A DNA stretch of 64,000 nt from Panacagrimonas perspica. Lineage in GTDB: Bacteria; Pseudomonadota; Gammaproteobacteria; Nevskiales; Nevskiaceae. A program made the position numbers and the translations under genes. The notes beneath the pieces were generated by a model. The model was not told the DNA's origin. It saw only the letters and a program-made list of their open reading frames with translations, and did no database searches. The stretch's first letter is position 1. Each line of letters begins with the position of its first letter. This document shows positions 1 through 64,000 of this stretch, in pieces. The stretch is taken from assembly GCF_004364935.1 (NCBI RefSeq), contig NZ_SOBT01000008.1, forward strand, positions 1,367,534 to 1,431,533, read 5' to 3'.

Positions 1-1
1 C

Positions 2-880
<879 letters not shown>

Positions 881-886
881 CCAAAC

Positions 887-953
887 GTAGCCCGGGTGAA
901 ACCCGGGGTTACGCTCGCATACAGAGCGCGACCCCGGGTTTCACCCGGGCTAC
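887..953. repeat. REP-like bipartite palindrome, copy 1
   Basis: Two inverted arms, GTAGCCCGGGTGAAACCCGG and its complement, are separated by about 27 bases. Each arm is itself a short palindrome. It lies directly after the glgP stop codon and may form a terminator or mRNA-stabilising hairpin. Confidence 0.85.
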
Positions 954-980
954 GGAACCGGAAGGCGCAGATCGTGAGAC

Positions 981-1026
981 GCCGATCCTGTGGCACGAAG
1001 ACGTTCGGGTGGAGTTGATGGTGTAG
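981..1026 (+). pseudogene. duplicated 3' end of glycogen phosphorylase
   Basis: This 46-base stretch matches the last 46 bases of glgP (835-880) except for four substitutions and would read [14 protein letters not shown] then stop. It has no start codon and is followed, like the original, by CCAAACGTAGCCCGG and a REP-like element. It looks like a small tandem duplication of gene end plus repeat, with no coding role. Confidence 0.8.
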
Positions 1027-1038
1027 ACGCCGCCAAAC

Positions 1039-1105
1039 GTAGCCCGGCCGAAGCCCGGGGTTCCCCTCGCATACGGAGCGCAACCCCGGGCTTCGGCCGG
1101 GCTAC
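1039..1105. repeat. REP-like bipartite palindrome, copy 2
   Basis: Arms are GTAGCCCGGCCGAAGCCCGG and its inverted complement, with linker TTCCCCTCGCATACGGAGCG. The right arm runs into eda: the complement of its CTA at 1102-1104 is the eda stop codon. Confidence 0.85.
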
Positions 1106-1767
1106 GGGGCGCGCAACGCCGCCGCGGCCCGCGCCAGGCCTTCGATCTCCGCCCACTTCTCCGCCGCAACCAGCGCCGGCGGCGCCAGCCACGACCCGCC
1201 GACGCAACCCACGTTGGGCAGCTTGAGGAATTCCGGCGCCGAGGCCGCATCGATCCCGCCGGTCGGACAGAACAGCGCATCGCCGAAGACCGAACCCAGC
1301 GCCTTGAGCATCCCCACCCCGCCCGCCTGTTGCGCCGGGAACAACTTCATCGCGTTGAATCCCGCCTCGCGCGTCGCCAGCACGTCCGACGGCGTCATCG
1401 TCCCCGGCAGGAACGGCAGCCCGGACTGGATCACCTCGGCGAGCAAGCGCGGCGACGCCCCCGGACTCACGCCGAACTGCGCGCCTGCCGCGATCGCGGC
1501 TTCGAGGTCGGTTGCGCGGGTGACGGTGCCAACACCGACGATCGCGTCCGGCACCTGCGCGCGGATGGCCCGCACGGCGTCCAGCGCCTGCGGCGTGCGC
1601 ATCGTGACTTCGAGAACACGGATCCCGCCCGCGAGCAATGCGCGGGCGAGCGGAACGGCGTGCCGCACGTCGTGCAGCACGATGACCGGCATCACCGGGC
1701 AGGCTTTCATGATCTCGATGATGTGCACGCCGGGGTTTCCTTTGGTTCGGGTTTCCGCGGATGTCAT
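1102..1767 (-). CDS. eda: KDPG aldolase (2-dehydro-3-deoxy-6-phosphogluconate aldolase)
   Basis: Cleaves 2-keto-3-deoxy-6-phosphogluconate to pyruvate and glyceraldehyde 3-phosphate, the last step of the Entner-Doudoroff pathway. The protein is 221 aa, normal for the family. Glu53 in [10 protein letters not shown] and the Schiff-base Lys141 in [10 protein letters not shown] keep the 88-residue spacing of the Escherichia coli catalytic pair. The phosphate loop CPTGGI is present near the C-terminus. The start ATG overlaps the edd stop by four bases (ATGA), indicating translational coupling. The stop codon lies inside a REP-like palindrome, so the extreme C-terminus (ALRAP) may have been altered by that element. 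Confidence 0.95.
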
Positions 1768-3644
1768 TCCGCCGCGAGATTCTGACGGACCGCCGTCTTC
1801 ACCGGCGCGGCCGCCACGCGTTCGACCACGCCGAACGACATCGCACCTTCCTCCGCGCCGCTGACCATCGCACGGGCGCCGGCGAACAGTTCGCGGCCCA
1901 TGCCGACGTGGCTGCCGGCGAGATCCGGAACCGTCACGCTGCGCTGCGCCCACTCCGCCGCATCGACGAGCGCCTCGAGCACACCGGCCTCGGCATCGAG
2001 CCGGATGACGTCGCCGTCGCGCACCTTGGCGAGTTCGCCGCCGGCCAGGCATTCCGGCGTGATGTGGATCGCCGCCGGGACCTTGCCCGATGCGCCCGAC
2101 ATGCGCCCGTCCGTCACCAGCGCGACGTGGAAACCCTCGTCCTGGAGAACGCCGAGCGGCGGCGTGAGCTTGTGCAGTTCCGGCATGCCGTTCGCGCGCG
2201 GACCCTGGTAGCGCACCACGGCAACGAAGTCGCGCCGCAGCTCGCCGCGCTTGAACGCGGCCTGGACGGCTTCCTGTGAATCGAACACGAGCGCGGGCGC
2301 TTCGACGATGCGATGTTCGGGCTTGACCGCCGAGGTCTTGATGACGGCGCGGCCGAGGTTGCCGTGCAGGCGTCGCAGTCCGCCGTCGGCCGCGAATGGC
2401 GCGCTCGCCGGGCGCAGCACCGAGGGATCGAGACTGGTCTCGGCCGCCGGCCGCCAGGCCAGCGCGGAACCCTGCGGCAGGTAAGGCTCCTCCGCGTAGG
2501 CGGCAAGGCCCTGCCCCACGACGGTCTTCACGTCCGGATGCAGCAGTCCCGCCGCCAGCAGTTCGCGGATCAGGAATCCCATGCCGCCGGCCGCGTGGAA
2601 GTGGTTCACGTCCGCGCTGCCGTTGGGATAGATGCGGGTCAGCAGCGGCGCCGCCGAGGACAGCGCATCGAAGTCGTCCCAGTCGATGAGGATGCCGGCG
2701 GCCCGCGCGATCGCGATCAGGTGGATCGTGTGATTGGTGGACCCGCCGGTGGCGTGCAGCCCGACGATGCCGTTGACGATGGCGCGTTCGTCGATGACGT
2801 CGCACAGCGGCGTGTACTGCGTGCCCAGCGACGTGATCGCCGCGACGCGCTTGGCGGCCGCGGCCGTCAGCGCGTCCCGCAGCGGCGTGTTCGGATTGAC
2901 GAAGGCCGCACCGGGCAGGTGCAGGCCCATGACCTCCATCAGCATCTGGTTGCTGTTGGCGGTGCCGTAGAACGTGCAGGTGCCAGGCCCGTGATAGGAC
3001 TGCGCCTCGGATTCGAGCAGGGCCTCGCGCCCCACCTTGCCCTGCGCGAACAGCTGGCGGACCTTGGCCTTGTCGCTGTTGGGCAGGCCCGACGTCATCG
3101 GCCCTGCGGGCACGAAGATCGTCGGCAGGTGACCGAACGACAGCGCGCCGATCAGCAGGCCCGGAACGATCTTGTCGCAGACGCCCAGGCACAGCACGGC
3201 GTCGAAGGTGTCGTGTGACAGCGCGATGGCGGTGGCCATGGCGATGACGTCGCGCGAGAACAGGCTCAGCTCCATGCCCGGTTCGCCCTGCGTCACGCCG
3301 TCGCACATCGCCGGGACGCCGCCCGCGAACTGGGCCACCGCGAAGGCCTCGCGAGCCGCCTGCTTGATGATGGCCGGATAGCGCTCCAGCGGCTGGTGCG
3401 CGGAGAGCATGTCGTTGTAGGCCGAGACGATGCCGATGTTCGGCCAGCGGTTGCCGCGCAGCTCGGCCTTGTCCACCGCGTCCGATGCGGCAAACGCGTG
3501 GGCGAGATTGGTGCACCCCATCCGGCCCCGCGTCGTTCCCGCGCTGCGAGCCGCCGCCATGTGTTGCAGGTACAGTCCGCGCGACGGTGCACTGCGCTCC
3601 CGAATCCGCGCAGTCACCGTGGCGACGATCGTATTGAGTGTCAT
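1764..3644 (-). CDS. edd: 6-phosphogluconate dehydratase
   Basis: Dehydrates 6-phosphogluconate to KDPG, the committed Entner-Doudoroff step, using an iron-sulfur cluster. It is 626 aa, slightly longer than the roughly 600-aa norm. Family landmarks are [37 protein letters not shown], the cluster cysteines in [25 protein letters not shown], and [15 protein letters not shown]. It is first in a two-gene operon with eda and divergent from zwf; the 116-base gap between them should hold both promoters. I did not see a convincing HexR-type palindrome there. Confidence 0.96.
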
Positions 3645-3760
3645 AAGGCTCCAGCCGGCCTGCGCACGCAGACTGGCTTGAAAGGCGCTAGGAAAACCGG
3701 GCAGAACCTTCAGCAGCTCGATAACACTGCAAAAAAGATGCGCGGCCTGACTCGACCGGG

Positions 3761-5230
3761 ATGACGAAGATGGTTCAACCGCAAAGCTTCGACCTGATCT
3801 TCTTCGGCGGCACGGGCGATCTCGCCTTGCGCAAGTTGCTGCCGGCGCTCTATTACCGGCATCGCGACACCCAGGACTGCAGCGGCTGGCGGATCATCGC
3901 GGTGTCCCGCCAGGAGCTCGATCGCGAGGCCTACATCGAGCGTGTGCATGCCGCCTGCCTGGAATTCATTCCGGCGCGCGACTTCGACGAGACCACCTGG
4001 AGCCGGTTTGCGACCCGGCTCGAATACCTGCAGCTCGACGGCAACGACCCGGCGGGTTATTTCGAATTGACGCGCTGGCTGGCGGACTCGTCCGATCGCA
4101 TCCGTGTCTTCTACCTGTCGACGGCCGCCAGCCTGTTCGCGACGATCTGCGGGAACCTGGCCGCCGCGGGGCTGGTGACGCCGCTGTCGCGCGTGGTGCT
4201 GGAGAAGCCGCTGGGCTTCAGCCTGGCGTCGGCCACGGCGATCAACGAGGCCGTCGCGAAGATCTTCCAGGAACACCAGATCTTCCGCATCGATCATTAC
4301 CTGGGCAAGGAGGCCGTGCAGAACCTCATGGCCCTGCGCTTCGGCAATTCGATTTTCGAGCCGCTGTGGCATCGCATCGCCGTGCGTGACGTGCAGATCA
4401 CGCTGGCCGAGCAGGTCGGCGTCGGCGAGCGCGGCGAGTACTACGACAAGTACGGCGCGCTGCGCGACATGGTGCAGAACCACGCCCTGCAGCTGCTGTG
4501 CATCCTGGCGATGGAACCGCCGTCGAGCATCGATCCAAACCGGGTGCGCGACGAGAAGCTCAAGGTGCTGCGTGCCCTGCGCCCGTTCACGCCCGAGGAC
4601 GTGCGCCACAAGATCGTGCGCGGGCAGTACCGGGCCGGCGCCATTCGCGGCAAGGCGGTGCCAGGCTATCTCGACGAGACCGGCATCCCGGAGGGCAGCA
4701 CGACCGAGACCTTCGTTGCGCTGCGCGTCGAGGTCGACAACTGGCGCTGGGCGCGCGTCCCGTTCTACCTGCGCACCGGCAAGCGCATGCAGGACCGCAT
4801 GGCCGAGATCGTCATCAATTTCCGGCCGGTGCCGCACGCGATCCTGCCCGGCAACGATACGGGCGACGTCAATCGGCTGGTGATCCGCCTGCAGCCGGAC
4901 GAGGGCATCGAGCTGCACGTGCTGGCCAAGGTGCCGGGCGCCGACATGCGCGTGAAGCCGGTGAAGCTGGATTTCGAGTTCGGCGAGACCTTCAAGACGC
5001 GCCAGTGGGACGCCTACGAGCGCTTGCTGATGGACGTCATCAGCGGCAACCTCACGCTCTTCATGCGACGCGACGAACTCGACGCCGCCTGGCAGTGGAT
5101 CGATCCGATCCACGCGGCCTGGGCGGCACAGGGCGACGCACCAAAAGGTTACAGCGCCGGCACCTGGGGACCGACCGCGTCGAGCGCGCTGATCGTTCGC
5201 GACGGGCTGAGCTGGAGAGAGGAAGGATGA
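3761..5230 (+). CDS. zwf: glucose-6-phosphate 1-dehydrogenase
   Basis: Oxidises glucose 6-phosphate to 6-phosphogluconolactone with NAD(P)+, feeding the Entner-Doudoroff and pentose phosphate routes. The 489-aa length is typical. The nucleotide-binding motif [18 protein letters not shown] is at residues 14-31, the catalytic RIDHYLGKE at 175-183 with His179 or its neighbour as base, and RTGKRM lies near residue 340. Two starts are possible (ATG at 3761 and at 3770); both lack a strong ribosome site, and I use the upstream one. The stop overlaps the pgl start (ATGATG), so the two are coupled. Confidence 0.96.
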
Positions 5231-5982
5231 TGGAGTGGGCGGTACGAAGAAAAGTCGACGAGCGTCCGTTCGCCGACCCCCAGTCGGCGGCCGAGGCGCT
5301 GGCCAAGGACGTGGCGGTCCGGCTGCGCTTCGGCATTGCCGAGCACGGGCACGCCTCGCTGGTGGTGTCCGGCGGCAAGAGTCCGCTGCCTTTCTTCGCG
5401 GCCCTGCGAAAGCAGCGGGTGGACTGGCCGAATGTCTGGATCACGCTGGCCGACGAGCGCTGGGTCGACCCGACATCGCCCGACAGCAACGAAGCCCTGC
5501 TGCGCGAGCACCTGTTGCGTGACGGTGTCGAGGCAGCCCGGTTCGTCGGCTTGAAGAACGCAGCGAATACTCCGGAGGCGGGCCTCGCCGCCTGCGGCGA
5601 AGCACTTGCGCAGATCCCGACACCTTTCGACGTGGTCGTCCTCGGAATGGGCGCCGACGGTCACACCGCATCGCTGTTCCCCGCCATGGACGGCTTGGCC
5701 GAAGCGCTCGATCCCGCGGCCGTCGCCGGACCGGTGGCCGCCATCGCGCCGGTGGAGCCGACGGCGCGGATCAGCCTGAACCTGGCCGCCCTGCTGAACT
5801 CCCGGCAGATCTACCTGCCGATCCAGGGCGTGACCAAGCGGGCCGTCTACCACTCCGCCCGCGGCGGCGGGATCTCGGCCAAGGTCCGGATCACCGAAGC
5901 GTTTCTGCAGCGGCAGTTCCCGGTCGCCGCGCTCTTCATCCAGGAGCGCGTCCCGGTCACGGTGCAGATCATCGACGACTGA
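5227..5982 (+). CDS. pgl: 6-phosphogluconolactonase
   Basis: Hydrolyses 6-phosphogluconolactone to 6-phosphogluconate, the product that Edd uses. The 251-aa protein belongs to the DevB/NagB-type family: [12 protein letters not shown] (phosphate-binding loop), [17 protein letters not shown], and [14 protein letters not shown] are all present. The start at 5227 is chosen because GAGAGGAAGG sits just upstream and ATG overlaps the zwf stop. A second ATG follows immediately and could also be used. Confidence 0.94.
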
Positions 5983-6035
5983 CGGCTGCACCGCTGCGGG
6001 GCGCGATCAGGCACCGCCTTTGCGTGGGAACTCGA

Positions 6036-8750
6036 ATGGACCAGCCTTCGCATCCCCCCCAGCCCGCGCGGAACGCCGCCAGCGAACCGCTGCGCGACGA
6101 CATCCGCCGCATCGGGACGATGGTCGGCGAGATGCTGGCCGAACAGCACGGTGCCGCGTTCCTGGAGATCGTCGAGAAGGTCCGGCGCACGGCGATCCAG
6201 CGCCGTCGCGGCGAAGGCGACCGCGAAACGCTGTCCCACCTGCTGTCGGGCCTGCCGGTGGCGCAGGCCGAAATCCTGACGCGCGCCTTCGCGACCTACT
6301 TTCACGCGGTCAACGTCACCGAACGCGTGCACCGCATCCGGCGTCGCCGGGATTACCAGCGTGAAGACGGCCCGCCCCAGCCCGACAGTCTCGAGGCGGC
6401 ACTCACCTCGCTGAAGGCCGCCGGCGTCAGTTCGCGCGAGTTGCTGCTGTGGCTCGGCCGGCTCGACATCGAGCCGGTATTCACCGCACATCCGACCGAG
6501 GCCGTGCGCGGATCGATCCTCGAGAAGGAACAGGAGATCGTGCGCTGCCTGGTCAACGAGTTCGATCCCTCGCTGACAGCGCCGGAGCGTGCGGCCGACT
6601 GGGGACGCCTGCGCATGGCGCTGACCGCGACATGGCAGACCCGCGAGACCGCATCGGTGCGGCCCAGCGTGCGCGACGAATGCGAGCACGTCGGCTTCTA
6701 TCTGGGCGGTCCGATCTACGGCATCGTGCCGGCGTTCTACGAGGCGTTCGAAAACGCCGTGCGCACCGTCTACGGCAACGAAGTCGAGATGCCGCGCATG
6801 CTGCGCTTCGGCTCCTGGGTCGGCGGCGACATGGACGGCAACCCGAACGTCGGCGCCGAGACCATCGCCGAAACGCTGCAGGTGCAGCGCGAACGCATCC
6901 TCGAGCGCTATGCCGCCGAGGTCGGTGAATTGTCCGGCCTGCTCAGCCAGACCGCGGATCGCGTCGACATGGCGGGCGAGCTGATACGCCGCATCGAGTC
7001 GTACCGCACCTTGCTGCCCAAGACCGCGGCCACCATCCGGCCGCGCCACGAGGACATGCCGTACCGCGTGTTCATGATCCTGGTGCGGGCGCGCCTTCGC
7101 GCGACGTCCCGCGAGATCGAGGGCGCCTACGATTCGGCCGCCGACTTCGTCGCGGACATCGAGCTGGTCGCCGAAAGCCTGCTCGCCGGAAAGGGACTGA
7201 ACGCAGGCTGGTATGCCGTGCGCCGCCTGCTGTGGCGGGCGCGCAGCTTCGGCTTCCATCTCGCGCGGCTGGATTGCCGGCAGGACTCGCGTGTCCACGC
7301 CCGCGCCATCGCGGCGCTGATCGGCGACGCCGGCTGGCCCGAGCTGGACGCGGCGACGCAGAGCGAACGCCTGCGTCCCTACGCCGGGCACAGCCTGGTG
7401 TTCGACAAGACCGACGACGCGACCGCGCAGCGTTGCGCGGCCGTGTTCAAGACCTTGTGCGATTCCATCGAGCGATACGGCGATGAAGCCGTCGGCCTCT
7501 ACATCATCAGCATGGCGCAGCGCGCCGCGGACGTTCTGGCCGTTCTCGCGCTGGCGCGCTACGGCGGCCTGATCGACCGGCGCGGCCGCGTGCCGCTGGA
7601 TATCGCGCCGCTGTTCGAGACCGTCGACGATCTGCGACAGGGCCCGGACACGCTGCGCACGCTGCTCGCCGACCCGGTCTACCGCCAGCACCTGGCAGCG
7701 CGCGGCAATCGCCAGATGGTGATGCTCGGATATTCCGACAGCGGCAAGGACGGCGGCACCGTCGCGTCACGCTGGGGCCTGCAGCGGGCCCAGGTCGAAC
7801 TGCTCGAAGTGGCGCAGGCCGCCGGCATCAAGCTCGCGTTCTTCCACGGTCGCGGTGGCTCCGCGAGTCGCGGCGGCGGCAAGATCGCGCCGGCGCTGAT
7901 GTCGAGTCCGCGCGGATCGGTCGCCGGCAGCCTGCGCGTCACCGAGCAGGGCGAAGTGATCCATCGCAAGTACGGCATTCGCGCGCTGGCGCTGCGCAGC
8001 CTCGAACAGATGGTGGGCGCCACGTTGCGCGCATCGCTGCGGCCACGGCTGCCGGAGACGCGCGAAGCGGACTGGCGCGAGGCGATGAACGCGGTCGCCG
8101 GACACAGTCGCACCGCGTATCGCGCGTTCGTCGACGCTCCCGATTTCGTCGACTACTTCCGCACGGCGACGCCGATCGACGTGATCGAGAAGATGACCTT
8201 GGGCTCGCGCCCCTCGCGGCGCGGCACGATGGTCGGCGTCGAATCCCTGCGCGCGATTCCCTGGGTCTTCGCGTGGACGCAGTGCCGTGCGGTGCTCACG
8301 GCCTGGTACGGACTGGGCAGCGGCCTGCAGCGCGTGGCCGATGCGAGCGGTGATGCGCCGCTGCTGGAGATGGCGCGCGACTGGGCGTTCTTCCGTGTGA
8401 TGCTCGATGACGTCGACATGGTGCTGGCCAAGTGCGATCTGGATATCGCCGAGCGCTTCTCGCGCTTGTCCGGGCCGCTGCACGAGCGCTTCTTCCCGAA
8501 GGTCGTCGCCGAATTCGAGCTGACCCGGCACTGGGTGCTGCGACTGCGCGGCCAGGAATCGCTGCTGGCCGGCGAACCGCGGCTCGGTGAATCGATCCGA
8601 CGGCGCAACCCCTACATCGATCCGATCAGCTTCCTGCAACTGGACCTGCTGCAGCGCTGGCGTGCCTCCGGCGGGCAGGACGAGAACCTGCTGCACGCGC
8701 TGGTGGCCACCGTCAACGGCGTCGCGCAGGGACTTCAGAACACCGGATGA
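6036..8750 (+). CDS. ppc: phosphoenolpyruvate carboxylase
   Basis: Carboxylates phosphoenolpyruvate to oxaloacetate, replenishing the TCA cycle. The 904-aa product matches the family. Catalytic His152 is in [12 protein letters not shown], the second signature is [14 protein letters not shown], and the flexible phosphate-binding loop appears as [15 protein letters not shown]. The C-terminus ends QGLQNTG, as in other PEPCs (QNTG). I prefer ATG 6036; an in-frame GTG at 6024 would add four residues. It follows pgl by 53 bases on the same strand, so it may be co-transcribed with zwf-pgl. Confidence 0.96.
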
Positions 8751-8828
8751 ACACGCTCCGCCACGCCGCCCGCAACACGCACCGATCGACGCGTCCCGTG
8801 TCCGCTCTGCTTTTTCTCCGGTAACCCC

Positions 8829-10136
8829 GTGCAGCCCACCGCTCCCGCCTGGAACGAAGCGCCTCCCGAGACGCGCCACATCAGCCGCCTCACGCGTGAA
8901 ACGCTGGGGCTGATCCTGGCCGGTGGCCGCGGATCGCGCCTCGCCGCCCTCACCGACTGGCGCGCGAAACCCGCGGTGCCCTTCGGCGGCAAGTTCCGCA
9001 TCATCGATTTCCCGTTGTCCAACTGCGTGAACTCCGGCGTGCGCCGCATCGGCGTGCTCACGCAGTACAAATCGCACTCGCTGATCCGGCATGTCCAGCG
9101 CGGCTGGGGGCTGCTGCACGCCGAGTTCAACGAGTTCGTCGAACTGCTGCCCGCACAGCAGCGCATGGACGAGCACTCCTGGTATGCCGGCACCGCGGAC
9201 GCGGTGTACCAGAACATCGACATCATCCGGCACCACGCGCCCAAGTACGTGCTGATCCTCGCCGGCGACCACATCTACAAGATGGACTACGGCCCGATGA
9301 TCGCGGCGCACGTCGAGACGCAGGCCGACATCACCGTGGGCTGCATCGAGGTGCCGCTGGACCAAGCGAGCGCGTTCGGCGTCATGGAGATCGACGAACA
9401 GGCGCGCATCGTCAAGTTCGTCGAGAAGCCGCCGAATCCCGAGCCGATGCTCGGACGCGCCGACGTCGCGCTCGCCTCGATGGGCATCTACGTGTTCAGC
9501 ACCAAGTTCCTGCTCAGCGCGCTGATCCGCGATGCGGGCCGGCACGGCTCGAGTCACGACTTCGGAAAGGACCTGATCCCGGGAGCCATCGGCCGCCACG
9601 CGATCTACGCGTACCCGTTCCAGGACACCCAGCGCGACAAGCAGGGTTATTGGCGCGACGTCGGCACGGTGGACGCGTACTGGGAAGCGAACATGGAACT
9701 GGTCCAGGTGGCGCCGCCGCTCAACCTGTACGACCGCGACTGGCCGATCTGGACGTCGCAGGAACAGCTGCCGCCGGCGAAGTTCGTGTTCGACGACGAC
9801 GACCGGCGCGGCATGGCCGTGGATTCGATGGTGTCCGGCGGCTGCATCATCGCCGGCGCGCAGCTGCGCAGGACGCTGCTGTTCTCCAACGTGCGCGTCG
9901 AGAGCGGCACCGTCATGGAAGACTCGGTCGTGCTGCCCGACGTCAGCGTGGGGCACGACTGCAGAATCCGGCACGCGGTGATCGACAAGGGCTGCGTCCT
10001 TCCGGACGGAACCGTCATCGGCTACGACCCCGAGCACGACCGCAAGCGTTTCCACGTCACCGAGAAAGGCCGCGTGCTGGTGACGCCGGACATGCTCGGG
10101 CAACCGCTGCATACGGGCGAGCAGACACCGGGCTGA
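8829..10136 (+). CDS. glgC: glucose-1-phosphate adenylyltransferase (ADP-glucose pyrophosphorylase)
   Basis: Makes ADP-glucose from glucose 1-phosphate and ATP for glycogen synthesis. The 435-aa protein follows E. coli GlgC almost throughout: [10 protein letters not shown] (nucleotide binding), [25 protein letters not shown]-like [39 protein letters not shown], and the left-handed beta-helix region [10 protein letters not shown] near the C-terminus. The start is GTG at 8829. It trails ppc by 78 bases. glgA and glgB are not in the window. Confidence 0.95.
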
Positions 10137-10155
10137 TCGTCCGGGAGCAAAGTCC

Positions 10156-10219
10156 GTAGCCCGGGCGAAGCCCGGGGTTCCCCTTCGATAACGGAACGCA
10201 GCCCCGGGCTTCGCCCGGA
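10156..10219. repeat. REP-like bipartite palindrome, copy 3 (degenerate right end)
   Basis: Left arm GTAGCCCGGGCGAAGCCCGG is intact; the right arm matches through CCCGGGCTTCGCCCGG but then reads ATTCCGGG instead of GCTAC. Confidence 0.75.
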
Positions 10220-10252
10220 TTCCGGGTCGTCATCCTGATGGATAACCGACGG

Positions 10253-10342
10253 CGTAGGCTGGGATGGAGCGCAGCGAATCCCAGCGTCGCGTTTGCAACT
10301 CACCTAGCTGCTGGGATTCGCTGCGCTCCATCCCAGCCTACG
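10253..10342. repeat. 33-bp perfect inverted repeat (second repeat family)
   Basis: Arms 10253-10285 and 10310-10342 are exact complements; the outer end reads CGTAGGCTGGGATGGAGCGC, and the arms are separated by 24 bases. It differs in sequence from the GTAGCCCGG family but has the same architecture, and could act as a strong terminator hairpin. Confidence 0.85.
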
Positions 10343-10363
10343 GAATCTCAAGGTCGTTCCATC

Positions 10364-10382
10364 GGGGCTTCGCCCGGGCTAC
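10364..10382. repeat. half copy of the REP-like element
   Basis: A single right arm, GGGGCTTCGCCCGGGCTAC, without a partner. Confidence 0.6.
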
Positions 10383-10491
10383 GGACCGCGAACGCCTTAT
10401 GCTGTCGGTCCTGAATGCGATGCCTCGACAGCGGCGTTGCCCACTTTGACCCGCAAGGCGATGCGCTCCATGTCTAGGCTGTTTTTCGGCG

Positions 10492-11406
10492 ATGTCTGAT
10501 GTCGCCGGTGCTCATCATCCGTTCCGCGGTGTCGTGCTGTTCTTCTGCGCGCTGTTCCTGTTCGCGTGCATGGACACCACGACGAAGTACCTCGTGGCGT
10601 ACTACGAAGTGCCGCTGGTGGTGGCGATCCGCTACATCGTCCAGTGCCTGTTGATGGTGGTGCTGCTCGCGCCCAGCCAGGGACGACGCCTGGTGCAGAC
10701 GCAGCGCACCGCCCTGGTCTGGGTCCGCGCGGCCTGCCTGGCGGTCGCATCGCTGAGCGTGGGCATGGCGTTCCAGCGGATGCCGGTGGCGGAGACCACG
10801 GCGATCCTGTTCCTGTCGCCGATGCTCGTCGTGCTGATCGCGGGGCCGCTGCTGCACGAGCGCGTGAGCATCGTGGACTGGATCGCGGCGTCCACCGGGA
10901 TGCTCGGCATCGTGCTGATCGCCCGTCCCGGCGGCGATCTGGATCCGGCCGGCATCGCCTATGCGCTCGGCGCGGTCGGCCTGCTGGCGAGCTACCAGCT
11001 GCTCTCGAGAGTCCTGATCCGCACCGAGCGCACCGTTGCGCTGATCTTCTACATGGCGCTGGTCGGCTCGATCCTCTTCGGCATCGGCCTGCCCTGGTAC
11101 TGGAGCGGCGCAGCGCCGTCGACGATGCAGGTCCTGCTGTTCCTGAGCCTGGGCGTCACCGGCGGACTCGGCCACTTCCTGTTCACGACGGCGCACCGGC
11201 ACGCGCCGGCCTCGCTGCTGGCGCCCACGATGTACGTGCAACTCGTCTGGGCCGGCCTGTTGGGCTGGGTCGTGTTCGACCACGTGCCCGACCGGCTCAG
11301 CATCCTGGGAATGGGAGTGGTCGCGGCGGGCGGCGTGCTGGTGGCGCTGAACTCCCGTCGCACGCGCGTCGTGACGCCGGCGGATGCGTCTGTACAGGAA
11401 GTCTGA
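10492..11406 (+). CDS. EamA/DMT-family transporter
   Basis: A 304-aa inner-membrane protein with about ten hydrophobic segments arranged as two five-helix halves, the layout of drug/metabolite transporters (EamA). The second half starts near residue 150 (DPAGIAYALGAVGLL) after the first-half ending MLGIVLIARPGGD, a segment typical of the family. The substrate cannot be told from sequence. It starts at ATG 10492 after a repeat-rich gap. The following cupin gene is on the same strand about 100 bases later and may be independent. Confidence is high for the family, none for the substrate. Confidence 0.85.
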   Translation: MSDVAGAHHPFRGVVLFFCALFLFACMDTTTKYLVAYYEVPLVVAIRYIVQCLLMVVLLAPSQGRRLVQTQRTALVWVRAACLAVASLSVGMAFQRMPVAETTAILFLSPMLVVLIAGPLLHERVSIVDWIAASTGMLGIVLIARPGGDLDPAGIAYALGAVGLLASYQLLSRVLIRTERTVALIFYMALVGSILFGIGLPWYWSGAAPSTMQVLLFLSLGVTGGLGHFLFTTAHRHAPASLLAPTMYVQLVWAGLLGWVVFDHVPDRLSILGMGVVAAGGVLVALNSRRTRVVTPADASVQEV

Positions 11407-11422
11407 GGCGATTTGTCGGCAT

Positions 11423-11443
11423 CCCGGACTTCGTCCGGGCTAC
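11423..11443. repeat. half copy of the REP-like element
   Basis: Single arm CCCGGACTTCGTCCGGGCTAC between the transporter and cupin genes, matching the right arm of copies at 27826, 29713, 36438 and 61231. Confidence 0.6.
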
Positions 11444-11507
11444 GCCAGCGGTCTCGGTGAAGACTATTCTTCGGCTGATTGCGCAATCGGAGAGAGGACG
11501 GATCGAC

Positions 11508-11885
11508 GTGAAGGAAGCCATCCGGCGCGCGGATACGAACGCCGAGTTCTATACCGATGAGCGCTGCTTCATCACCGAGGTGTCCAATTTCGACGGCGAC
11601 CCCGCCGTCTCCATCGCCCGCGCCCGGGTCGAACCTGGGCAGACGACGCGATGGCATCGGCTGCGTGACACCGTCGAGCGTTACTTCATCCTCTCGGGGC
11701 GTGGCCGCGCGGACGTCGGCGATCTCGGACCGCAGAATGTCGAGCCGGGCGATGTCGTGCTGATCCCTGCCGGGTGCCGGCAGCGCATCACCTGCGTCGG
11801 CGGCCAGACGCTGGTGTTCCTTGCGATCTGTTCGCCGCGCTTCCGGCCCGAGGCTTACGAGGACATCGACGAGACGGGTGGCTGA
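11508..11885 (+). CDS. small cupin-domain protein
   Basis: A 125-aa single-domain cupin. The barrel is visible as RARVEPGQTTRWHRLRDTVE (motif 1, one His and one Glu), RYFILSGRGRADVGD, then VEPGDVVLIPAGCRQRITC (motif 2). Only part of the usual metal-binding set is recognisable, so it may be a sugar- or ligand-binding cupin rather than a dioxygenase. GTG at 11508 is chosen because GAGAGGAC lies ten bases upstream; GTG 11457 would add 17 residues. Function unknown. Confidence 0.65.
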   Translation: MKEAIRRADTNAEFYTDERCFITEVSNFDGDPAVSIARARVEPGQTTRWHRLRDTVERYFILSGRGRADVGDLGPQNVEPGDVVLIPAGCRQRITCVGGQTLVFLAICSPRFRPEAYEDIDETGG

Positions 11886-11974
11886 GGTCTGCGAGCGAGC
11901 GGGGTCGGCACCGGACGTGCGCCGCGGGACAATCGGCGACAAGATCCGCCCTCGTCCTCGCCTCATCATTCCGC

Positions 11975-13159
11975 ATGGATTCCACCGCTGCCCCGTCGAC
12001 CCCGCTCCCGCTCCAGGGCATTCGTGTTCTCGAACTCGGCGCGCTGATCGCCGGCCCCTACGCGAGCTCGCTGTTCGCCCAGTTCGGGGCGGAGGTGATC
12101 AAGATCGAGCCGCCGAAGACCGGCGATCCGTTGCGCAAGTGGCGCAAGCTGCACGAGGGCACGTCGCTGTGGTGGTACGTGCAGAGCCGCAACAAGAAGT
12201 CGGTCGTGCTGGACCTGAAGACGGACCAGGGCCGCGACGTCGTCCGCCAGCTCGTCGCCGAGTGCGACATCGTCATCGAGAACTTCCGGCCCGGAACGCT
12301 CGAGGAATGGGGACTGGGTTGGGAGCCGCTTTCCGCCATCAATCCGAAGCTGATCATGGTGCGCATCTCCGGCTACGGACAGACCGGGCCGCGTCGCGAT
12401 CTTCCCGGCTTCGCCGCCATCGCCGAGGCGATGGGCGGGCTGCGTTACGTGACCGGTTTTCCGGATCGCCCGCCGGTGCGGGCCGGCATCAGCATCGGGG
12501 ACACGCTGTCCGCGCTGTACGGCGCGTTCGGCGCGATGACGGCGCTGCATCACCTGAAGAACAACGGCGGCAAGGGACAGGTCGTCGACGTGGCGCTGTA
12601 CGAGTCGGTGTTCGCCGTCATGGAAAGCCTGATCCCCGAATTCTCCGGACTCGGCTTCACGCGCGAACGGTCCGGCGCGAGCATGCCGGGCATCTCGCCG
12701 TCGAACACCTACGAATGCCGATGCGGGCAGCACGTCGTGATCGCCGGCAACGGCGATGCGCTGTTCAAGCGCCTGATGACGGCGATCGGACGACAGGACC
12801 TTGCGATCGATCCTGCGCTCGCGCAGAACGACGGGCGCGTCCTGCGCAACGACGAGATCGACGCCGCGATCAGCCACTGGACGCTGGCGCGCGACATCGA
12901 CGAGGTCATCACGGCGCTGGAAGCGGCCGAGGTTCCGGTCGGCAAGATCTACACGGCGGGCGACATCTGCGCCGACCCGCACTACGCGGCACGTGGAATG
13001 CTCGAGGAACACCTGACGCCGACCGGCCTGCGCATGCAGATCCCCGGCATCGTTCCCAAGCTCAGCGCGACACCCGGACGCACGCGATGGCTCGGCCCCG
13101 CGCTGGGCGAGCACACGGCCGAAGTGCTGGCGGCGCTGCAGAGCAAATCGCGGACCTGA
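11975..13159 (+). CDS. CaiB/BaiF (class III) CoA-transferase
   Basis: Transfers CoA between carboxylic acids through an aspartyl intermediate. The 394-aa protein shows the family order: IRVLELGALIAGPYASSLFAQFGAEVIKIEPP (N-terminal Rossmann part), SRNKKSVVLDLK, NFRPGTLEEWGLG, ISGYGQTGP, then GDTLSALYGAFGAMTAL. The Asp expected to carry CoA is in this region (ISIGD at about residue 169). A second CoA-transferase of the family is at 20721. The neighbours here do not reveal its acid substrate; a sugar permease and a glycosidase follow. Confidence 0.88.
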   Translation: MDSTAAPSTPLPLQGIRVLELGALIAGPYASSLFAQFGAEVIKIEPPKTGDPLRKWRKLHEGTSLWWYVQSRNKKSVVLDLKTDQGRDVVRQLVAECDIVIENFRPGTLEEWGLGWEPLSAINPKLIMVRISGYGQTGPRRDLPGFAAIAEAMGGLRYVTGFPDRPPVRAGISIGDTLSALYGAFGAMTALHHLKNNGGKGQVVDVALYESVFAVMESLIPEFSGLGFTRERSGASMPGISPSNTYECRCGQHVVIAGNGDALFKRLMTAIGRQDLAIDPALAQNDGRVLRNDEIDAAISHWTLARDIDEVITALEAAEVPVGKIYTAGDICADPHYAARGMLEEHLTPTGLRMQIPGIVPKLSATPGRTRWLGPALGEHTAEVLAALQSKSRT

Positions 13160-13253
13160 GGCCGGGTCGCCGGACGTCGACGAAAATGTCGTAATACGCG
13201 ACCCGTCGCCGGCACCCGCGCCGACGCGACGGCCGTGACTCGAGGAGAACCCG

Positions 13254-14555
13254 ATGCAGGTTTCATCGCAGGCCCCTGCTGTGCCCGTCGGCGGCGAGAA
13301 GCCGCACGGCGGCGTCACCGCGATGATCATCGGGCTGTTCTTCGTCTGGGGCTTCTGCACGGTGCTGGTCGACAGCCTCGTGCCCAAGCTCAAGGGCCTG
13401 TTCTCGCTGACGTATGCCGAGGCGATGCTGTCGCAGTTCGCGTTCTTCCTCGCTTATCTGGTGATCTCGATACCGGCGGGGCTGCTACTGGCCCGCATCG
13501 GCTACCTGCATTCGATCGTTGTCGGCTTGGGCGTGATGGCAGCGGGTTGTCTGCTGTTCACGCCGGCCGCGAGCATCGGCCTGTTTCCGCTGTTCCTGCT
13601 CGCGCTGTTCGTGCTCGCCAGCGGCATCACGCTGCTGCAGGTGGCGGCCAATCCGCTGATCGCGAACCTCGGCGATCCACGTCGATCGCACGTGCGCCTG
13701 ATCCTCGCGCAGGCGTTCAACTCGCTCGGCACGACGGTGGGACCGTGGCTGGGCGCGGCCTTCATCCTCGCTGGCGGCGTTGAGCTGCCGGGTGACCCTT
13801 CGGCGCTGTCGCCCGAGGCGCTGTCCGCACTGCGCAGCGAGGAGGCCGGCGTCGTCATGGTGCCGTTCCTCGGCATCGCGACCGTGCTCGGCCTGCTGGC
13901 GCTGACGTTCTGGTGGCTGCGCCAACAACGCGGGATGCCCGCGGTTCCGCACCAGGTCAGCGGCGCGGCCGTGTTCGCGCCGCTGCGACACCCTCGCCTC
14001 GCGCTGGCCGCGCTGTCGATCTTTCTGTACGTCGGCGCCGAAGTTTCCATCGGCAGCGTCCTGGTCAATTACCTGATGCTGCCCGGCACGCTCGGCGAAA
14101 CCGCGCTGCGCGCCGGACAGCTCGTGTCGCTGTACTGGGGCGGCGCGATGGCCGGCCGCTTCGTCGGCTCGCTGCTGCTGCGCAGCATCGGCGCCGCAAC
14201 GCTGCTGGGCCTCTGCGCGCTCGGCGCCGCGACGCTGGCCATGGTGTCGAGCCTGTCGACCGGCTCGATCGCGGCCGTCGCGATCCTGTCGATCGGCCTG
14301 TTCAACTCGGTGATGTTTCCCGGCATCTTCTCGCTGGGCATCGAGAAGCTCGGCGACGAGACGCCGCAGGGATCGGCGCTGCTGTGCCTGGCCATCGTCG
14401 GCGGTGCCGTGGTCCCGGTGATCACCGGAGCTGCTGCGGATCGCTTCGGCTTGTTGTCGGCGCTCGTCGTGCCGGCCATCTGCTACGCCGGCATCGCCGT
14501 CTTCGCGTTCCTGACGCGCGCCGGCATCCTCGACCGCGCTGCTCCTTGGGCATGA
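13254..14555 (+). CDS. sugar permease, MFS superfamily (FucP/GluP-like)
   Basis: A 433-aa membrane protein with about twelve hydrophobic helices. The N-terminal half, FFVWGFCTVLVDSLVPKLKG, LSQFAFFLAYLVISIPAG and LQVAANPLIANLG, resembles fucose/glucose-galactose proton symporters. It starts at ATG 13254 behind CGAGGAGAACCCG, a good ribosome site. The stop overlaps the start of the following family 3 glycosidase by four bases, so the pair is coupled: glycosidase product is probably the transported sugar. Confidence 0.85.
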   Translation: MQVSSQAPAVPVGGEKPHGGVTAMIIGLFFVWGFCTVLVDSLVPKLKGLFSLTYAEAMLSQFAFFLAYLVISIPAGLLLARIGYLHSIVVGLGVMAAGCLLFTPAASIGLFPLFLLALFVLASGITLLQVAANPLIANLGDPRRSHVRLILAQAFNSLGTTVGPWLGAAFILAGGVELPGDPSALSPEALSALRSEEAGVVMVPFLGIATVLGLLALTFWWLRQQRGMPAVPHQVSGAAVFAPLRHPRLALAALSIFLYVGAEVSIGSVLVNYLMLPGTLGETALRAGQLVSLYWGGAMAGRFVGSLLLRSIGAATLLGLCALGAATLAMVSSLSTGSIAAVAILSIGLFNSVMFPGIFSLGIEKLGDETPQGSALLCLAIVGGAVVPVITGAAADRFGLLSALVVPAICYAGIAVFAFLTRAGILDRAAPWA

Positions 14556-16858
14556 CGGAGGCGTCGGGCCCGAAGACGTCGCGACGCGCCTTCCTGGCGG
14601 GCGCCTCGTCGCTCGCCCTGCTCGCCATCGCGCAGCGCGTCGCCGGGCAATCGCTTGCCCAAGAGAACGATGAGGCGGCCATCGAGGCGCTGATCGGCCG
14701 CATGACGCTGGAAGAGAAGGCCGGCCAGCTCAGCCTCTTCGCCGACCCGATCCGCATCGGCACGCAGAACCGGATCAACCCGGACGCAGGTCCGCGCATC
14801 GACGAAGGTCTTGCGCAGCGCATCCGCGAAGGACGTCTCGTCGGGCTGTTCAACGGCACTGGCGCCGCGGCAGGCCGTGAACTCCAGCGCCTGGCGGTCG
14901 AGGAATCGCGCCTGAAGATCCCGCTGCTGTTCGGCGCCGACGTGCTGCACGGCCTGCGCACGGTCTTTCCGATTCCGCTCGGCGAAGCGGCGAGCTTCGA
15001 TCCCGCGCTGGCCGAGCGCACGGCGCGCGCCGCGGCCGTGGAGGCCACGGCCCACGGCATCCACTGGACGTTCGCACCGATGGTCGACATCGGCCGCGAT
15101 CAGCGCTGGGGCCGCGTCGCCGAAGGCGCCGGCGAAGATCCCTACCTCGGCTCGCTGTTCGCGGCGGCACGCGTGCGCGGCTTCCAGGGACGACGCCTGT
15201 CGGACGCGGACAGCCTGCTCGCCTGCCCCAAGCATTTCGTCGGCTACGGCGCTGCCGTCGGCGGCATGGAATACAACAGCGTCGAGATGTCGGAGCAGAC
15301 GCTGCACGACGTCTACCTGCCGCCGTTCAAGGCCGCGTTCGATGCGGGCGCGATGTCGTCGATGAGCGGGTTCAACGATCTCAACGGCGTGCCGTTGACG
15401 GCGCATCGCCCGCTGCTCAGCGGCCTGCTGCGCGATCAGTGGAAGTTCCGCGGCGTCGTGGTGTCCGACTACACCGCCGATCGCGAACTGGTCATGCACG
15501 GCGTCGCCACCGACGATCGCGACGCCACGCGCCAGGCGATCCTGGCCGGCGTGGACATCAGCATGCAGAGCGATCTCTACAACCAGCATCTGCCCTCGCT
15601 GGTGAGCAGCGGCGAGCTGCCGCTCGCCGTCGTCGACGAGGCCGTGCGACGCGTGCTGCGCGTCAAGCAGCTGCTCGGCCTGTTCGACGATCCCTATCGT
15701 TCGCTCGATCCTGCCGTGCAGAAGCGCGACACGCAGACGGCCGCCGCGCGCGACCTGGCTCGCGAGAGCGCACGCGCTTCGATCGTGCTGCTGAAGAACA
15801 AGGACGACGTTCTTCCGTTGCGGAAGTCCGGCCAGAAGATCGCGCTGATCGGGCCGTTCGGCGCCGACGTGGCGAATCTTGCCGGACCCTGGGCGCCGTT
15901 CGCCGACATGAAGGACGCCGTGAGCGTCGAGCAGGGCCTGCGCAAGGCGCTGCTCGATCCCGCGCTGCTGAAGACGGTGAAAGGCTGCGATCCCGAGCGC
16001 GAGATTCGCGGCGGCTTCGACAAGGCCGTGGCCGCTGCCAGGGCCGCCGACGTGGTGCTGCTGGCCATCGGCGAGACGCAGGACATGTCCGGCGAGGCGG
16101 CGTCGCAGACCGACATCCTGCTGCCGATCGTCCAGCAGAAACTCGCCGAGGCCGTCATCGGTACCGGGACGCCGGTGGTCGTGCTGCTGCGCAACGGACG
16201 CGCGCTGGCGCTCGAAGGCGCGGTGCGCGATGCCCGCGCCTTGCTGGTCACCTGGTTCCTCGGCGTCGAGACCGGCAACGCCATCGCCGACATCGTGTTC
16301 GGCGATCACTCGCCGTCAGGCCGTCTGCCGGTGAGCTTTCCGCAGGCCGCGGGACAGCAACCCTTCTCGTACGCACACCGTCCCACCGGCCGCCCGCAGG
16401 TCGCGGCCGAGGACCCGTTCTGGAAAGCCCGCTATCGCCACGTCACCAACGCGGCCTTGTTCGCGTTCGGGCACGGACTCACCTACTCGCGTTTCGAGTA
16501 CGGCGAGCCGGACGTCGGCGGCGGCACGATGGCCTGGGACGGCTCGCTGACGGTCCGTGTGAAGCTGACGAACACCGGATCTCGCGAGGCCGAGGAAACG
16601 GTGCAGCTCTACGTCCACGACCGGGTCGCGAGCCTGTCCAGGCCTGTGCGTGAGCTCAAGGGCGTCCGAAAAGTCCGGCTCGCGGCGGGAGCGTCCGGGG
16701 TGGTGGCGTTCACGCTGAACCGCGAGCAGCTGAGCTTCCACGACGCCCGGATGAACCTCGTCGCCGAGCCGGGGGAATTCGAGGTTTGGCTCGCGCCGTC
16801 GGCGACGTCGGGTGTCGCGGGAATCTTCGTGCTTGAACCGCCGGCGCCCGGCGGCTAG
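14552..16858 (+). CDS. bglX: glycoside hydrolase family 3 beta-glycosidase, Tat-exported
   Basis: A 768-aa exo-beta-glycosidase, probably beta-glucosidase-like. Residues 8-36 form a twin-arginine signal: TSRRAFLAG followed by a hydrophobic run and AQRVAGQ. The N-terminal barrel has IPLLFGADVLHGLRT, the family landmark CPKHFVGYGA, and the nucleophile Asp306 in VVSDYTADRE. The alpha/beta sandwich follows (residues 410-620), then a C-terminal fibronectin III-like domain with TVQLYVHD and SRPVRELKGVRKV. Translation is coupled to the preceding sugar permease, indicating periplasmic hydrolysis followed by uptake. Exact sugar specificity is unknown; the symbol reflects closest resemblance. Confidence 0.88.
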   Translation: MTEASGPKTSRRAFLAGASSLALLAIAQRVAGQSLAQENDEAAIEALIGRMTLEEKAGQLSLFADPIRIGTQNRINPDAGPRIDEGLAQRIREGRLVGLFNGTGAAAGRELQRLAVEESRLKIPLLFGADVLHGLRTVFPIPLGEAASFDPALAERTARAAAVEATAHGIHWTFAPMVDIGRDQRWGRVAEGAGEDPYLGSLFAAARVRGFQGRRLSDADSLLACPKHFVGYGAAVGGMEYNSVEMSEQTLHDVYLPPFKAAFDAGAMSSMSGFNDLNGVPLTAHRPLLSGLLRDQWKFRGVVVSDYTADRELVMHGVATDDRDATRQAILAGVDISMQSDLYNQHLPSLVSSGELPLAVVDEAVRRVLRVKQLLGLFDDPYRSLDPAVQKRDTQTAAARDLARESARASIVLLKNKDDVLPLRKSGQKIALIGPFGADVANLAGPWAPFADMKDAVSVEQGLRKALLDPALLKTVKGCDPEREIRGGFDKAVAAARAADVVLLAIGETQDMSGEAASQTDILLPIVQQKLAEAVIGTGTPVVVLLRNGRALALEGAVRDARALLVTWFLGVETGNAIADIVFGDHSPSGRLPVSFPQAAGQQPFSYAHRPTGRPQVAAEDPFWKARYRHVTNAALFAFGHGLTYSRFEYGEPDVGGGTMAWDGSLTVRVKLTNTGSREAEETVQLYVHDRVASLSRPVRELKGVRKVRLAAGASGVVAFTLNREQLSFHDARMNLVAEPGEFEVWLAPSATSGVAGIFVLEPPAPGG

Positions 16859-17161
16859 CGAAGCCCGGCGCAGCCACGCGTGAGAGCAGGACATCGGTAG
16901 GGTGCGCCGCGCGCACCGATCCCGTCCGCACCGGAGCACCCGCGTGCGCGAAGCGCACCCTACCGCCTGAGACCTCCGGGGCGCCGATCAGCCGTCCCCG
17001 CAAGTAGCTGACTTACGGCGACAAAATCGAGGTGTGAAAGACGTGTGAAAAGAGTGTCGATTTCGTGAAGACCTGCGGGTGGGATCGGTAGAAAGTCCCT
17101 CCATCGACGGGGCCGAACCCGCCGGAACATTCCCAAATCGCAGCTCTCCCGGAGATTCCAG
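16859..17161. other. 303-base intergenic region with inverted and direct repeats
   Basis: No gene seen. An inverted repeat GGTAGGGTGCGC (16896-16907) and GCGCACCCTACC (16953-16964) follows the glycosidase and may be a dispersed repeat or terminator. Nearer the next gene are direct repeats GTGTGAAA at 17032 and 17043 with GTGT at 17054, an 11-base period, flanked by AAATCGA and TCGATTT arms. Confidence 0.6.
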
Positions 17162-17443
17162 ATGAAGACCTTCCAGACCCTCGCCCTGATCGCCGCCCTC
17201 GCAACCGGCGCCTTCGCGGCTCCCGCGTTCGCCGCCAGCCCGAACGGCCCGAGCATCGACGGCTACGCGGCAGCCAGCCTGTCCGCCGCCTCGGCCGGCA
17301 GCGTCGAAATGCTCTCCGCCCCGGCCCGAAAGGGCTGCGCCATCCGCAACACCTGCGACCTGATGGATCCGGTCGCGCTCGACGCCGAGTTCGGTGACGA
17401 TCCGCAGGCGGTGCAGCAGATGCCCGAGTCCGATCGTCCGTAA
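17162..17443 (+). CDS. small secreted protein of unknown function
   Basis: A 93-aa product with a clear Sec signal peptide: MKTFQTLALIAALATGAFA with AFAA cleavage near residue 25. The mature part is about 68 aa, acidic at its C-terminus (DDPQAVQQMPESDRP) and has two cysteines in KGCAIRNTCDL that could form a disulfide. CGGAGATTCCAG gives a good ribosome site before the ATG. I do not recognise the family. The upstream 11-base-period repeats may regulate it. The next gene is convergent, so it is probably a single-gene unit. Confidence 0.7.
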   Translation: MKTFQTLALIAALATGAFAAPAFAASPNGPSIDGYAAASLSAASAGSVEMLSAPARKGCAIRNTCDLMDPVALDAEFGDDPQAVQQMPESDRP

Positions 17444-17662
17444 CCCGATGGCGCTTCCGGGCCGACAGCCTGCAGCGCGCTTTGTCGATCCCACCCTTCC
17501 TGTCAGCCTCCCGTCGTCCCGGTTGCCGCGTCACGTCTTTTCGCGGTGAGGCGCCTCGAAGAACACACCTGCGGGTTCAGAACATGACCGGCAGGATCCT
17601 CGAACCGGTTTGCTGCTGGACGAGCGTCTCCGAGGCGCCCGGCGCGACCACGACGAGCAGGT

Positions 17663-18493
17663 TCATCGGCCGGCCTGCCGGTGAACGAGGCGGAACCAGC
17701 TGCGCCGCAACGGGTGCATCTGCGGAAGTTCGAAGGCCGGGCGATCCATCTCGACGACGAGGTCGACGTAGCGGCGAACATGTGGTGTCGACGGGCGCAT
17801 GCTGACCGAGTGGATCGCCTGCGGACCATTGACGAAGCCGATGAACGCGTTGGCCGCGTATCGCGCCGTCACCTCGTGTATCACGCCATTGCGCGGCGCC
17901 CGATGCGCATCGAAGCGAAGTCCCTCGAGGCCGCGATACAACCGCAGGTCGCCACCGGCGGCGGCGTCCGCCGCATCCCGCAGCGTGAGCAGTCCGGTCC
18001 AGAGCCGGGTCGCAGGGTCGACGTGGGGTTTGTCCTGGGAGGACGCCAGACCGGTGGCGCCGGTGTTCACGACGAGGTCGCATCCGAGGTAGACGTCGCC
18101 GGGCTCGCCCGAACCGAGCCTGGCGACACGCCAGCGTTTCATCGGGCGTCCCATCCGGCGTTCGATCTGCTGAAACCCCGCGTGCAGCTGCGGCCCGAAG
18201 GTCTCGAGAATCTGCAACCAGAACGCCTGCGCGGTGTGCTGCTCGACGAACCATTTCCACGCCTCGCTGAAGCCGGGTTCGGCGAGCACCCGCGAAGACG
18301 GAATGCGCAAGACCGCGCGATCGGCCGCGCTCCCGTTCTGCGGGAAACACGCGATTTCCGGAAACGTCGCGGACAAGGTTTCGTACTGATCTTCGGGCAG
18401 GCAGGACGAGGACTGCACGTTGGCGAACGGGAACGTGCTGAACGCATAAGCCCCGTAAGGCCTGAGCACGCGCCGGTGCGGATCGAACTCCAT
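17663..18493 (-). CDS. 2OG-Fe(II) oxygenase-like protein
   Basis: A 276-aa protein with the residues of an iron/2-oxoglutarate dioxygenase: His157-x-Asp159 in SQDKPHVDPATRLW, His228 in GPQAIHSVSMRP, and Arg233 as candidate 2-oxoglutarate ligand. Spacing of about 70 residues between the HxD and distal His suits the fold. GGDLRLYRGLEG between them resembles the strand-turn of hydroxylases. Substrate unknown. The stop overlaps a 29-codon reading frame (17577-17666) in ATGA arrangement, which might be a remnant or a tiny partner. Confidence is moderate for the fold and low for activity. Confidence 0.65.
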   Translation of the reverse strand: MEFDPHRRVLRPYGAYAFSTFPFANVQSSSCLPEDQYETLSATFPEIACFPQNGSAADRAVLRIPSSRVLAEPGFSEAWKWFVEQHTAQAFWLQILETFGPQLHAGFQQIERRMGRPMKRWRVARLGSGEPGDVYLGCDLVVNTGATGLASSQDKPHVDPATRLWTGLLTLRDAADAAAGGDLRLYRGLEGLRFDAHRAPRNGVIHEVTARYAANAFIGFVNGPQAIHSVSMRPSTPHVRRYVDLVVEMDRPAFELPQMHPLRRSWFRLVHRQAGR

Positions 18494-18800
18494 GGTGGGG
18501 CGCCGGCGGATTTATCGCGACACGGAGCCAGCGCCGGGCGCGCCAAGCTTCTGCCTGGCATCGGCATGAACGAAAACGGAACGCTGCCCCATCGCGATGT
18601 CGCTGTGCGCCCCCTGCGTCGATGGGGCGGATGCTACAGAGCCAAGCTTACGTGGCACTTTCAAAACGGCCGGAGCGGGGCCTCCCGACCGAATTCCATA
18701 TAACTTACGTTCGCCTGTCGGCGAACGATACGCACCAGCACGATGACCCCGCCTGCGGGCAAGGGCTGCATTCGCGCCCGGTGCGTATCCGGCTTCCGCG
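18494..18800. other. 307-base intergenic region with a small stem-loop
   Basis: No gene is convincing here. A hairpin CGTTCGCC-TGTC-GGCGAACG at 18708-18727 lies downstream of the hydrolase on the minus strand and may be its terminator, or a regulator site for the oxygenase gene; no T-run follows. Confidence 0.5.
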
Positions 18801-19694
18801 TCAGAGGTGCTTCACGAAGAAGTCGCGGGCCGCGGCGCTGGTTCCGTCGAAGCCTTCGAGGTACGAGGCGTAGTGATCGGCCTTGATGACGTACAGCTCC
18901 TTGGGCTCGCGCGCACGCTGGAACATCTCCAGCGCCAGATCGGTCGGCGTCGACGTGTCGTTGTTGGACACGATCATCAGCAGCGGCGATGGCGCGATCA
19001 GTTCCATGTAGCCGGTCACGTCGTAGTCGAGCAGGTATTCGAGCGAACGGATCGTGACCTTGTTCTCCCATTTCATGCCGGGAACCGACTTCACGTACTT
19101 GTCGAAATAGTTGTGGGTGCGGCGACCGGGGAACGCGCAGGGCTCGCCGTCCTTGTCGCTGGTCACCGGCACGTACTGCGAGGGCTCGCCCTTCATGCGG
19201 CGTGCGCGATCGTCGTCGATCATCTTCATGAACTCGGGGATTTCCGCGAGCCGCAGGAACTGCTGGATGTTCTTCGGCCCGTGCACGAACGGCACCTGGC
19301 TCACGACCGCCTTCACGCGCTTGTCCAGCGCCGCGACGCCGAGCACGGCGCCACCGGTATAGCTGGTGCCCCAGATGCCGATGCGCTCGGGATCGGCCTC
19401 CGGCTGCTGCTGGGCAAAAGTGATCGCGCAGCGGTAGTCACGGCGCTGCGCCACCGGATCGATATCGTGGCGCGGCGAGCCGTCGCTCTCGCCCAGGCAG
19501 CGGTTGTCGTACACCAGCACCGCCATGCCGCCCTTGCAGAACACTTCGGCATACTGGTCCAGCGTCATCTCCTTGACCGCCGTGAAGCCGTGGGCCATGA
19601 CGATGGTCGGGAACTTTCCGCTCTTGTGATCGGGAACGTAGAACCAACCACGCAGCGTGACGCCATCGGCGTTGAACTCGACATTGCGACGCAT
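18801..19694 (-). CDS. alpha/beta hydrolase
   Basis: A 297-aa serine hydrolase. The oxyanion segment is MAHGFTAVKEMTLDQYAE, the nucleophile Ser111 is in GIWGTSYTGG, the acid is likely Asp in VSNNDTSTP, and His in IKADHYASY completes the triad. The segment VLVYDNRCLGESDG is typical of dienelactone-hydrolase-like or acyl-esterase members. ATG 19694 is used. It is divergent from the GntR regulator at 19969, so the palindrome at 19861 could control both. Substrate unknown. Confidence 0.8.
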   Translation of the reverse strand: MRRNVEFNADGVTLRGWFYVPDHKSGKFPTIVMAHGFTAVKEMTLDQYAEVFCKGGMAVLVYDNRCLGESDGSPRHDIDPVAQRRDYRCAITFAQQQPEADPERIGIWGTSYTGGAVLGVAALDKRVKAVVSQVPFVHGPKNIQQFLRLAEIPEFMKMIDDDRARRMKGEPSQYVPVTSDKDGEPCAFPGRRTHNYFDKYVKSVPGMKWENKVTIRSLEYLLDYDVTGYMELIAPSPLLMIVSNNDTSTPTDLALEMFQRAREPKELYVIKADHYASYLEGFDGTSAAARDFFVKHL

Positions 19695-19860
19695 CGGACT
19701 TTTCCTGGTCGGATGAAGCGTCCGGTCGATATTCCGGGCGCGAAATAGGGGCTGGCAGGTAATCGCGTTCCGCGTGCTCCGGCTATACGGGCGAGCCCCA
19801 TGTGACGTGCCCGCATGCCTGAAACATCCGGTTGCGTGGCTCCACCCGCCTGACTAAGCT

Positions 19861-19876
19861 GCTTGTACGTACAAGC
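19861..19876. promoter_or_regulatory. perfect 16-bp palindrome, candidate GntR operator
   Basis: GCTTGTACGTACAAGC is an exact palindrome 93 bases before the gntR start codon, in the gap between divergent genes. Size and symmetry fit the operator of a dimeric GntR/HutC-type repressor; binding is inferred. Confidence 0.55.
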
Positions 19877-19968
19877 GGACAAGAAGGCGCGACCGAGCTC
19901 GAAGCGCGTTCTGGTGATCGATCCGTACCGCGCCGCCTCCCCGCTCGCCCGACGCCCCGCCCCGCCCC

Positions 19969-20724
19969 ATGGAACGCAAAGCGGCCGCTTCCGCATCGAC
20001 GATCAAGCATCGCATGATCTCCGACGTTCTCAGCGGCGAAATCCAGGGCGGCAAGTTCAAGGTTGGCGACCTGCTGCCGTCGGAGCCGGATCTGAGCGAG
20101 CGCTTCGGCGTCAGCCGGCACACCGTGCGCGCCGCGCTGCGATCACTCCATGGCCTGGGACTGGTGACGAGCCGTCGTGGCGTCGGCACCTCGGTGAAGG
20201 GCAATCGCCTTGCGGCGCGCTACAGCCATGAATTCGGATCGGCCGATGATCTGTTCCAGTATGCGACGAGCACGAGGGTGCGCCTGCTCGAGCACGACGA
20301 AGTGGTCGTGACGGCGTCGATGGCGGCGCTGCTCCATTGCAAGGCCGGCGAGCGCTGGTGGCGCATCCGCACGGTGCGACAGGAGCCTTCGAACAACGCG
20401 GTCGTCGCCTACTCTGAGATCCATCTGCCGCTCGCGTACGGCTCGGTCATCCGCCAAGCGAAGAAGAGCCGCCAGCCGTTCTTCTCGCTGATCGAGACGC
20501 TGTTCCACGAGAAGATCACCGACATCCAGCAGGAGATCAGTTGCGTCGCGCGTCTACCCGCGGCCGAAGCAGCCCACCTGCAACTGCCGAAGGCCTCGCC
20601 GGGTCTGCAGATCACGCGCCGCTATGTCGGTAGCGGCGGACACACGCTGGAGTTCGCGCGATCGGTGCACCCTGCGGAACTCTTCAAGTACGCCATGCGC
20701 CTGCAGCTGCGCCACGGAGCATGA
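19969..20724 (+). CDS. GntR-family (HutC-type) transcriptional regulator
   Basis: A 251-aa repressor-type protein. Residues about 10-77 are the winged helix: KVGDLLPSEPDLSERFGVSRHTVRAALRSLHGLGLVTSRRGVGT. Residues about 90-245 form a UTRA-like ligand domain, ending GHTLEFARSVHPAELFKYAMRL, which usually binds a small metabolite of the controlled pathway. Its stop overlaps the next CoA-transferase start (ATGA), tying it to the acyl-CoA operon at 20721-28968. The palindrome at 19861 is a likely binding site and would imply autoregulation. Ligand unknown, perhaps an acyl-CoA or the free acid. Confidence 0.9.
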   Translation: MERKAAASASTIKHRMISDVLSGEIQGGKFKVGDLLPSEPDLSERFGVSRHTVRAALRSLHGLGLVTSRRGVGTSVKGNRLAARYSHEFGSADDLFQYATSTRVRLLEHDEVVVTASMAALLHCKAGERWWRIRTVRQEPSNNAVVAYSEIHLPLAYGSVIRQAKKSRQPFFSLIETLFHEKITDIQQEISCVARLPAAEAAHLQLPKASPGLQITRRYVGSGGHTLEFARSVHPAELFKYAMRLQLRHGA

Positions 20725-21950
20725 ATCGAATGTCGACCGAACCCGCAGCAGGCGTCGCGATGGAGCAGGTCCTCAAAGGCCTGCGCGTCCTCGACCTGAC
20801 CCAGAACGTGGCCGGGCCCTATTGCACGCAGATCCTCGGCGACATGGGCGCCGAGATCATCAAGGTGGAGCGGCCGGGCTCCGGCGACGACACGCGGGCC
20901 TGGATGCCGCCGGCCTGGGGCGAACAATCACCGGTGTACCTCGCCTTCAACCGCAACAAGAAGAGCATCTGCATCGATCTGGATGCGCCGGAAGGCCAAG
21001 AGGCGGTGGCGCGACTCGCGCGCAGCGCCGACATCGTCGTCCACTCGATGAAGCCCGGCAGCGCCGAATCGCGCGGCCTGGGCTTCGAGTCGCTCCGGCA
21101 GGACAACCGCAAGCTCGTCTACTGCGCCATCAGCGCCTTCGGACAATCCGGGCCCATGAGCGGGCTGCCGGGTTACGACCCGCTGATGCAGGCCTTCACC
21201 GGCGTCATGAGCGTCACCGGCAACGACGGCGAGGCGCCCGTGAGGGTCAGCGTCTCGCTGATCGACATGGGCTCCGGCATGTGGGCGGCGATGGGCATCC
21301 TCGCGGCGCTGCGCGAGCTCGAGCGCACCGGCGAAGGAAGCTGCGTCAACACCAGCCTGCTGGAGACCGGCATCGCGTGGATGTCGGTGTTCATCGCCAA
21401 CTTCCGCGCATCCGGCACGTTGCCGCGCAAGCTCGGATCGGCGATGACGATGTTGGCGCCGTACGAACTGTTCGCCGCCGCCGACGGCTGGGTGTTCATC
21501 GCAGCCGGCAACGACCGCCTGTTCACCCAGGTCTGCAAGGCGCTGGGGATCGACCATGCTGCGTCCGACCCCAAATTCGCGAAGAACGCCGACCGCGTGA
21601 AGCACCGCGTCGAGCTGCATCGCATCATCGAGGACGCGATGGTGCAGATGCCGGCCGCCGAAGCCGTGAGGCGCCTGCGCGCTTGCGGCGCTCCGTGCAG
21701 CATTCTCAACGACGTCGGCCAGATGCTGACCGACGAGCAGGTCGTCTCCGCCGGCATCGTGCAGCCGCTACAGGTCAGCGAAGGCGACGATCATCGCGTG
21801 GTCGGCATCCCGTTCACGCTCAACGGTCGGCGCAAGACCGAACACGTGGCGCCGCCGACACTGGGCGCTCACACGCACGCACTCCTGGCGGAGGCCGGCT
21901 ACGACGATGCGGCGATCCGCCGGATGATCGAGCACCGCTTCGTCGGCTGA
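20721..21950 (+). CDS. CaiB/BaiF (class III) CoA-transferase, operon copy
   Basis: A 409-aa acyl-CoA transferase, probably activating the pathway substrate at the expense of another acyl-CoA. Family landmarks: LRVLDLTQNVAGPYCTQILGDMGAEIIKVERP, NRNKKSICIDLDAPEG, MKPGSAESRGLG, ISAFGQSGP, and the region LIDMGSGMWAAMGILAAL, where Asp in LIDMGSG is the expected catalytic residue. Three Met codons lie near the start; ATG 20721 is preferred because it overlaps the gntR stop. It leads a row of genes 13-33 bases apart encoding beta-oxidation-type steps. Confidence 0.9.
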   Translation: MNRMSTEPAAGVAMEQVLKGLRVLDLTQNVAGPYCTQILGDMGAEIIKVERPGSGDDTRAWMPPAWGEQSPVYLAFNRNKKSICIDLDAPEGQEAVARLARSADIVVHSMKPGSAESRGLGFESLRQDNRKLVYCAISAFGQSGPMSGLPGYDPLMQAFTGVMSVTGNDGEAPVRVSVSLIDMGSGMWAAMGILAALRELERTGEGSCVNTSLLETGIAWMSVFIANFRASGTLPRKLGSAMTMLAPYELFAAADGWVFIAAGNDRLFTQVCKALGIDHAASDPKFAKNADRVKHRVELHRIIEDAMVQMPAAEAVRRLRACGAPCSILNDVGQMLTDEQVVSAGIVQPLQVSEGDDHRVVGIPFTLNGRRKTEHVAPPTLGAHTHALLAEAGYDDAAIRRMIEHRFVG

Positions 21951-21982
21951 CGCATTCCATCCGATCCACTTCCCGAGACGTC

Positions 21983-23143
21983 ATGGACTTTTCCTATACC
22001 GACACCCAGCGCGAGATTCGCGACGCGGTCGCCGCGCTCTGCACGCGCTTCGACGACGCCTACTGGCGCGATTGCGAAGTGGAAAAGAACTATCCGCACG
22101 CCTTCGTCGATGCCGTCACCGAGGCCGGCTGGTTGTCGGCGCTGATTCCGGAGGCCTACGGCGGGTCCGGCCTGAGCCTGCTCGATGCCTGTGTGATCCT
22201 GGAGGCGATCAACCACAGCGGCGGCAATGGCGCGGCGTGTCACGCGCAGATGTACACGATGGCCAGCGTGCTCGAGCACGGCAGCGAGGCGCAGAAACGC
22301 GCGATCCTGCCGCGCATCGCATCGGGCGACCTGCGCCTGCAGGCGTTCGGCGTCACCGAGCCCGACGCGGGCTCCAACACGCTGCGCATCAAGACTTTCG
22401 CGCGCAAGGTCAACGGCGGCTACGTCATCGACGGCCAGAAGATCTGGACCTCGCGCTATCGCCAGTCGGACATGTACCTGCTGCTCGCACGCACGACGCC
22501 GTACGAAGAGGTCAAGCGCAAGACCGATGGACTGAGTTTGTTCCTGATCGACATCGCGAAGGCCGGGAAATCGCTGCAGGCGCGCACGATCGACACGATG
22601 CTCAACCACCACACCAACGAGGTCTTCATCGAGAACCTCGAAGTCGGTGACGACGCGCGCATCGGCGAAGAGGGCAAGGGATTCTCGTACCTGCTCAGCT
22701 CGCTCAACGCCGAACGCCTGCTGGTCTCCAGCGAGTGCCTGGGCGATGGCCGCTGGTTCGTCGATCGCGCGCGGCGCTACGCCAGCGAGCGCATCGTGTT
22801 CGACAAACCGATCGGCGCCAACCAGGGTGTGGCCTTCCCCATCGCCAAGTCGCACGCGGCGCTGTGCGCAGCCGAACTGATGCGCAACAAGGCCGCCACC
22901 CTGTTCGACGCCGGCAAGCCCTGCGGCGGCGAAGCCAACATGGCGAAGTACCTGTGCAGCGAAGCCTCGTGGGAAGCCGCCGAGGCGGCGATGACGACCT
23001 TCGGCGGCTACGGGTTCGCCACCGAATACGGAATCGAGCGAAAGTGGAAGGAGACGCGCCTGTTCCGCACCGCGCCGATCTCGAACAACCTGGTGCTCGC
23101 CTTCATCGCGCAGCACTTGTTGGAGATGCCGCGGTCGTACTGA
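21983..23143 (+). CDS. acyl-CoA dehydrogenase
   Basis: A 386-aa FAD enzyme introducing an alpha-beta double bond into an acyl-CoA. Signatures: ALIPEAYGGSGLSLLDACVILE, FGVTEPDAGSNT, and TTFGGYGFATEYGIERKWKETR. The usual catalytic Glu of short/medium-chain enzymes (YEGT) is absent; that position reads TAPISNN. Glu244 in LNAERLLVSSECLG matches the helix-G Glu used by isovaleryl-CoA and long-chain enzymes, an arrangement that admits beta-branched substrates. It lies between the CoA-transferase and enoyl-CoA hydratase and should be their middle step. Confidence 0.92.
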   Translation: MDFSYTDTQREIRDAVAALCTRFDDAYWRDCEVEKNYPHAFVDAVTEAGWLSALIPEAYGGSGLSLLDACVILEAINHSGGNGAACHAQMYTMASVLEHGSEAQKRAILPRIASGDLRLQAFGVTEPDAGSNTLRIKTFARKVNGGYVIDGQKIWTSRYRQSDMYLLLARTTPYEEVKRKTDGLSLFLIDIAKAGKSLQARTIDTMLNHHTNEVFIENLEVGDDARIGEEGKGFSYLLSSLNAERLLVSSECLGDGRWFVDRARRYASERIVFDKPIGANQGVAFPIAKSHAALCAAELMRNKAATLFDAGKPCGGEANMAKYLCSEASWEAAEAAMTTFGGYGFATEYGIERKWKETRLFRTAPISNNLVLAFIAQHLLEMPRSY

Positions 23144-23156
23144 TCCAGGAACGAAC

Positions 23157-23969
23157 ATGAACGAACCCCAACCCACGTACAGCGCCTACGAGACGATCCG
23201 CCTGGATCGGGTGGACGAGCACGTGCTGCACGTGCAACTGAACCGTCCCGCGGTGGGAAACGCCATCGACACGCAGATGGGCCGGGACCTGCTGGATCTG
23301 TGGACGCGGCTCACCGAGGACGCCGATGGCGTGCGTTGCATCGTGCTCTCTGGATCCGGCGACAAGATCTTCTGTGCCGGTGGCGACCTCAAGCAGCGCG
23401 ACGGCATGAGCAAGGCGCAGTGGCAGGCGCAGCACGAGATCTTCGAGCGCATGTTCTGGGCGCTGGCCGACCTGCCGATCCCGGTGATCGCGGCCGTCAA
23501 CGGTCACGCCTACGCCGGCGGCCTCGAACTCGCGCTGCACTGCGACTTCATCTACGCCAGCAGCGCGGCGCGCATGGCGCTCACCGAGGTCAAGCTCGGC
23601 ATCATCCCGGGCGGCGGCGGCACGCAGAACCTGCCCCGCGCCGTCGGCGACCGCCGCGCCAAGGAGATCCTGATGACCGGCTCGCCGTTCACCGCGCAGC
23701 AGGGCGTCGACTGGGGACTCGTCAATCGCATCCTCGAACCGGGCCAGGTCCTCGCCGTCGCATTCGAAACCGCGGCGACGATCGCCGCCAACGCACCGCT
23801 GGCCACCCGCCAGATCAAGAAATCGGTCCGCTACGGCAGCCAGATGGAACTGCGCACCGCATACCGATTCGAGATCGAGGCCTACAACCACCTGATCGAC
23901 ACCGAAGACCGGCTCGAAGGCGTGCGCGCCTTCAACGAGAAGCGCAAGCCGGTCTTCCGCAGCCGTTGA
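23157..23969 (+). CDS. enoyl-CoA hydratase/isomerase (crotonase)
   Basis: A 270-aa crotonase with both hydratase glutamates: Glu124 in AGGLELALHCD and Glu144 in LTEVKLGIIPGGGGTQ, 20 residues apart as in classical enoyl-CoA hydratase. The CoA-binding FCAGGDLKQRDG and the C-terminal AFNEKRKPVF are present. It should hydrate the product of the upstream acyl-CoA dehydrogenase. Given the HMG-CoA-lyase-like gene next to it, a methylglutaconyl-CoA hydratase-like role is plausible but unproven. Confidence 0.92.
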   Translation: MNEPQPTYSAYETIRLDRVDEHVLHVQLNRPAVGNAIDTQMGRDLLDLWTRLTEDADGVRCIVLSGSGDKIFCAGGDLKQRDGMSKAQWQAQHEIFERMFWALADLPIPVIAAVNGHAYAGGLELALHCDFIYASSAARMALTEVKLGIIPGGGGTQNLPRAVGDRRAKEILMTGSPFTAQQGVDWGLVNRILEPGQVLAVAFETAATIAANAPLATRQIKKSVRYGSQMELRTAYRFEIEAYNHLIDTEDRLEGVRAFNEKRKPVFRSR

Positions 23970-23997
23970 TCGACACGCACCACCCGGAGCCCACGCC

Positions 23998-24930
23998 ATG
24001 CCCACCGCCATCATCGTCAGGGAAGTCGGCTTGCGCGACGGTCTGCAGATCCATCCCACGTTCATGCCCACCGCGGACAAGCTGGCGTGGATCAGCGCAG
24101 CTGCCGCGGCCGGCATCCGCGAGATCGAAGTCACGTCCTACGTTCCGCCCAAGCTGATCCCGCAGTTCACGGATGCCGCCGAGGTCACGCGCGGCGCGCT
24201 CGAGATCCCGGGGCTGAAATCGTCGGCGCTGGTGCCCAATCTCAAGGGCGCCGAGCGCGGCCTGGAGCTGGGCGTGCCGATGCTGAACTTCGTCGTGTCG
24301 GTGAGCCGCACGCACAACTTGAAGAACGTGCGACGCGAACCTTCGGAGTCGGTGGCGGACTTCCGCGAGATCGTCCGGCGCGTGCGCACCGAGAGCGCCG
24401 CGCGGCGCACGATCATCAGCGCCGGTCTGTCGACGGCGCTGGGCTGCTCGTACGAAGGACGCATCCCGGTGGACGACGTCGTGCGCCTGGCGGTCGAGCT
24501 GGCCGATGCCGGCGCGGATGAGCTGATGATCGCCGACACCGTCGGCTACGCCGACCCGGCACAGGTTCGCCGCGTGTTCAGGGCCGTGCAGCAGGAAGTG
24601 AAGACGGTGCCGCTGCGCGCCCATTTCCACGACACGCGCGGCACGGGCCTGGCCAACGCGAGCGCGGCGCTGGATTGCGACATCACCCGCTTCGATGCCT
24701 CGCTGGGCGGCCTCGGCGGCTGCCCGTACGCGCCAGGCGCCAGCGGCAACATCGTGCTCGAAGACCTGGTGTTCATGTTCGACTCGATGGGTCTGGATAC
24801 CGGCATCGACATCGGCAAGCTGCTGGCCGTGCGCGAACAAGTGAAGGCCGCCCTGCCCGACATGCCGATGCACGGCGCGCTGTGGCGCGCCGGCTTGCCG
24901 CGCCATTACGTCAGCGCCGCGACGCGCTGA
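23998..24930 (+). CDS. hydroxymethylglutaryl-CoA lyase-like enzyme
   Basis: A 310-aa TIM-barrel lyase of the HMGL-like family. The N-terminal VREVGLRDGLQ carries the metal-binding Arg-Asp, REIEVTSYVPPKLIPQ and DTVGYADPAQV follow, AHFHDTRGTGLANA supplies metal-binding histidines, and Cys242 in GLGGCPYAPGASGN is the active-site loop cysteine. The family cleaves 3-hydroxy-3-methylglutaryl-CoA, or related 3-hydroxyacyl-CoAs, to a keto acid plus acyl-CoA. Leucine or terpene pathways would normally add a biotin carboxylase; none is here, so the acyl-CoA probably arises from the CoA-transferase route. Confidence 0.9.
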   Translation: MPTAIIVREVGLRDGLQIHPTFMPTADKLAWISAAAAAGIREIEVTSYVPPKLIPQFTDAAEVTRGALEIPGLKSSALVPNLKGAERGLELGVPMLNFVVSVSRTHNLKNVRREPSESVADFREIVRRVRTESAARRTIISAGLSTALGCSYEGRIPVDDVVRLAVELADAGADELMIADTVGYADPAQVRRVFRAVQQEVKTVPLRAHFHDTRGTGLANASAALDCDITRFDASLGGLGGCPYAPGASGNIVLEDLVFMFDSMGLDTGIDIGKLLAVREQVKAALPDMPMHGALWRAGLPRHYVSAATR

Positions 24931-24954
24931 GCTGCGTCGATCGCGGACGAGCCG

Positions 24955-26307
24955 ATGCCGACCCCGCTCACGCAGGCGCTCGCCGAGTTCGTCGCGAACC
25001 CACGCATCGAGCGTTCGCTGCCCGCTGCGATGCGGATCGCGAAGATCGGCCTGATCGACACCGTCGCCACTGCGCTGGCGGGCTGTGCCGAGCCTGCCGT
25101 CCGCATCCTCCTCGAACACCTCACCGCGCAGGGCGGCACGCCCGAGGCGCCGTTGCTGTTCACCGGCACGCGGCTGTCCACGGCGCATGCCGCCCTCGTC
25201 AACGCCGTCGCGGGCCACGCGCTGGACTACGACGACGTCTCGCTGTCCGCGCACACCAGCACGGTGCTGATCCCTACCCTGCTCGCCGAAGGCCATCGGC
25301 TCGGCGCCTCGGGATCCGACGTGCTGCGCGCCTACGCCGTCGGCTACGAAGTCTGGGCCGACCTGCACACGCGCGAACCCGACCCGCTCCATCTGAAGGG
25401 CTGGCATCCGACCAGCGTCTTCGGCACCGTCGCCGCTGCGGCAGCCGTGGCGCATCTGGCGAAGCTGCCGGCGCACACGGTGCAGACCGCGCTGGCCCTC
25501 GCCGCGAGCCTGTCGTCGGGACTGGTCGCGAACTTCGGGACGATGACCAAGCCGCTGCACGCGGGCAAGGCGGCCTCGCACGCGATCGAGGCCGTTCGCT
25601 TGGCCGAGCGCGGGCTCACGGCGGCGCCAGATGCGCTCGAACATCGCGCAGGTTTTCTCGCGGCACTGTCACCGGCCTCACGCGTCGACCTCGCGCGGCC
25701 TTTCGAAGTCGATCCCGATCGGCTGCGACTCGAATCGATCGGCCTGTCGGTGAAACGCTACCCCGTCTGCTATTCCTGCCACCGCGTCATCGACGGCGCC
25801 ATCGCGCTGATCGAACAGCACGACTTGGCGCCCGCGGACGTCGCCTCGGTGCAGGTCCGCATCGGCGTCGCCCAAGCCTCGATGCTGCGCAATCCGCGAC
25901 CCGTCACGGGCCTGGAAGCGCGCTTCAGCATCGAATTCGCCGTCGCCGCAGCGCTGGTCGCACGACGCGTCGGCCTGGCAGAGTCAAGCGATGCGTTCGT
26001 CACGCAATCCGCGGTGCAGGCGCAGTTCGCGAAGGTGAAGGTCGACACCTGCGACCGTCCTTCCGAGGATTCCGCGTTCGGCTATGCGGATCGCGTGTCG
26101 ATCACCTGCACCGACGGCCGCGCATTCGACTCGGGCGACATCCGCTTCGCACGCGGCAACGCCCGCAACCCACTCGATCCGGCGGAGCTGCGCCAGAAAT
26201 TCATCGACTGCGTGGCCTACGGCGGGTCGGGTCGCAACGCGGGTGCGCTGTACGAGCGGCTCGCGGCGTTCGAGGACATCGACGATGTGCGCGGGCTGTT
26301 CGGTTGA
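24955..26307 (+). CDS. MmgE/PrpD-family protein
   Basis: A 450-aa member of the family that includes 2-methylcitrate dehydratase and cis-aconitate decarboxylase. Recognisable parts are KIGLIDTVATALAG, the conserved GHALDYDDVSLSAHTSTV, GYEVWADLHTREPDPLHLKGWHPTS, FGTMTKPLHAGKAA and KRYPVCYSCHRVIDGAIAL. The Tyr-Asp-Asp and the Lys/His-rich loops of the active site are kept. It usually acts on polycarboxylates, so its presence suggests a dicarboxylic or tricarboxylic intermediate, but activity in this operon is not predictable. Confidence 0.88.
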   Translation: MPTPLTQALAEFVANPRIERSLPAAMRIAKIGLIDTVATALAGCAEPAVRILLEHLTAQGGTPEAPLLFTGTRLSTAHAALVNAVAGHALDYDDVSLSAHTSTVLIPTLLAEGHRLGASGSDVLRAYAVGYEVWADLHTREPDPLHLKGWHPTSVFGTVAAAAAVAHLAKLPAHTVQTALALAASLSSGLVANFGTMTKPLHAGKAASHAIEAVRLAERGLTAAPDALEHRAGFLAALSPASRVDLARPFEVDPDRLRLESIGLSVKRYPVCYSCHRVIDGAIALIEQHDLAPADVASVQVRIGVAQASMLRNPRPVTGLEARFSIEFAVAAALVARRVGLAESSDAFVTQSAVQAQFAKVKVDTCDRPSEDSAFGYADRVSITCTDGRAFDSGDIRFARGNARNPLDPAELRQKFIDCVAYGGSGRNAGALYERLAAFEDIDDVRGLFG

Positions 26308-26341
26308 AACTCAACAGAAGAATCCGGAAGGAGAAGCAGAC

Positions 26342-27823
26342 GTGAAGACGTACAACCAGTTCATCAACGGCCGTTACGTGGAACCCGCGAGCGGCCGCTG
26401 GCTGGACAGCATCGACCCGTATCGGGGCCAGGCCTGGGCGCGCATTCCCCAGGGCTGCGCCAAGGACGTGGATGCCGCAGCGGCCGCCGCGAACGCCGCG
26501 ATGAAGTCCGGGCCCTGGGCGACGATGACGGCGACGCAGCGCGGCAAGCTGATGTTCAAGCTCGCCGACCTGATCGCGCTGAATTCCGACCGGCTCGCCG
26601 AGATCGAGGTCCGCGACAACGGCAAGCTGCTGGCCGAGATGCGCGGCCAGGTCGCCTATCTGCCCGAGTGGTGGCGCTACTTCGGCGGCCTCGCCGACAA
26701 GATCGAAGGCGCGGTGATGCCGCTCGACAAGCCCGACATGATGGGCTTCACGCGTCACGAGCCGGTCGGCGTCGTCGCGGCGCTCACCGCGTGGAACTCG
26801 CCGCTGCTGTTCGTCGCGTGGAAGTGCGCGGCCGCCATCGCGGCCGGATGCGCGGTGATCGTCAAGCCGTCCGAGTTCGCGTCGGTATCGACGTTGGAGT
26901 TTGCGGCGCTGACCAAGGAAGCCGGCTTTCCCGACGGCGTGTTCAACGTCGTCACCGGGCTGGGCCAGGAAGCGGGCTCGGCGCTGGTCGATCATCCCGG
27001 CGTGGCCAAGGTCACGTTCACGGGTTCCGACGTCACCGGCGCGAAGATCTACGCGCAGGCGGCGCGCAGCATGAAACGCGTGTCGCTGGAGCTGGGCGGA
27101 AAGTCGCCGAACATCGTGTTCGACGATTGTGATCTCGACAAGGCGGCTTCCGGCGTCATCTCCGGCATCTTCGCGGCAACCGGGCAGACCTGCATCGCCG
27201 GTTCGCGTCTGCTGGTGCAGAACTCGATCCGCGAAGCCTTCACGGAGAAAGTGGCGGCGCTCGGACGCTCGGCGCGCAAGGGCAATCCGATGGACGCCGA
27301 CACCAACATCGGGCCCGTGACGACGGCGGCGCAGTACAAGAAGGTGCTCGACTACATCGACATCGCCAAGGCCGAAGGCGCGCGCTGCATTCTCGGCGGC
27401 GGTCCCGCGACCGGCCCCACGCTGACAGGCGGCCAGTTCGTGGAGCCGACGATCTTCGTCGACGTGAAACCGGACATGCGCATCGCGCGCGAGGAAGTGT
27501 TCGGCCCGGTGCTGTCGATCATCGGCTTCGAAGACGAGGCCGACGCCATCCGCATCGGCAACGACACGATCTACGGCCTGGCCGCGGGCGTGTGGACGCG
27601 CGACATGGGCCGGGCGCTGCGCGTCTCCGCCGCCATCAAGGCCGGCACCGTCTGGGTCAATACGTACCGCGCCGTGAGCTACATGATGCCGTTCGGGGGC
27701 ATGAAGCATTCCGGCATCGGCCGCGAGAGCGGTCTCGAATCGATCCGGCAGTTCCTGGAAACCAAGAGCGTGTGGCTGTCGTACGCGGACAACGCGCCGT
27801 TGAATCCCTTCGTGCTGCGCTAA
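26342..27823 (+). CDS. NAD(P)-dependent aldehyde dehydrogenase
   Basis: A 493-aa enzyme oxidising an aldehyde to its acid. Catalytic Cys284 is in ATGQTCIAGSR, the general base Glu250 in SLELGGKSPNIVF, the coenzyme motif FTGSDVTGAKIY, and Asn in TAWNSPLLF. The start is GTG 26342, well placed after GGAAGGAGAAGCAG. It is fifth in the acyl-CoA operon and may produce the acid used by the CoA-transferase. A REP-like palindrome begins three bases after its stop. Confidence 0.92.
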   Translation: MKTYNQFINGRYVEPASGRWLDSIDPYRGQAWARIPQGCAKDVDAAAAAANAAMKSGPWATMTATQRGKLMFKLADLIALNSDRLAEIEVRDNGKLLAEMRGQVAYLPEWWRYFGGLADKIEGAVMPLDKPDMMGFTRHEPVGVVAALTAWNSPLLFVAWKCAAAIAAGCAVIVKPSEFASVSTLEFAALTKEAGFPDGVFNVVTGLGQEAGSALVDHPGVAKVTFTGSDVTGAKIYAQAARSMKRVSLELGGKSPNIVFDDCDLDKAASGVISGIFAATGQTCIAGSRLLVQNSIREAFTEKVAALGRSARKGNPMDADTNIGPVTTAAQYKKVLDYIDIAKAEGARCILGGGPATGPTLTGGQFVEPTIFVDVKPDMRIAREEVFGPVLSIIGFEDEADAIRIGNDTIYGLAAGVWTRDMGRALRVSAAIKAGTVWVNTYRAVSYMMPFGGMKHSGIGRESGLESIRQFLETKSVWLSYADNAPLNPFVLR

Positions 27824-27825
27824 CC

Positions 27826-27893
27826 GTAGCCCGGACGAAGTCCGGGGATATGGTCCGTCGAAGAGGGAAAGCCCCGGACTTCGTCCGGGCTAC
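27826..27893. repeat. REP-like bipartite palindrome, copy 4 (inside operon)
   Basis: Arms GTAGCCCGGACGAAGTCCGG and complement separate two co-directional genes 92 bases apart. In mRNA it could form a stable hairpin that lowers downstream expression or protects the upstream message. Confidence 0.85.
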
Positions 27894-27915
27894 AAAAGAG
27901 AGAAAGGAGATCTCC

Positions 27916-28968
27916 ATGAAAGGCATCGTCTTCGAAGGCGACCGCAAGGTCGCGATCGAATCCTTCGACGACCCTACGCCGGGACCCGGCGAGGTCGTGC
28001 TGGAGATCAGGGCCTCCGGTATGTGCGGCAGCGATCTGAAGTTCTATCGCGCTCCGCCGGGTCAGGCGATGAAGGCGCTCGGCTTCAGCAGCGACAAGAG
28101 GGTCATCGCCGGCCATGAGCCCTGCGGCGTCGTCGTGGCGGTCGGATCGCACGTGAATCCCAAGCAGGCCAGGGTCGGGCAACGCGTCATGGTCCACCAC
28201 TACAAGGGATGCGGCGCCTGCCCGCACTGCTCCACCGGCTGGCAGCAACTCTGCGTCGAAGGCGTCGCCGAGGTCTACGGCGTCACCGGTCACGGCGCCC
28301 ATGCGCGCTACATGAAGTGCCCGGCGAACACCTGCGTGAACCTGCCGGAATCGCTGTCCTTCGAAACCGGCGCGGCGATCTCCTGCGGCACCGGCACCGC
28401 CTGGGGCGCGATCCAGCGTCTCGAACTCAAGGGCGACCAGACGCTGGTGATCTTCGGCCAGGGGCCGGTCGGCCTGTCGACGACGCAGCTTGCCGCCGCG
28501 CTCGGCGCGCGTGTCATCGCACTCGACGTCAGTCCCGCCCGGCTGGCGCGCGCGAAATCCTTCGGCGCACACGAACTCATCGATCCGTCGAAGGTCGACG
28601 CGGTGGCCGCCATCCGCGAACTCACCGGCGGACTGGGCGCGCACGCGTCGCTCGACGCCTCCTCGTCACCCGATGCCCGGCGGCAAGCCGTGCAATGCCT
28701 GCGCACCTGGGGCAAGGCCTGCTTCGTCGGCGAAGGCGGACAGCTCACGCTCGATGTCAGCCCGGATCTGCTCCGCCGCCAGATCACGGTGATCGGTCAC
28801 TGGACGTTCTCGACGGTCGGCCAGGCGGAATGCGCGAAGTTCATCGCCGACCGGAACATCGACGTCGACAGCCTGTTCACCGAACGCTGGACGCTCGATC
28901 AGGCCGACGAGGCGTACAAGCTGTTCGACGGGGCTTCGAGCGGCAAGGGCGTGTTCGTGTTTCATTGA
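27916..28968 (+). CDS. zinc-dependent alcohol dehydrogenase (MDR family)
   Basis: A 350-aa medium-chain dehydrogenase. Catalytic zinc ligands are in ASGMCGSDLKFY and the GHE motif of IAGHEPCGVV; the structural zinc cysteines are in GCGACPHCSTGWQQLC. Rossmann motif GQGPVGLSTTQLAAALGA binds NAD(P). AGAAAGGAGATCTCC precedes ATG 27916. It could supply the aldehyde for the upstream aldehyde dehydrogenase, making an alcohol to acid lead-in for the CoA pathway. Substrate unknown. Confidence 0.9.
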   Translation: MKGIVFEGDRKVAIESFDDPTPGPGEVVLEIRASGMCGSDLKFYRAPPGQAMKALGFSSDKRVIAGHEPCGVVVAVGSHVNPKQARVGQRVMVHHYKGCGACPHCSTGWQQLCVEGVAEVYGVTGHGAHARYMKCPANTCVNLPESLSFETGAAISCGTGTAWGAIQRLELKGDQTLVIFGQGPVGLSTTQLAAALGARVIALDVSPARLARAKSFGAHELIDPSKVDAVAAIRELTGGLGAHASLDASSSPDARRQAVQCLRTWGKACFVGEGGQLTLDVSPDLLRRQITVIGHWTFSTVGQAECAKFIADRNIDVDSLFTERWTLDQADEAYKLFDGASSGKGVFVFH

Positions 28969-29025
28969 GCCGACGCGCCGCCGGGTCGATCGTGTCGGTT
29001 TTGAACTTGGGGAAAAGGCTTTTAG

Positions 29026-29150
29026 CGCAAAGGGCGCAAAGGAAAAGAAAGGACGCAAAGAAAAGAAAGACGAAATGTTGGGAACAGCGCTTCGCCCGCG
29101 CCGTTACTCGCCTTCCTTTGCGTCCTTTCTTTTCCTTTGCGCCCTTTGCG
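29026..29150. repeat. 35-bp perfect inverted repeat rich in AAAG (third repeat family)
   Basis: Arms 29026-29060 and 29116-29150 are exact complements built from CGCAAAGG-like units, separated by 55 bases. The whole gap from 28969 to 29259 contains no gene. Base composition is unlike the surroundings. It could be a dispersed intergenic repeat or a long hairpin terminator. Confidence 0.85.
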
Positions 29151-29259
29151 TTGAACGCTTCTACCGGCCCATCAGAAGCCAACCTTCCGCCCAGTGGCGC
29201 TGAGCGCTTTTCCCACTCCATCAGAACCGGCTCGCGCAACCCTCAGCAGGAGACCCCGC

Positions 29260-29703
29260 ATGAACATCGAAGACCGCCTCGCGATCCTGGAGACGATCGC
29301 CAACTACTCGTACCGCTACGACGCCCAGGATCCGGTCGGCTTCTCGGAGCTCTTCGTCGAGGACGCGCTGTGGGAGGCCTACGCCGCGAATGCGCAGAAG
29401 CCCGAGCTGCAGCTCTCCGGCCGCGCCGGCATCCGCGAATGGGCCGCCGCACGGCTGGCCAGGCGCGCGGGCAAGTTCACGAGCCGGCATCACCAGTCCG
29501 GCACCGTCTTCGAGAGCTGGACCGCGGACGGCGCGAAGACGCGCACGATGGTGTTGGTCACGCACCAGGGCACGGATGAAGCCGCGCCCTCGCCGACCTT
29601 GTCCGGCGTCTACCACGACGTGTGGCGCCGTACGCCGCAGGGGTGGCGGTTCGCGCATCGCGCGTTGCATCACGACCGGCATGGTGTTCACGTGCAGAGC
29701 TGA
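29260..29703 (+). CDS. SnoaL/NTF2-like protein
   Basis: A 147-aa protein with the NTF2-like layout: N-terminal helices (EDRLAILETIANYSYRYDA), VGFSELFVEDALWEAY, then antiparallel strands such as SRHHQSGTVFESW and TPTLSGVYHDVWRRT ending WRFAHRALHHDRHG. The family includes small isomerases, dehydratases and dioxygenase beta subunits. CAGCAGGAGACC precedes ATG 29260. It follows the alcohol dehydrogenase after the 35-bp inverted repeat, so it may be expressed separately. Function is not predictable. Confidence 0.75.
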   Translation: MNIEDRLAILETIANYSYRYDAQDPVGFSELFVEDALWEAYAANAQKPELQLSGRAGIREWAAARLARRAGKFTSRHHQSGTVFESWTADGAKTRTMVLVTHQGTDEAAPSPTLSGVYHDVWRRTPQGWRFAHRALHHDRHGVHVQS

Positions 29704-29712
29704 ATCGAATCC

Positions 29713-29779
29713 GTAGCCCGGACGAAGTCCGGGGTTCCCCTCGCACACGGAGCGCAACCCCGGACTTCGTCCGGGCTAC
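29713..29779. repeat. REP-like bipartite palindrome, copy 5
   Basis: Arms GTAGCCCGGACGAAGTCCGG and complement; linker TTCCCCTCGCACACGGAGCG closely matches copy 2. It begins nine bases after the preceding stop. Confidence 0.85.
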
Positions 29780-29919
29780 GTTTCGCCTACTCGACCTGCA
29801 CGCTTCATCCTTGTGTCCACTCGCTGCCGTCTCCCGGCCCGGATGATCACCCTCGCTTGCCGACTCGCACCCGTAATGATTTGATCGGCTGATACATAAG
29901 ACGAATCAGGGGAGCGGGC

Positions 29920-30621
29920 ATGAATGGTCAGCGTTGGTGTGCACTGGGCGGACCCGCCTTCGTGCTGTTGTTCAGCGTCGGTTTCATCTTCTGCGCCGGC
30001 TTCATGCCCGCGCCCGCGCCGACGATGCCGGCGGACGAACTCGCGGCGATGTACCGCGACAACTCGGTGATGATCCGCGTCGGCTGCGCACTGATGATGT
30101 TCGCCACCGGTCTGCTGCTGCCCTGGCTGTCGCTGATCTCCGCGCAGATGAGCCGGATCAAGACCTGCAGTCCCGCTCTGGCCAACACGCAGCTGACGAC
30201 GGGTACCGCGGTGGTCGCGTTCCTGATGCTGCCGGTCCTGCTCTGGGCCGTCACCGCCTTTCGTCCGGAACGCGACCCGGCAATGACCCAGCTGTTCAAC
30301 GACCTGGCCTGGCTCTGCCTGGTGACGCCGGTGAGCATCGCGGTGCTGCAGGTGGTGGCGCTCGGCGTTGCGATCCTCGGCGATCGCGCTGCGCAGCCGG
30401 TGTTCCCGCGCTGGGCTGGCTACTACAACCTGTGGACCGGTTTCATCTTCGTTCCCGGTGTCGCAGCGATGTTCGCGCGCTCCGGTCCGTTCGCGTGGAA
30501 CGGCCTGCTGCCGTACTGGATTCCGTTCGCGTTCTTCGGCGCGTGGTTCCTGGTGATGTACGTGCTGCTGCTGGGCGCGATCCGTCAGCAGGAGCAGCAG
30601 CAGGCCGGGACCGCGGCATGA
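29920..30621 (+). CDS. six-helix membrane protein of unknown function
   Basis: A 233-aa integral membrane protein with about six hydrophobic segments (near residues 9-29, 50-72, 92-112, 128-152, 166-185 and 196-218). The tail is glutamine-rich (RQQEQQQAG). I do not recognise a catalytic motif. Its stop overlaps the following NorE-like gene (ATGA), and a COX4-like gene follows, so the three probably form one membrane complex or share a task. ATG 29920 is preceded by AGGGGAGCGGGC. Confidence 0.75.
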   Translation: MNGQRWCALGGPAFVLLFSVGFIFCAGFMPAPAPTMPADELAAMYRDNSVMIRVGCALMMFATGLLLPWLSLISAQMSRIKTCSPALANTQLTTGTAVVAFLMLPVLLWAVTAFRPERDPAMTQLFNDLAWLCLVTPVSIAVLQVVALGVAILGDRAAQPVFPRWAGYYNLWTGFIFVPGVAAMFARSGPFAWNGLLPYWIPFAFFGAWFLVMYVLLLGAIRQQEQQQAGTAA

Positions 30622-31214
30622 CGGCACCCGCCGTCGTATCCGAGGCGCCGAAGACGAGCAACGGCCACATCCCCGGCGAAACCGGGATCTGGGTCTTCGT
30701 GCTCGGCGACATGACGGTGTTCGCGATGCTGTTCGCGGGCTTCGTCTTCTATCGCGCCGAGCAGCTTGGTCTTTATCTGGAGTCCCAGGCCGCGCTCAAC
30801 CAGACGTTCGGCGCCATCAACACGCTGCTGCTGCTGAGCAGCTCGTGGTTCGTCGTCATGGGCACGGACGCCGCGCGTCGCGATGCCCGTGCGCTGGCAC
30901 AGCGGCTTTTCGCGGCCGCGTTCCTGTGCGGCGCCGGGTTCGGGCTCGTGAAGTTCTTCGAGTACCGCGAGAAGGTGCTGCAGGGCCTGACGCCGGTCGC
31001 CAACGAGTTCTACTCGTTCTACTACATGCTCACCGGACTGCACCTGCTGCATGTGCTGATCGGCATGATCGTGCTGGGGTTCGTGTTCCTCAGGGCCCGC
31101 GCCGGCATCCGCACGGCATCCGACCGGATGTTTCTCGAAGGCAGCGCCACGTACTGGCACATGGTCGATCTGCTGTGGATCGTGCTGTTTCCGCTGCTGT
31201 ACCTGATGAAGTAA
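30618..31214 (+). CDS. NorE/cytochrome c oxidase subunit III-like protein
   Basis: A 198-aa membrane protein of the heme-copper oxidase subunit III family in its short form, as in NorE. Segments GETGIWVFVLGDMTVFAMLFAGF, FYYMLTGLHLLHVLIGMIVLG and SATYWHMVDLLWIVLFPLLYL are characteristic. Such proteins accompany nitric oxide reductases or quinol oxidases, but no catalytic subunit I is in the window. It is coupled to the upstream membrane gene and followed by a subunit IV-like gene. Confidence 0.85.
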   Translation: MTAPAVVSEAPKTSNGHIPGETGIWVFVLGDMTVFAMLFAGFVFYRAEQLGLYLESQAALNQTFGAINTLLLLSSSWFVVMGTDAARRDARALAQRLFAAAFLCGAGFGLVKFFEYREKVLQGLTPVANEFYSFYYMLTGLHLLHVLIGMIVLGFVFLRARAGIRTASDRMFLEGSATYWHMVDLLWIVLFPLLYLMK

Positions 31215-31231
31215 ATCCGCCCTCGATCGTC

Positions 31232-31525
31232 ATGATTTCCTTGCTGCGTCACCCCGCCACGATCGTGTGGCTGATTCTCGCCGGCGTCACCGTCTTCTCG
31301 TGGTGGCTGGGCACCGACCACGGCAGCGGCGCTCCGCTGCAGGCGCACGTGAACATCACCACCGGCGTGATCCTGCTGTCGCTGGTGAAGGTCCGGCTGA
31401 TCCTGTTCCACTTCATGGAAGTCCGCGAAGCGCCGTGGCAGCTCAAGCGCGTCTGCGATGCGTGGATCGTCGTCGTCGGGCTGGTGCTGATCGGGCTGTA
31501 TCGGTTCGCGACGCCGGGGAACTGA
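31232..31525 (+). CDS. cytochrome c oxidase subunit IV-like (NorF-like) protein
   Basis: A 97-aa protein with three predicted helices; HVNITTGVILLSLVKVRLILFHFMEVREAPW is the core segment of prokaryotic COX4-type small subunits. ATG 31232 is used; GTG-free context and the 17-base gap after the NorE-like gene support it. With the two preceding genes it forms a three-gene accessory module lacking the oxidase or reductase catalytic subunit. Confidence 0.8.
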   Translation: MISLLRHPATIVWLILAGVTVFSWWLGTDHGSGAPLQAHVNITTGVILLSLVKVRLILFHFMEVREAPWQLKRVCDAWIVVVGLVLIGLYRFATPGN

Positions 31526-31528
31526 TTC

Positions 31529-31858
31529 CTACAGGTTGGCGAACTGCAGGATCTCTTCGCCCATCAGGGCGCAGGTATCGCCCGGCAACTGCGCGTAGAT
31601 GAAGTGCATGCGGTACTCGCCCTTGTAGAACGAGCCCCAGACTTCGAGCACGTCGAACATCTGCTTCGGGTTCTTCGGATTGCGCAGCGGCGCGAGCGGC
31701 TTGACGGTGTCGCCGACGTTGATCCCCGCGTCCTCGCCCAGGTGGAACGCCAGCAGTTCCTTGGCGCGCGTGATCGCGGCCTGCGAGCACTTCGGGTCGG
31801 AAGCGGCGTTGACGAGACCGGGGACGAAGGACAGCGCGAGCAGCAAGGCGAACTTCAC
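31529..31858 (-). CDS. small exported protein of unknown function
   Basis: A 109-aa product starting at GTG 31858, with AGGAG eight bases upstream. KFALLLALSFVPGLVNAASD is a Sec signal peptide ending near residue 18. The mature part has two cysteines (PKCSQAA and GDTCALMG) and KQMFDVLEVWGSFYKGEYRMHFIYAQ. It looks periplasmic. I do not recognise the family. It is convergent with the COX4-like gene, with only three bases between stops. Confidence 0.65.
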   Translation of the reverse strand: MKFALLLALSFVPGLVNAASDPKCSQAAITRAKELLAFHLGEDAGINVGDTVKPLAPLRNPKNPKQMFDVLEVWGSFYKGEYRMHFIYAQLPGDTCALMGEEILQFANL

Positions 31859-31899
31859 GGAATGCTCCTGGGCAGGATCTCTACTTTCATCGGACAACC

Positions 31900-31966
31900 G
31901 TAGCCCGGGTGAAACCCGGGGCTCCCTTCGCATACGGAGCGCCACCCCGGGTTTCACCCGGGCTAC
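31900..31966. repeat. REP-like bipartite palindrome, copy 6
   Basis: Arms GTAGCCCGGGTGAAACCCGG and complement, linker including TCGCATACGGAGCG. Same arm type as copy 1; lies between two minus-strand genes. Confidence 0.85.
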
Positions 31967-32011
31967 GGGGGTGATCGGAGTCACGGTGGCAACCGGAGTC
32001 ACGGGTTTGCA

Positions 32012-33376
32012 TCAACCTACTTGTGGCAGGTGTTTCAACGAAGCCCGGATCGCCTCCACCGGGTACTCGTAATCCTCGAGCTGCCCCGACAGGTAACGAT
32101 CGAACGATCCCATGTCGAAATGACCGTGACCGGTGAGGTTGAACAGGATCGTCTTGGGTTCGCCGGTCGCCTTGCATCGAAGCGCCTCGTCGATCACCGC
32201 GCGGATCGCGTGGCAGGACTCCGGCGCCGGGATGATGCCCTCGGCGCGCGCGAAGTCCACGCCGGCGGCAAACGTCGCCACTTGCGGAACCGCCAGCGCC
32301 TCGAGCAGCTTCTCGTGCACCAGCTGCGACACCAGCGGCGAGTCGCCGTGATAGCGCAGACCACCGGCGTGGATGCCCGGCGGCATGAAGTCGTGACCGA
32401 GCGTGTACATCTTCATGATCGGCGTGTAGCCCGAGACGTCGCCGAAATCGTAGGCGTACGCGCCTTTCGTCAACGTCGGGCAGGACGTCGGTTCCACGGC
32501 CACGCAACGCAGCTTCTCGGCGCGCTTGTCGCCGGCGATCTTGTCCGAGAGGAACGGGAACGCGATGCCGCCGAAGCTCGATCCGCCGCCGCAGGGGCCG
32601 ATGATGACGTCCGGATACAGGCCCACCTTCTCGAGCTGCTTCTTGGCTTCCAGGCCGATCACCGTCTGGTGCAGCAGCACGTGATTCAGCACCGAGCCGA
32701 GCGTGTAGCAGACCCCGGGATCGGCGGCCGCCTCTTCCACCGCCTCTGAAATCGCCAGCCCGAGTGAGCCTGGTGACTCGGGATCGGCCGCCAGCGCCGT
32801 GCGTCCCGCCTGCGTGCGATCGGTCGGGCTCGCGAACACCTCCGCGCCCCAGGTCTGCATCATCGATCGGCGGAACGGCTTCTGCTGGTAGCTGACCTTC
32901 ACCATGTAGACGCGCACCGGCAACCCGAACATCTGGCCCGCGTACGCGATCGACGAGCCCCACTGCCCCGCCCCGGTCTCGGTGGTCAGGCGCTTCGTGC
33001 CGGCGAGCTTGTTGTAGTAGGCCTGCGGCACCGCCGAGTTCGGCTTGTGCGAGCCGGCCGGCGACACGCCCTCGTACTTGTAGAAGATCTTCGCCGGCGT
33101 CCCCAGGCTCTGCTCCAGCCGCAATGCGCGGCACAGCGGCGACGGACGCCACTGCGCGTAGATCTGCCGCACTTCCTGCGGAATGGGGATCCAGCGCTGG
33201 GCCGACATCTCCTGCTCGAGGATCGGGCCGGGGAAGATGGCCGACATCGCGTCCGGTGTGACGGGCTTGCCGTCCCTGCCCAGCGGCGGCAGCGGTGCAT
33301 TCGGCATGTCCGCGACGATGTTGTACCAATGCGTCGGGATGTCGTTGGCTTCAAGGTTGATGCGAAGCGGCGTCAT
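32012..33376 (-). CDS. trpB2: tryptophan synthase beta chain, TrpB2 type
   Basis: A 454-aa PLP enzyme, longer than the TrpB1 form (about 400 aa) and typical of TrpB2. The PLP lysine is Lys111 in SPAGSHKPNSA, the phosphate loop is IGPCGGGSSFGG, and ETGAGQWGSS and EPTSCPTLTKG are TrpB2-like. It makes tryptophan from indole and serine, or may act as an indole-salvaging or beta-replacement enzyme; no trpA is nearby. ATG 33376 is preceded by GAGGAGACCCGAG. It is divergent from the epoxide hydrolase. Confidence 0.9.
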   Translation of the reverse strand: MTPLRINLEANDIPTHWYNIVADMPNAPLPPLGRDGKPVTPDAMSAIFPGPILEQEMSAQRWIPIPQEVRQIYAQWRPSPLCRALRLEQSLGTPAKIFYKYEGVSPAGSHKPNSAVPQAYYNKLAGTKRLTTETGAGQWGSSIAYAGQMFGLPVRVYMVKVSYQQKPFRRSMMQTWGAEVFASPTDRTQAGRTALAADPESPGSLGLAISEAVEEAAADPGVCYTLGSVLNHVLLHQTVIGLEAKKQLEKVGLYPDVIIGPCGGGSSFGGIAFPFLSDKIAGDKRAEKLRCVAVEPTSCPTLTKGAYAYDFGDVSGYTPIMKMYTLGHDFMPPGIHAGGLRYHGDSPLVSQLVHEKLLEALAVPQVATFAAGVDFARAEGIIPAPESCHAIRAVIDEALRCKATGEPKTILFNLTGHGHFDMGSFDRYLSGQLEDYEYPVEAIRASLKHLPQVG

Positions 33377-33613
33377 GATCTCGGGTCTCCTCGTTGCCTG
33401 TGCCGGCAACTGTCCACAGTCTATCGGGGTGGGCGATCCCGCAGGACGCGCGGCCGGCCGCGTTCGAGCCCGGGACGCGCAAGGTGCCGCGTCCGCGTCA
33501 CGGCACGAGCGCTCATCGAAGCCTCTTGCGTGAGCGCGACTTGCCCGCGAGCGGAGGATGGGCGACGTTTCGCGTTTCCTCCCTCTCCATTGCTGCCAAG
33601 TCCCTGCCGATCC

Positions 33614-34756
33614 ATGAGCACCGCCATCACGCCGTTCCGCGTCAACGTCCCGCAATCCGATCTCGATGATCTGAAACTCCGGCTGAGCCGCACGCGCTGG
33701 CCCGAGCACGAAACCGTCAACGACTGGAGCCAGGGCGTTCCGCTGAAGGATGCCCAGGCGCTGGTCGAGTACTGGTCCACGCAATACGACTGGCGTCGCT
33801 GCGAGGCCGCGCTCAACCAGTACGAGCAGTTCACGACCGAGATCGACGGCCTTTCGATCCACTTCCTGCACGTGCGCTCGAAGCACGCGAACGCCAGGCC
33901 CATGCTGCTGACGCACGGATGGCCGGGCGCGATCCTGGAGTTCATGAATGTCATCGAGCCGCTGACGAATCCGACGGCACACGGGGCGACGGCCGACGAT
34001 GCGTTTCATCTGGTGATCCCGACCTTGCCGGGCTTCGGCTTCTCCGGCCGGCCATCCGCCAAGGGCTGGTCGATTCCGAAGATTGCCGGGGCATGGGCGG
34101 AGCTGATGAAGCGGCTCGGCTATTCCGAATATCTGGCCCAGGGCGGCGACTGGGGCGCCGCGGTGACGACCGCACTCGGCGCGTTCCGTCCCGCCGGATT
34201 GCAGGCGATTCACGTGAACATGCCGCTGGTGATGCCGCGCAATCCGGGCACCGACCTGTCGCCGGACGAGGCCGCGATGCTCGCCAAGATGCACGAATAC
34301 GCCGAGTGGGACTCGGGCTATTCGCATCAGCAGTCGACGCGGCCGCAGACGCTGGGCTACGGGCTGGCGGATTCTCCGGCCGGCCAGGCGATGTGGATCT
34401 TCGAGAAGTTCTGGCGCTGGACCGACTGCGACGGAGACCCGCAGAACGCGCTGAGCTATGACCAGATCCTCGACGTCATCACGCTCTACTGGCTCACCAA
34501 CAGCGGCGCATCCTCCGGCCGCCTGTACTGGGAGAGCTACAAGAACGGCTTCTTCGCCGTTCCGCTCGAACTGCCCGTGGGCTGCAGCATCTTTCCGAAA
34601 GAGATCTACCGCGCGCCGCGGACCTGGGCCGACAAATGCATGTCGCAGATCGTGTACTGGGGCGAGCCGGCGAAGGGCGGTCATTTCGCGGCCTTCGAGC
34701 AGCCGGCCTTGTTCGTCGGCGAGGTGCGGAGCTGGGCACGCTGCGTGCCGCGTTGA
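33614..34756 (+). CDS. epoxide hydrolase, EHN-domain alpha/beta hydrolase
   Basis: A 380-aa microsomal-type epoxide hydrolase. The N-terminal EHN domain (FRVNVPQSDLDDLKLRLSRTRWP) wraps the core; oxyanion motif HGWPG at 101-105, nucleophile Asp179 in GGDWGAAV, and His357 in KGGHFAAFEQP. Converts an epoxide to a diol through an ester intermediate. Expected lid tyrosines are likely in the region YWLTNSGASSGRLYWES. Followed after 40 bases by an SDR gene, which might oxidise the diol. Natural substrate unknown. Confidence 0.88.
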   Translation: MSTAITPFRVNVPQSDLDDLKLRLSRTRWPEHETVNDWSQGVPLKDAQALVEYWSTQYDWRRCEAALNQYEQFTTEIDGLSIHFLHVRSKHANARPMLLTHGWPGAILEFMNVIEPLTNPTAHGATADDAFHLVIPTLPGFGFSGRPSAKGWSIPKIAGAWAELMKRLGYSEYLAQGGDWGAAVTTALGAFRPAGLQAIHVNMPLVMPRNPGTDLSPDEAAMLAKMHEYAEWDSGYSHQQSTRPQTLGYGLADSPAGQAMWIFEKFWRWTDCDGDPQNALSYDQILDVITLYWLTNSGASSGRLYWESYKNGFFAVPLELPVGCSIFPKEIYRAPRTWADKCMSQIVYWGEPAKGGHFAAFEQPALFVGEVRSWARCVPR

Positions 34757-34796
34757 CCCTTGCGGGACGATCCGCAAGGCCAGGAGCAGCGGCGCA

Positions 34797-35522
34797 ATGA
34801 AACGTCTCGCAGGCAAGGTCGCCATCGTCACCGGCGGGGGTGGCGGCATCGGCAAGGGCATCGTGGAGCGCTTCCGCGAGGAAGGCGCGTGCGTCGCGGT
34901 CCTTGATCGCAAGGCGACGCGCTCGCGCGCGAAGAGCCGCCTGCATTTCCTGAGCTGCGATGTCTCCGACGAAGCGCAGGTGGCGCTGGCCATCGCGGCC
35001 GTCGTCGAATGGGCGGGCCGCCTCGACATCGTCGTGAACAACGCCGCGATCGCCGATCCGCACAGTGGGCCGCCGGAAGATCTCGGCCTGCAGGACTGGC
35101 AGCGCGTGATCGACACGAATCTCACAGGGCCGTTCCTCGTCGCCAAGCATGCGATCCCGCATCTGCGCCGGCACAAGGGCACGATCATCAATCTGTCGTC
35201 GACGCGCGCGCTGATGTCCGAGCCCGACACGCTCGCGTATGCCGCCGCCAAGGGCGGCATCACGGCGCTGACCCACGCGCTGGCGATCAGCCTGGGCCCG
35301 GACATCCGGGTGAACGCGATCGCGCCGGGCTGGATCGCCACCGGCCCCGTGAAGAAACTGCGCAAGCTCGATCACGAGCAGCACCCGGTCGGGCGTGTGG
35401 GACGACCCGACGATGTCGCGGGACTCGCGGTCTATCTCGCGTCGCCGGAGGCGGGCTTCATCACCGGGCAATGCTTCGTCATCGACGGGGGGATGACGCG
35501 GAAGATGATCTACGCGGAGTGA
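34797..35522 (+). CDS. short-chain dehydrogenase/reductase
   Basis: A 241-aa classical SDR. Coenzyme motif TGGGGGIGKG at about 12-21, NNAAIAD, catalytic Ser in INLSSTRAL, and Tyr-x-x-x-Lys in LAYAAAKGG. The C-terminus PEAGFITGQCFVIDGGM is conserved. CAGGAGCAGCGGCGCA precedes ATG 34797. It sits just after the epoxide hydrolase on the same strand and probably shares its transcript. Substrate unknown. Confidence 0.88.
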   Translation: MKRLAGKVAIVTGGGGGIGKGIVERFREEGACVAVLDRKATRSRAKSRLHFLSCDVSDEAQVALAIAAVVEWAGRLDIVVNNAAIADPHSGPPEDLGLQDWQRVIDTNLTGPFLVAKHAIPHLRRHKGTIINLSSTRALMSEPDTLAYAAAKGGITALTHALAISLGPDIRVNAIAPGWIATGPVKKLRKLDHEQHPVGRVGRPDDVAGLAVYLASPEAGFITGQCFVIDGGMTRKMIYAE

Positions 35523-35616
35523 GCGGCGGCGCGAGCGTGCACGCTCGTCAGCAGCGCGCGATAGAGATCAGCCTTGGGTGCATCGCGATCGATGAGGAGA
35601 CCAGCGTCGAAACTCA

Positions 35617-36345
35617 TCACTTCGTCCGGGCGCGGACGATGACGTAGCCGCGCGTCTTTCCGGCGCTGGAATCGAGCGTATCCATGGCTTTCCACAGTGC
35701 ACCGACGGGCACCCAGGTCGGCGCGTACTTGTACGACGCCACGTCCAGGACCAGCACGCGATCGCTCGTCGCGTCGTAAGCGCCCAAAGGCGAGATGTGT
35801 CCCGACGCGGGCTGGCCGAGCATCGCGCGCTCGTAATTGACGATCACGTAGTCGTCCGGCGTCTCGAGGTTCTGTCGCAGCACGGAACGAAACGCGTCAG
35901 CCGACGAATCCGAAGCGTAGACGCGCGCGGTGTCGACATCGTGCGCCTTCAGCAGACCTTCGAGCTCGGCCAGGTTCATGCCGCCGAACGTCACCTTCAG
36001 CGGATGCCTCACCCGTCGCGCGGAATCAGTGAAGAACGTGGACTGCGTCCACGCAGGCTGTGCCGCGGCCGGCATCGCATTCAGCACCGTGACGGCGCTC
36101 GCCACGCCGCAGTAGGCCGGTCGCGATTGGGTCTCGAAATGGCGGACGAGCGCATCGAGATCCGCCTTGGATCCCGCTTCGGCGAGCAACTTCTCGCCGG
36201 CAGGCGACTCCAGCGAGATCAGGCCCTCGGGCATCGGAAGACGGCCGCCGCCCGGGGCGCGGAACACAGCGTTCCAGGTCGCGAGCGCGGCGAGCAACAG
36301 CAGCAGACAGAACGCGGCGCCGAGAAGGCGACCCCATCGCTTCAT
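35617..36345 (-). CDS. phytochelatin-synthase-like cysteine protease, membrane-anchored
   Basis: A 242-aa protein with the papain-like phytochelatin synthase catalytic domain. The triad is Cys79 in QSRPAYCGVASAV, His183 in SGHISPLGAYD and Asp201 in VLVLDVASYKYAP; His-Asp spacing of 18 matches the plant enzyme. Residues about 9-23 (LGAAFCLLLLLAALATW) form a signal anchor, placing the domain in the periplasm. Bacterial forms usually cleave glutathione to gamma-Glu-Cys rather than polymerise it. It lacks the C-terminal metal-sensing domain of plants, as is normal in bacteria. A glutathione-S-transferase-like gene is the next one upstream. Confidence 0.85.
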   Translation of the reverse strand: MKRWGRLLGAAFCLLLLLAALATWNAVFRAPGGGRLPMPEGLISLESPAGEKLLAEAGSKADLDALVRHFETQSRPAYCGVASAVTVLNAMPAAAQPAWTQSTFFTDSARRVRHPLKVTFGGMNLAELEGLLKAHDVDTARVYASDSSADAFRSVLRQNLETPDDYVIVNYERAMLGQPASGHISPLGAYDATSDRVLVLDVASYKYAPTWVPVGALWKAMDTLDSSAGKTRGYVIVRARTK

Positions 36346-36437
36346 GGCCGGGCCTCATGCGGTGCCGTGGTGTTTCGTTGCATGCGGAGATTCTGCGCCG
36401 GGGCGGGTTTGGGCGCGACCGGGGACCCGTCGCCCTC

Positions 36438-36501
36438 GTAGCCCGGACGAAGTCCGGGTCCACTTCATCCGAACAACCGCCCCGGACTTCGTCCGGGCTA
36501 C
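36438..36501. repeat. REP-like bipartite palindrome, copy 7
   Basis: Arms GTAGCCCGGACGAAGTCCGG and complement with a shorter linker; it lies four bases before the GST gene stop codon. Confidence 0.8.
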
Positions 36502-36505
36502 GGGG

Positions 36506-37189
36506 TTAATCCACCTTGCGGTTGAACAGGATCTTGCGGGCCTCGTCGGTGATGACGGCCGGCTGCGGCACCTTGGCGTTCTTCAGCGCCTCGCGAACCG
36601 CAGGCCGCGCTTCGATACGCCGGAACCAGCGCGCCAGGTTCGGAAAGTCGTCCAGTTCGAAACCATGATGGTGGCGGAAAAGGATCCACGGCCAGCAAAT
36701 GATGTCGGCAATCGAGTAATCGCCGCAGAGGTAGTCACGTCCCTCGAGCGTGGCATCCAGCAGCTTGTACGAACGTCGCGCGTCGTTGCCGAAGCGCTCG
36801 ATGCCGTACGGAATCTTCTCCGGCGCGTAATTCCGGAAGTGCCCGTACTGGCCGATCATCGGACCCTGGTAGGACATCTGCCACATGACCCATTGCATCA
36901 CCGCGGCGCGGGCGCGCGGTTCGGTCGGCAGCAGCTTGCCGCTCTTCTCGGCGAGATAAATCAGGATCGCGCCCGACTCGGCGACGCTGATCGGCTCGCC
37001 ACCACCGACCGGATCGATGTCGACGATGGCCGGGATGCGGTTGTTGGGGCTGATCGCCAGGAACGCCGGCTCGAACTGTTCGCCCTTGAAGATGTTCACC
37101 GGGATCCACTCGCTCTCGAGCCCCATCTCGGCGATCGCGATCGTGACCTTGTAGACGTTCGGGGTCTCGCCGTAATAGACCTTGATCAC
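36506..37189 (-). CDS. glutathione S-transferase-like protein
   Basis: A 227-aa two-domain protein: thioredoxin-like N-terminus (KVYYGETPNVYKVTIAIAEMGL, NRIPAIVD, SVAESGAILIYLAEKSGKLLP) and helical C-terminus (YLCGDYSIADIICWPWI). It resembles bacterial GSTs of the YfcG/nu type. GTG 37189 is chosen since homology starts there; an ATG upstream would add 16 poorly conserved residues. Role could be detoxification or glutathione-disulfide chemistry. It is divergent from the aromatic operon. Confidence 0.82.
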   Translation of the reverse strand: MIKVYYGETPNVYKVTIAIAEMGLESEWIPVNIFKGEQFEPAFLAISPNNRIPAIVDIDPVGGGEPISVAESGAILIYLAEKSGKLLPTEPRARAAVMQWVMWQMSYQGPMIGQYGHFRNYAPEKIPYGIERFGNDARRSYKLLDATLEGRDYLCGDYSIADIICWPWILFRHHHGFELDDFPNLARWFRRIEARPAVREALKNAKVPQPAVITDEARKILFNRKVD

Positions 37190-37374
37190 GTGATGTCCCC
37201 CGGTTGTTCCGTCGCTCCCCCTTGAGTGTCGTCGCACCCGTCTCTAGCGTCTTGTCTTCATCGGCCGCCCCGGTCGTGCTCTACCCCACTCTGCCAAGGC
37301 GCTGTCGCACAAGGGTATCCGCGGGTGCCGCCTGAACCGCGGAGAATATTTGCAATCCATTCAGCCTGTTTTTA

Positions 37375-37390
37375 CAAGCTGTACAGCTTG
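37375..37390. promoter_or_regulatory. perfect 16-bp palindrome, candidate operator of the meta-cleavage operon
   Basis: CAAGCTGTACAGCTTG is an exact palindrome 69-84 bases before the first gene of the aromatic operon, in an unusually AT-rich patch. Its size suits a TetR-family dimer, and a tetR gene lies inside the operon. Binding is inferred, not shown. Confidence 0.55.
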
Positions 37391-37458
37391 AATGTTGCAC
37401 GAGCCCCAGGACACCGCTACGGTTCGGCTCATTCGGAATTCGGATGGGGTCCTGCGGG

Positions 37459-38358
37459 ATGGAAAAAGTTCGCTGCGCACTGATCGGGCCGGGCAACATC
37501 GGCACCGACCTGCTCTACAAGCTCAAGCGCAGCCCGGTGCTGGAGCCGGTCTGGATGGTCGGCATCGATCCGGCGTCCGAGGGTCTGGCCCGTGCCCGCG
37601 AGATGGGCCTGAAGACGACGGACCAGGGCGTGGACGGGCTGCTGCCGCATGTGCACGCGGACGGCATCCAGATCGCCTTCGACTCCACGTCGGCCTACGT
37701 CCACGCCGAGAACGCGCGCAAGCTGGGTGAACTCGGCGTGCTGATGATCGACCTGACGCCTGCGGCCATCGGGCCCTACTGCATCCCGCCGGTGAACCTC
37801 GCCGAGCAGCTCGAACGCGGCGCCACCAACGTCAACATGGTCACCTGCGGTGGCCAGGCCACGATCCCGATGGTGGCCGCGGTCTCGCGCGTGCAGGCCG
37901 TCGAGTACGGCGAGATCATCGCCACCGTCTCGTCGAAGTCGGTGGGACCGGGGACGCGCAAGAACATCGACGAGTTCACGCGGACCACCGCCGGTGCGGT
38001 GCGCGACGTCGGCGGCGCGAAGAAGGGCAAGGCCATCATCATCATCAACCCGGCCGAGCCGCCGCTGATGATGCGCGACACGGTGCATTGCCTCACCGTC
38101 GAGACGCCGGACCAGGCGGCGATCACGGCCTCGGTGCACCGCATGATCGCGGAGGTGCAGAAGTACGTCCCGGGCTACCGCCTGAAGAACGGCCCGGTGT
38201 TCGAGGGTCGTCGCGTGTCGATCTTCCTCGAGGTCGAGGGCCTGGGTGATTACCTGCCGAAGTACGCCGGCAACCTCGACATCATGACCGCCGCCGCGGC
38301 GCGCACCGGCGAGATGTTCGCCCGCCGGCTGCAGTCGCCCGGCGCCGTCGCCGCATGA
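37459..38358 (+). CDS. mhpF: acetaldehyde dehydrogenase (acetylating), MhpF/DmpF type
   Basis: Oxidises the acetaldehyde (or propanal) released by the aldolase to acyl-CoA with NAD+. The 299-aa protein follows MhpF closely: [62 protein letters not shown] (catalytic Cys in TCGGQ), [25 protein letters not shown] and [14 protein letters not shown] 37459 matches the family start; ATG 37444 is alternative. First gene of the operon and usually forms a channelled complex with the next one. Confidence 0.95.
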
Positions 38359-38371
38359 ACCGGAATCCACG

Positions 38372-39415
38372 ATGAGCGCCACCACCCGCCTCAAGGGCCG
38401 CAAGATCGCCGTGCATGACATGTCGCTGCGCGACGGCATGCACCCCAAGCGTCACCAGATCAGCGTCGAGCAGATGAAGACCGTCGCCGTCGGCCTGGAC
38501 CAGGCCGGCGTGCCGCTGATCGAAGTCACGCACGGCGATGGCCTGGGCGGCGCCTCCGTCAACTACGGTTTCGCCGCGGCCTCCGACGAGGACTACCTGC
38601 GCGCCGTCGTGCCGCTGATGAAGCGGGCGAAGATCTCTGCGCTGCTGCTGCCGGGCATCGGTACCGTCGACGAGCTGCGCATGGCAGCCGATTGCGGCAT
38701 CGCCTGCATCCGCGTGGCCACGCACTGCACCGAAGCCGACGTCTCCGAGCAGCACATCGCGCTGGGCCGCAAGCTCGGGCTCGACACCGTCGGCTTCCTG
38801 ATGATGTCGCACATGGCCGACCCGTCGAAGATCCTCGAACAGGCACGGCTGATGGAGAGCTACGGCGCCAATTGCATCTACACCACCGACTCGGCCGGCT
38901 ACATGCTGCCCGAGGATGTCGCCGAGAGAGTCGATGCGCTGCGCCAGGGCCTGAAGCCCGAGACCGAGATCGGATTTCACGGCCACCACAACCTGGCGAT
39001 GGGCGTGGCCAATTCCATCGCCGCCGTCACGGCGGGCGCGTCGCGCATCGACTGCGCCTGCGGCGGCATGGGCGCCGGCGCCGGCAACACGCCGATGGAG
39101 GTCTTCATCGCGGTGGCCGAGCGCATGGGCATCGAGACCGGCGTGGACACGTTCAGGATCATGGACGTGGCCGAAGACCTGGTGACCCCGATGATGGATT
39201 TCCCGGTCCGCATCGATCGCAACTCGCTGACGCTGGGCTACGCCGGAACCTATTCGTCGTTCCTGCTGTTCGCCAAGCGCGCCGAGAAGCAGTACGGCGT
39301 CCCGGCGCGCGACATCCTGGTGGAGATGGGTCGCCGCAAGACGGTCGGCGGTCAGGAAGACATGATCGAGGACGTTGCGCTGGACCTGCTGAAGAATCGG
39401 AGCGTCGCGGTATAA
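38372..39415 (+). CDS. mhpE: 4-hydroxy-2-oxovalerate aldolase
   Basis: Cleaves 4-hydroxy-2-oxovalerate to pyruvate and acetaldehyde. The 347-aa protein has the DmpG/MhpE landmarks: [16 protein letters not shown] (metal and catalytic residues), [52 protein letters not shown] (metal-binding histidines) and [12 protein letters not shown]. Thirteen bases after mhpF; together they form the end of a meta-cleavage pathway. Confidence 0.96.
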
Positions 39416-39463
39416 ACCCTCCGCGTCACTTCGATCCAAAAACATTTAGAGAGGAGAACACCG

Positions 39464-41164
39464 ATGACCGCCCTGGCCGCCTACCGTGCCGCGCGCGACC
39501 TGCTGATCCGTCACCGCGAGGACTACACCGCGGCGATGACCGACTTCCGCTGGCCCGAGATGCCCGAATTCAACTGGGCGCTCGATCACTTCGACGACCT
39601 GGCGCGCGGCAACAAGCGCGCGGCGCTGCGGATCGTCGACGAATCGGGGACCGAGGTCAGCCGCAGCTTCGAGGAGCTGCGCGTGGCCAGCGATCGTGCC
39701 GCCAACTTCCTGCGCAGGCTGGGCGTCGGGCGTGGCGATCGCCTGCTGGTGATGCTGCCCAACCGCGTCGAACTGTGGGAACTGATGCTGGCGGCGATGA
39801 AGCTGGGCGCCGTGCTGAGCCCGGCGACGATGCTGCTGTCGGAAGCCGACCTGAAAGACCGCATCGAGCGCGGACAGATGCGTGCGGTGATCGTGGATGC
39901 GGCGAACGTCTCCAAGTTCGCCGGCATCGCCGACGGCTGCGTGCGCGTTTCGGTGGGCAAGGCCGAAGGCTGGTCGAACTACCAGCAGGCAGCCGACGCC
40001 TCGAAGGACTTCAAGCCGGATGGCGTCACCCGCGCCGACGATCCCTGCGTCCTGTACTTCACGTCGGGCACGACCTCGAAGCCCAAGATGGTCCTGCACA
40101 CACAGCGCAGCTACCCGGTGGGTCACCTGAGCACGATGTACTGGCTGGGGCTGCGCGAGGACGACGTGCACCTGAACATCAGCTCGCCGGGCTGGGCCAA
40201 GCATGCGTGGAGCTGCTTCTTCGCGCCCTGGACCATCGGTGCCACCGTCTTCGTCTACAACCAGGGCCGTTTCGACGCCGACAAGACGCTGGCGACGCTG
40301 GCGCGCTGCGGCGTGACGACGCTGTGCGCACCGCCGACGGCCTGGCGTGCGCTGATCCTCGAAGACCTGACCAAGTACAAGCTCAAGCTGCGCGAGCTGG
40401 TCAGCGCCGGCGAGCCGCTGAATCCCGAGGTCATCGAACGCGTGAAGGCCGCTTGGGGCCACGTCATCCGCGAGGGCTACGGCCAGACCGAATCCACGGC
40501 GATGCTCGGCAATCCGCCGGGACAGCCGGTGCGCTACGGCTCGATGGGCCGTCCCCTGCCCGGCTATCGACTCGATCTGCTCGACAGCGACGGCAAGCCG
40601 GTCGACGAGGGCGAAGTGTCCGTTTCGCTCGATCCTCGCCCGGCCGGTGTCATGGCCGGTTACGCGGGCGACGAGGAGAAGTCGAAGAAGGCGCTCGGCG
40701 GTACGCACTACGGCACCGGTGACGTCGCCTCGCGCGACGCGGACGGCTTCTTCTGGTTCGTCGGACGCACCGACGACGTGTTCAAGAGCTCCGACTACCG
40801 CATCTCGCCGTTCGAGCTCGAAAGCGCGCTGATCGAGCACGAGGCCGTCGCCGAAGCGGCGGTCGTCGAGAGCCCGGATCCGAAACGGCTGTGCGTGCCC
40901 AAGGCCTGCGTGATCCTGAAGCCGGGGTTCGCACCGGATCGCGAAACCGCGAAGTCCATCCTGAGCTTCACGCGTACGCGCCTGGCGCCGTACCAGAAGA
41001 TCCGCATCATCGAGTTCTGCGACCTGCCCAAGACGGTGTCGGGAAAGATCCGCCGCACCGAGCTGCGCGCCAGCGAAGCGGAGCGACGCAAATCCGGCCA
41101 GCGTGGCGAGAACGAATTCTTCGAGACGGATTTTCCGGAGCTGCTCGATAGCGCGAGAACGTAG
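39464..41164 (+). CDS. acyl-CoA/aryl-CoA ligase (AMP-forming)
   Basis: A 566-aa adenylating enzyme activating a carboxylic acid with ATP and CoA. Motifs: P-loop YFTSGTTSKPKM (198-209), GYGQTES, YGTGDVASRD, the hinge region SSDYRISPFELES, and catalytic Lys in LPKTVSGKIRR. It resembles medium-chain or benzoate-CoA ligase-like enzymes. AGAGAGGAGAACACC is a very strong ribosome site. Its place in a dioxygenase operon suggests a side-chain acid is activated, or that an acid released by ring cleavage is captured. Substrate unknown. Confidence 0.88.
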   Translation: MTALAAYRAARDLLIRHREDYTAAMTDFRWPEMPEFNWALDHFDDLARGNKRAALRIVDESGTEVSRSFEELRVASDRAANFLRRLGVGRGDRLLVMLPNRVELWELMLAAMKLGAVLSPATMLLSEADLKDRIERGQMRAVIVDAANVSKFAGIADGCVRVSVGKAEGWSNYQQAADASKDFKPDGVTRADDPCVLYFTSGTTSKPKMVLHTQRSYPVGHLSTMYWLGLREDDVHLNISSPGWAKHAWSCFFAPWTIGATVFVYNQGRFDADKTLATLARCGVTTLCAPPTAWRALILEDLTKYKLKLRELVSAGEPLNPEVIERVKAAWGHVIREGYGQTESTAMLGNPPGQPVRYGSMGRPLPGYRLDLLDSDGKPVDEGEVSVSLDPRPAGVMAGYAGDEEKSKKALGGTHYGTGDVASRDADGFFWFVGRTDDVFKSSDYRISPFELESALIEHEAVAEAAVVESPDPKRLCVPKACVILKPGFAPDRETAKSILSFTRTRLAPYQKIRIIEFCDLPKTVSGKIRRTELRASEAERRKSGQRGENEFFETDFPELLDSART

Positions 41165-41275
41165 AGGAATTCTTGCGCGGGGCTCAGCCCCGACAGGACC
41201 TTCGCAGATCGTCATTGAAGTCAGCACAACGTCTCTCCCTGCTCTTTTGCAAGGAGAGAGAGCCAGAGAACGCAG

Positions 41276-41530
41276 ATGCCCAGCCCCATCGACACCATGA
41301 CAGCAAGGCCGATCGACACCGAAGCATCAGCCGGCAAGGCGATCACGCCGTCCCGCCTCTGCGTCATGCACGTCCGCGTCGAGCCTGCACAGGTCTGGTT
41401 CGACTGCCCGCGCTGCGGCGTGGAGCTCGAGGGCTATTACAGCGACCCCCGTGGCCAGACCGACGTCGCCTGCGAGGACTGCGGCACCGTCTTCGACATT
41501 CCTTCCAGCGCCAGCCTGGTCATCACCTGA
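41276..41530 (+). CDS. small zinc-ribbon protein in dioxygenase operon
   Basis: An 84-aa protein with two CxxC knuckles, FDCPRCGVE and ACEDCGTVF, 23 residues apart, the pattern of a zinc-ribbon or rubredoxin-like fold. The N-terminal 30 residues are low-complexity and a shorter form from ATG 41297 or from Met31 is possible. It lies 21 bases before the dioxygenase alpha gene on the same strand. It could be a metal-binding partner or assembly factor of the dioxygenase, or a regulator. No function is established. Confidence 0.65.
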   Translation: MPSPIDTMTARPIDTEASAGKAITPSRLCVMHVRVEPAQVWFDCPRCGVELEGYYSDPRGQTDVACEDCGTVFDIPSSASLVIT

Positions 41531-41551
41531 CCCATTCTGCGAGCCAACGCC

Positions 41552-42841
41552 ATGAACATGCCTCTCACGCCCGAACAGCCTGCGGTCTGGAACGACCCCG
41601 AGCACCACATCTTCAAGGTCTCGCGTCGCAGCTTCACGGACACGCAGGTGTTCCGTGACGAGTACAACCGCATCTTCGACAAGTGCTGGCTGTACCTGGG
41701 GCACGAATCCGAGCTGGTGAAGCCCGGCGATTTCGTCGCGCGCATCGTGGCCAAGCGCAGCATCCTGTTCACGCGCGATGCGCAGAACAAGGTCAATGCG
41801 TTCTTCAACGCCTGCCCGCACCGCGGCGCGCAAGTGTGCCGCGAGCGCAAGGGCAACGCGAAGAGCTTCCAGTGCTTCTACCACGGGTGGGTGTTCGGAG
41901 CCGACGGCACGCTCAAGAGCCAGCCCGGCAGCGAGTGCTACCCCGCCGATTTCAACGCCAACGGTGCCGCCAACCTGGTGCCGGTCCCGCGCCTGGATTC
42001 GTATCGCGGCTTCTGGTTCCTCTGCTTCGACCGCAACGTGCAGTCGCTGAGCGACTACCTGGCCAACGCCAAGGAGTGGATCGACATCATCGCGGACCAG
42101 TCCGAGGTCGGCATGACCCTGGTCGGCGGCACGCAGGAGTACCAGATCCGCGCGAACTGGAAACTGCTCACCGAGAATTCGATCGACGGTTATCACGCGA
42201 TCAACACGCACGCGACCTACGTCGACTATCTGAAAAACATGCAGGGCAGCATGTCGCCGGTGCCCTTCGAGGGCACCGGATACGACCTGGGCAACGGCCA
42301 CGCCGTCATCGAATACAAGGCGCCGTGGGGACGCCCGGTCGCGCAGTGGATTCCGCTGTGGGGCGAGGAAGGCAAGATCGAACTCGCCAAGGTTCGCGCA
42401 CGCCTGGTGGAACGCTTCGGCGAAGCGCGCGCCGATCGCATCGCCACGCTCAACCGCAACATGTTCATCTTCCCGAACCTGGTGCTCAACGACATCATGG
42501 CGATCACGGTGCGCACGTACTTCCCGACCGCGCCGGACGCGATGCAGATCTCGGCCTGGGCGCTGGCGCCGAAGGATGAGAGCGCCTGGGCGCGCAAGTT
42601 CCGCCTGTCCAATTTCCTCGAATTCCTCGGCCCCGGCGGCTTCGCGACACCCGACGACGTCGAGGCGCTCGAGCAGTGCCAGCGCGGCTACGAGGCGATG
42701 AAGGAAGCCCCGTGGAACGACATGTCCAAGGGCATGATCAAGGAGAAGGTCAACTACGACGACGAGCTGCAGATGCGCGTGTTCTGGAACGAATGGCAGC
42801 GCCGCACGCAGGCGACCGCGCTGGGCAAGGGAGACGCCTGA
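41552..42841 (+). CDS. aromatic ring-hydroxylating dioxygenase, alpha subunit
   Basis: The 429-aa large subunit that adds O2 to an aromatic ring. The Rieske cluster ligands are Cys88, His90, Cys108 and His111 ([18 protein letters not shown]). The mononuclear iron ligands are His215 and His220 in DGYHAINTH, with Asp212 as electron bridge and Asp368 or Asp369 (TPDDVE) as the third. It pairs with the beta subunit (one-base overlap) and the Rieske ferredoxin at 45089. Sequence does not identify the ring; benzoate, cumate or phenylpropionate-type substrates are possible. Confidence 0.93.
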
Positions 42842-43335
42842 TGCTCACCATCGACACCGTGACCCGCGAGCAGGTCGAGGACTTCATGTTCCTCGAAGCC
42901 GAGATGCTCGACGAATGGCGGCTCAAGGAATGGCTGACTTTGTTCACCGCCGACGGCAGCTACTACGTGCCGACGACGGACACGCCGGCCAACGCCTCGC
43001 CGGACAACGCGCTGTTCTACGTCGCGGACGATCGCTTCCGTCTCGAGCAGCGCGTCGAGCGCCTGCTCAAGCGCACCGCGCACGCCGAGTTCCCGAAGTC
43101 CAAGACGCGGCACCTCGTCAGCAACGTGCGCATCCGGGCGCGCCACGACGACGAGCTGGACGTGGGCGCCGCGGTACTGACCTATCGCACGAAGATGGGC
43201 CTCACGGAGACCTACATCGGCAGCTATCGCTACCGCATCGCCGTGACGCCGGAAGGGCTGCGCATCCGCGAGAAGCGCTGCATCCTCGACATGGAAGGCC
43301 TGAAACCCAACGGCCGCATCAGCATCATCCTCTGA
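42841..43335 (+). CDS. aromatic ring-hydroxylating dioxygenase, beta subunit
   Basis: The 164-aa small subunit, NTF2-like, completing an alpha3beta3 oxygenase. Typical segments are VEDFMFLEAEMLDEWRLKEWLTLFTADGSYYVP, SKTRHLVSNVRI, and the C-terminal REKRCILDMEGLKPNGRISIIL. Its ATG overlaps the alpha-subunit stop in TGATG, so expression is stoichiometrically coupled. Confidence 0.93.
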   Translation: MLTIDTVTREQVEDFMFLEAEMLDEWRLKEWLTLFTADGSYYVPTTDTPANASPDNALFYVADDRFRLEQRVERLLKRTAHAEFPKSKTRHLVSNVRIRARHDDELDVGAAVLTYRTKMGLTETYIGSYRYRIAVTPEGLRIREKRCILDMEGLKPNGRISIIL

Positions 43336-43348
43336 GGTGAACTCCTCG

Positions 43349-44323
43349 ATGAACGTCCCCTTCCGCTACAAGCGTCTCGGTTACGTGGCGCTCAACGTCA
43401 CGGATCTCGCGAAGAGCACCGCGTTCTACCGCGACATCGTAGGGCTGGCGGTCACCGAATCCGGCGACGATCTCGCCGCGCTGCGCTGCTCGCAGGATCA
43501 CCACAACATGCTGCTGTACCCGGCTGCCCAGCCTGGCCTCAAGCGCATCGGCTTCGAACTGGAGAGCGGCCACGACCTCGACCTTGCGCGCGACTACGTG
43601 CGCGGCCTGGGCCTGGCGATCGAGGACGTGTCGGCCGACGAACTCAAGCGCCTGCGCACCGTCGCGGCGTTCCGCTTCCGCATTCCGGGCAGCGGCCTGT
43701 GCCTCGAATACTTCGTGCAGATGATGCATCTCGCGCAGCCCTACGTGCCGACCGTCGCGAAGATCGAGCGCCTGGGCCACGTCGTGCTCAACGTCGCCGA
43801 CTTCGACAATGCACTGCAGTGGCTGACTGAAAAACTGGGCTTCGTCGTCTCCGATTTCGTGCCGGGCTTCGCGGCATTCCTGCGCTGCTTCCCCAACCCG
43901 CTGCATCACTCGATGGCGATCCTGACCGGGACCGAAGATCACCTGAACCACGTGAACTTCATGGTCACCGACATCGACGACATCGGCCGCGGCATGAACC
44001 GCATGAAGAATAACGACATCGAGATCGTGTTCGGACCGGGGCGACATCAGCCCTCGGAGAGCATCTTTCTCTACTGGCTCGATCCGGATCGCATGACGGT
44101 CGAATACAGCTTCGGCATGGAAACGTTTCCCGAGACGAATGCGCGCGAGGCGCGGCTGCTCGAACCGGTGCCCGGCACGCTCGACACCTGGGGCAGCGTG
44201 CCGACGCCGGCGTTCGGGAAGATCGGCGTCATCGAACAGGCGACCGCGGCCTCTTCGGCAGTCGCCGGTGATTCGACGTCGCCGATCCGCATCTCGTCCT
44301 CGCAGAGCGGAGCCCTGGCATGA
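43349..44323 (+). CDS. type I extradiol (meta-cleaving) dioxygenase
   Basis: A 324-aa two-domain VOC-fold dioxygenase that opens a catechol ring next to the hydroxyls. Iron ligands are His144 (LGHVVLNVAD), His201 (LNHVNFMVTD) and Glu252 (TVEYSFGM), matching His146, His210 and Glu260 of BphC. Catalytic His186/187 (PLHHSMAI) and Tyr242 (FLYWLDPD) are also there. ATG 43349 has GAGGTGA at the right distance; GTG 43337 is less likely. A 30-residue Ser-rich tail follows the catalytic part. Stop overlaps the SDR start by four bases. Confidence 0.92.
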   Translation: MNVPFRYKRLGYVALNVTDLAKSTAFYRDIVGLAVTESGDDLAALRCSQDHHNMLLYPAAQPGLKRIGFELESGHDLDLARDYVRGLGLAIEDVSADELKRLRTVAAFRFRIPGSGLCLEYFVQMMHLAQPYVPTVAKIERLGHVVLNVADFDNALQWLTEKLGFVVSDFVPGFAAFLRCFPNPLHHSMAILTGTEDHLNHVNFMVTDIDDIGRGMNRMKNNDIEIVFGPGRHQPSESIFLYWLDPDRMTVEYSFGMETFPETNAREARLLEPVPGTLDTWGSVPTPAFGKIGVIEQATAASSAVAGDSTSPIRISSSQSGALA

Positions 44324-45078
44324 GCCAGCGCCTGAAGGATCGCGTCGCCGTCGTCACCGGTGCCGGACGCGGCATCGGCTACGCGATCGCCGAACGCTTC
44401 GCCGCCGAAGGCGCGAAGCTGGTTCTCGCGGACCTCGACCCGAAGACGCTCGAAGAAGCCGCCACGCGCTTGCGCGCGACCGGCGCAGAAGTGGTGACGG
44501 AAGCCGGCGATCTCGCGAAGCAGGACGTCGCCGAGCGCACGATCCAGGCCGCCGTGAAGCACTTCGGCACGCTGGACATCCTCGCCAACAACGCCGGCGG
44601 CGGCATCCTGCGGCCGTTCCTCGATCACACGCCGGACACGCTGCGCACGACGATCGACCGCAACCTGTGGACCTGCATCTGGTGCTGCTGGTACGCGCTG
44701 CCGATCATGAAGGCCAAGGGCTACGGCCGCATCGTGAACCTCGGTGCGGACTCGGTGCGCAACGGCCTGTTCGACCACGCGGCCTACAACGCGGCCAAGG
44801 GCGGCATGCACGGCATGACCACGGGCCTTGCACGCGAATTCGCACGCGACGGCATCACGGTGAATACCGTTGCGCCCTGCGTCGTGAATACGCCGCAGCT
44901 CGCCGAAGTCGCGGCGGTGAATCCCGAACTCGTGCGCAAGGTCATCGACGTCGTTCCGATGGGGCGCCCCGGCGAGATGCACGAAATCGCCTCGATGGTC
45001 GCCTACCTCGCCACCCCCGAAGCCGCCTTCGTGACCGGACAGGTCATCAGCGTCAACGGCGGCACCACGATGCTCTAG
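44320..45078 (+). CDS. SDR, probable cis-dihydrodiol dehydrogenase
   Basis: A 252-aa SDR expected to re-aromatise the cis-dihydrodiol made by the dioxygenase. Coenzyme motif TGAGRGIGYA, NNAGGGI, Tyr156 and Lys160 in AAYNAAKGG. The residue where classical SDRs have the catalytic Ser, 13 before the Tyr, is Ala143; Asp144 and Ser145 follow (NLGADSVRNG), so Ser145 may substitute. Coupled to the extradiol dioxygenase gene. Confidence 0.88.
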   Translation: MSQRLKDRVAVVTGAGRGIGYAIAERFAAEGAKLVLADLDPKTLEEAATRLRATGAEVVTEAGDLAKQDVAERTIQAAVKHFGTLDILANNAGGGILRPFLDHTPDTLRTTIDRNLWTCIWCCWYALPIMKAKGYGRIVNLGADSVRNGLFDHAAYNAAKGGMHGMTTGLAREFARDGITVNTVAPCVVNTPQLAEVAAVNPELVRKVIDVVPMGRPGEMHEIASMVAYLATPEAAFVTGQVISVNGGTTML

Positions 45079-45088
45079 GGCCCTAGCC

Positions 45089-45403
45089 ATGTCCAACCTG
45101 CACCCCCTGATCCCCGCTGTCGACCTCTTCGAAGGCGAGATGAAAAACGCGACGCTGCCCGACGGCACGCGTGTGGCGCTCTACAACCTCAACGGCGCGT
45201 ACTACGTCACCGACGACACCTGCACGCACGAGAACGCCTCGCTGTCCGACGAGGGCATGATCGAAGGCAGCAACGTGATCTGCGGCTGGCACTTCTGCGG
45301 TTTCGACATCGCCAGCGGCGCGGCCACCGCCTCGCCGTGCAGCGAGCCGCTGCGCACGTATGCGGTCACGCTCGTCGAAGGAGTGATCCATGTCGAGCTC
45401 TGA
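45089..45403 (+). CDS. Rieske-type ferredoxin of the dioxygenase
   Basis: A 104-aa electron carrier. Rieske ligands Cys45 and His47 (DDTCTHENASLSDEG) and Cys65 and His68 (VICGWHFCGFD) are complete, with an unusual Cys70 in the second loop. It passes electrons from a reductase to the oxygenase; no reductase gene is found in this window, so that component must be elsewhere. The 3' end overlaps tetR by 14 bases. Confidence 0.92.
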   Translation: MSNLHPLIPAVDLFEGEMKNATLPDGTRVALYNLNGAYYVTDDTCTHENASLSDEGMIEGSNVICGWHFCGFDIASGAATASPCSEPLRTYAVTLVEGVIHVEL

Positions 45404-46073
45404 GGCGGGCCTGGTCTCTGCGGGTGCGACACGTCGCGCCGTTCCCAAGCGACGCACGCCCAAGCGCCGGACACAGGCCGAGCGTTCGGACGAGATGCGC
45501 GGCCGCGTGCTCGAAGCCGCCGCCACCGTGCTGCGCCGCAAGGGCTACGCCGGACTTCGCACCGACGAGGTGGCGCGCGTGGCCAAGGTGTCGCGCGGCG
45601 CCCAGCAGTACCACTTCCCGACCAAGGACAGCCTGGTGCTGGCCACGGCCGAGTACCTGCTGCGCGACGGCCTGGGCCGCGGCGAAGCGCGTGCGCAGGC
45701 GGCCCGCTCCGGCGGCGATGTCGTCGAGGCGATCATCCAGGACTGCATGGATTTCTTCCTGGGTCCCGACTTCGCGACGATCCTCGATCTGGTGCTCGCC
45801 GGCAGCAAGGACCGCGGCCTGCGCGACCAGATCTATGCCTACACGCGCGGCAGCCGCCTGGGCGTCGAAGCCGCGTGGCTGGAAGTGCTGTGCGAACAAG
45901 GCATCCCGCGCGCGAAGGCCGAAAAGATCCTGTGGCTGACGATCAGCATCGTGCGCGGATTCTCCGTGCGCGCGCTGTGGCAGCGTGACGACCAGCTGTT
46001 TCGCAGCATCCTCGACGAGTGGAAGCTGATCCTCACGGGGCATCTCAAGAATCTGAAGGGAGACAATCGATGA
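45390..46073 (+). CDS. TetR-family transcriptional regulator
   Basis: A 227-aa regulator. After a basic N-terminal extension (AVPKRRTPKRRTQ), the helix-turn-helix is at about 38-85: RVLEAAATVLRRKGYAGLRTDEVARVAKVSRGAQQYHFPTKD. The rest is the helical ligand domain. It sits inside the operon, overlapping the ferredoxin gene at one end and the hydrolase at the other, so it is made together with the enzymes, fitting feedback control. The palindrome at 37375 is a candidate operator. The ligand is unknown. Confidence 0.9.
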   Translation: MSSSEAGLVSAGATRRAVPKRRTPKRRTQAERSDEMRGRVLEAAATVLRRKGYAGLRTDEVARVAKVSRGAQQYHFPTKDSLVLATAEYLLRDGLGRGEARAQAARSGGDVVEAIIQDCMDFFLGPDFATILDLVLAGSKDRGLRDQIYAYTRGSRLGVEAAWLEVLCEQGIPRAKAEKILWLTISIVRGFSVRALWQRDDQLFRSILDEWKLILTGHLKNLKGDNR

Positions 46074-46933
46074 GCTTGTGGATCGACATGGTGGGCACCG
46101 AGATCCGGACCGTGAACACGCCGACGTTCGGCCGCATCCGCATCGCGGAAGCCGGCCCGAAGGACGCGCCTGCGATCCTGTTCCAGCACGGGATCGGCGG
46201 CCACCTGGAGGCCTACAGCAAGAACCTCGTGCCGCTGTCGGACGAGTTCCGCTGCATCGCGTTCGACTACGTCGGCCACGCGATGTCGAACCGCAAGGCG
46301 ATGGAATACACGCCACCCGTGCTCGCCGAGCAGGTCGCCGAGCTGATGGATGCGCTGGAGCTGAAGAAGGCACACCTGTCGGGCGAGTCGCTGGGCGGCT
46401 GGGTGTCGGGCTTCTTCTCGGTGATCCATCCCGAGCGCGTGGATCGCCTGATGCTGAACACCGGCGCCGGCATTCCGATCGTCAGCGACAAGGGTCGCGC
46501 CGACATGCTCGACCTGATGGAGCGCTCGAAGAAGGCCGCGGGCCTGGCGCCGACGTTCGAGAGCGTCAAGCACCGCATCGCGTGGCTGATCCACCCGAAG
46601 AACCAGCACCTCGTCACCGACGAACTGGTGAACCTGCGCCTGAAGTTCTACCTGATGGCCGAAGGCCGTGAAGTGACGCCGATGGTCAATCGCATGCTCG
46701 GGCGTCACGACGAGTTCCTGCTGCCGCTGGAGCAGATCCGCCACGAGACGATGCTGCTGTGGACGCGCGACAACCCGATCCACGACCTGGAGTGCGCGCA
46801 GGCCGCGGTCAAGCGGATCCGCAACAGCAGCCTGTACGTGATGAAGGCCGACGGCGCGCACTGGCCGCAGTACGAAGATCCCGAGGAGTTCAACCGGGTG
46901 GCGCGTGCGTTCTTCGCCGGTCGTCCGCTCTGA
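46070..46933 (+). CDS. meta-cleavage product hydrolase (alpha/beta hydrolase)
   Basis: A 287-aa C-C hydrolase of the MhpC/BphD type by context. Ser107 in [12 protein letters not shown], Asp in [11 protein letters not shown] and His264 in [13 protein letters not shown] form the triad; [12 protein letters not shown] is the oxyanion region. It should split the ring-opened product to 2-hydroxypenta-2,4-dienoate and an acid. That acid may be what the CoA ligase activates. ATG overlaps the tetR stop. Confidence 0.88.
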
Positions 46934-46952
46934 CGCAAGAAGGAACCGACAC

Positions 46953-47771
46953 ATGACCGCCCGCAGTCGCCAGGCCACGCAGACGGCCGCTCCCAGCCCC
47001 GACACGCTCACCGCGCTGTCGCTGCGGGAGGCCTATCGCACCGGGATTCCCTGCGCGCCGATCCGCGACCTCGTCGAAGCCGGTGACGTGCAGGCCGCCT
47101 ACGGCATCCAGGAGATCAATACGCAGCACTGGCTGGCCGCGGGGCGCCGCCTCGTCGGCCGCAAGATCGGCCTGACCTCGCTGGCCGTGCAGCAGCAGCT
47201 GGGCGTCGATCAGCCCGACTTCGGCATGCTGTTCGCCGACATGGCCGCCTGCGACGGCGACCCGATTCCGGCGGGCGCCGTGCTGCAGCCCAAGGCCGAG
47301 GCCGAGATCGCCTTCGTGCTCGAACGCGACCTGTCCATCGAGCAGCCGACGATGGCCGACGTGATCCGCGCCGTCGCCTATGCGACCGTCGCCATCGAAG
47401 TGGTCGGCAGCCGCATCGCCAACTGGGACATCAAGCTGGTCGACACCGTCGCCGACAACGCATCGAGCGGCATGTTCGTGCTCGGCAACACGCCGTTCGC
47501 ACTCAACGGCCTGGACCTGCGCGACTGCCGGATGCAGATGCTGCGCACCGGCGGCGACGTGATCTCCACCGGCGTCGGTCACGCCTGCCTCGGCCATCCG
47601 CTCAACGCCACGCTGTGGCTGGCACGCAAGATGATCGAAGTCGGGCGCCCGCTGAAAGCCGGCGACGTCATCCTGTCCGGCGCGCTGGGTCCGATGGTGG
47701 CCGCCAAACCCGGCGACGTCTTCGAGGCGCAGGTCACCGGTCTGGGTTCGGTGCGCGCCGCGTTCGCATGA
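46953..47771 (+). CDS. mhpD: 2-hydroxypenta-2,4-dienoate hydratase
   Basis: Hydrates 2-hydroxypentadienoate to 4-hydroxy-2-oxovalerate, the substrate of MhpE. The 272-aa protein has [39 protein letters not shown] (metal-binding glutamates) and [27 protein letters not shown], all characteristic. AGAAGGAACCGACAC precedes ATG 46953; 19 bases after the hydrolase. Last gene of the operon. Confidence 0.94.
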
Positions 47772-47797
47772 CGCTCAGACAGCTCTCCGGCTGAGCG
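47772..47797 (+). terminator. possible weak terminator after mhpD
   Basis: CGCTCAG and CTGAGCG form a 7-bp stem with a 12-base loop directly after the mhpD stop. There is no clear T-run, so termination is uncertain. Confidence 0.3.
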
Positions 47798-47900
47798 CTC
47801 GTATCTTTCGACAACACGTGCCGGCGCTCGATTGCAGTTCGCGCGGGTCGCGGCGATGCTCGTCCGCCTTCGCCGTCTCCATCACCTTCGGAACCACGAC

Positions 47901-49127
47901 ATGACCTCACGGCCGGACTGGAAGCAAGGGCTGGGACCGATCGACAAGGACCGTCCCTCGCCCGCCTGGATCGCGGCATTGCGTGCCCGCTTCACGACCG
48001 AGCGCACGATCGATCGCGTGCTGACGCGCAAGCTCGAACAGCGCGCCGACCGGCCCTACCGTCAGACGACACTCGAGCAGCTCGGCGCCGGCGTCGAGTC
48101 GCTGCTACGTGCGAACATCGGCGCCGACTTCGCCATCCGCGAGACGCGCTGGCTGTCGGGCGGCGCGTCCAAGCTGCAGATGGCGTTCACGCTCGACTGG
48201 ACACGGCCCGGCGCCGGTCGCGAGCAGACGCCGCTGGTGCTGCGCATGGAGCCTGCCGAGTCCATCGTCGAGACCAGCCGCCTGCGCGAGTTCCAGCTCA
48301 TCAAGGCCATGGAAGGCGTGGTGCCGGTTCCGCCCGTCTTCTGGTGCGACGAGAACGGTGACCACCTGCCGTATCCCGCGCTGATCTACGGCTTCGCGCG
48401 CGGTGTCGCCAAGCCGAGCGCGAGCAGCAGCGGACCATCGGGTGTCGGCACCACGCTGCCGCCGGCGTTGCGGGAACGGATCGCGCCGCAGTTCGTCGAG
48501 TGCCTTGCGCGCATCCACGCCTTCGATTTTTCGAAGGCGGACCTGAGCGCGTTCGACAATCCCGGCACCGGCACGCAGTGCGCGGCCTGGGGCCTGGACT
48601 GGTGGCAACGCGTCTGGGAAGAAGACAGCGGCGAAGACGTGCCGCTGATGCGGCTGGCCGTCGTCTGGCTGCGGAAGAACCTGCCGGTGCTGGATCGCCC
48701 GGTGATCGTCCACGCCGACTACCGCCTCGGCAACTTCCTGTTCACCGAGGACGATGCCCGCATCAGCGCGTGGCTCGACTGGGAGCTCGGCCGCATCGGC
48801 GACCGCCACCAGGATCTCGCGTGGACGACCAACCACGCCTTCTCGTCGATGGACGCCGACGGCAAGACGCCGCTGGTCTGCGGGCTGCTGCCGGAGTCCG
48901 CGTTCTTCGAGGCCTACGAACGGGTGTCCGGCTTCCACATCGATGCGAAGACGCTGCACTGGTACAAGGTCTACAACGCCTACAGCCTCGCGGTCATCGC
49001 ACTGGCCACCGGCTACCGCATCTCGCGCAACGCCAAGACGCACCAGGACGTGCTCGTCGCGTGGCTGATCGGCATCGGATCCTCGGTGCTCGAAGAACTG
49101 CGCCAACACCTCGAGGCAGGAGCCTGA
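47901..49127 (+). CDS. kinase-fold phosphotransferase (APH family)
   Basis: A 408-aa member of the aminoglycoside-phosphotransferase-like fold. The catalytic loop is IVHADYRLGNFLF (His271-x-Asp273), followed by metal-binding DWELGRIGDRHQDLAW. Such proteins in catabolic clusters resemble the N-terminal domain of ACAD10/11, which phosphorylates hydroxyacyl-CoAs, but that is an analogy. It starts at ATG 47901 and is followed after one base by a 177-aa protein. Probable resistance function is unlikely given context. Confidence 0.8.
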   Translation: MTSRPDWKQGLGPIDKDRPSPAWIAALRARFTTERTIDRVLTRKLEQRADRPYRQTTLEQLGAGVESLLRANIGADFAIRETRWLSGGASKLQMAFTLDWTRPGAGREQTPLVLRMEPAESIVETSRLREFQLIKAMEGVVPVPPVFWCDENGDHLPYPALIYGFARGVAKPSASSSGPSGVGTTLPPALRERIAPQFVECLARIHAFDFSKADLSAFDNPGTGTQCAAWGLDWWQRVWEEDSGEDVPLMRLAVVWLRKNLPVLDRPVIVHADYRLGNFLFTEDDARISAWLDWELGRIGDRHQDLAWTTNHAFSSMDADGKTPLVCGLLPESAFFEAYERVSGFHIDAKTLHWYKVYNAYSLAVIALATGYRISRNAKTHQDVLVAWLIGIGSSVLEELRQHLEAGA

Positions 49128-49128
49128 C

Positions 49129-49662
49129 ATGCAGATGCGCAGCGACATCCAGCTCACCGCGCTGATCCGCGCGATGAAGGACGTGGTGATCCCCGCGATC
49201 GATCCGGCGAACCGCCTCGCGATCGAGCAGAGCCAGCTGGTGCTGGGCATGCTCGCGCTGATGCAGAAGCAGTTGCCGATGCAGTTCCGCTTCGATCGCG
49301 ACGAGCTGTCGCGCCTGCTGCGCACGGCGGACCGCCTCGCCGAAGCCTGCGCGGCCGAACCGGGCTTGAGCGAAACGATCCGTGCGCTGGCCGATGTGCA
49401 GCAGCCCGCGCGACAGCGGTTCGCGGCGGCCACCGTGGATCCGTCCGAACTCTACGGCGACGTGGTCGGACTGCGCGAAGCGATCGGTGCGCTGGTGACG
49501 CGCGCAGGCGACGCCGCCTCGCCGGCACTGATGTCGCAGATCGAGCGGCATGTGCTCGACCTGTCGCGCGAGCAACTGCTGCGCGACCGCGCACTGATGG
49601 CACCGCAGGGCTGGGAGCCGGGCTTGCCGGCAGTCGAGACGCTGCTGGAGGCCGTGCGCTAG
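49129..49662 (+). CDS. uncharacterised protein partnered with APH-like kinase
   Basis: A 177-aa, mainly helical, soluble protein; no signal peptide or membrane segment. Regions such as MKDVVIPAIDPANRLAIEQSQLVLGMLALMQKQ and RTADRLAEACAAEPGL suggest a helical bundle. It starts one base after the kinase stop, so the two are surely coupled and may form a complex. I do not recognise the family. Confidence 0.75.
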   Translation: MQMRSDIQLTALIRAMKDVVIPAIDPANRLAIEQSQLVLGMLALMQKQLPMQFRFDRDELSRLLRTADRLAEACAAEPGLSETIRALADVQQPARQRFAAATVDPSELYGDVVGLREAIGALVTRAGDAASPALMSQIERHVLDLSREQLLRDRALMAPQGWEPGLPAVETLLEAVR

Positions 49663-49698
49663 CCGCGAGCCCAGCGAGCAGGCGGATCGAGCGGCCGA

Positions 49699-50904
49699 TC
49701 AGGCCGCGGCAGGATGCCCGAACACCTGCCCCAGGTAGCGCACGAACGTCTCGTCGTCGCACAGCGTCTTGCCCGGCGTATCCGACAGCTTCGCCACCGG
49801 TGAGCCGTTGCAGCGCACGAGCTTCATGACGATGTTCAGCGGCTTCGGGCCCAGATCGTTCATCAGGTGCGTGCCGATGCCGAAGCCCGTCATCATGCGA
49901 TCGGCGAAGTGCCGCCACAGCGAGATCGCGGTATCGAAGTCCAGGCCATCGGAGAACACCAGGCGCTTGGCGCTCGAGTCGATGCGCAGCGTGCGGTAGT
50001 GGCGGATGACCTTCTCGCCCCACTCCACCGGATCGCCGGAGTCGTGGCGCAGGCCGTCGAACAGCAGCGCGAAGTAGCGATCGAAGTCGCGCAGGAACGC
50101 ATCGATGCCGACGACGTCCGTCAGCGCCGTTCCCAGGTCGCCGCGATATTCCTGGACCCAGGTTTCCAGCGCCTGCTTCTGGAATTTCGACAGGCGCACG
50201 CCGGTGGCCTGGTGCATCTGCAGGAACTCGTGCGCCATCGTGCCGATCGCCGTGATGCCCAGGTCCATCGCGATCTTCACGTTGCTGGTGCCCTTGAAAT
50301 ACTCCGGCACCTCGGCCAGCAGGCGCGCCGCCACCTGCTGCTGCCACGCGCCGCTGTAGCGGCGACGCAGCCCGAAATCGAAGAACTCGAACGGATTGCG
50401 CCGCGCAGGACCGTCCTTCAGCGCCTTGAGCTTCGCGATCTTCGCCGTGAGCCTGCGCTCGCCTTCGATGGTGGGATCCCCGCCGCTGCGCTGCCGCAGC
50501 TCGCGGAAATACAGCTCGTTGACCATCGACAGCACCGGGATCTCGAAGCCGGTGGTGTGGATGATCGGACCATTGGCGACGATGCTCAGGGCGCCCTGCT
50601 CGTTCTGCGCGGTGATGAAGCGCCGCTGGAACCGGAACAGGTGCAGCCAGTCGACGAAATCGGGCTTCATGAATCGCAGGCCCGAGACGTAGTCCAGTTC
50701 CGCTTGCGTGAACTTCAGCTCGCACAGTGCGTCGAGCTCGCGATTCACGGCATCCGCGAGGTCGCCGAGCGGAAATTCCGTTGCGTTGCGGCAGACGAAG
50801 CGGTACTCGGCCTGCGTCGCCGGGTTCTGATGCAGCATCGGCTGCCACATCGTCAGCTTGTAGAGGTCGGTCTCCAGCAGGCTGGTGATGATCGGGTCGT
50901 TCAT
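49699..50904 (-). CDS. pncB: nicotinate phosphoribosyltransferase
   Basis: Converts nicotinate and PRPP to nicotinate mononucleotide for NAD salvage. The 401-aa protein has [13 protein letters not shown] at the N-terminus, [12 protein letters not shown] (phosphorylated-histidine region), [17 protein letters not shown], and [23 protein letters not shown]. Its ATG overlaps the upstream nicotinamidase stop, so the two salvage steps are coupled: nicotinamide to nicotinate to mononucleotide. Confidence 0.95.
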
Positions 50905-51704
50905 GCGGCGCGATGCCAGGTGACGGTGGTGGCCAGGCGTACGCCCGCAGCGCTCATGGCGTGGACAAAGGCCTCTGCCTGCGCCTCGAACCCGGGGACC
51001 GCACTCATCGCATCGGTGAGCAGCGACACCTTGCCCGCGTCGCGCGGATCCATCGCGGCGATCACGTCCTCGACGGTCGCCTTGACGCAGTGACTCAGGG
51101 CTTCGCCGGCGACGAGCAGTCGGTCGGCCTTCAACAGCACGTCCAGCAAGGCCTGGTTGGTGTCCGTGTGCGGGTCCTGCGGATCGACGACTTCCGCGCG
51201 CACGGCCGAGTAGTGCTCCGTGAACCGGTTGAGCCCCTTGAGCACCCGCACCACCGGACGACCGGTGCCGGCCTCCCAGGCGTTGCAGGCGTCGAGAATT
51301 TCGGGATGAAGGTTGTGGCCCTGCGTGCCGATCTGGCAGTGCACGGGCCAGATCATGTGCCGGTAGCGGCCCTGCGCTTCGAGCTTCAGAAGATAGGCCA
51401 GCACGCGCGGCAGGTGCGACGGATCGGCAGGCACGAGGCGCCCCGCGGCGACGTCGGCGTGACTCGCCTGCGTGAACGGCGGCGGCGGCGCGCCTTCGGG
51501 CGTACGCCAGAAACCGGGATGGCCGATGTCGAGCAGCTCGTGGCTGTCGAACGTCAGCGTGATGCCGTCGATGGCCCGTCCGTTGACGCGGATGAACGCC
51601 GCGAGGCGGCGCATGTCCGCGTCGGCGCCACGAACCGGCAGCGAGGCGCCCGGCAGATCCATGAAGTCGATCTGCGGGTCGATGATCAGCAGGTGGGTAC
51701 TCAA
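50901..51704 (-). CDS. pncA: nicotinamidase (isochorismatase-fold)
   Basis: Deamidates nicotinamide to nicotinate. About 267 aa, starting at TTG 51704, where homology begins and GGAG lies upstream; ATGs at 51731 and 51743 would extend it. Triad: Asp in [12 protein letters not shown], Lys in [11 protein letters not shown], Cys in [11 protein letters not shown]. Metal ligands are in [15 protein letters not shown]. It is coupled to pncB. Start choice is uncertain; function is well supported by the pairing. Confidence 0.85.
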
Positions 51705-51804
51705 GAGGGCACTCCGGAAGGCACGCCGCATCTTCGCCCACATCGGACGAGGACGACCACGCCGTCCGGAATTCCGGCCGCGACGAGCGCCGTGATCGGC
51801 CGGT

Positions 51805-52416
51805 CTACTTGGCCTGCGGCAGCTTCTTCAGATCCGCGATCCGGGGAATGCCCTTCCAGCCCATCAGCTCGGCTTCCGTCGTGGCGCCGTTGGCCTCGAG
51901 CCACTTGCCGATCGTGGCTCCCACCTCGGGACCGGTGCCGTACACGCGGTGCGAACGCACGACGATGACGCCGACTCCGTCGACGAGCACGAAGCGGGCG
52001 AACGCGGCTTCCCGAACGCCCTCGGCACCGAGCAGCGCGGCGACGAAGTGTTCGGCCTCCTGCTTGTCGGTGCGCGGCTTGGAATTCGTCTGCAGGATCT
52101 TGCCGCTCGCCTGATAGTTGCCGAGGACGGCGTTCGCCAGTTCCGCGAGCTGGTCGCCGGTGGCCACCTTCGGATGCACGTTGATGGTGACCATGTCGGT
52201 CCAGCGCGAAAGATCGGACTGCTCCCTGGGCGTGAATTCGTTCTGATCGTCCTTCGACCATCGATGCAGGTACTCGGTGCCGCCGAAGCTGAGCGCCATT
52301 CCCTTTCCTGCGGCCGCTGCCGCCTTGTCCGCCGCCTGTGCGACGCCCATCGTCATGCCGATCAGGACGCCGAGCGCACCGGCCAGTCGCCAAGCTTGAA
52401 TGGATCCACGTTTCAC
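51805..52416 (-). CDS. exported protein of unknown function
   Basis: A 203-aa product with a Sec signal: RGSIQAWRLAGALGVLIGMTMGVAQAADK, cleaved near residue 29. The mature part has LSFGGTEYLHRWSKDDQNEFTP, VTINVHPKVATGDQLAELANAVLGNYQ and VLVDGVGVIVVRSHRVYGTG. Probably periplasmic. No catalytic motif I can name. It stands alone between the nicotinamidase and the kinase-like gene, all on the minus strand. Confidence 0.7.
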   Translation of the reverse strand: MKRGSIQAWRLAGALGVLIGMTMGVAQAADKAAAAAGKGMALSFGGTEYLHRWSKDDQNEFTPREQSDLSRWTDMVTINVHPKVATGDQLAELANAVLGNYQASGKILQTNSKPRTDKQEAEHFVAALLGAEGVREAAFARFVLVDGVGVIVVRSHRVYGTGPEVGATIGKWLEANGATTEAELMGWKGIPRIADLKKLPQAK

Positions 52417-52542
52417 GAAATCTCTCCCCAGAGTGATCGCCGGATCGAACCCGATGTTGTTTCAGCGGCGATGCGTACGGAGCATGCACCGCAACGGCTC
52501 AGGACGCGACCCAAGCGGCAGCCGCTTGCCCGTTGGCGCCGG

Positions 52543-53619
52543 TCAGGCCGGGAAATCGTCGAGCGCCCGGTTGTCGATGGCCTGCTGCGCCCCACCCGTC
52601 ACCATCTGCATCAGCATGCGATCCCCCCGTTCGGTGCGCTTGACGATCAAGGTCGCGGCGAGCCCCACGGCGATCACCGCGAAACTGTAGTGCGCGTAAT
52701 CCCGCAGCAGGCGATCGAAGCCGTAATCGCGAACGCCGTGCGACATCAGCGCCTCGTGGTATTCCCTGAGCAAGCCCTGTTCGTGCTGGCGCCGCGTCTG
52801 ACGGTCGAAAGCCCCGCCCAGAAAATAGGCGACGTCCATCCCTGCTCCGAGAAAGCTCGCCGTCTGCCAGTCGACGACGGCGACGCGTCCGTCCGCGCCG
52901 CCGAACATCATGTTGTCCTGCCTGAAATCGTTGTGCGAAAAACACTTCGGCCGTTCGCGCGGCCGGTTCCACCAGGCGTGATGACGCACGTAACGATCAC
53001 AGACCTGCTGCACTTCCGCACTCAGCAAGCCGGTGTAGTGCTGTCGCACGTGATGCCAGGACCGCTCGATGAGATCGGTGCTGTAGAAATCCTGCGAACC
53101 CTCCGGCACCCGCACCCAGGCGTTCTTCAGCAGTTCCTGGTCGTCCCAGAACGCGGAGTGAAGCAGCGCGCCCTCGCGAAGAACCTGGCGCGCTTCGTCC
53201 AGGGTGCAACCATGCATCTGGTCGCCCTGCCGGGCGGGTGCAAGATCCTCGAACAGCAGCGCGAAGCGGTCCGCCTCGTCGATCTCGGCCACGTACACCT
53301 TCGGCGTGCGGATCTGCGTGCGCATGGCCAGCTCCCGATAGAACATGACCTCGGTGCGATAGATGCCGAGATCGCGTCCCGTCTGCGCCGATACCGCGTC
53401 GGCGGAGGGGAATTTTCCGACCAGCGACGTCGGGGCATCCGCCGGCGGCGTGCCGGCATACGAGAGCTGGAAGCGGCGCGTCTCTCCGAGTTGCCCGGTT
53501 CCGACGGACTGCATCGTGATGCCCTCGACGCGGGCGTCGAGGCCGTGGCTGGCCAGCGCCTGGGTCATCCACCCCGGCGTGATCATCTCCGGCGTCACCA
53601 CCGGAATCGCTTGCTTCAT
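52543..53619 (-). CDS. kinase-fold phosphotransferase (ecdysteroid-kinase-like), copy A
   Basis: A 358-aa protein with kinase-like catalytic residues His229, Asp231 and Asn236 in FSHNDFRQDNMMF and a metal-binding Asp in VAVVDWQTAS. LFEDLAPARQGDQMHG and KFPSADAVSAQTG are shared with a paralogue at 62326, where His229 has the same number. CCGGAGGAGAC precedes ATG 53619. The enoyl-CoA hydratase gene just upstream is on the same strand. Substrate unknown. Confidence 0.8.
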   Translation of the reverse strand: MKQAIPVVTPEMITPGWMTQALASHGLDARVEGITMQSVGTGQLGETRRFQLSYAGTPPADAPTSLVGKFPSADAVSAQTGRDLGIYRTEVMFYRELAMRTQIRTPKVYVAEIDEADRFALLFEDLAPARQGDQMHGCTLDEARQVLREGALLHSAFWDDQELLKNAWVRVPEGSQDFYSTDLIERSWHHVRQHYTGLLSAEVQQVCDRYVRHHAWWNRPRERPKCFSHNDFRQDNMMFGGADGRVAVVDWQTASFLGAGMDVAYFLGGAFDRQTRRQHEQGLLREYHEALMSHGVRDYGFDRLLRDYAHYSFAVIAVGLAATLIVKRTERGDRMLMQMVTGGAQQAIDNRALDDFPA

Positions 53620-53701
53620 GTCTCCTCCGGAGCCGATCGGTGCCGGCCCATCTTCAGTTTTCGTTGCGTGTCGAGAAGCCTTGCGAGGTTCGCACGCCGC
53701 C

Positions 53702-54511
53702 TCACTGATCCGAGTAGACCGGCGCACGCTTCTCCTTGAACGCGGACACGGCCTCTCGATGATCGGCGGTCTCCAGCAGGATCACCTGCTGGCGATCCTC
53801 GAGCATCAGGCCCGCATCGAGACTGCCGGCGTCGATCGTCGCGTTGAGCGTCTCCTTGGTCAGCCGCAGTCCCATTGGCGAGGCTTTCAGCATGTCCTCG
53901 GCCAGGCTCAGCCCCGTCGATAGCAGCTCTTCGGGTGCGACGATCTCACTGACCAGGCCGATCGCCTGCGCGCGCTGGGCGCCGATGAAGCGACCCGACA
54001 TCAGGAATTCCGACGCGATCGAAAGACCGACCAGACGCGGCAGCAGATAGCCCGCGCCCATGTCGCAACCGCCCAGTCCGACGCGCAGGTAGGCCGCGTT
54101 CATCTTCGCGTCGGGTGTGGCGTATCGCACGTCGGACGCCAGCGCGAGCGAAAACCCCGCCCCGCAGGCCGCGCCCTGGACCAGCGTGATGATCGGCTGG
54201 GGACAAGCGCGCATGTGCCGGATGATTCCCGAGTACAGGCGCTGCGATGCGAGCTGCCGCTGCGGACGTCCGGCGCCGCCCGGTGCGAACGCCAGTGAAT
54301 CCAGATCCGCCCCTGCACAGAACGTCTTGCCTTCCGAACGCAGCACGACGACGCGCACGTCGAGCCGCGATCCGAGCCCGAGGAAATAGTCGTGCAGCGA
54401 TTCGGCCATCGCGATGTCGACCGCGTTCAACCTGGCGGGCCGGTCCAGCGTGACGATCTCGATGGCGCCGCGGCGCTCGATGCGCAGCGAGGAAGACGAT
54501 GGCTTGGACAT
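53702..54511 (-). CDS. crotonase-family protein lacking both hydratase glutamates
   Basis: A 269-aa crotonase fold: FCAGADLDSLA oxyanion region, GAACGAGFSLALASDVR and LRVGLGGCDMGAGYLLPR. The two classical glutamates are replaced (Ser121 and Tyr141); Asp150 in GGCDMG may take over, as in other crotonase subgroups with this motif. It is therefore unlikely to be an ordinary enoyl-CoA hydratase; isomerase, decarboxylase or dehydration chemistry is possible. Upstream of kinase copy A by 82 bases on the same strand. Confidence 0.82.
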   Translation of the reverse strand: MSKPSSSSLRIERRGAIEIVTLDRPARLNAVDIAMAESLHDYFLGLGSRLDVRVVVLRSEGKTFCAGADLDSLAFAPGGAGRPQRQLASQRLYSGIIRHMRACPQPIITLVQGAACGAGFSLALASDVRYATPDAKMNAAYLRVGLGGCDMGAGYLLPRLVGLSIASEFLMSGRFIGAQRAQAIGLVSEIVAPEELLSTGLSLAEDMLKASPMGLRLTKETLNATIDAGSLDAGLMLEDRQQVILLETADHREAVSAFKEKRAPVYSDQ

Positions 54512-54658
54512 GATGGATCTCCGGCGCCTGCAGGAAGGATCGACGCCGGAACGAATAGTGGACCAGTCGGATCGATGACGACATCGCCATCGACGCCACG
54601 CCGATGGCGTGCGCCGTGGCAGCATCGAACCGGCGCCGCGGTTCGACGCTGCCGCGCT

Positions 54659-55651
54659 TCAGGCCCTCAGCCGATCGCTCGCGCCGTAGCTGCGCAGCCG
54701 GAATTCCATCGGCGTCTCGCCGTACTCGGCCTTGAAGCGTCGCGAGAAGTGCGTGGAGCTCAGAAAGCCCGACGACAGCGCGATGTCAGCGACGGTGCGC
54801 CGCGCCATCTGCGGGTTTGCCAGCGCGCGGCGGCTCAGCGCGAGGCGTTCCTGCATCAGGTAGCTCGACACCGTGGCGTCAGTCGGCGCGAACAGCCAGT
54901 GCAGGTAACGCACCGAGATGCGGCAGCCCGCCGCGATCGTCGTCGGACCCAGTTCCGGGTCGTCGAGGTGGCCCTTCACGTACGCCTTCACGCGCTGCAT
55001 CTGCGCGTCGCGCAGCGACTCCGGCGGCAACTGCCGCGCGTCGTCGCCGAGCGCGTTGACGATCAGGCCGATGGTGGCTTCCACCAGCCCATCCGGGTTG
55101 TTCAGGCTGCCGGACAGGAAATCCGGGCGGATCGCGGCGACGTAGTTGGACAGCAGGCGCGCCCCCATCGAACCCGCCTCGATCTTGCCCTCCACCGCGC
55201 GCCAGTTCCCCGGCATCCAGTGCTGAAGGCGGCTCAACGGGATCATCGTCGAGATCTTGTGCAGCGGCTCAATGACCTTGAAGGACATCGGCTTGGTGGT
55301 GTCCCAGATCAGCACGTCGCCACGGCCCAGCATCATGCGGCGATCGTCGATGCAGAACTCCTCGCGCCCTTCGAGCACCCACTGCAGCGCCAGCACCATC
55401 TCGTCCTGGCTCTTCGTCGCATCGCGCGAGTAGCGCACGGCGCCGCAAGGGTCGCAGCGGCAATCCACGATCTGGAAACCGCTGGCCTTGCGATGCTCGA
55501 TCGTGGCGTTGAATGCCGTGCCGGGATCCCGCTGGGAGTGCCAGACCCCGTAGACCTCGTTGAGCTTCTGGTCCCAGGCCTCGTAGCGCTCACGGGGCGC
55601 GTACTGGTCGGTGGTCCAGCTATGGGCATGGCTGTTCATCGCTTCCTCCAT
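54659..55651 (-). CDS. AraC/XylS-family transcriptional regulator
   Basis: A 330-aa activator. The N-terminal ligand domain resembles the AraC-binding-like type (LQWVLEGREEFCIDDRRMMLGRGDVLIWDTTKPM); the C-terminal two-HTH domain spans about 220-325 with GCRISVRYLHWLFA, ALSSGFLSSTHFSRRFKAEYGETPMEFR. A second ATG at residue 5 is possible. Divergent from the SDR at 55953 and upstream of the crotonase; either side could be its target. Confidence 0.88.
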   Translation of the reverse strand: MEEAMNSHAHSWTTDQYAPRERYEAWDQKLNEVYGVWHSQRDPGTAFNATIEHRKASGFQIVDCRCDPCGAVRYSRDATKSQDEMVLALQWVLEGREEFCIDDRRMMLGRGDVLIWDTTKPMSFKVIEPLHKISTMIPLSRLQHWMPGNWRAVEGKIEAGSMGARLLSNYVAAIRPDFLSGSLNNPDGLVEATIGLIVNALGDDARQLPPESLRDAQMQRVKAYVKGHLDDPELGPTTIAAGCRISVRYLHWLFAPTDATVSSYLMQERLALSRRALANPQMARRTVADIALSSGFLSSTHFSRRFKAEYGETPMEFRLRSYGASDRLRA

Positions 55652-55952
55652 CTCACGTGCGCAGTCTCAGCGGATCGACGCCGTCTGTAGTGCAGGGCCA
55701 CGATAGCGGCGCAGGCCGCAAAAAGCAGCAACACCGTAGCCCGGGCGTTGAATTTCGCGAAGCGAAAGAGGCGGGACTCCCTCTCGAGCCAGCAAAAGCC
55801 CCGGGTTTCACCCGGGCTACTCGACCGCAGCCGCCGCAAGCCCGGCCGTTGCGCCGAGAGTTCAACCACCTTGCGCCGCCGGGACAGGGCCGATTAAGGC
55901 CGCGCGTATCCTCGGGTGCCGCCCCGCCCACCCGCGACACCGGAGAATCCCC
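55652..55952. other. 301-base divergent intergenic region
   Basis: Separates the araC and SDR genes. Apart from a long REP-like element (55736-55820) I see no gene or clear promoter. Confidence 0.6.
55736..55820. repeat. REP-like composite palindrome, copy 8
   Basis: One arm is interrupted by TTGAATTTCGCGAAGCGAAA and GAGGCGGGA before the GTAGCCCGG family right arm resumes. Its reverse complement is very similar to the element at 57412. Confidence 0.8.
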
Positions 55953-56747
55953 ATGCGCCTCAAGGACAAAGTAGCCATCATCACCGGTGGCAGTTCCGGC
56001 TTCGGTCGCGCCATCGCGATCGCCTATGCGCGCGAAGGCGCGAAGATCGTCGTCGGCGATCTCCGGGCCGAGCCGCTGTCCGGCGGCTTCGAGGACAGCC
56101 TGACGACGACCACCGTCGACGAGATCGTGCGAGCCGGCGGCGCCGCCACGTTCGTGCGCTGCGACGTGACCAAACGTGACGACGTGCGCGCGCTCGTGCG
56201 GGCGGCGGTCGACACCTACGGCCGTCTCGACATCATGTTCAACAACGCCGGCATCTATCGCGGCGGCAAGCTGTTCCACGAGTTCACCGACGACGAGCTC
56301 GACGCCTGCCTGAACGTCAACGTGAAGGGCACGTGGCTGGGATCGCAGGAGGCCGTCAAGCAGTTCCTGGCGCAGGGCAAGGGCGGCAACATCATCAACC
56401 TGGTGTCCACCGCCGGCCTGCAGGGCCATCCGCGGCAGTCGGTCTACAACATCTCCAAGGGCGCGCAGGCCAACCTGACGCGATGCCTGGCCATCGAGTA
56501 CGGCAAGCAGGGCATCCGCGTGAACGGGATCTGCCCCACGTACGCGAAGACCGCGCTGACGCGCGAGCTGTTCGACAACAAGGATTTCGACAAGTACTTC
56601 ACCGACAGCATCCCGCTGGGACGCTGGGGCGAGGCCAAGGACGTGGCCGACCTCGCGGTGTTCCTGGCGTCGGAAGAATCCAGCTACATCCACGGCGACC
56701 TGATCCGCCTGGACGGCGGCGAGACGCTCTGCCGCTACTCGGTCTGA
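55953..56747 (+). CDS. short-chain dehydrogenase/reductase
   Basis: A 264-aa classical SDR: TGGSSGFGRAI, NNAGIYRGG, catalytic Ser in NLVSTAGLQG, Tyr and Lys in VYNISKGAQ. The insertion AEPLSGGFEDSLTTTT after the dinucleotide-binding strand is longer than usual. C-terminus ends HGDLIRLDGGETLCRYSV. ATG 55953 after GGAGAATCCCC. It is convergent with the cupin gene; a strong hairpin lies between them. Substrate unknown. Confidence 0.88.
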   Translation: MRLKDKVAIITGGSSGFGRAIAIAYAREGAKIVVGDLRAEPLSGGFEDSLTTTTVDEIVRAGGAATFVRCDVTKRDDVRALVRAAVDTYGRLDIMFNNAGIYRGGKLFHEFTDDELDACLNVNVKGTWLGSQEAVKQFLAQGKGGNIINLVSTAGLQGHPRQSVYNISKGAQANLTRCLAIEYGKQGIRVNGICPTYAKTALTRELFDNKDFDKYFTDSIPLGRWGEAKDVADLAVFLASEESSYIHGDLIRLDGGETLCRYSV

Positions 56748-56768
56748 CGTAACAACAAACGTCCGGAA

Positions 56769-56801
56769 GGAACCTGCCTCGCGGATCGCGAGGCAGGTTC
56801 C
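56769..56801. terminator. strong hairpin between convergent genes
   Basis: GGAACCTGCCTCGCG pairs perfectly with CGCGAGGCAGGTTCC around a 3-base loop. Placement between two convergent genes suggests a bidirectional terminator, though T-runs are weak. Confidence 0.7.
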
Positions 56802-56808
56802 GGCGTGA

Positions 56809-57276
56809 TCAGGCGGCCTTCTTCACCGAGGCCTGCGAATCGAGGAACGCCTGCCAGGCGCCCTGCACTTCCTTCCAGCCGATCGCGACGATCGGCGAGC
56901 CGTCTTCATTGATGAAGACCAGCGGCCCGAGGAAGCTCATGTAGAACTCGCTGTCGACCGGGAAGTTGGTGAGGTCATGGCGCGCGCCGGCCGACTCGTA
57001 GCCGTAGCCGGGGGCGACCGCGGTATCACCGCCGTTGTCCCTGCCGCCACGCACGTCCATGCGTCCCTTGGTCAGCACGTACTCGCCGGGGCCCTGGTGG
57101 ACATGGGCATTGAAGGCCGATCCGGCCGGGCAACCGAAGTAGGCGGTCCAGGCGCCCATCTCGGGGCCCACGTGCAGCAGCTTCCAGCGGATACCGCCCT
57201 TCGACAGCGCCTCGGGAAACGGCGCCCAGGGCATCTGGTCGATCTGCTGATATTCCTCGGCAACGGCGGGCTTCAT
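56809..57276 (-). CDS. cupin dioxygenase-like protein
   Basis: A 155-aa cupin with a complete metal site: His58, His60 and Glu65 in FNAHVHQGPGEYVLTKG and His100 in GARHDLTNF. It resembles the ChrR-like/2,4'-dihydroxyacetophenone dioxygenase family (EYQQIDQMPWAPFP, GIRWKLLHVGPEMGAWTAYF). Members cleave C-C bonds next to carbonyls with Fe(II), so an oxygenolytic role is possible. GAGGAGCATC precedes ATG 57276. Confidence 0.78.
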   Translation of the reverse strand: MKPAVAEEYQQIDQMPWAPFPEALSKGGIRWKLLHVGPEMGAWTAYFGCPAGSAFNAHVHQGPGEYVLTKGRMDVRGGRDNGGDTAVAPGYGYESAGARHDLTNFPVDSEFYMSFLGPLVFINEDGSPIVAIGWKEVQGAWQAFLDSQASVKKAA

Positions 57277-57411
57277 ACGATGCTCCTCTGCAATGAAATG
57301 GGGTCGTGCGGCGTCATCAAGGACGCCTGATCCAGCCCTTGCAGCGTATCGCCCGCGAAGGTCCGCGAACGGCCCGACGGTGCCACGTCGATGGCCTCGC
57401 CGTGCAAGACC

Positions 57412-57497
57412 GTAGCCCGGGTGAAACCCGGGGTTACGGTCCGTATGCGAGGGGAATCCCGCCTCTTTCGCTTCGCGAAATTCAACACCCGGGCTAC
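57412..57497. repeat. REP-like composite palindrome, copy 9
   Basis: Left arm GTAGCCCGGGTGAAACCCGG is normal; the right half contains CGCCTCTTTCGCTTCGCGAA then CACCCGGGCTAC. It is the inverted counterpart of copy 8, and the two bracket the SDR-cupin pair. Confidence 0.8.
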
Positions 57498-57498
57498 G

Positions 57499-58869
57499 TC
57501 AGGCGACCTTGCTGGCTTCCGGCGTGCGCTGCCGCGCAATCGGCTCGAGGCTCGCCTTGCCCAGGCCCAGGTGATCGCGCAGCTGCTTGCCCTCGTATTC
57601 CTTGCGGAACAGTCCGCGCCGCTGCAGTTCGGGGACGACGAGGTCGACGAACTCCTCGAACGCGCCGGGCGACCACGCCGCCGAAATCATGAAGCCGTCG
57701 CATTCCTCGGCGCTCCACGCGGCCTCGAGCTGGTCGGCCACCTGCGTCGGCGTGCCGACGAACTGCGGCAGGATGATGCCCTGCGCGTAGAGCTTGCCGA
57801 CGTCGCGCAAGGTCAGGTCGTTCTTGACGCTCAGCGCACGCGCCACCGCGAACAGCCCCTGCGAACCTGGCGCCTTGATGTCGCCCACCGGCGCATCCAG
57901 CGGATAGCGCGAGAAGTCGTGATCCGTGTGCGCGGACAGCGTGATCAGGCCGGAGATCGGGTCGGCCAGCTCGTTGTGGAAGGCCTGCTTTTCGCGCGCT
58001 TCGGCCTCGGTGCGTCCGACGAAGGGCATCACCGCCGGGAAGATCTTGATCTTCGACGGGTCGCGGCCGAAGTTCGAGGCACGCGCCTTCACGTCCACGT
58101 AGTACGCGCGGCGGCTGTCCGGCGAAGGATCGATCTCGAAGATCGCCTCGGCCCAGCGTGCCGCGTAATCCTTGCCGCGACCCGACGATCCCGCCTGGAT
58201 GATGACGGGTCGCGACTGCGGCGAGTGCGAGACGTTGAGCGGGCCGCGCACCTTGAAGTGCGGGCCCACGTGGTGGATCTCGTGGACTTTCGCCGGATCG
58301 GCGAAGAAACCGGATGCGCGGTCGCGCACGATGGCATCTTCCTGCCAGCTGTTCCACAGCTTGTAGGCGACCTCGAGGAATTCGTCCGCGCGGTCGTAGC
58401 GCAGGTCGTGGTCCAGCATCTCGTCGCGGCCGAAGTTCTGGCCCTCGGCCTGGTTGAGCGAGGTCACGACGTTCCAGCCCACGCGTCCGCCCGACAGGTG
58501 ATCGAGGCTCGCGAACGAGCGCGCGATGTCGTACGGCGAGAAGTACGTGACCGACTTGGTGACGGCCAGGCCCAGCTTCTCGGTGGCGCCGGCCAGCGCC
58601 GCGGCGACCATCATCGGGTCCAGGCCGACGGCGCCCTGCGTGCCGCGGCGCAGCGTGTCGGCGATGTCGTCACCGTAGCGGCGCGGGATCGCGAGCACGT
58701 CGGCGAAGAACATGAAGTCGAACTTGCCGCGCTCCAAGGTGCGCGCGATGTTCGCGTAGTAGTCCAGCCCCAGGAAATCGCCGGTCGTCTTCGGGTGGCG
58801 CCAACCCGGATGGCTGTGCGTGACGGCGCCGGCGATCTGGAAGCCGGCGAGATGGAAGGATCGTTTCAA
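57499..58869 (-). CDS. flavin-dependent monooxygenase, NtaA/SnaA/DszA (LLM) family
   Basis: A 456-aa luciferase-like monooxygenase using reduced flavin. Signatures are FHLAGFQIAGAVTHSHPGWRHP, RGKFDFMFFADVLA, ARSFASLDHLSGGRVGWNVVTSLN and QAGSSGRGKDYAARWAEAIF. The start is uncertain: TTG 58869 fits the family N-terminus and follows GACGGAG; the upstream ATG 58929 would overlap the preceding gene. It lies 25 bases after an acyl-CoA-dehydrogenase-like monooxygenase, the DszA/DszC-type combination. Needs a flavin reductase, not found here. Confidence 0.87.
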   Translation of the reverse strand: MKRSFHLAGFQIAGAVTHSHPGWRHPKTTGDFLGLDYYANIARTLERGKFDFMFFADVLAIPRRYGDDIADTLRRGTQGAVGLDPMMVAAALAGATEKLGLAVTKSVTYFSPYDIARSFASLDHLSGGRVGWNVVTSLNQAEGQNFGRDEMLDHDLRYDRADEFLEVAYKLWNSWQEDAIVRDRASGFFADPAKVHEIHHVGPHFKVRGPLNVSHSPQSRPVIIQAGSSGRGKDYAARWAEAIFEIDPSPDSRRAYYVDVKARASNFGRDPSKIKIFPAVMPFVGRTEAEAREKQAFHNELADPISGLITLSAHTDHDFSRYPLDAPVGDIKAPGSQGLFAVARALSVKNDLTLRDVGKLYAQGIILPQFVGTPTQVADQLEAAWSAEECDGFMISAAWSPGAFEEFVDLVVPELQRRGLFRKEYEGKQLRDHLGLGKASLEPIARQRTPEASKVA

Positions 58870-58894
58870 GGTGTGGACTCCGTCGGGCGGATTT

Positions 58895-60145
58895 TCAGAA
58901 GTAGCCGTTGAACGGCAGCGGCTCGTCATTGACGAGGAACTTGCCGATGGACAGGGCCTTGTAGAGCGTCGGGTTGTGCAGGCTCAGCGTGCGGATCGCG
59001 CGCCAGTGCCGGTCCAGGTTCTTGCGGCGCGTGGCGGCCGATGCGCTGCCGACGTCGAAGAGCTGGTTGGCCGCGCGTGCCGCCAGCGCATCGACGTGCA
59101 CCTTGGCCTGCGCCGCACGCAGCGACGCGCGCTGCGCCAGCGTCGCATCCGGTACACCGTTCTGCAGCGAGGCGTAGGCCTGGTCGATGGCGTCGGCCGC
59201 GGCCAGCACGGTGCTCTCGGCCGCGAACGCGGACGCCGACAGCTCGCCGACGATCTGCTGCAGCAGCGGATCGTCCGCCGGGCGCTCGGCCGGTGCATGC
59301 GAGAACGAGCGGTCGCGTGTCTTCAGCAGCTTGACCGCATCACCGACGACGTTGCGCAGGATGCCGGCCATGATCGCCTGCAGGTAGAGCTGCAGGAACG
59401 CGAACTCGAACGTGGGCTGCGGCTCCGCATCGAGCCGGATGTGCCCGAGGATCTCGTCGGCTCGCACCTGCACGCCTTCGAAGCGCGTCGTTCCCGACCC
59501 GGTCTTGCGCGCGCCCATGCCGTCCCAGTCGTCCAGCATCGTGATGCCGGCACGCGTCGTCGGGATGATCAGCGACGCCAGCGCGTTCTCGCCCTGCGCC
59601 GCCCACACGTTCACGTAATCCGAGAACATCGTACCGGTGCAGTAGACCTTGGTGCCGTTCACGACGAAGCCGTCGCCCTCGGGTGTCAGCGTCGTTGCGT
59701 AGCGAAGACTGCCGACGGCGGCGGCGCCCAGCTCGCTCGTGGCATTTCCGAAGAGCTTTCCGGCCGCGATCTCGCCGATCCAGTGCCGGCGCGCATCCGA
59801 GTCGGACGAACGCAGCCGCTCTTCGACGAACCAGTAGTGGGTGCGGATGATGTGCGCGACCACCGGATCCGCCTCGGCCAGGTCGATCACCGCCGCGAAC
59901 ATCTCGCGCACCGAATAGCCCGCTCCGCCCAGCGCGATCGGCAGGCGCAGCGCACCGATGCGCGCGGCGCGGACCAGGTCGATCGCCTCGAACGGATTCT
60001 CGTCGTTCAGCTCGCGACGGCCCGCTTCACGCGCAATCTCGCGCAGGACGGCCGGCAGATCGGTCGGGTCCACGGCTTGGGTAGACGCGGACGCGGCTGC
60101 GCCAGCCGCGGCGGGACGCGAGGTGATCACACTCGACATAGGCAT
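58895..60145 (-). CDS. acyl-CoA-dehydrogenase-fold monooxygenase (SfnB/DszC-like)
   Basis: A 416-aa flavoprotein with the acyl-CoA dehydrogenase fold: LPIALGGAGYSVREMFAAVIDLAEADPVV, GNATSELGAAAVG, the beta-domain VVNGTKVYCTGTMFSDYVNVWA, DDWDGMGARKTGSGTTRF and C-terminal [19 protein letters not shown]. This set is typical of SfnB/DszC enzymes that oxygenate sulfones, thiophenes or similar with reduced flavin. Starts at ATG 60145 or 60139. First gene of a two-gene operon with the LLM monooxygenase. Confidence 0.87.
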   Translation of the reverse strand: MPMSSVITSRPAAAGAAASASTQAVDPTDLPAVLREIAREAGRRELNDENPFEAIDLVRAARIGALRLPIALGGAGYSVREMFAAVIDLAEADPVVAHIIRTHYWFVEERLRSSDSDARRHWIGEIAAGKLFGNATSELGAAAVGSLRYATTLTPEGDGFVVNGTKVYCTGTMFSDYVNVWAAQGENALASLIIPTTRAGITMLDDWDGMGARKTGSGTTRFEGVQVRADEILGHIRLDAEPQPTFEFAFLQLYLQAIMAGILRNVVGDAVKLLKTRDRSFSHAPAERPADDPLLQQIVGELSASAFAAESTVLAAADAIDQAYASLQNGVPDATLAQRASLRAAQAKVHVDALAARAANQLFDVGSASAATRRKNLDRHWRAIRTLSLHNPTLYKALSIGKFLVNDEPLPFNGYF

Positions 60146-60319
60146 GGAGTCCGTAAGATTGAAATCGCATGATGCCGACGCGGAAGTCGGATATGCGTTT
60201 TCAGAAAGTGTTCGTCCGACGTTATTCCATCGAGGAAGAACAGGGTCAACCCGGTGCTGACCCGCTCTGCGTCGAGAGGGTTCCGCGGCATCGGGTTCTC
60301 CGACGCATGCTGCGCTGCG

Positions 60320-61123
60320 TCAATTCCCTGCGGATCCGGTCTGCCACCTCGGCGTCCGCTTCTCGGCGAAAGCGCGAGGGCCTTCGCGCTTGTCCTCGGA
60401 CTTCAGCCAGGCCTCGAACTTCGGATAGGTGGCCTGCTTGCGGATCGCGTCGGCAAGGCTCGCCTCGTCGAGACCACGGTGCAGCGTCTGCTTCGAGGCT
60501 TCGATGGCGATCGGGGAACCGGCCAGGATCTGATCGATCCATCGCTGCGTGGCCGCCGCCAGTTCAGCGGCCGGCACGACCTCGTTGACGAAGCCGAGCC
60601 GCAGGCCCTCGGCGGCGGACACGGCGCGCGCCGACAGCACCATGCCCATCGCCTGCTTCAGGCCGATCTGCCGCGCGAGCCGGTGTACGCCGCCACCGAG
60701 CGCAACGGCGCCGACGCGCGGCTCGGGCAGACCGAAGCGCGCGGTATCGGCCGCGATGATCAGGTCGCAGGCCAGCGCGATCTCGAATCCACCGCCCATC
60801 GCGATACCGTTGACGGCGGCGATCAGCGGCTTGTCGAGATCGAAGCGCTCGACGATTCCCGCGTACCCGCTCTTCGGGTACGAGCCCAGCGAATCCTGCG
60901 CCGCGGCGATCTTCAAATCGCTGCCGGCGCAGAACGCGCGCTCGCCGGCGCCGGTCAGCACGCAGATGCGCTGCGTGGCGTCGGCCGCGAAGGCATCGAG
61001 CGCCTGTTCGAGCTCCTCGTGCATCGGCGTGTGCAGCGCGTTCATGACCTCGGGCCGGTTCATGACGACGGTCGTGACGCTGGCGGTTTGCGTGACGCTG
61101 AGGAAGCGATAGCCGGTTTTCAT
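60320..61123 (-). CDS. enoyl-CoA hydratase/isomerase
   Basis: A 267-aa crotonase retaining both catalytic glutamates, Glu114 in MGGGFEIALACD and Glu134 in GLPEPRVGAVALGGG, spaced by 20. FCAGSDLKIAA gives the oxyanion hole. Starts at ATG 61123 after GGGAAAGATC on the minus strand. Upstream of the SfnB-like gene by 174 bases; operon membership unclear. Substrate not assignable. Confidence 0.9.
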   Translation of the reverse strand: MKTGYRFLSVTQTASVTTVVMNRPEVMNALHTPMHEELEQALDAFAADATQRICVLTGAGERAFCAGSDLKIAAAQDSLGSYPKSGYAGIVERFDLDKPLIAAVNGIAMGGGFEIALACDLIIAADTARFGLPEPRVGAVALGGGVHRLARQIGLKQAMGMVLSARAVSAAEGLRLGFVNEVVPAAELAAATQRWIDQILAGSPIAIEASKQTLHRGLDEASLADAIRKQATYPKFEAWLKSEDKREGPRAFAEKRTPRWQTGSAGN

Positions 61124-61230
61124 CGGGAAAGATCGGGCAGCGGGTGTTGCGGAAAAGTGTGCACGAGTTCGATCGCGGTTCGGGCGCCGTGTGCATAGGG
61201 CCTTGTCGCGGCTGACGCCCAAACGTCCCC

Positions 61231-61297
61231 GTAGCCCGGACGAAGTCCGGGATTGCGTTCCGGATGCGAAGGGAACCCCGGACTTCGTCCGGGCTAC
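61231..61297. repeat. REP-like bipartite palindrome, copy 10
   Basis: Arms GTAGCCCGGACGAAGTCCGG and complement between divergent genes. Immediately after it (61304-61327) TGTAGGAGGGGCGTCAGCCC forms another small dyad, possibly a further repeat type. Confidence 0.8.
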
Positions 61298-61384
61298 GCA
61301 TGCTGTAGGAGGGGCGTCAGCCCCGACGGCCCCTCTGGAACGCGCGCCATCACGCCGCGCGACCGCCACCGGCAGAATGCCCGC

Positions 61385-62200
61385 ATGCCGACGCTCCGCA
61401 TCAACGACTACGACCTCGCCTATGCCGAGACCGGCAACGGCCGGCCGCTGCTGATGATCCACGGCTCGCTGTGCGACTACCGCTACTGGACACCGCAGAT
61501 GGCGCCGCTTGGCGCAGCGCAGCGCGCGATCGCCGTCAGCCTGCGACGCTGCTGGCCCGAGAACTGGGACGGTCAGGGTGAGGGTTACGACATCGACACG
61601 CATGTCGACGATCTGGCCGGATTCATCGAAGCGCTCGACGCCGGGCCGGTCGACCTGATGGGGCATTCACGCGGCGGATACGTCGCGTTCCGGCTGGCGC
61701 GTCGCGCGCCACAGCTCTTGAGACGATTGATCCTGGCCGAACCCGGCGGCATGCCGGATGCCTCGTTCGGAGCTGTCGACGGCATCGATCGCGAACAGGC
61801 CACCACGCGGATGCGCGAAGCGGCGCGGCGCATCGAGATCGGCGACATCGATGGCGGGCTCGCGCTGTTCATCGACGGCGTCAGCGGCACGCCGATCTGG
61901 TCGCACACCGTGTCCGGCTTCAAGCGCATGGCGCGTGACAATGCGCGCACCTTGCTCGGGCAGCTCCGCGAAGCCCGCATGACGTTCTCGCGCACCGACC
62001 TCGAGAGCCTGGCGATACCCACGCTGCTGATCGGCGGCGCATCGACGCCCTCGCCGTTCCCGCAACTGCTCGACCTGCTGCAGGCCCACCTGCCCCAGGT
62101 GCAGCGCGTGACGATCCCGGGTGTGCGCCACGCAATGAATCTCGCCGCGCCCTGCCGTTCAACCGGGCGGTGCTGGAGTTTCTCGCATGAACCGGCGTGA
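61385..62200 (+). CDS. alpha/beta hydrolase with probable 3' frameshift
   Basis: Read as 271 aa: LLMIHGSLCDYRYW (oxyanion), nucleophile Ser in LMGHSRGGYVAFR, His in GVRHAMNLAAP. After that proline (codon at 62150) the frame gives an unusual Cys/Arg-rich tail. In the neighbouring frame 62155-62190 reads PFNRAVLEFLA then stop, the expected end for this fold. One missing base near 62153 would join them, so either a sequencing error or a recent mutation. Catalytic residues are unaffected. Substrate unknown. Confidence 0.8.
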   Translation: MPTLRINDYDLAYAETGNGRPLLMIHGSLCDYRYWTPQMAPLGAAQRAIAVSLRRCWPENWDGQGEGYDIDTHVDDLAGFIEALDAGPVDLMGHSRGGYVAFRLARRAPQLLRRLILAEPGGMPDASFGAVDGIDREQATTRMREAARRIEIGDIDGGLALFIDGVSGTPIWSHTVSGFKRMARDNARTLLGQLREARMTFSRTDLESLAIPTLLIGGASTPSPFPQLLDLLQAHLPQVQRVTIPGVRHAMNLAAPCRSTGRCWSFSHEPA

Positions 62201-62325
62201 CCGGTCCGCCCACGGCGTGTTCACACAAGACGGCTTCGCGTCCTGACGCCAGCATCCGCGATTGCGCTTCCTCTTCTTCCGATGGGACGCGTTATGGTCG
62301 AGGCCTGGAGACTGGAGCCGTCCGC

Positions 62326-63411
62326 ATGAATTCGTTTGAACCCGTTGTGCCCGTCGAAGCCGTCACGGCCGAATGGCTCACCACGGCCCTGCGCCAGGCC
62401 GGACGGCTCGAAGGCGCGAAGGTCGTCGATGTCAGCTACCAGACCTGCGGCACCGGCCAGCTCGGCGATTCCTATCGCTTCACGCTGACCTACGACAAAC
62501 CGTCGGCAGGACCGGCGACGGTCGTGGGCAAGTTCGCATCGAAGGATCCGACGAGCCGCGAATTCGGGACGCGCTCCGGCTTCTATCGCAGCGAGATCGG
62601 CTTCTATCGCGAGATCGCGCCGAATCTCCCGGTCTCCATTCCCAAGGCGCTGCACGCGTCGCTGGCGAGCAACAACACGGACTTCGTGCTGCTGATGGAA
62701 GACCTTGCACCCGCACGCCAGGTCGACCAGCTCCTCGGCTGCAGCGCGGACGAATCCGCGCGCGTGCTGGAGCAGGCTGCCGCACTGCATGCCGCGACCT
62801 GGCACGACAGCCGCCTCGCCTCGCAGGACTGGCTCCAGGGACCGGTCGGAATCTTCACGCAGGTCACCGACAACTTCGCGGACGTCGTCAAGACTTTCCC
62901 CGAGCTGTGCGCCGACCTCGTCCCCGAGCAGGACCTGGTCGAGGCGGCGCGCCTGGTCGATCACGCCGATGCCTGGAAGCGCACGTTCAGCGATCCGCAA
63001 TGCCTCTGGCACATGGACCTGCGCGCGGACAACGTGCTGTTCGATGCGCACGGCGGCAGCCGTCCGGTCGTGATCCTCGACTGGCAGGGCCTGGGCTTCG
63101 GCCGCGGCACCATCGACGTCGCGTACTGGATGGGCACGAGCATGGCCGTGGAGAACCGTCGCGCGCATGAACGCGATCTGGTGGCGCACTACCATGAGGC
63201 CCTGGTCGGACATGGCGTGAAGGACTACGACGCTGCGCGCTGCTGGGACGACTACCGCCTTCACGCGATCCATGGCCTGCAGGTCGGCGTCTTCGGTGTG
63301 GGCGCCGTCAAGCGCACACCGCGCGGGGACCAGATGTGGAAGCTGTGGATCGAACGCACGGCGGCGCAGGTGCGTGATCTGGAGAGTTTCGGGGTTCTGG
63401 CGCGGGTTTAG
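62326..63411 (+). CDS. kinase-fold phosphotransferase (ecdysteroid-kinase-like), copy B
   Basis: A 361-aa paralogue of the gene at 52543. Catalytic His229, Asp231, Asn236 in WHMDLRADNVLF and Asp252 in VILDWQGLGFG. Shared segments include TCGTGQLGDSYRF, KFASKDPTSRE, LLMEDLAPARQVDQLLG and YHEALVGHGVKDY. ATG 62326 follows CTGGAGCCGTCCGC. Located after the frameshifted hydrolase on the plus strand. Substrate unknown; probably phosphorylates a small hydroxylated molecule. Confidence 0.82.
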   Translation: MNSFEPVVPVEAVTAEWLTTALRQAGRLEGAKVVDVSYQTCGTGQLGDSYRFTLTYDKPSAGPATVVGKFASKDPTSREFGTRSGFYRSEIGFYREIAPNLPVSIPKALHASLASNNTDFVLLMEDLAPARQVDQLLGCSADESARVLEQAAALHAATWHDSRLASQDWLQGPVGIFTQVTDNFADVVKTFPELCADLVPEQDLVEAARLVDHADAWKRTFSDPQCLWHMDLRADNVLFDAHGGSRPVVILDWQGLGFGRGTIDVAYWMGTSMAVENRRAHERDLVAHYHEALVGHGVKDYDAARCWDDYRLHAIHGLQVGVFGVGAVKRTPRGDQMWKLWIERTAAQVRDLESFGVLARV

Positions 63412-63511
63412 CTATCGCGCAGGAACCCGCGGAGAGGAAGCCCATCTTCTTTGTCCCGAACCCGAGGGCGATCCCTCTCCGGCTCCCTCTCCATCCTGTT
63501 TAAGATCGGGG

Positions 63512-64000
63512 ATGAGCGCCCACCCGCTGCATCGCCAGGTTCCTGCCAACCCGAACGGGCGCGACTTCGTCGTCGGCGATCTGCACGGCCAGCAAGCCAT
63601 GCTCGATTGCCTGCTGCAGCACGTCTCGTTTGAGGAACGGAGCGACCGCCTGTTCTCGCTCGGCGACCTCGTGGATCGCGGACCCGACAACGATGCGCTG
63701 ATGCATCGCTTCGCCACCCGTCCCGGCCACTTCGCCATCCGCGGCAACCACGAAGCGCTCCTGCAGGCGGCGCGGCACAGCAGCCTGTACCTCAGGGTGT
63801 GGGAGCGAAACGGCGGACTGTGGGCGCGCGACCTGCCGCCGGGCCGGCTCGAAGAGATCGAGGCCTTCATCGACACGCTGCCCTATGCCATCGAACTGTC
63901 GCTGCAGGACGGCCGTCGCATCGGCCTGATCCACGCCGAAGTGAAGCCCGGCGCCGGCTGGCAGGACATTCGTGATCTCGATGCGCGGTTCGAGGACACG
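63512..64000 (+). CDS. serine/threonine phosphatase-type metallophosphoesterase (3' end outside window)
   Basis: The first 163 residues of a PPP-family phosphatase; the frame stays open to the right edge. All three metal signatures are in order: FVVGDLHGQ near residue 20, LFSLGDLVDRGPDN near 50, and IRGNHEALL near 76. Bacterial relatives are ApaH or PrpA/PphA-like, acting on phosphoproteins or dinucleoside polyphosphates. ATG 63512 follows the kinase copy B by 100 bases and could be independent. Confidence 0.88.
   Translation, partial: MSAHPLHRQVPANPNGRDFVVGDLHGQQAMLDCLLQHVSFEERSDRLFSLGDLVDRGPDNDALMHRFATRPGHFAIRGNHEALLQAARHSSLYLRVWERNGGLWARDLPPGRLEEIEAFIDTLPYAIELSLQDGRRIGLIHAEVKPGAGWQDIRDLDARFEDT

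Follow-up and report, generated by a model that had tools for sequence, protein, structure and literature searches.

A GntR-linked acyl-CoA operon of Panacagrimonas perspica with a probable role in the catabolism of 2-substituted succinates

The gene content of an operon in the window (the whole 64,000-nucleotide stretch of Panacagrimonas perspica DNA that was analysed) suggests that it probably encodes a catabolic pathway, controlled by GntR, in which a succinate bearing a side group R at C2 (a 2-substituted succinate) is broken down. All the genes named in the initial annotation (GntR/UTRA regulator, CaiB, acyl-CoA dehydrogenase or ACAD, crotonase, HMG-CoA-lyase-family enzyme or HMGL, MmgE/PrpD and the dehydrogenases) are borne out by Pfam or NCBIfam matches, and the CoA-ester route it predicted, from activation via dehydrogenation and hydration to cleavage by a lyase, fits their identities. 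Gene content, residues, clades, conservation and a palindrome are observed features, from which we infer the substrate, each of the reactions and their stereochemistry. The substrate would be a 1,4-dicarboxylate with R on C2, methyl being the simplest case, and could be produced from an alcohol precursor by the alcohol and aldehyde dehydrogenases. MmgE/PrpD would turn the two enantiomers of the unactivated acid into one another, CaiB would transfer CoA to the acid from a donor such as succinyl-CoA, and the ACAD, which resembles methylsuccinyl-C4-CoA dehydrogenase (Mcd), would form a β-carboxy, β-R enoyl-CoA. The crotonase would hydrate this to a tertiary R-malyl-CoA, from which the HMGL-type lyase would release acetyl-CoA together with a 2-oxo acid, namely pyruvate where R is methyl. 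By analogy, this would be the logic of the five-gene itaconate/methylsuccinate cluster, with hydratase and lyase swapped as a pair for unrelated enzymes.

The operon genes (Table 1) all lie on the plus strand and are closely packed: the ATG of the CaiB gene overlaps the GntR stop, and intergenic gaps are at most 34 bases as far as the aldehyde dehydrogenase and about 93 ahead of the alcohol dehydrogenase. The hairpin downstream is a possible operon end; a simple terminator scan found no terminator after the last operon gene. The operon contains no transporter. The absence of a linked biotin carboxylase, claimed earlier, also stands, as a Pfam search found no biotin-dependent carboxylase among the operon's genes and none of the genome's five PF01039 matches falls within the window.

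Table 1. Features of the operon and its flanks (positions in the window)
Feature	Position	Strand	Evidence or remark
Divergent alpha/beta hydrolase (AXE1/S15-like)	18801..19694	-	shares the palindrome's intergenic region
Perfect 14-base palindrome CTTGTACGTACAAG, putative operator of the GntR/UTRA regulator	19862..19875	.	93 bases upstream of GntR gene
GntR-family regulator with UTRA ligand domain	19969..20724	+	PF00392 1.8e-16, PF07702 2e-18
Family III (CaiB/BaiF) CoA-transferase, probable acid activation	20721..21950	+	PF02515 1.4e-118
Acyl-CoA dehydrogenase (ACAD), relative of Mcd	21983..23143	+	family and alignment evidence
Crotonase-fold enoyl-CoA hydratase	23157..23969	+	PF00378
HMG-CoA-lyase-family (TIM barrel) C-C lyase (HMGL)	23998..24930	+	PF00682
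MmgE/PrpD protein, probable racemase/isomerase of 2-substituted succinate	24955..26307	+	family, residues, fold
Aldehyde dehydrogenase (ALDH), probable feeder	26342..27823	+	PF00171 1.5e-172; GTG start 26342
Palindromic repeat element, ALDH-ADH gap	27826..27893	.	22-base arms, 100% complementary
Zinc-type alcohol dehydrogenase (ADH), probable feeder	about 27917..28968	+	PF00107 4.3e-28, PF08240 2.1e-22
Large imperfect hairpin 3' of last gene	29011..29165	.	53-base arms, 87% complementary
SnoaL_4-like protein, probably outside operon	29260..29703	+	PF13577 1.8e-22

Control by GntR, as proposed earlier, agrees with the position of the regulator gene, first in the operon, and with the palindrome CTTGTACGTACAAG upstream. 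Both a GntR helix-turn-helix and a UTRA domain are found by Pfam, placing the regulator in the GntR/UTRA (HutC-like) group, and the palindrome, which presumably resembles HutC-type operators, is its probable operator. At up to two mismatches the palindrome is single in the window, with no occurrence in 100 shuffles; genome-wide there is one site at up to one mismatch, and a reversed control pattern likewise gives one. No TTGTANNTACAA-type site was found in the 15 related stretches searched. The divergent hydrolase could be co-regulated with the operon.

The core of the operon is conserved elsewhere. Crotonase adjoins the lyase in all 15 other loci found with the lyase, and CaiB is present in 14 of them, the exception being L013, which starts inside the crotonase. 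ACAD occurs in 12 of the 15 (absent from L009, L011 and L018), and the three loci without it may therefore start from an unsaturated acid; MmgE/PrpD also occurs in 12 (absent from L012 and L018, while the L014 contig ends after ACAD). The relatives run CaiB-crotonase-HMGL-ACAD-PrpD, so that the 'reaction order' remarked on earlier belongs to the window only. The alcohol and aldehyde dehydrogenases are present in the operon as described but lie outside the conserved core: with the window counted, only 3 of the 16 loci have an ALDH like this one. The relatives are mostly Betaproteobacteria, with lyases 62–72% identical to that of the window. The cluster is seldom met with, occurring in 3 of 399 genomes within one family, and a search of 99 relatives gave no lyase of more than 50% identity, so that it was probably acquired. 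CaiB, HMGL and PrpD of the window each group with cluster proteins in trees (starred support 98, 99 and 98, respectively), indicating that the set was inherited together.

An all-against-all gene comparison of 16 loci including the window (L013 and L015, on short contigs, were left out) linked further genes to the core: a Bug-receptor group in 11 loci (the member tested, near L010, is PF03401 TctC), GntR in 6, ALDH in 3, SDR in 3 and two small groups of 3. The six GntR genes, from the 15 other loci, are 31–36% identical to the window's over full length, and the latter was not joined to their group at 38% identity. As a guide to R, the neighbouring genes are too scattered to name a substrate. 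Around L010 there are a tartrate dehydrogenase that passes its cut-off and a lactonase-like protein that falls short of the cut-offs. Others are a metallo-hydrolase near L012, a GMC oxidoreductase near L019, a CMD-family protein near L011, a PcaC-like protein (below cut-off) near L009 and, by eye, LeuD/LeuB-like genes near L020, which may simply serve leucine synthesis. A Rieske dioxygenase is common to L022/L081 and the window and may be a coincidence. Some ORF calls in these neighbourhoods are crude and labels without a family search were assigned by eye; some genome searches scored the best 5, 8 or 16 candidates per genome.

The closest precedent is the itaconate/methylsuccinate cluster of Cupriavidus necator and Pseudomonas aeruginosa, which consists of ict, ich, ccl, mcd and msi (PMC12290011, PMC9875883). 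Our reference locus L126 matches it, with a PF03328 lyase (best NCBIfam match RipC_Ccl, below cut-off), a hot-dog hydratase (PF13452), MmgE/PrpD, CaiB and ACAD. The window shares with it the number of core genes, CaiB, a related ACAD, MmgE/PrpD, a hydratase and a C-C lyase yielding acetyl-CoA. In contrast to the hot-dog and CitE-type enzymes, the window has crotonase and HMGL, its CaiB and MmgE/PrpD belong to separate clades, the latter with His for the catalytic Tyr, and it adds the regulator and the linked dehydrogenases. The operon's only hydratase is the crotonase, rather than an Ich-type itaconyl-CoA hydratase, and its lyase belongs to PF00682 and is not CitE-type; the genome's only PF03328 match is on another contig (C3:436005).

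The nearest relatives of known function of the ACAD are the methylsuccinyl-CoA dehydrogenases of itaconate/methylsuccinate loci (54–58% identity), with which it shares the NAER and APIS motifs. Glu244 is present, and Pro365 occupies the canonical base position, which from the alignments we take to be that of IVD/LCAD-type enzymes; NAER and a Pro at the usual catalytic Glu are found in all 49 aligned ACAD rows, Mcd-type and cluster-type, these being 36 distinct genes gathered by likeness to two ACAD queries. In the family to which one Ramlibacter carrier belongs, at least 40 of the 120 genomes hold a relative at E≤1e-120 (54–59% identical), the best 16 candidates per genome being scored, and itaconate-type partners lie beside the ACAD in 17 of the 20 neighbourhoods fetched. 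In the tree (41 rows, same-locus duplicates under other ids left out) the window ACAD falls on the other side of a branch from the Mcd rows (moderate support, 92 and 94, unstarred), its own branch is long (0.9) and outside the starred group of other cluster ACADs, and measured by path length the rows closest to it are Mcd-type; the four outgroup rows are of poor quality, and their extreme branch lengths make the root unsure. It also tells against the scheme that in L130, L131 and L158 the ACAD accompanies a crotonase but no HMGL; L130 and L131 fall within the PrpD group of the cluster.

What would MmgE/PrpD do in such a pathway? Homologues are mostly uncharacterised, but methylsuccinate isomerase is a member and the known substrates all share a 1,4-dicarboxylate backbone (PMC12290011), which suits a 2-substituted succinate; the step that the initial annotation left unexplained would then be an obvious isomerase job. 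The best sequence match and closest fold are iminodisuccinate (IDS) epimerase (2hp0/2hp3), the AlphaFold2 model (pLDDT 89.3) giving Z 47.8 to 2hp0 at 30% identity. The epimerase has seven residues with a catalytic or binding role, and the window protein retains six of them; the exception is His146, in place of Tyr145, the catalytic Tyr of MmgE/PrpD racemases. All 12 aligned sequences, that of the window among them, have this His, and H88, D91, H100, H151, K199 and K267 are likewise invariant in them. In the PrpD tree (54 rows after removal of loci duplicated under different ids) the window and cluster PrpDs form a clade separate from Msi-type rows (100, starred). The L126 PrpD shows the published isomerase residues Glu91 and Tyr148-x3-His152, and so does every one of the 12 Msi-type rows. 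Since His replaces the Tyr of both characterised racemases, the window protein may not be a racemase.

Alternatively, the operon could duplicate the function of the known cluster, as another way to degrade unsubstituted methylsuccinate, itaconate or citramalate. This is a special case of the 2-substituted succinate pathway, so that our assessments of the two overlap. It has the same five functions, the itaconate pathway is already known in two convergent forms (PMC12290011), and the window genome lacks the known type, with PF03328 only elsewhere, no second PrpD at E≤1e-30 and no second ACAD of the window's kind at E≤1e-100. However, of the 13 other genomes with the cluster, 9 encode in addition an Mcd at least 71% identical to that of L126, in 6 cases with an adjoining itaconate-type partner, which would make the cluster redundant there and suggests that R differs from methyl. 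With the separate MmgE/PrpD clade and its His for Tyr, this leaves plain methylsuccinate rather doubtful.

The initial annotation had offered as an example 3-methylglutarate (here taken to cover other 3-alkylglutarates too), converted via its CoA ester and 3-methylglutaconyl-CoA to HMG-CoA and then acetoacetate plus acetyl-CoA, and hydratase and lyase do lean this way, being closest by family to methylglutaconyl-CoA hydratase-like enzymes and HMG-CoA lyases. The crotonase has both E124 and E144, presumably the catalytic Glu pair, and its solved relatives include methylglutaconyl-CoA hydratase 1hzd and 5jbw, which we take to be LiuC. The lyase scores 281.1 bits against the NF004283 (HMG-CoA lyase) curated cut-off of 246, and no other HMG-CoA lyase was found in the genome at E≤1e-40. 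Its R13, D14, E44, H209, H211, C242 and N251 are invariant in 16 of 16 aligned cluster lyases; R13 corresponds in position to the Met in the structure of the human R41M variant, and the other six presumably have the catalytic roles of their counterparts in the human enzyme. Nevertheless, the lyase falls outside the LiuE-like clade (100, starred; alignment of 67 rows, matches with stops, X or fewer than 250 residues left out). At the position that we number as human Ser201 the cluster lyases are mostly hydrophobic and the LiuE-like rows have Ser. The best solved relative of CaiB is succinate--hydroxymethylglutarate CoA-transferase (9br7), but this likeness is non-discriminating as a sign of a glutarate-type acid: a SUGCT-like NCBIfam family ranks first for both the window CaiB (320 bits) and the itaconate-type CaiB of L126 (249; cut-off 750). 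Family III by Pfam, the window CaiB nevertheless lies outside the Ict clade, falling into one group (98, starred) with the 16 CaiBs of the cluster loci and the L054 protein, apart from Ict-type rows (100, starred). An achiral 3-methylglutarate would also leave MmgE/PrpD without a visible role, and the ACAD is nearest to methylsuccinyl-CoA dehydrogenase-type loci, so that 3-methylglutarate is not the best fit and appears unlikely.

A crotonase-type hydratase followed by an HMGL lyase acting on a β-branched acyl-CoA is the arrangement of the Liu (leucine) and Atu (acyclic terpene) pathways, which the window shares. It differs from them in the lack of a biotin carboxylase, in the CoA-transferase entry, in the kind of ACAD, in MmgE/PrpD and in the clade of the lyase. 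Two-gene CaiB-HMGL modules also place CaiB near HMGL, with lyases mostly in the same larger clade (99, starred), but these lyases are 45–57% identical to the window's, the CaiBs belong to other clades except in L054, and two annotated pair stretches have no ACAD or MmgE/PrpD. On plasmids, 98 records carry relatives of the lyase at E≤1e-60, and CaiB was found in all five plasmid stretches viewed.

Tricarballylate, processed via citryl-CoA to acetyl-CoA and oxaloacetate, is formally also a 2-substituted succinate, being at once 3-carboxyglutarate and 2-carboxymethylsuccinate. This simple acid would suit a glutarate-like lyase as well as the requirement of MmgE/PrpD for a succinate backbone, and Bug-receptor genes accompany 11 of 16 loci; but it is achiral, making a racemase needless, the citric acid cycle is a simpler way to the products, Bug receptors bind many acids and the window operon has none, all of which renders it quite improbable. 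Least probable is that the lyase, being the genome's only HMG-CoA lyase, works chiefly in the degradation of leucine or acyclic terpenes, as a set of biotin carboxylase, carboxyltransferase, ACAD and SDR at L167 (Liu/Atu-like by eye) without HMGL in the 15 kb seen might suggest, because the lyase was inherited with CaiB and PrpD, apart from LiuE-like lyases, and the 11 cluster-bearing genomes searched each hold at least one further HMGL (35–43% identity).

For the 2-substituted succinate pathway, the paired exchange of hydratase and lyase also bears on stereochemistry. Crotonases and MaoC hydratases differ in facial choice, and the window pathway probably runs in the opposite hydroxy stereo-series to the known cluster. 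(S)-citramalyl-CoA shares its configuration with (R)-HMG-CoA, and TIM-barrel HMG-CoA lyases are described as (S)-lyases (PMC6689899). We put forward tentatively, as a version that may well prove too bold, that the operon represents a third, convergently assembled 2-substituted-succinate route, with a mirror-image hydroxyacyl series via (R)-citramalyl-CoA-type intermediates, crotonase and HMGL as a stereo-matched pair, a new His/His clade of MmgE/PrpD racemases and a succinate other than methylsuccinate as substrate. Searches of a limited paper library found no paper combining hydroxymethylglutaryl-CoA lyase, CaiB and MmgE, none pairing citramalyl-CoA lyase with hydroxymethylglutaryl-CoA lyase and, among the matches listed, no description of the window's gene set; PMC12290011 does not mention HMG-CoA, MaoC or crotonase.

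The proposed pathway offers concrete, inexpensive targets for enzyme tests. If it is true, the HMG-CoA-lyase family would have a role beyond leucine and ketone-body metabolism, MmgE/PrpD would contain a new activity clade, and the leucine-type annotation of CaiB-HMGL clusters would need correcting. A branched-dicarboxylate pathway would then have been assembled once more from unrelated parts, with the opposite hand.

The operon is present as the initial annotation described it, with genes for a GntR/UTRA regulator, a CaiB CoA-transferase, an acyl-CoA dehydrogenase (ACAD), a crotonase, an HMGL lyase, a MmgE/PrpD protein, an ALDH and a Zn-ADH, and the stop codon of the regulator gene is overlapped by the CaiB start. 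A perfect 14-base palindrome 93 bases upstream of the regulator gene, putatively the regulator's own site, matches a single place in the window at up to two mismatches (0 in 100 shuffles) and a single place genome-wide at up to one mismatch, where a reversed control pattern likewise occurs once. A hairpin with 53-base arms lies downstream of the ADH, and scans for promoters and terminators detected none. The 20-base element TAGCCCGGACGAAGTCCGGG has 12 matches in the window at up to three mismatches (0 in 100 shuffles), 10 of them in five facing pairs spaced by 22–26 bases, and looks like a REP-type dispersed palindrome.

Features in the window (positions in nucleotides)
Feature	Position	Remark
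Operon	19969-28968	
14-base palindrome	19862-19875	
Palindromic repeat, 22-base arms	27826-27893	between ALDH and ADH; one place of TAGCCCGGACGAAGTCCGGG
TAGCCCGGACGAAGTCCGGG places	1040-1104, 10157, 11423, 27826-27893, 29714-29778, 36439-36500, 61232-61296	
Second family III CoA-transferase gene	11774-13159	PF02515, 1.2e-122; ~7 kb upstream of operon
Gene set resembling aromatic meta-cleavage	37444-47771	acetaldehyde dehydrogenase, 4-hydroxy-2-oxovalerate aldolase, AMP-binding enzyme, Rieske dioxygenase alpha and beta, glyoxalase/extradiol-type protein, alpha/beta hydrolase, FAA-type hydratase

Rieske alpha subunits 52–56% identical to that of the window's meta-cleavage-like set are also found near the cluster in L022 and L081.

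We lean towards a 2-substituted succinate as the substrate of the operon. The free 2-R-succinate would be racemised by MmgE/PrpD and converted to its CoA ester on the far carboxyl, then to a beta-carboxy enoyl-CoA and on to R-malyl-CoA, which would be cleaved to acetyl-CoA and a 2-oxo acid. The known itaconate/methylsuccinate route, as outlined in PMC12290011, proceeds via (S)-citramalyl-CoA to acetyl-CoA and pyruvate, and its genetics are treated in PMC9875883, where PA0878-0886 was transferred into Pseudomonas putida KT2440. MmgE/PrpD is a usual core member of that model, which accounts for the protein whose step the initial annotation left unexplained: 2-substituted succinates are chiral and give a racemase something to do, whereas 3-methylglutarate is achiral and does not. 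The route from 3-methylglutarate proposed earlier appears unlikely. Counting against our reading, the family likeness of the crotonase and lyase indicates six-carbon glutaconyl substrates as much as succinates.

The HMG-CoA lyase catalytic residues are present in the window lyase and do not vary among the 16 cluster members. The cluster lyases form a clade apart from the LiuE-like one (100, starred), nested in a larger clade (99, starred) whose other loci mostly carry CaiB. The crotonase keeps both catalytic glutamates, and its best solved relative is 3kqf, followed by 5jbw, a LiuC, with methylglutaconyl-CoA hydratase 1hzd fifth. Succinate–hydroxymethylglutarate CoA-transferase is the best solved relative of CaiB, a likeness that we dropped as a substrate clue since it does not discriminate. 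The operon lyase is the genome's only HMG-CoA lyase at E<=1e-40. Elsewhere in the genome, the locus L167 (C1:324000-339000) has biotin carboxylase, carboxyltransferase, ACAD and SDR-like genes of Liu/Atu appearance, and no HMG-CoA lyase was seen in that stretch. On a Variovorax sp. RA8 plasmid (L054), hydantoinase/oxoprolinase A and B are followed in one run by CaiB, enoyl-CoA hydratase and HMGL.

The window ACAD has proline at the position of the usual catalytic glutamate, and the glutamate of the NAER motif is a candidate catalytic base; both features are common to all 49 aligned ACAD rows (36 distinct genes), itaconate-type loci included. Itaconate-type partners are found in 17 of the 20 neighbourhoods of 54–59% identical ACADs (none in L148, L157 and L158), and 15 of these 17 have a hot-dog hydratase or CitE-type lyase of the kind in L126, the reference locus with all five itaconate/methylsuccinate-type genes. 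The best NCBIfam match of the L126 lyase is RipC_Ccl, below cut-off. Related ACADs adjoin an Ict-like CaiB in L143 and an Msi-like PrpD in L153.

The MmgE/PrpD sequence matches iminodisuccinate (IDS) epimerase best (218 bits; Bacillus IRG1 scores 162 and cis-aconitate decarboxylase no more than 126), and so does the fold of its predicted model (Z 47.8, with an rmsd of 2.4 over 439 residues; Z 45.8 for mouse cis-aconitate decarboxylase). H88, D91, H100, H151, K199 and K267 correspond to H85, D88, H99, H150, K198 and K266 of the epimerase, while His146, invariant across the 12 sequences aligned, replaces its Tyr145. The MmgE/PrpDs of itaconate-type loci fall in a clade of their own (100, starred) and keep the published Glu91 and Tyr148 in 12 of 12 rows. 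The cluster thus carries a distinct type of MmgE/PrpD, which may serve a different side chain. Paralogues at E<=1e-30 number 31 in G365 (the genome of L009), 30 in G366 (that of L012), 12 in G361 and 0–4 in 11 other genomes searched.

Crotonases and hot-dog hydratases are opposite in their facial choice. According to PMC6689899, (S)-citramalyl-CoA matches (R)-HMG-CoA in configuration, and the HMG-CoA lyases with a TIM barrel are (S)-lyases. An HMGL would thus be expected to use the opposite hand, (R)-citramalyl-type esters. Joint replacement of hydratase and lyase would fit such a series.

Which 2-substituted succinate is used? Methylsuccinyl-CoA dehydrogenase (Mcd) at >=71% identity also occurs in nine of the 13 cluster-bearing genomes other than the window's (one matched only in part, where its contig ends), a set that includes G360, with CaiB, crotonase and lyase only. 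An itaconate-type partner sits beside Mcd in six (G362, G356, G695, G357, G363, G361), and none was found beside it in the fetched stretches of G366, G360 and G359, that of G366 ending with the contig. The window genome shows no second cluster of either the HMGL or the itaconate type. Since a genome with the itaconate-type route would gain little from another one for an identical acid, a different R group from that of methylsuccinate is favoured, not strongly; methylsuccinate or itaconate itself takes somewhat less than half of the likelihood given to 2-substituted succinates. Against these succinates we count that the cluster modules combine freely, since some loci lack ACAD (L009, L011, L018), others lack HMGL (L130, L131, L158), and L129 has just HMGL and PrpD as an adjacent pair. 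L130, L131 and L158 are crotonase-ACAD-MmgE/PrpD loci with neither HMGL nor CitE-type lyase alongside; in the PrpD tree the first two share the cluster type and L158 falls outside. In L129 (6265-8607), an MmgE/PrpD of 43% identity comes immediately after an HMGL of 37% identity that exceeds the NF004283 cut-off.

With the lyase as query against 84,980 species genomes, we found at least 15 loci with a relative 62–72% identical. The lyase is adjoined by crotonase in all 15 listed loci, CaiB in 14, and ACAD and MmgE/PrpD in 12 each, in the order CaiB-crotonase-HMGL-ACAD-PrpD. Thirteen are labelled Betaproteobacteria or subgroups, the exceptions being a Chitinophaga-titled MAG (L009) and a Gammaproteobacteria MAG (L020). 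The lyases of L009 and L011, titled Chitinophaga pinensis and Bordetella parapertussis, group with uncultured Betaproteobacteria, and these MAG labels may be wrong. In L023 (3665-4950) the cluster ACAD gene reads as two pieces, by frameshift or assembly error.

In trees, the window CaiB, HMGL and PrpD fall among cluster proteins with starred support, and its ACAD stands beside cluster ACADs (support 94). The search of 99 genomes related to the window's reported no lyase at E<=1e-40 with more than 50% identity; five of 274 genomes sampled from its class, its own counted, have one at E<=1e-90 (best foreign, 54%), as do three of 399 at E<=1e-105 in the family of a Ramlibacter carrier, the carrier counted. 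By these low counts the cluster belongs to the rare accessory traits, and the lineage of the window genome probably acquired it.
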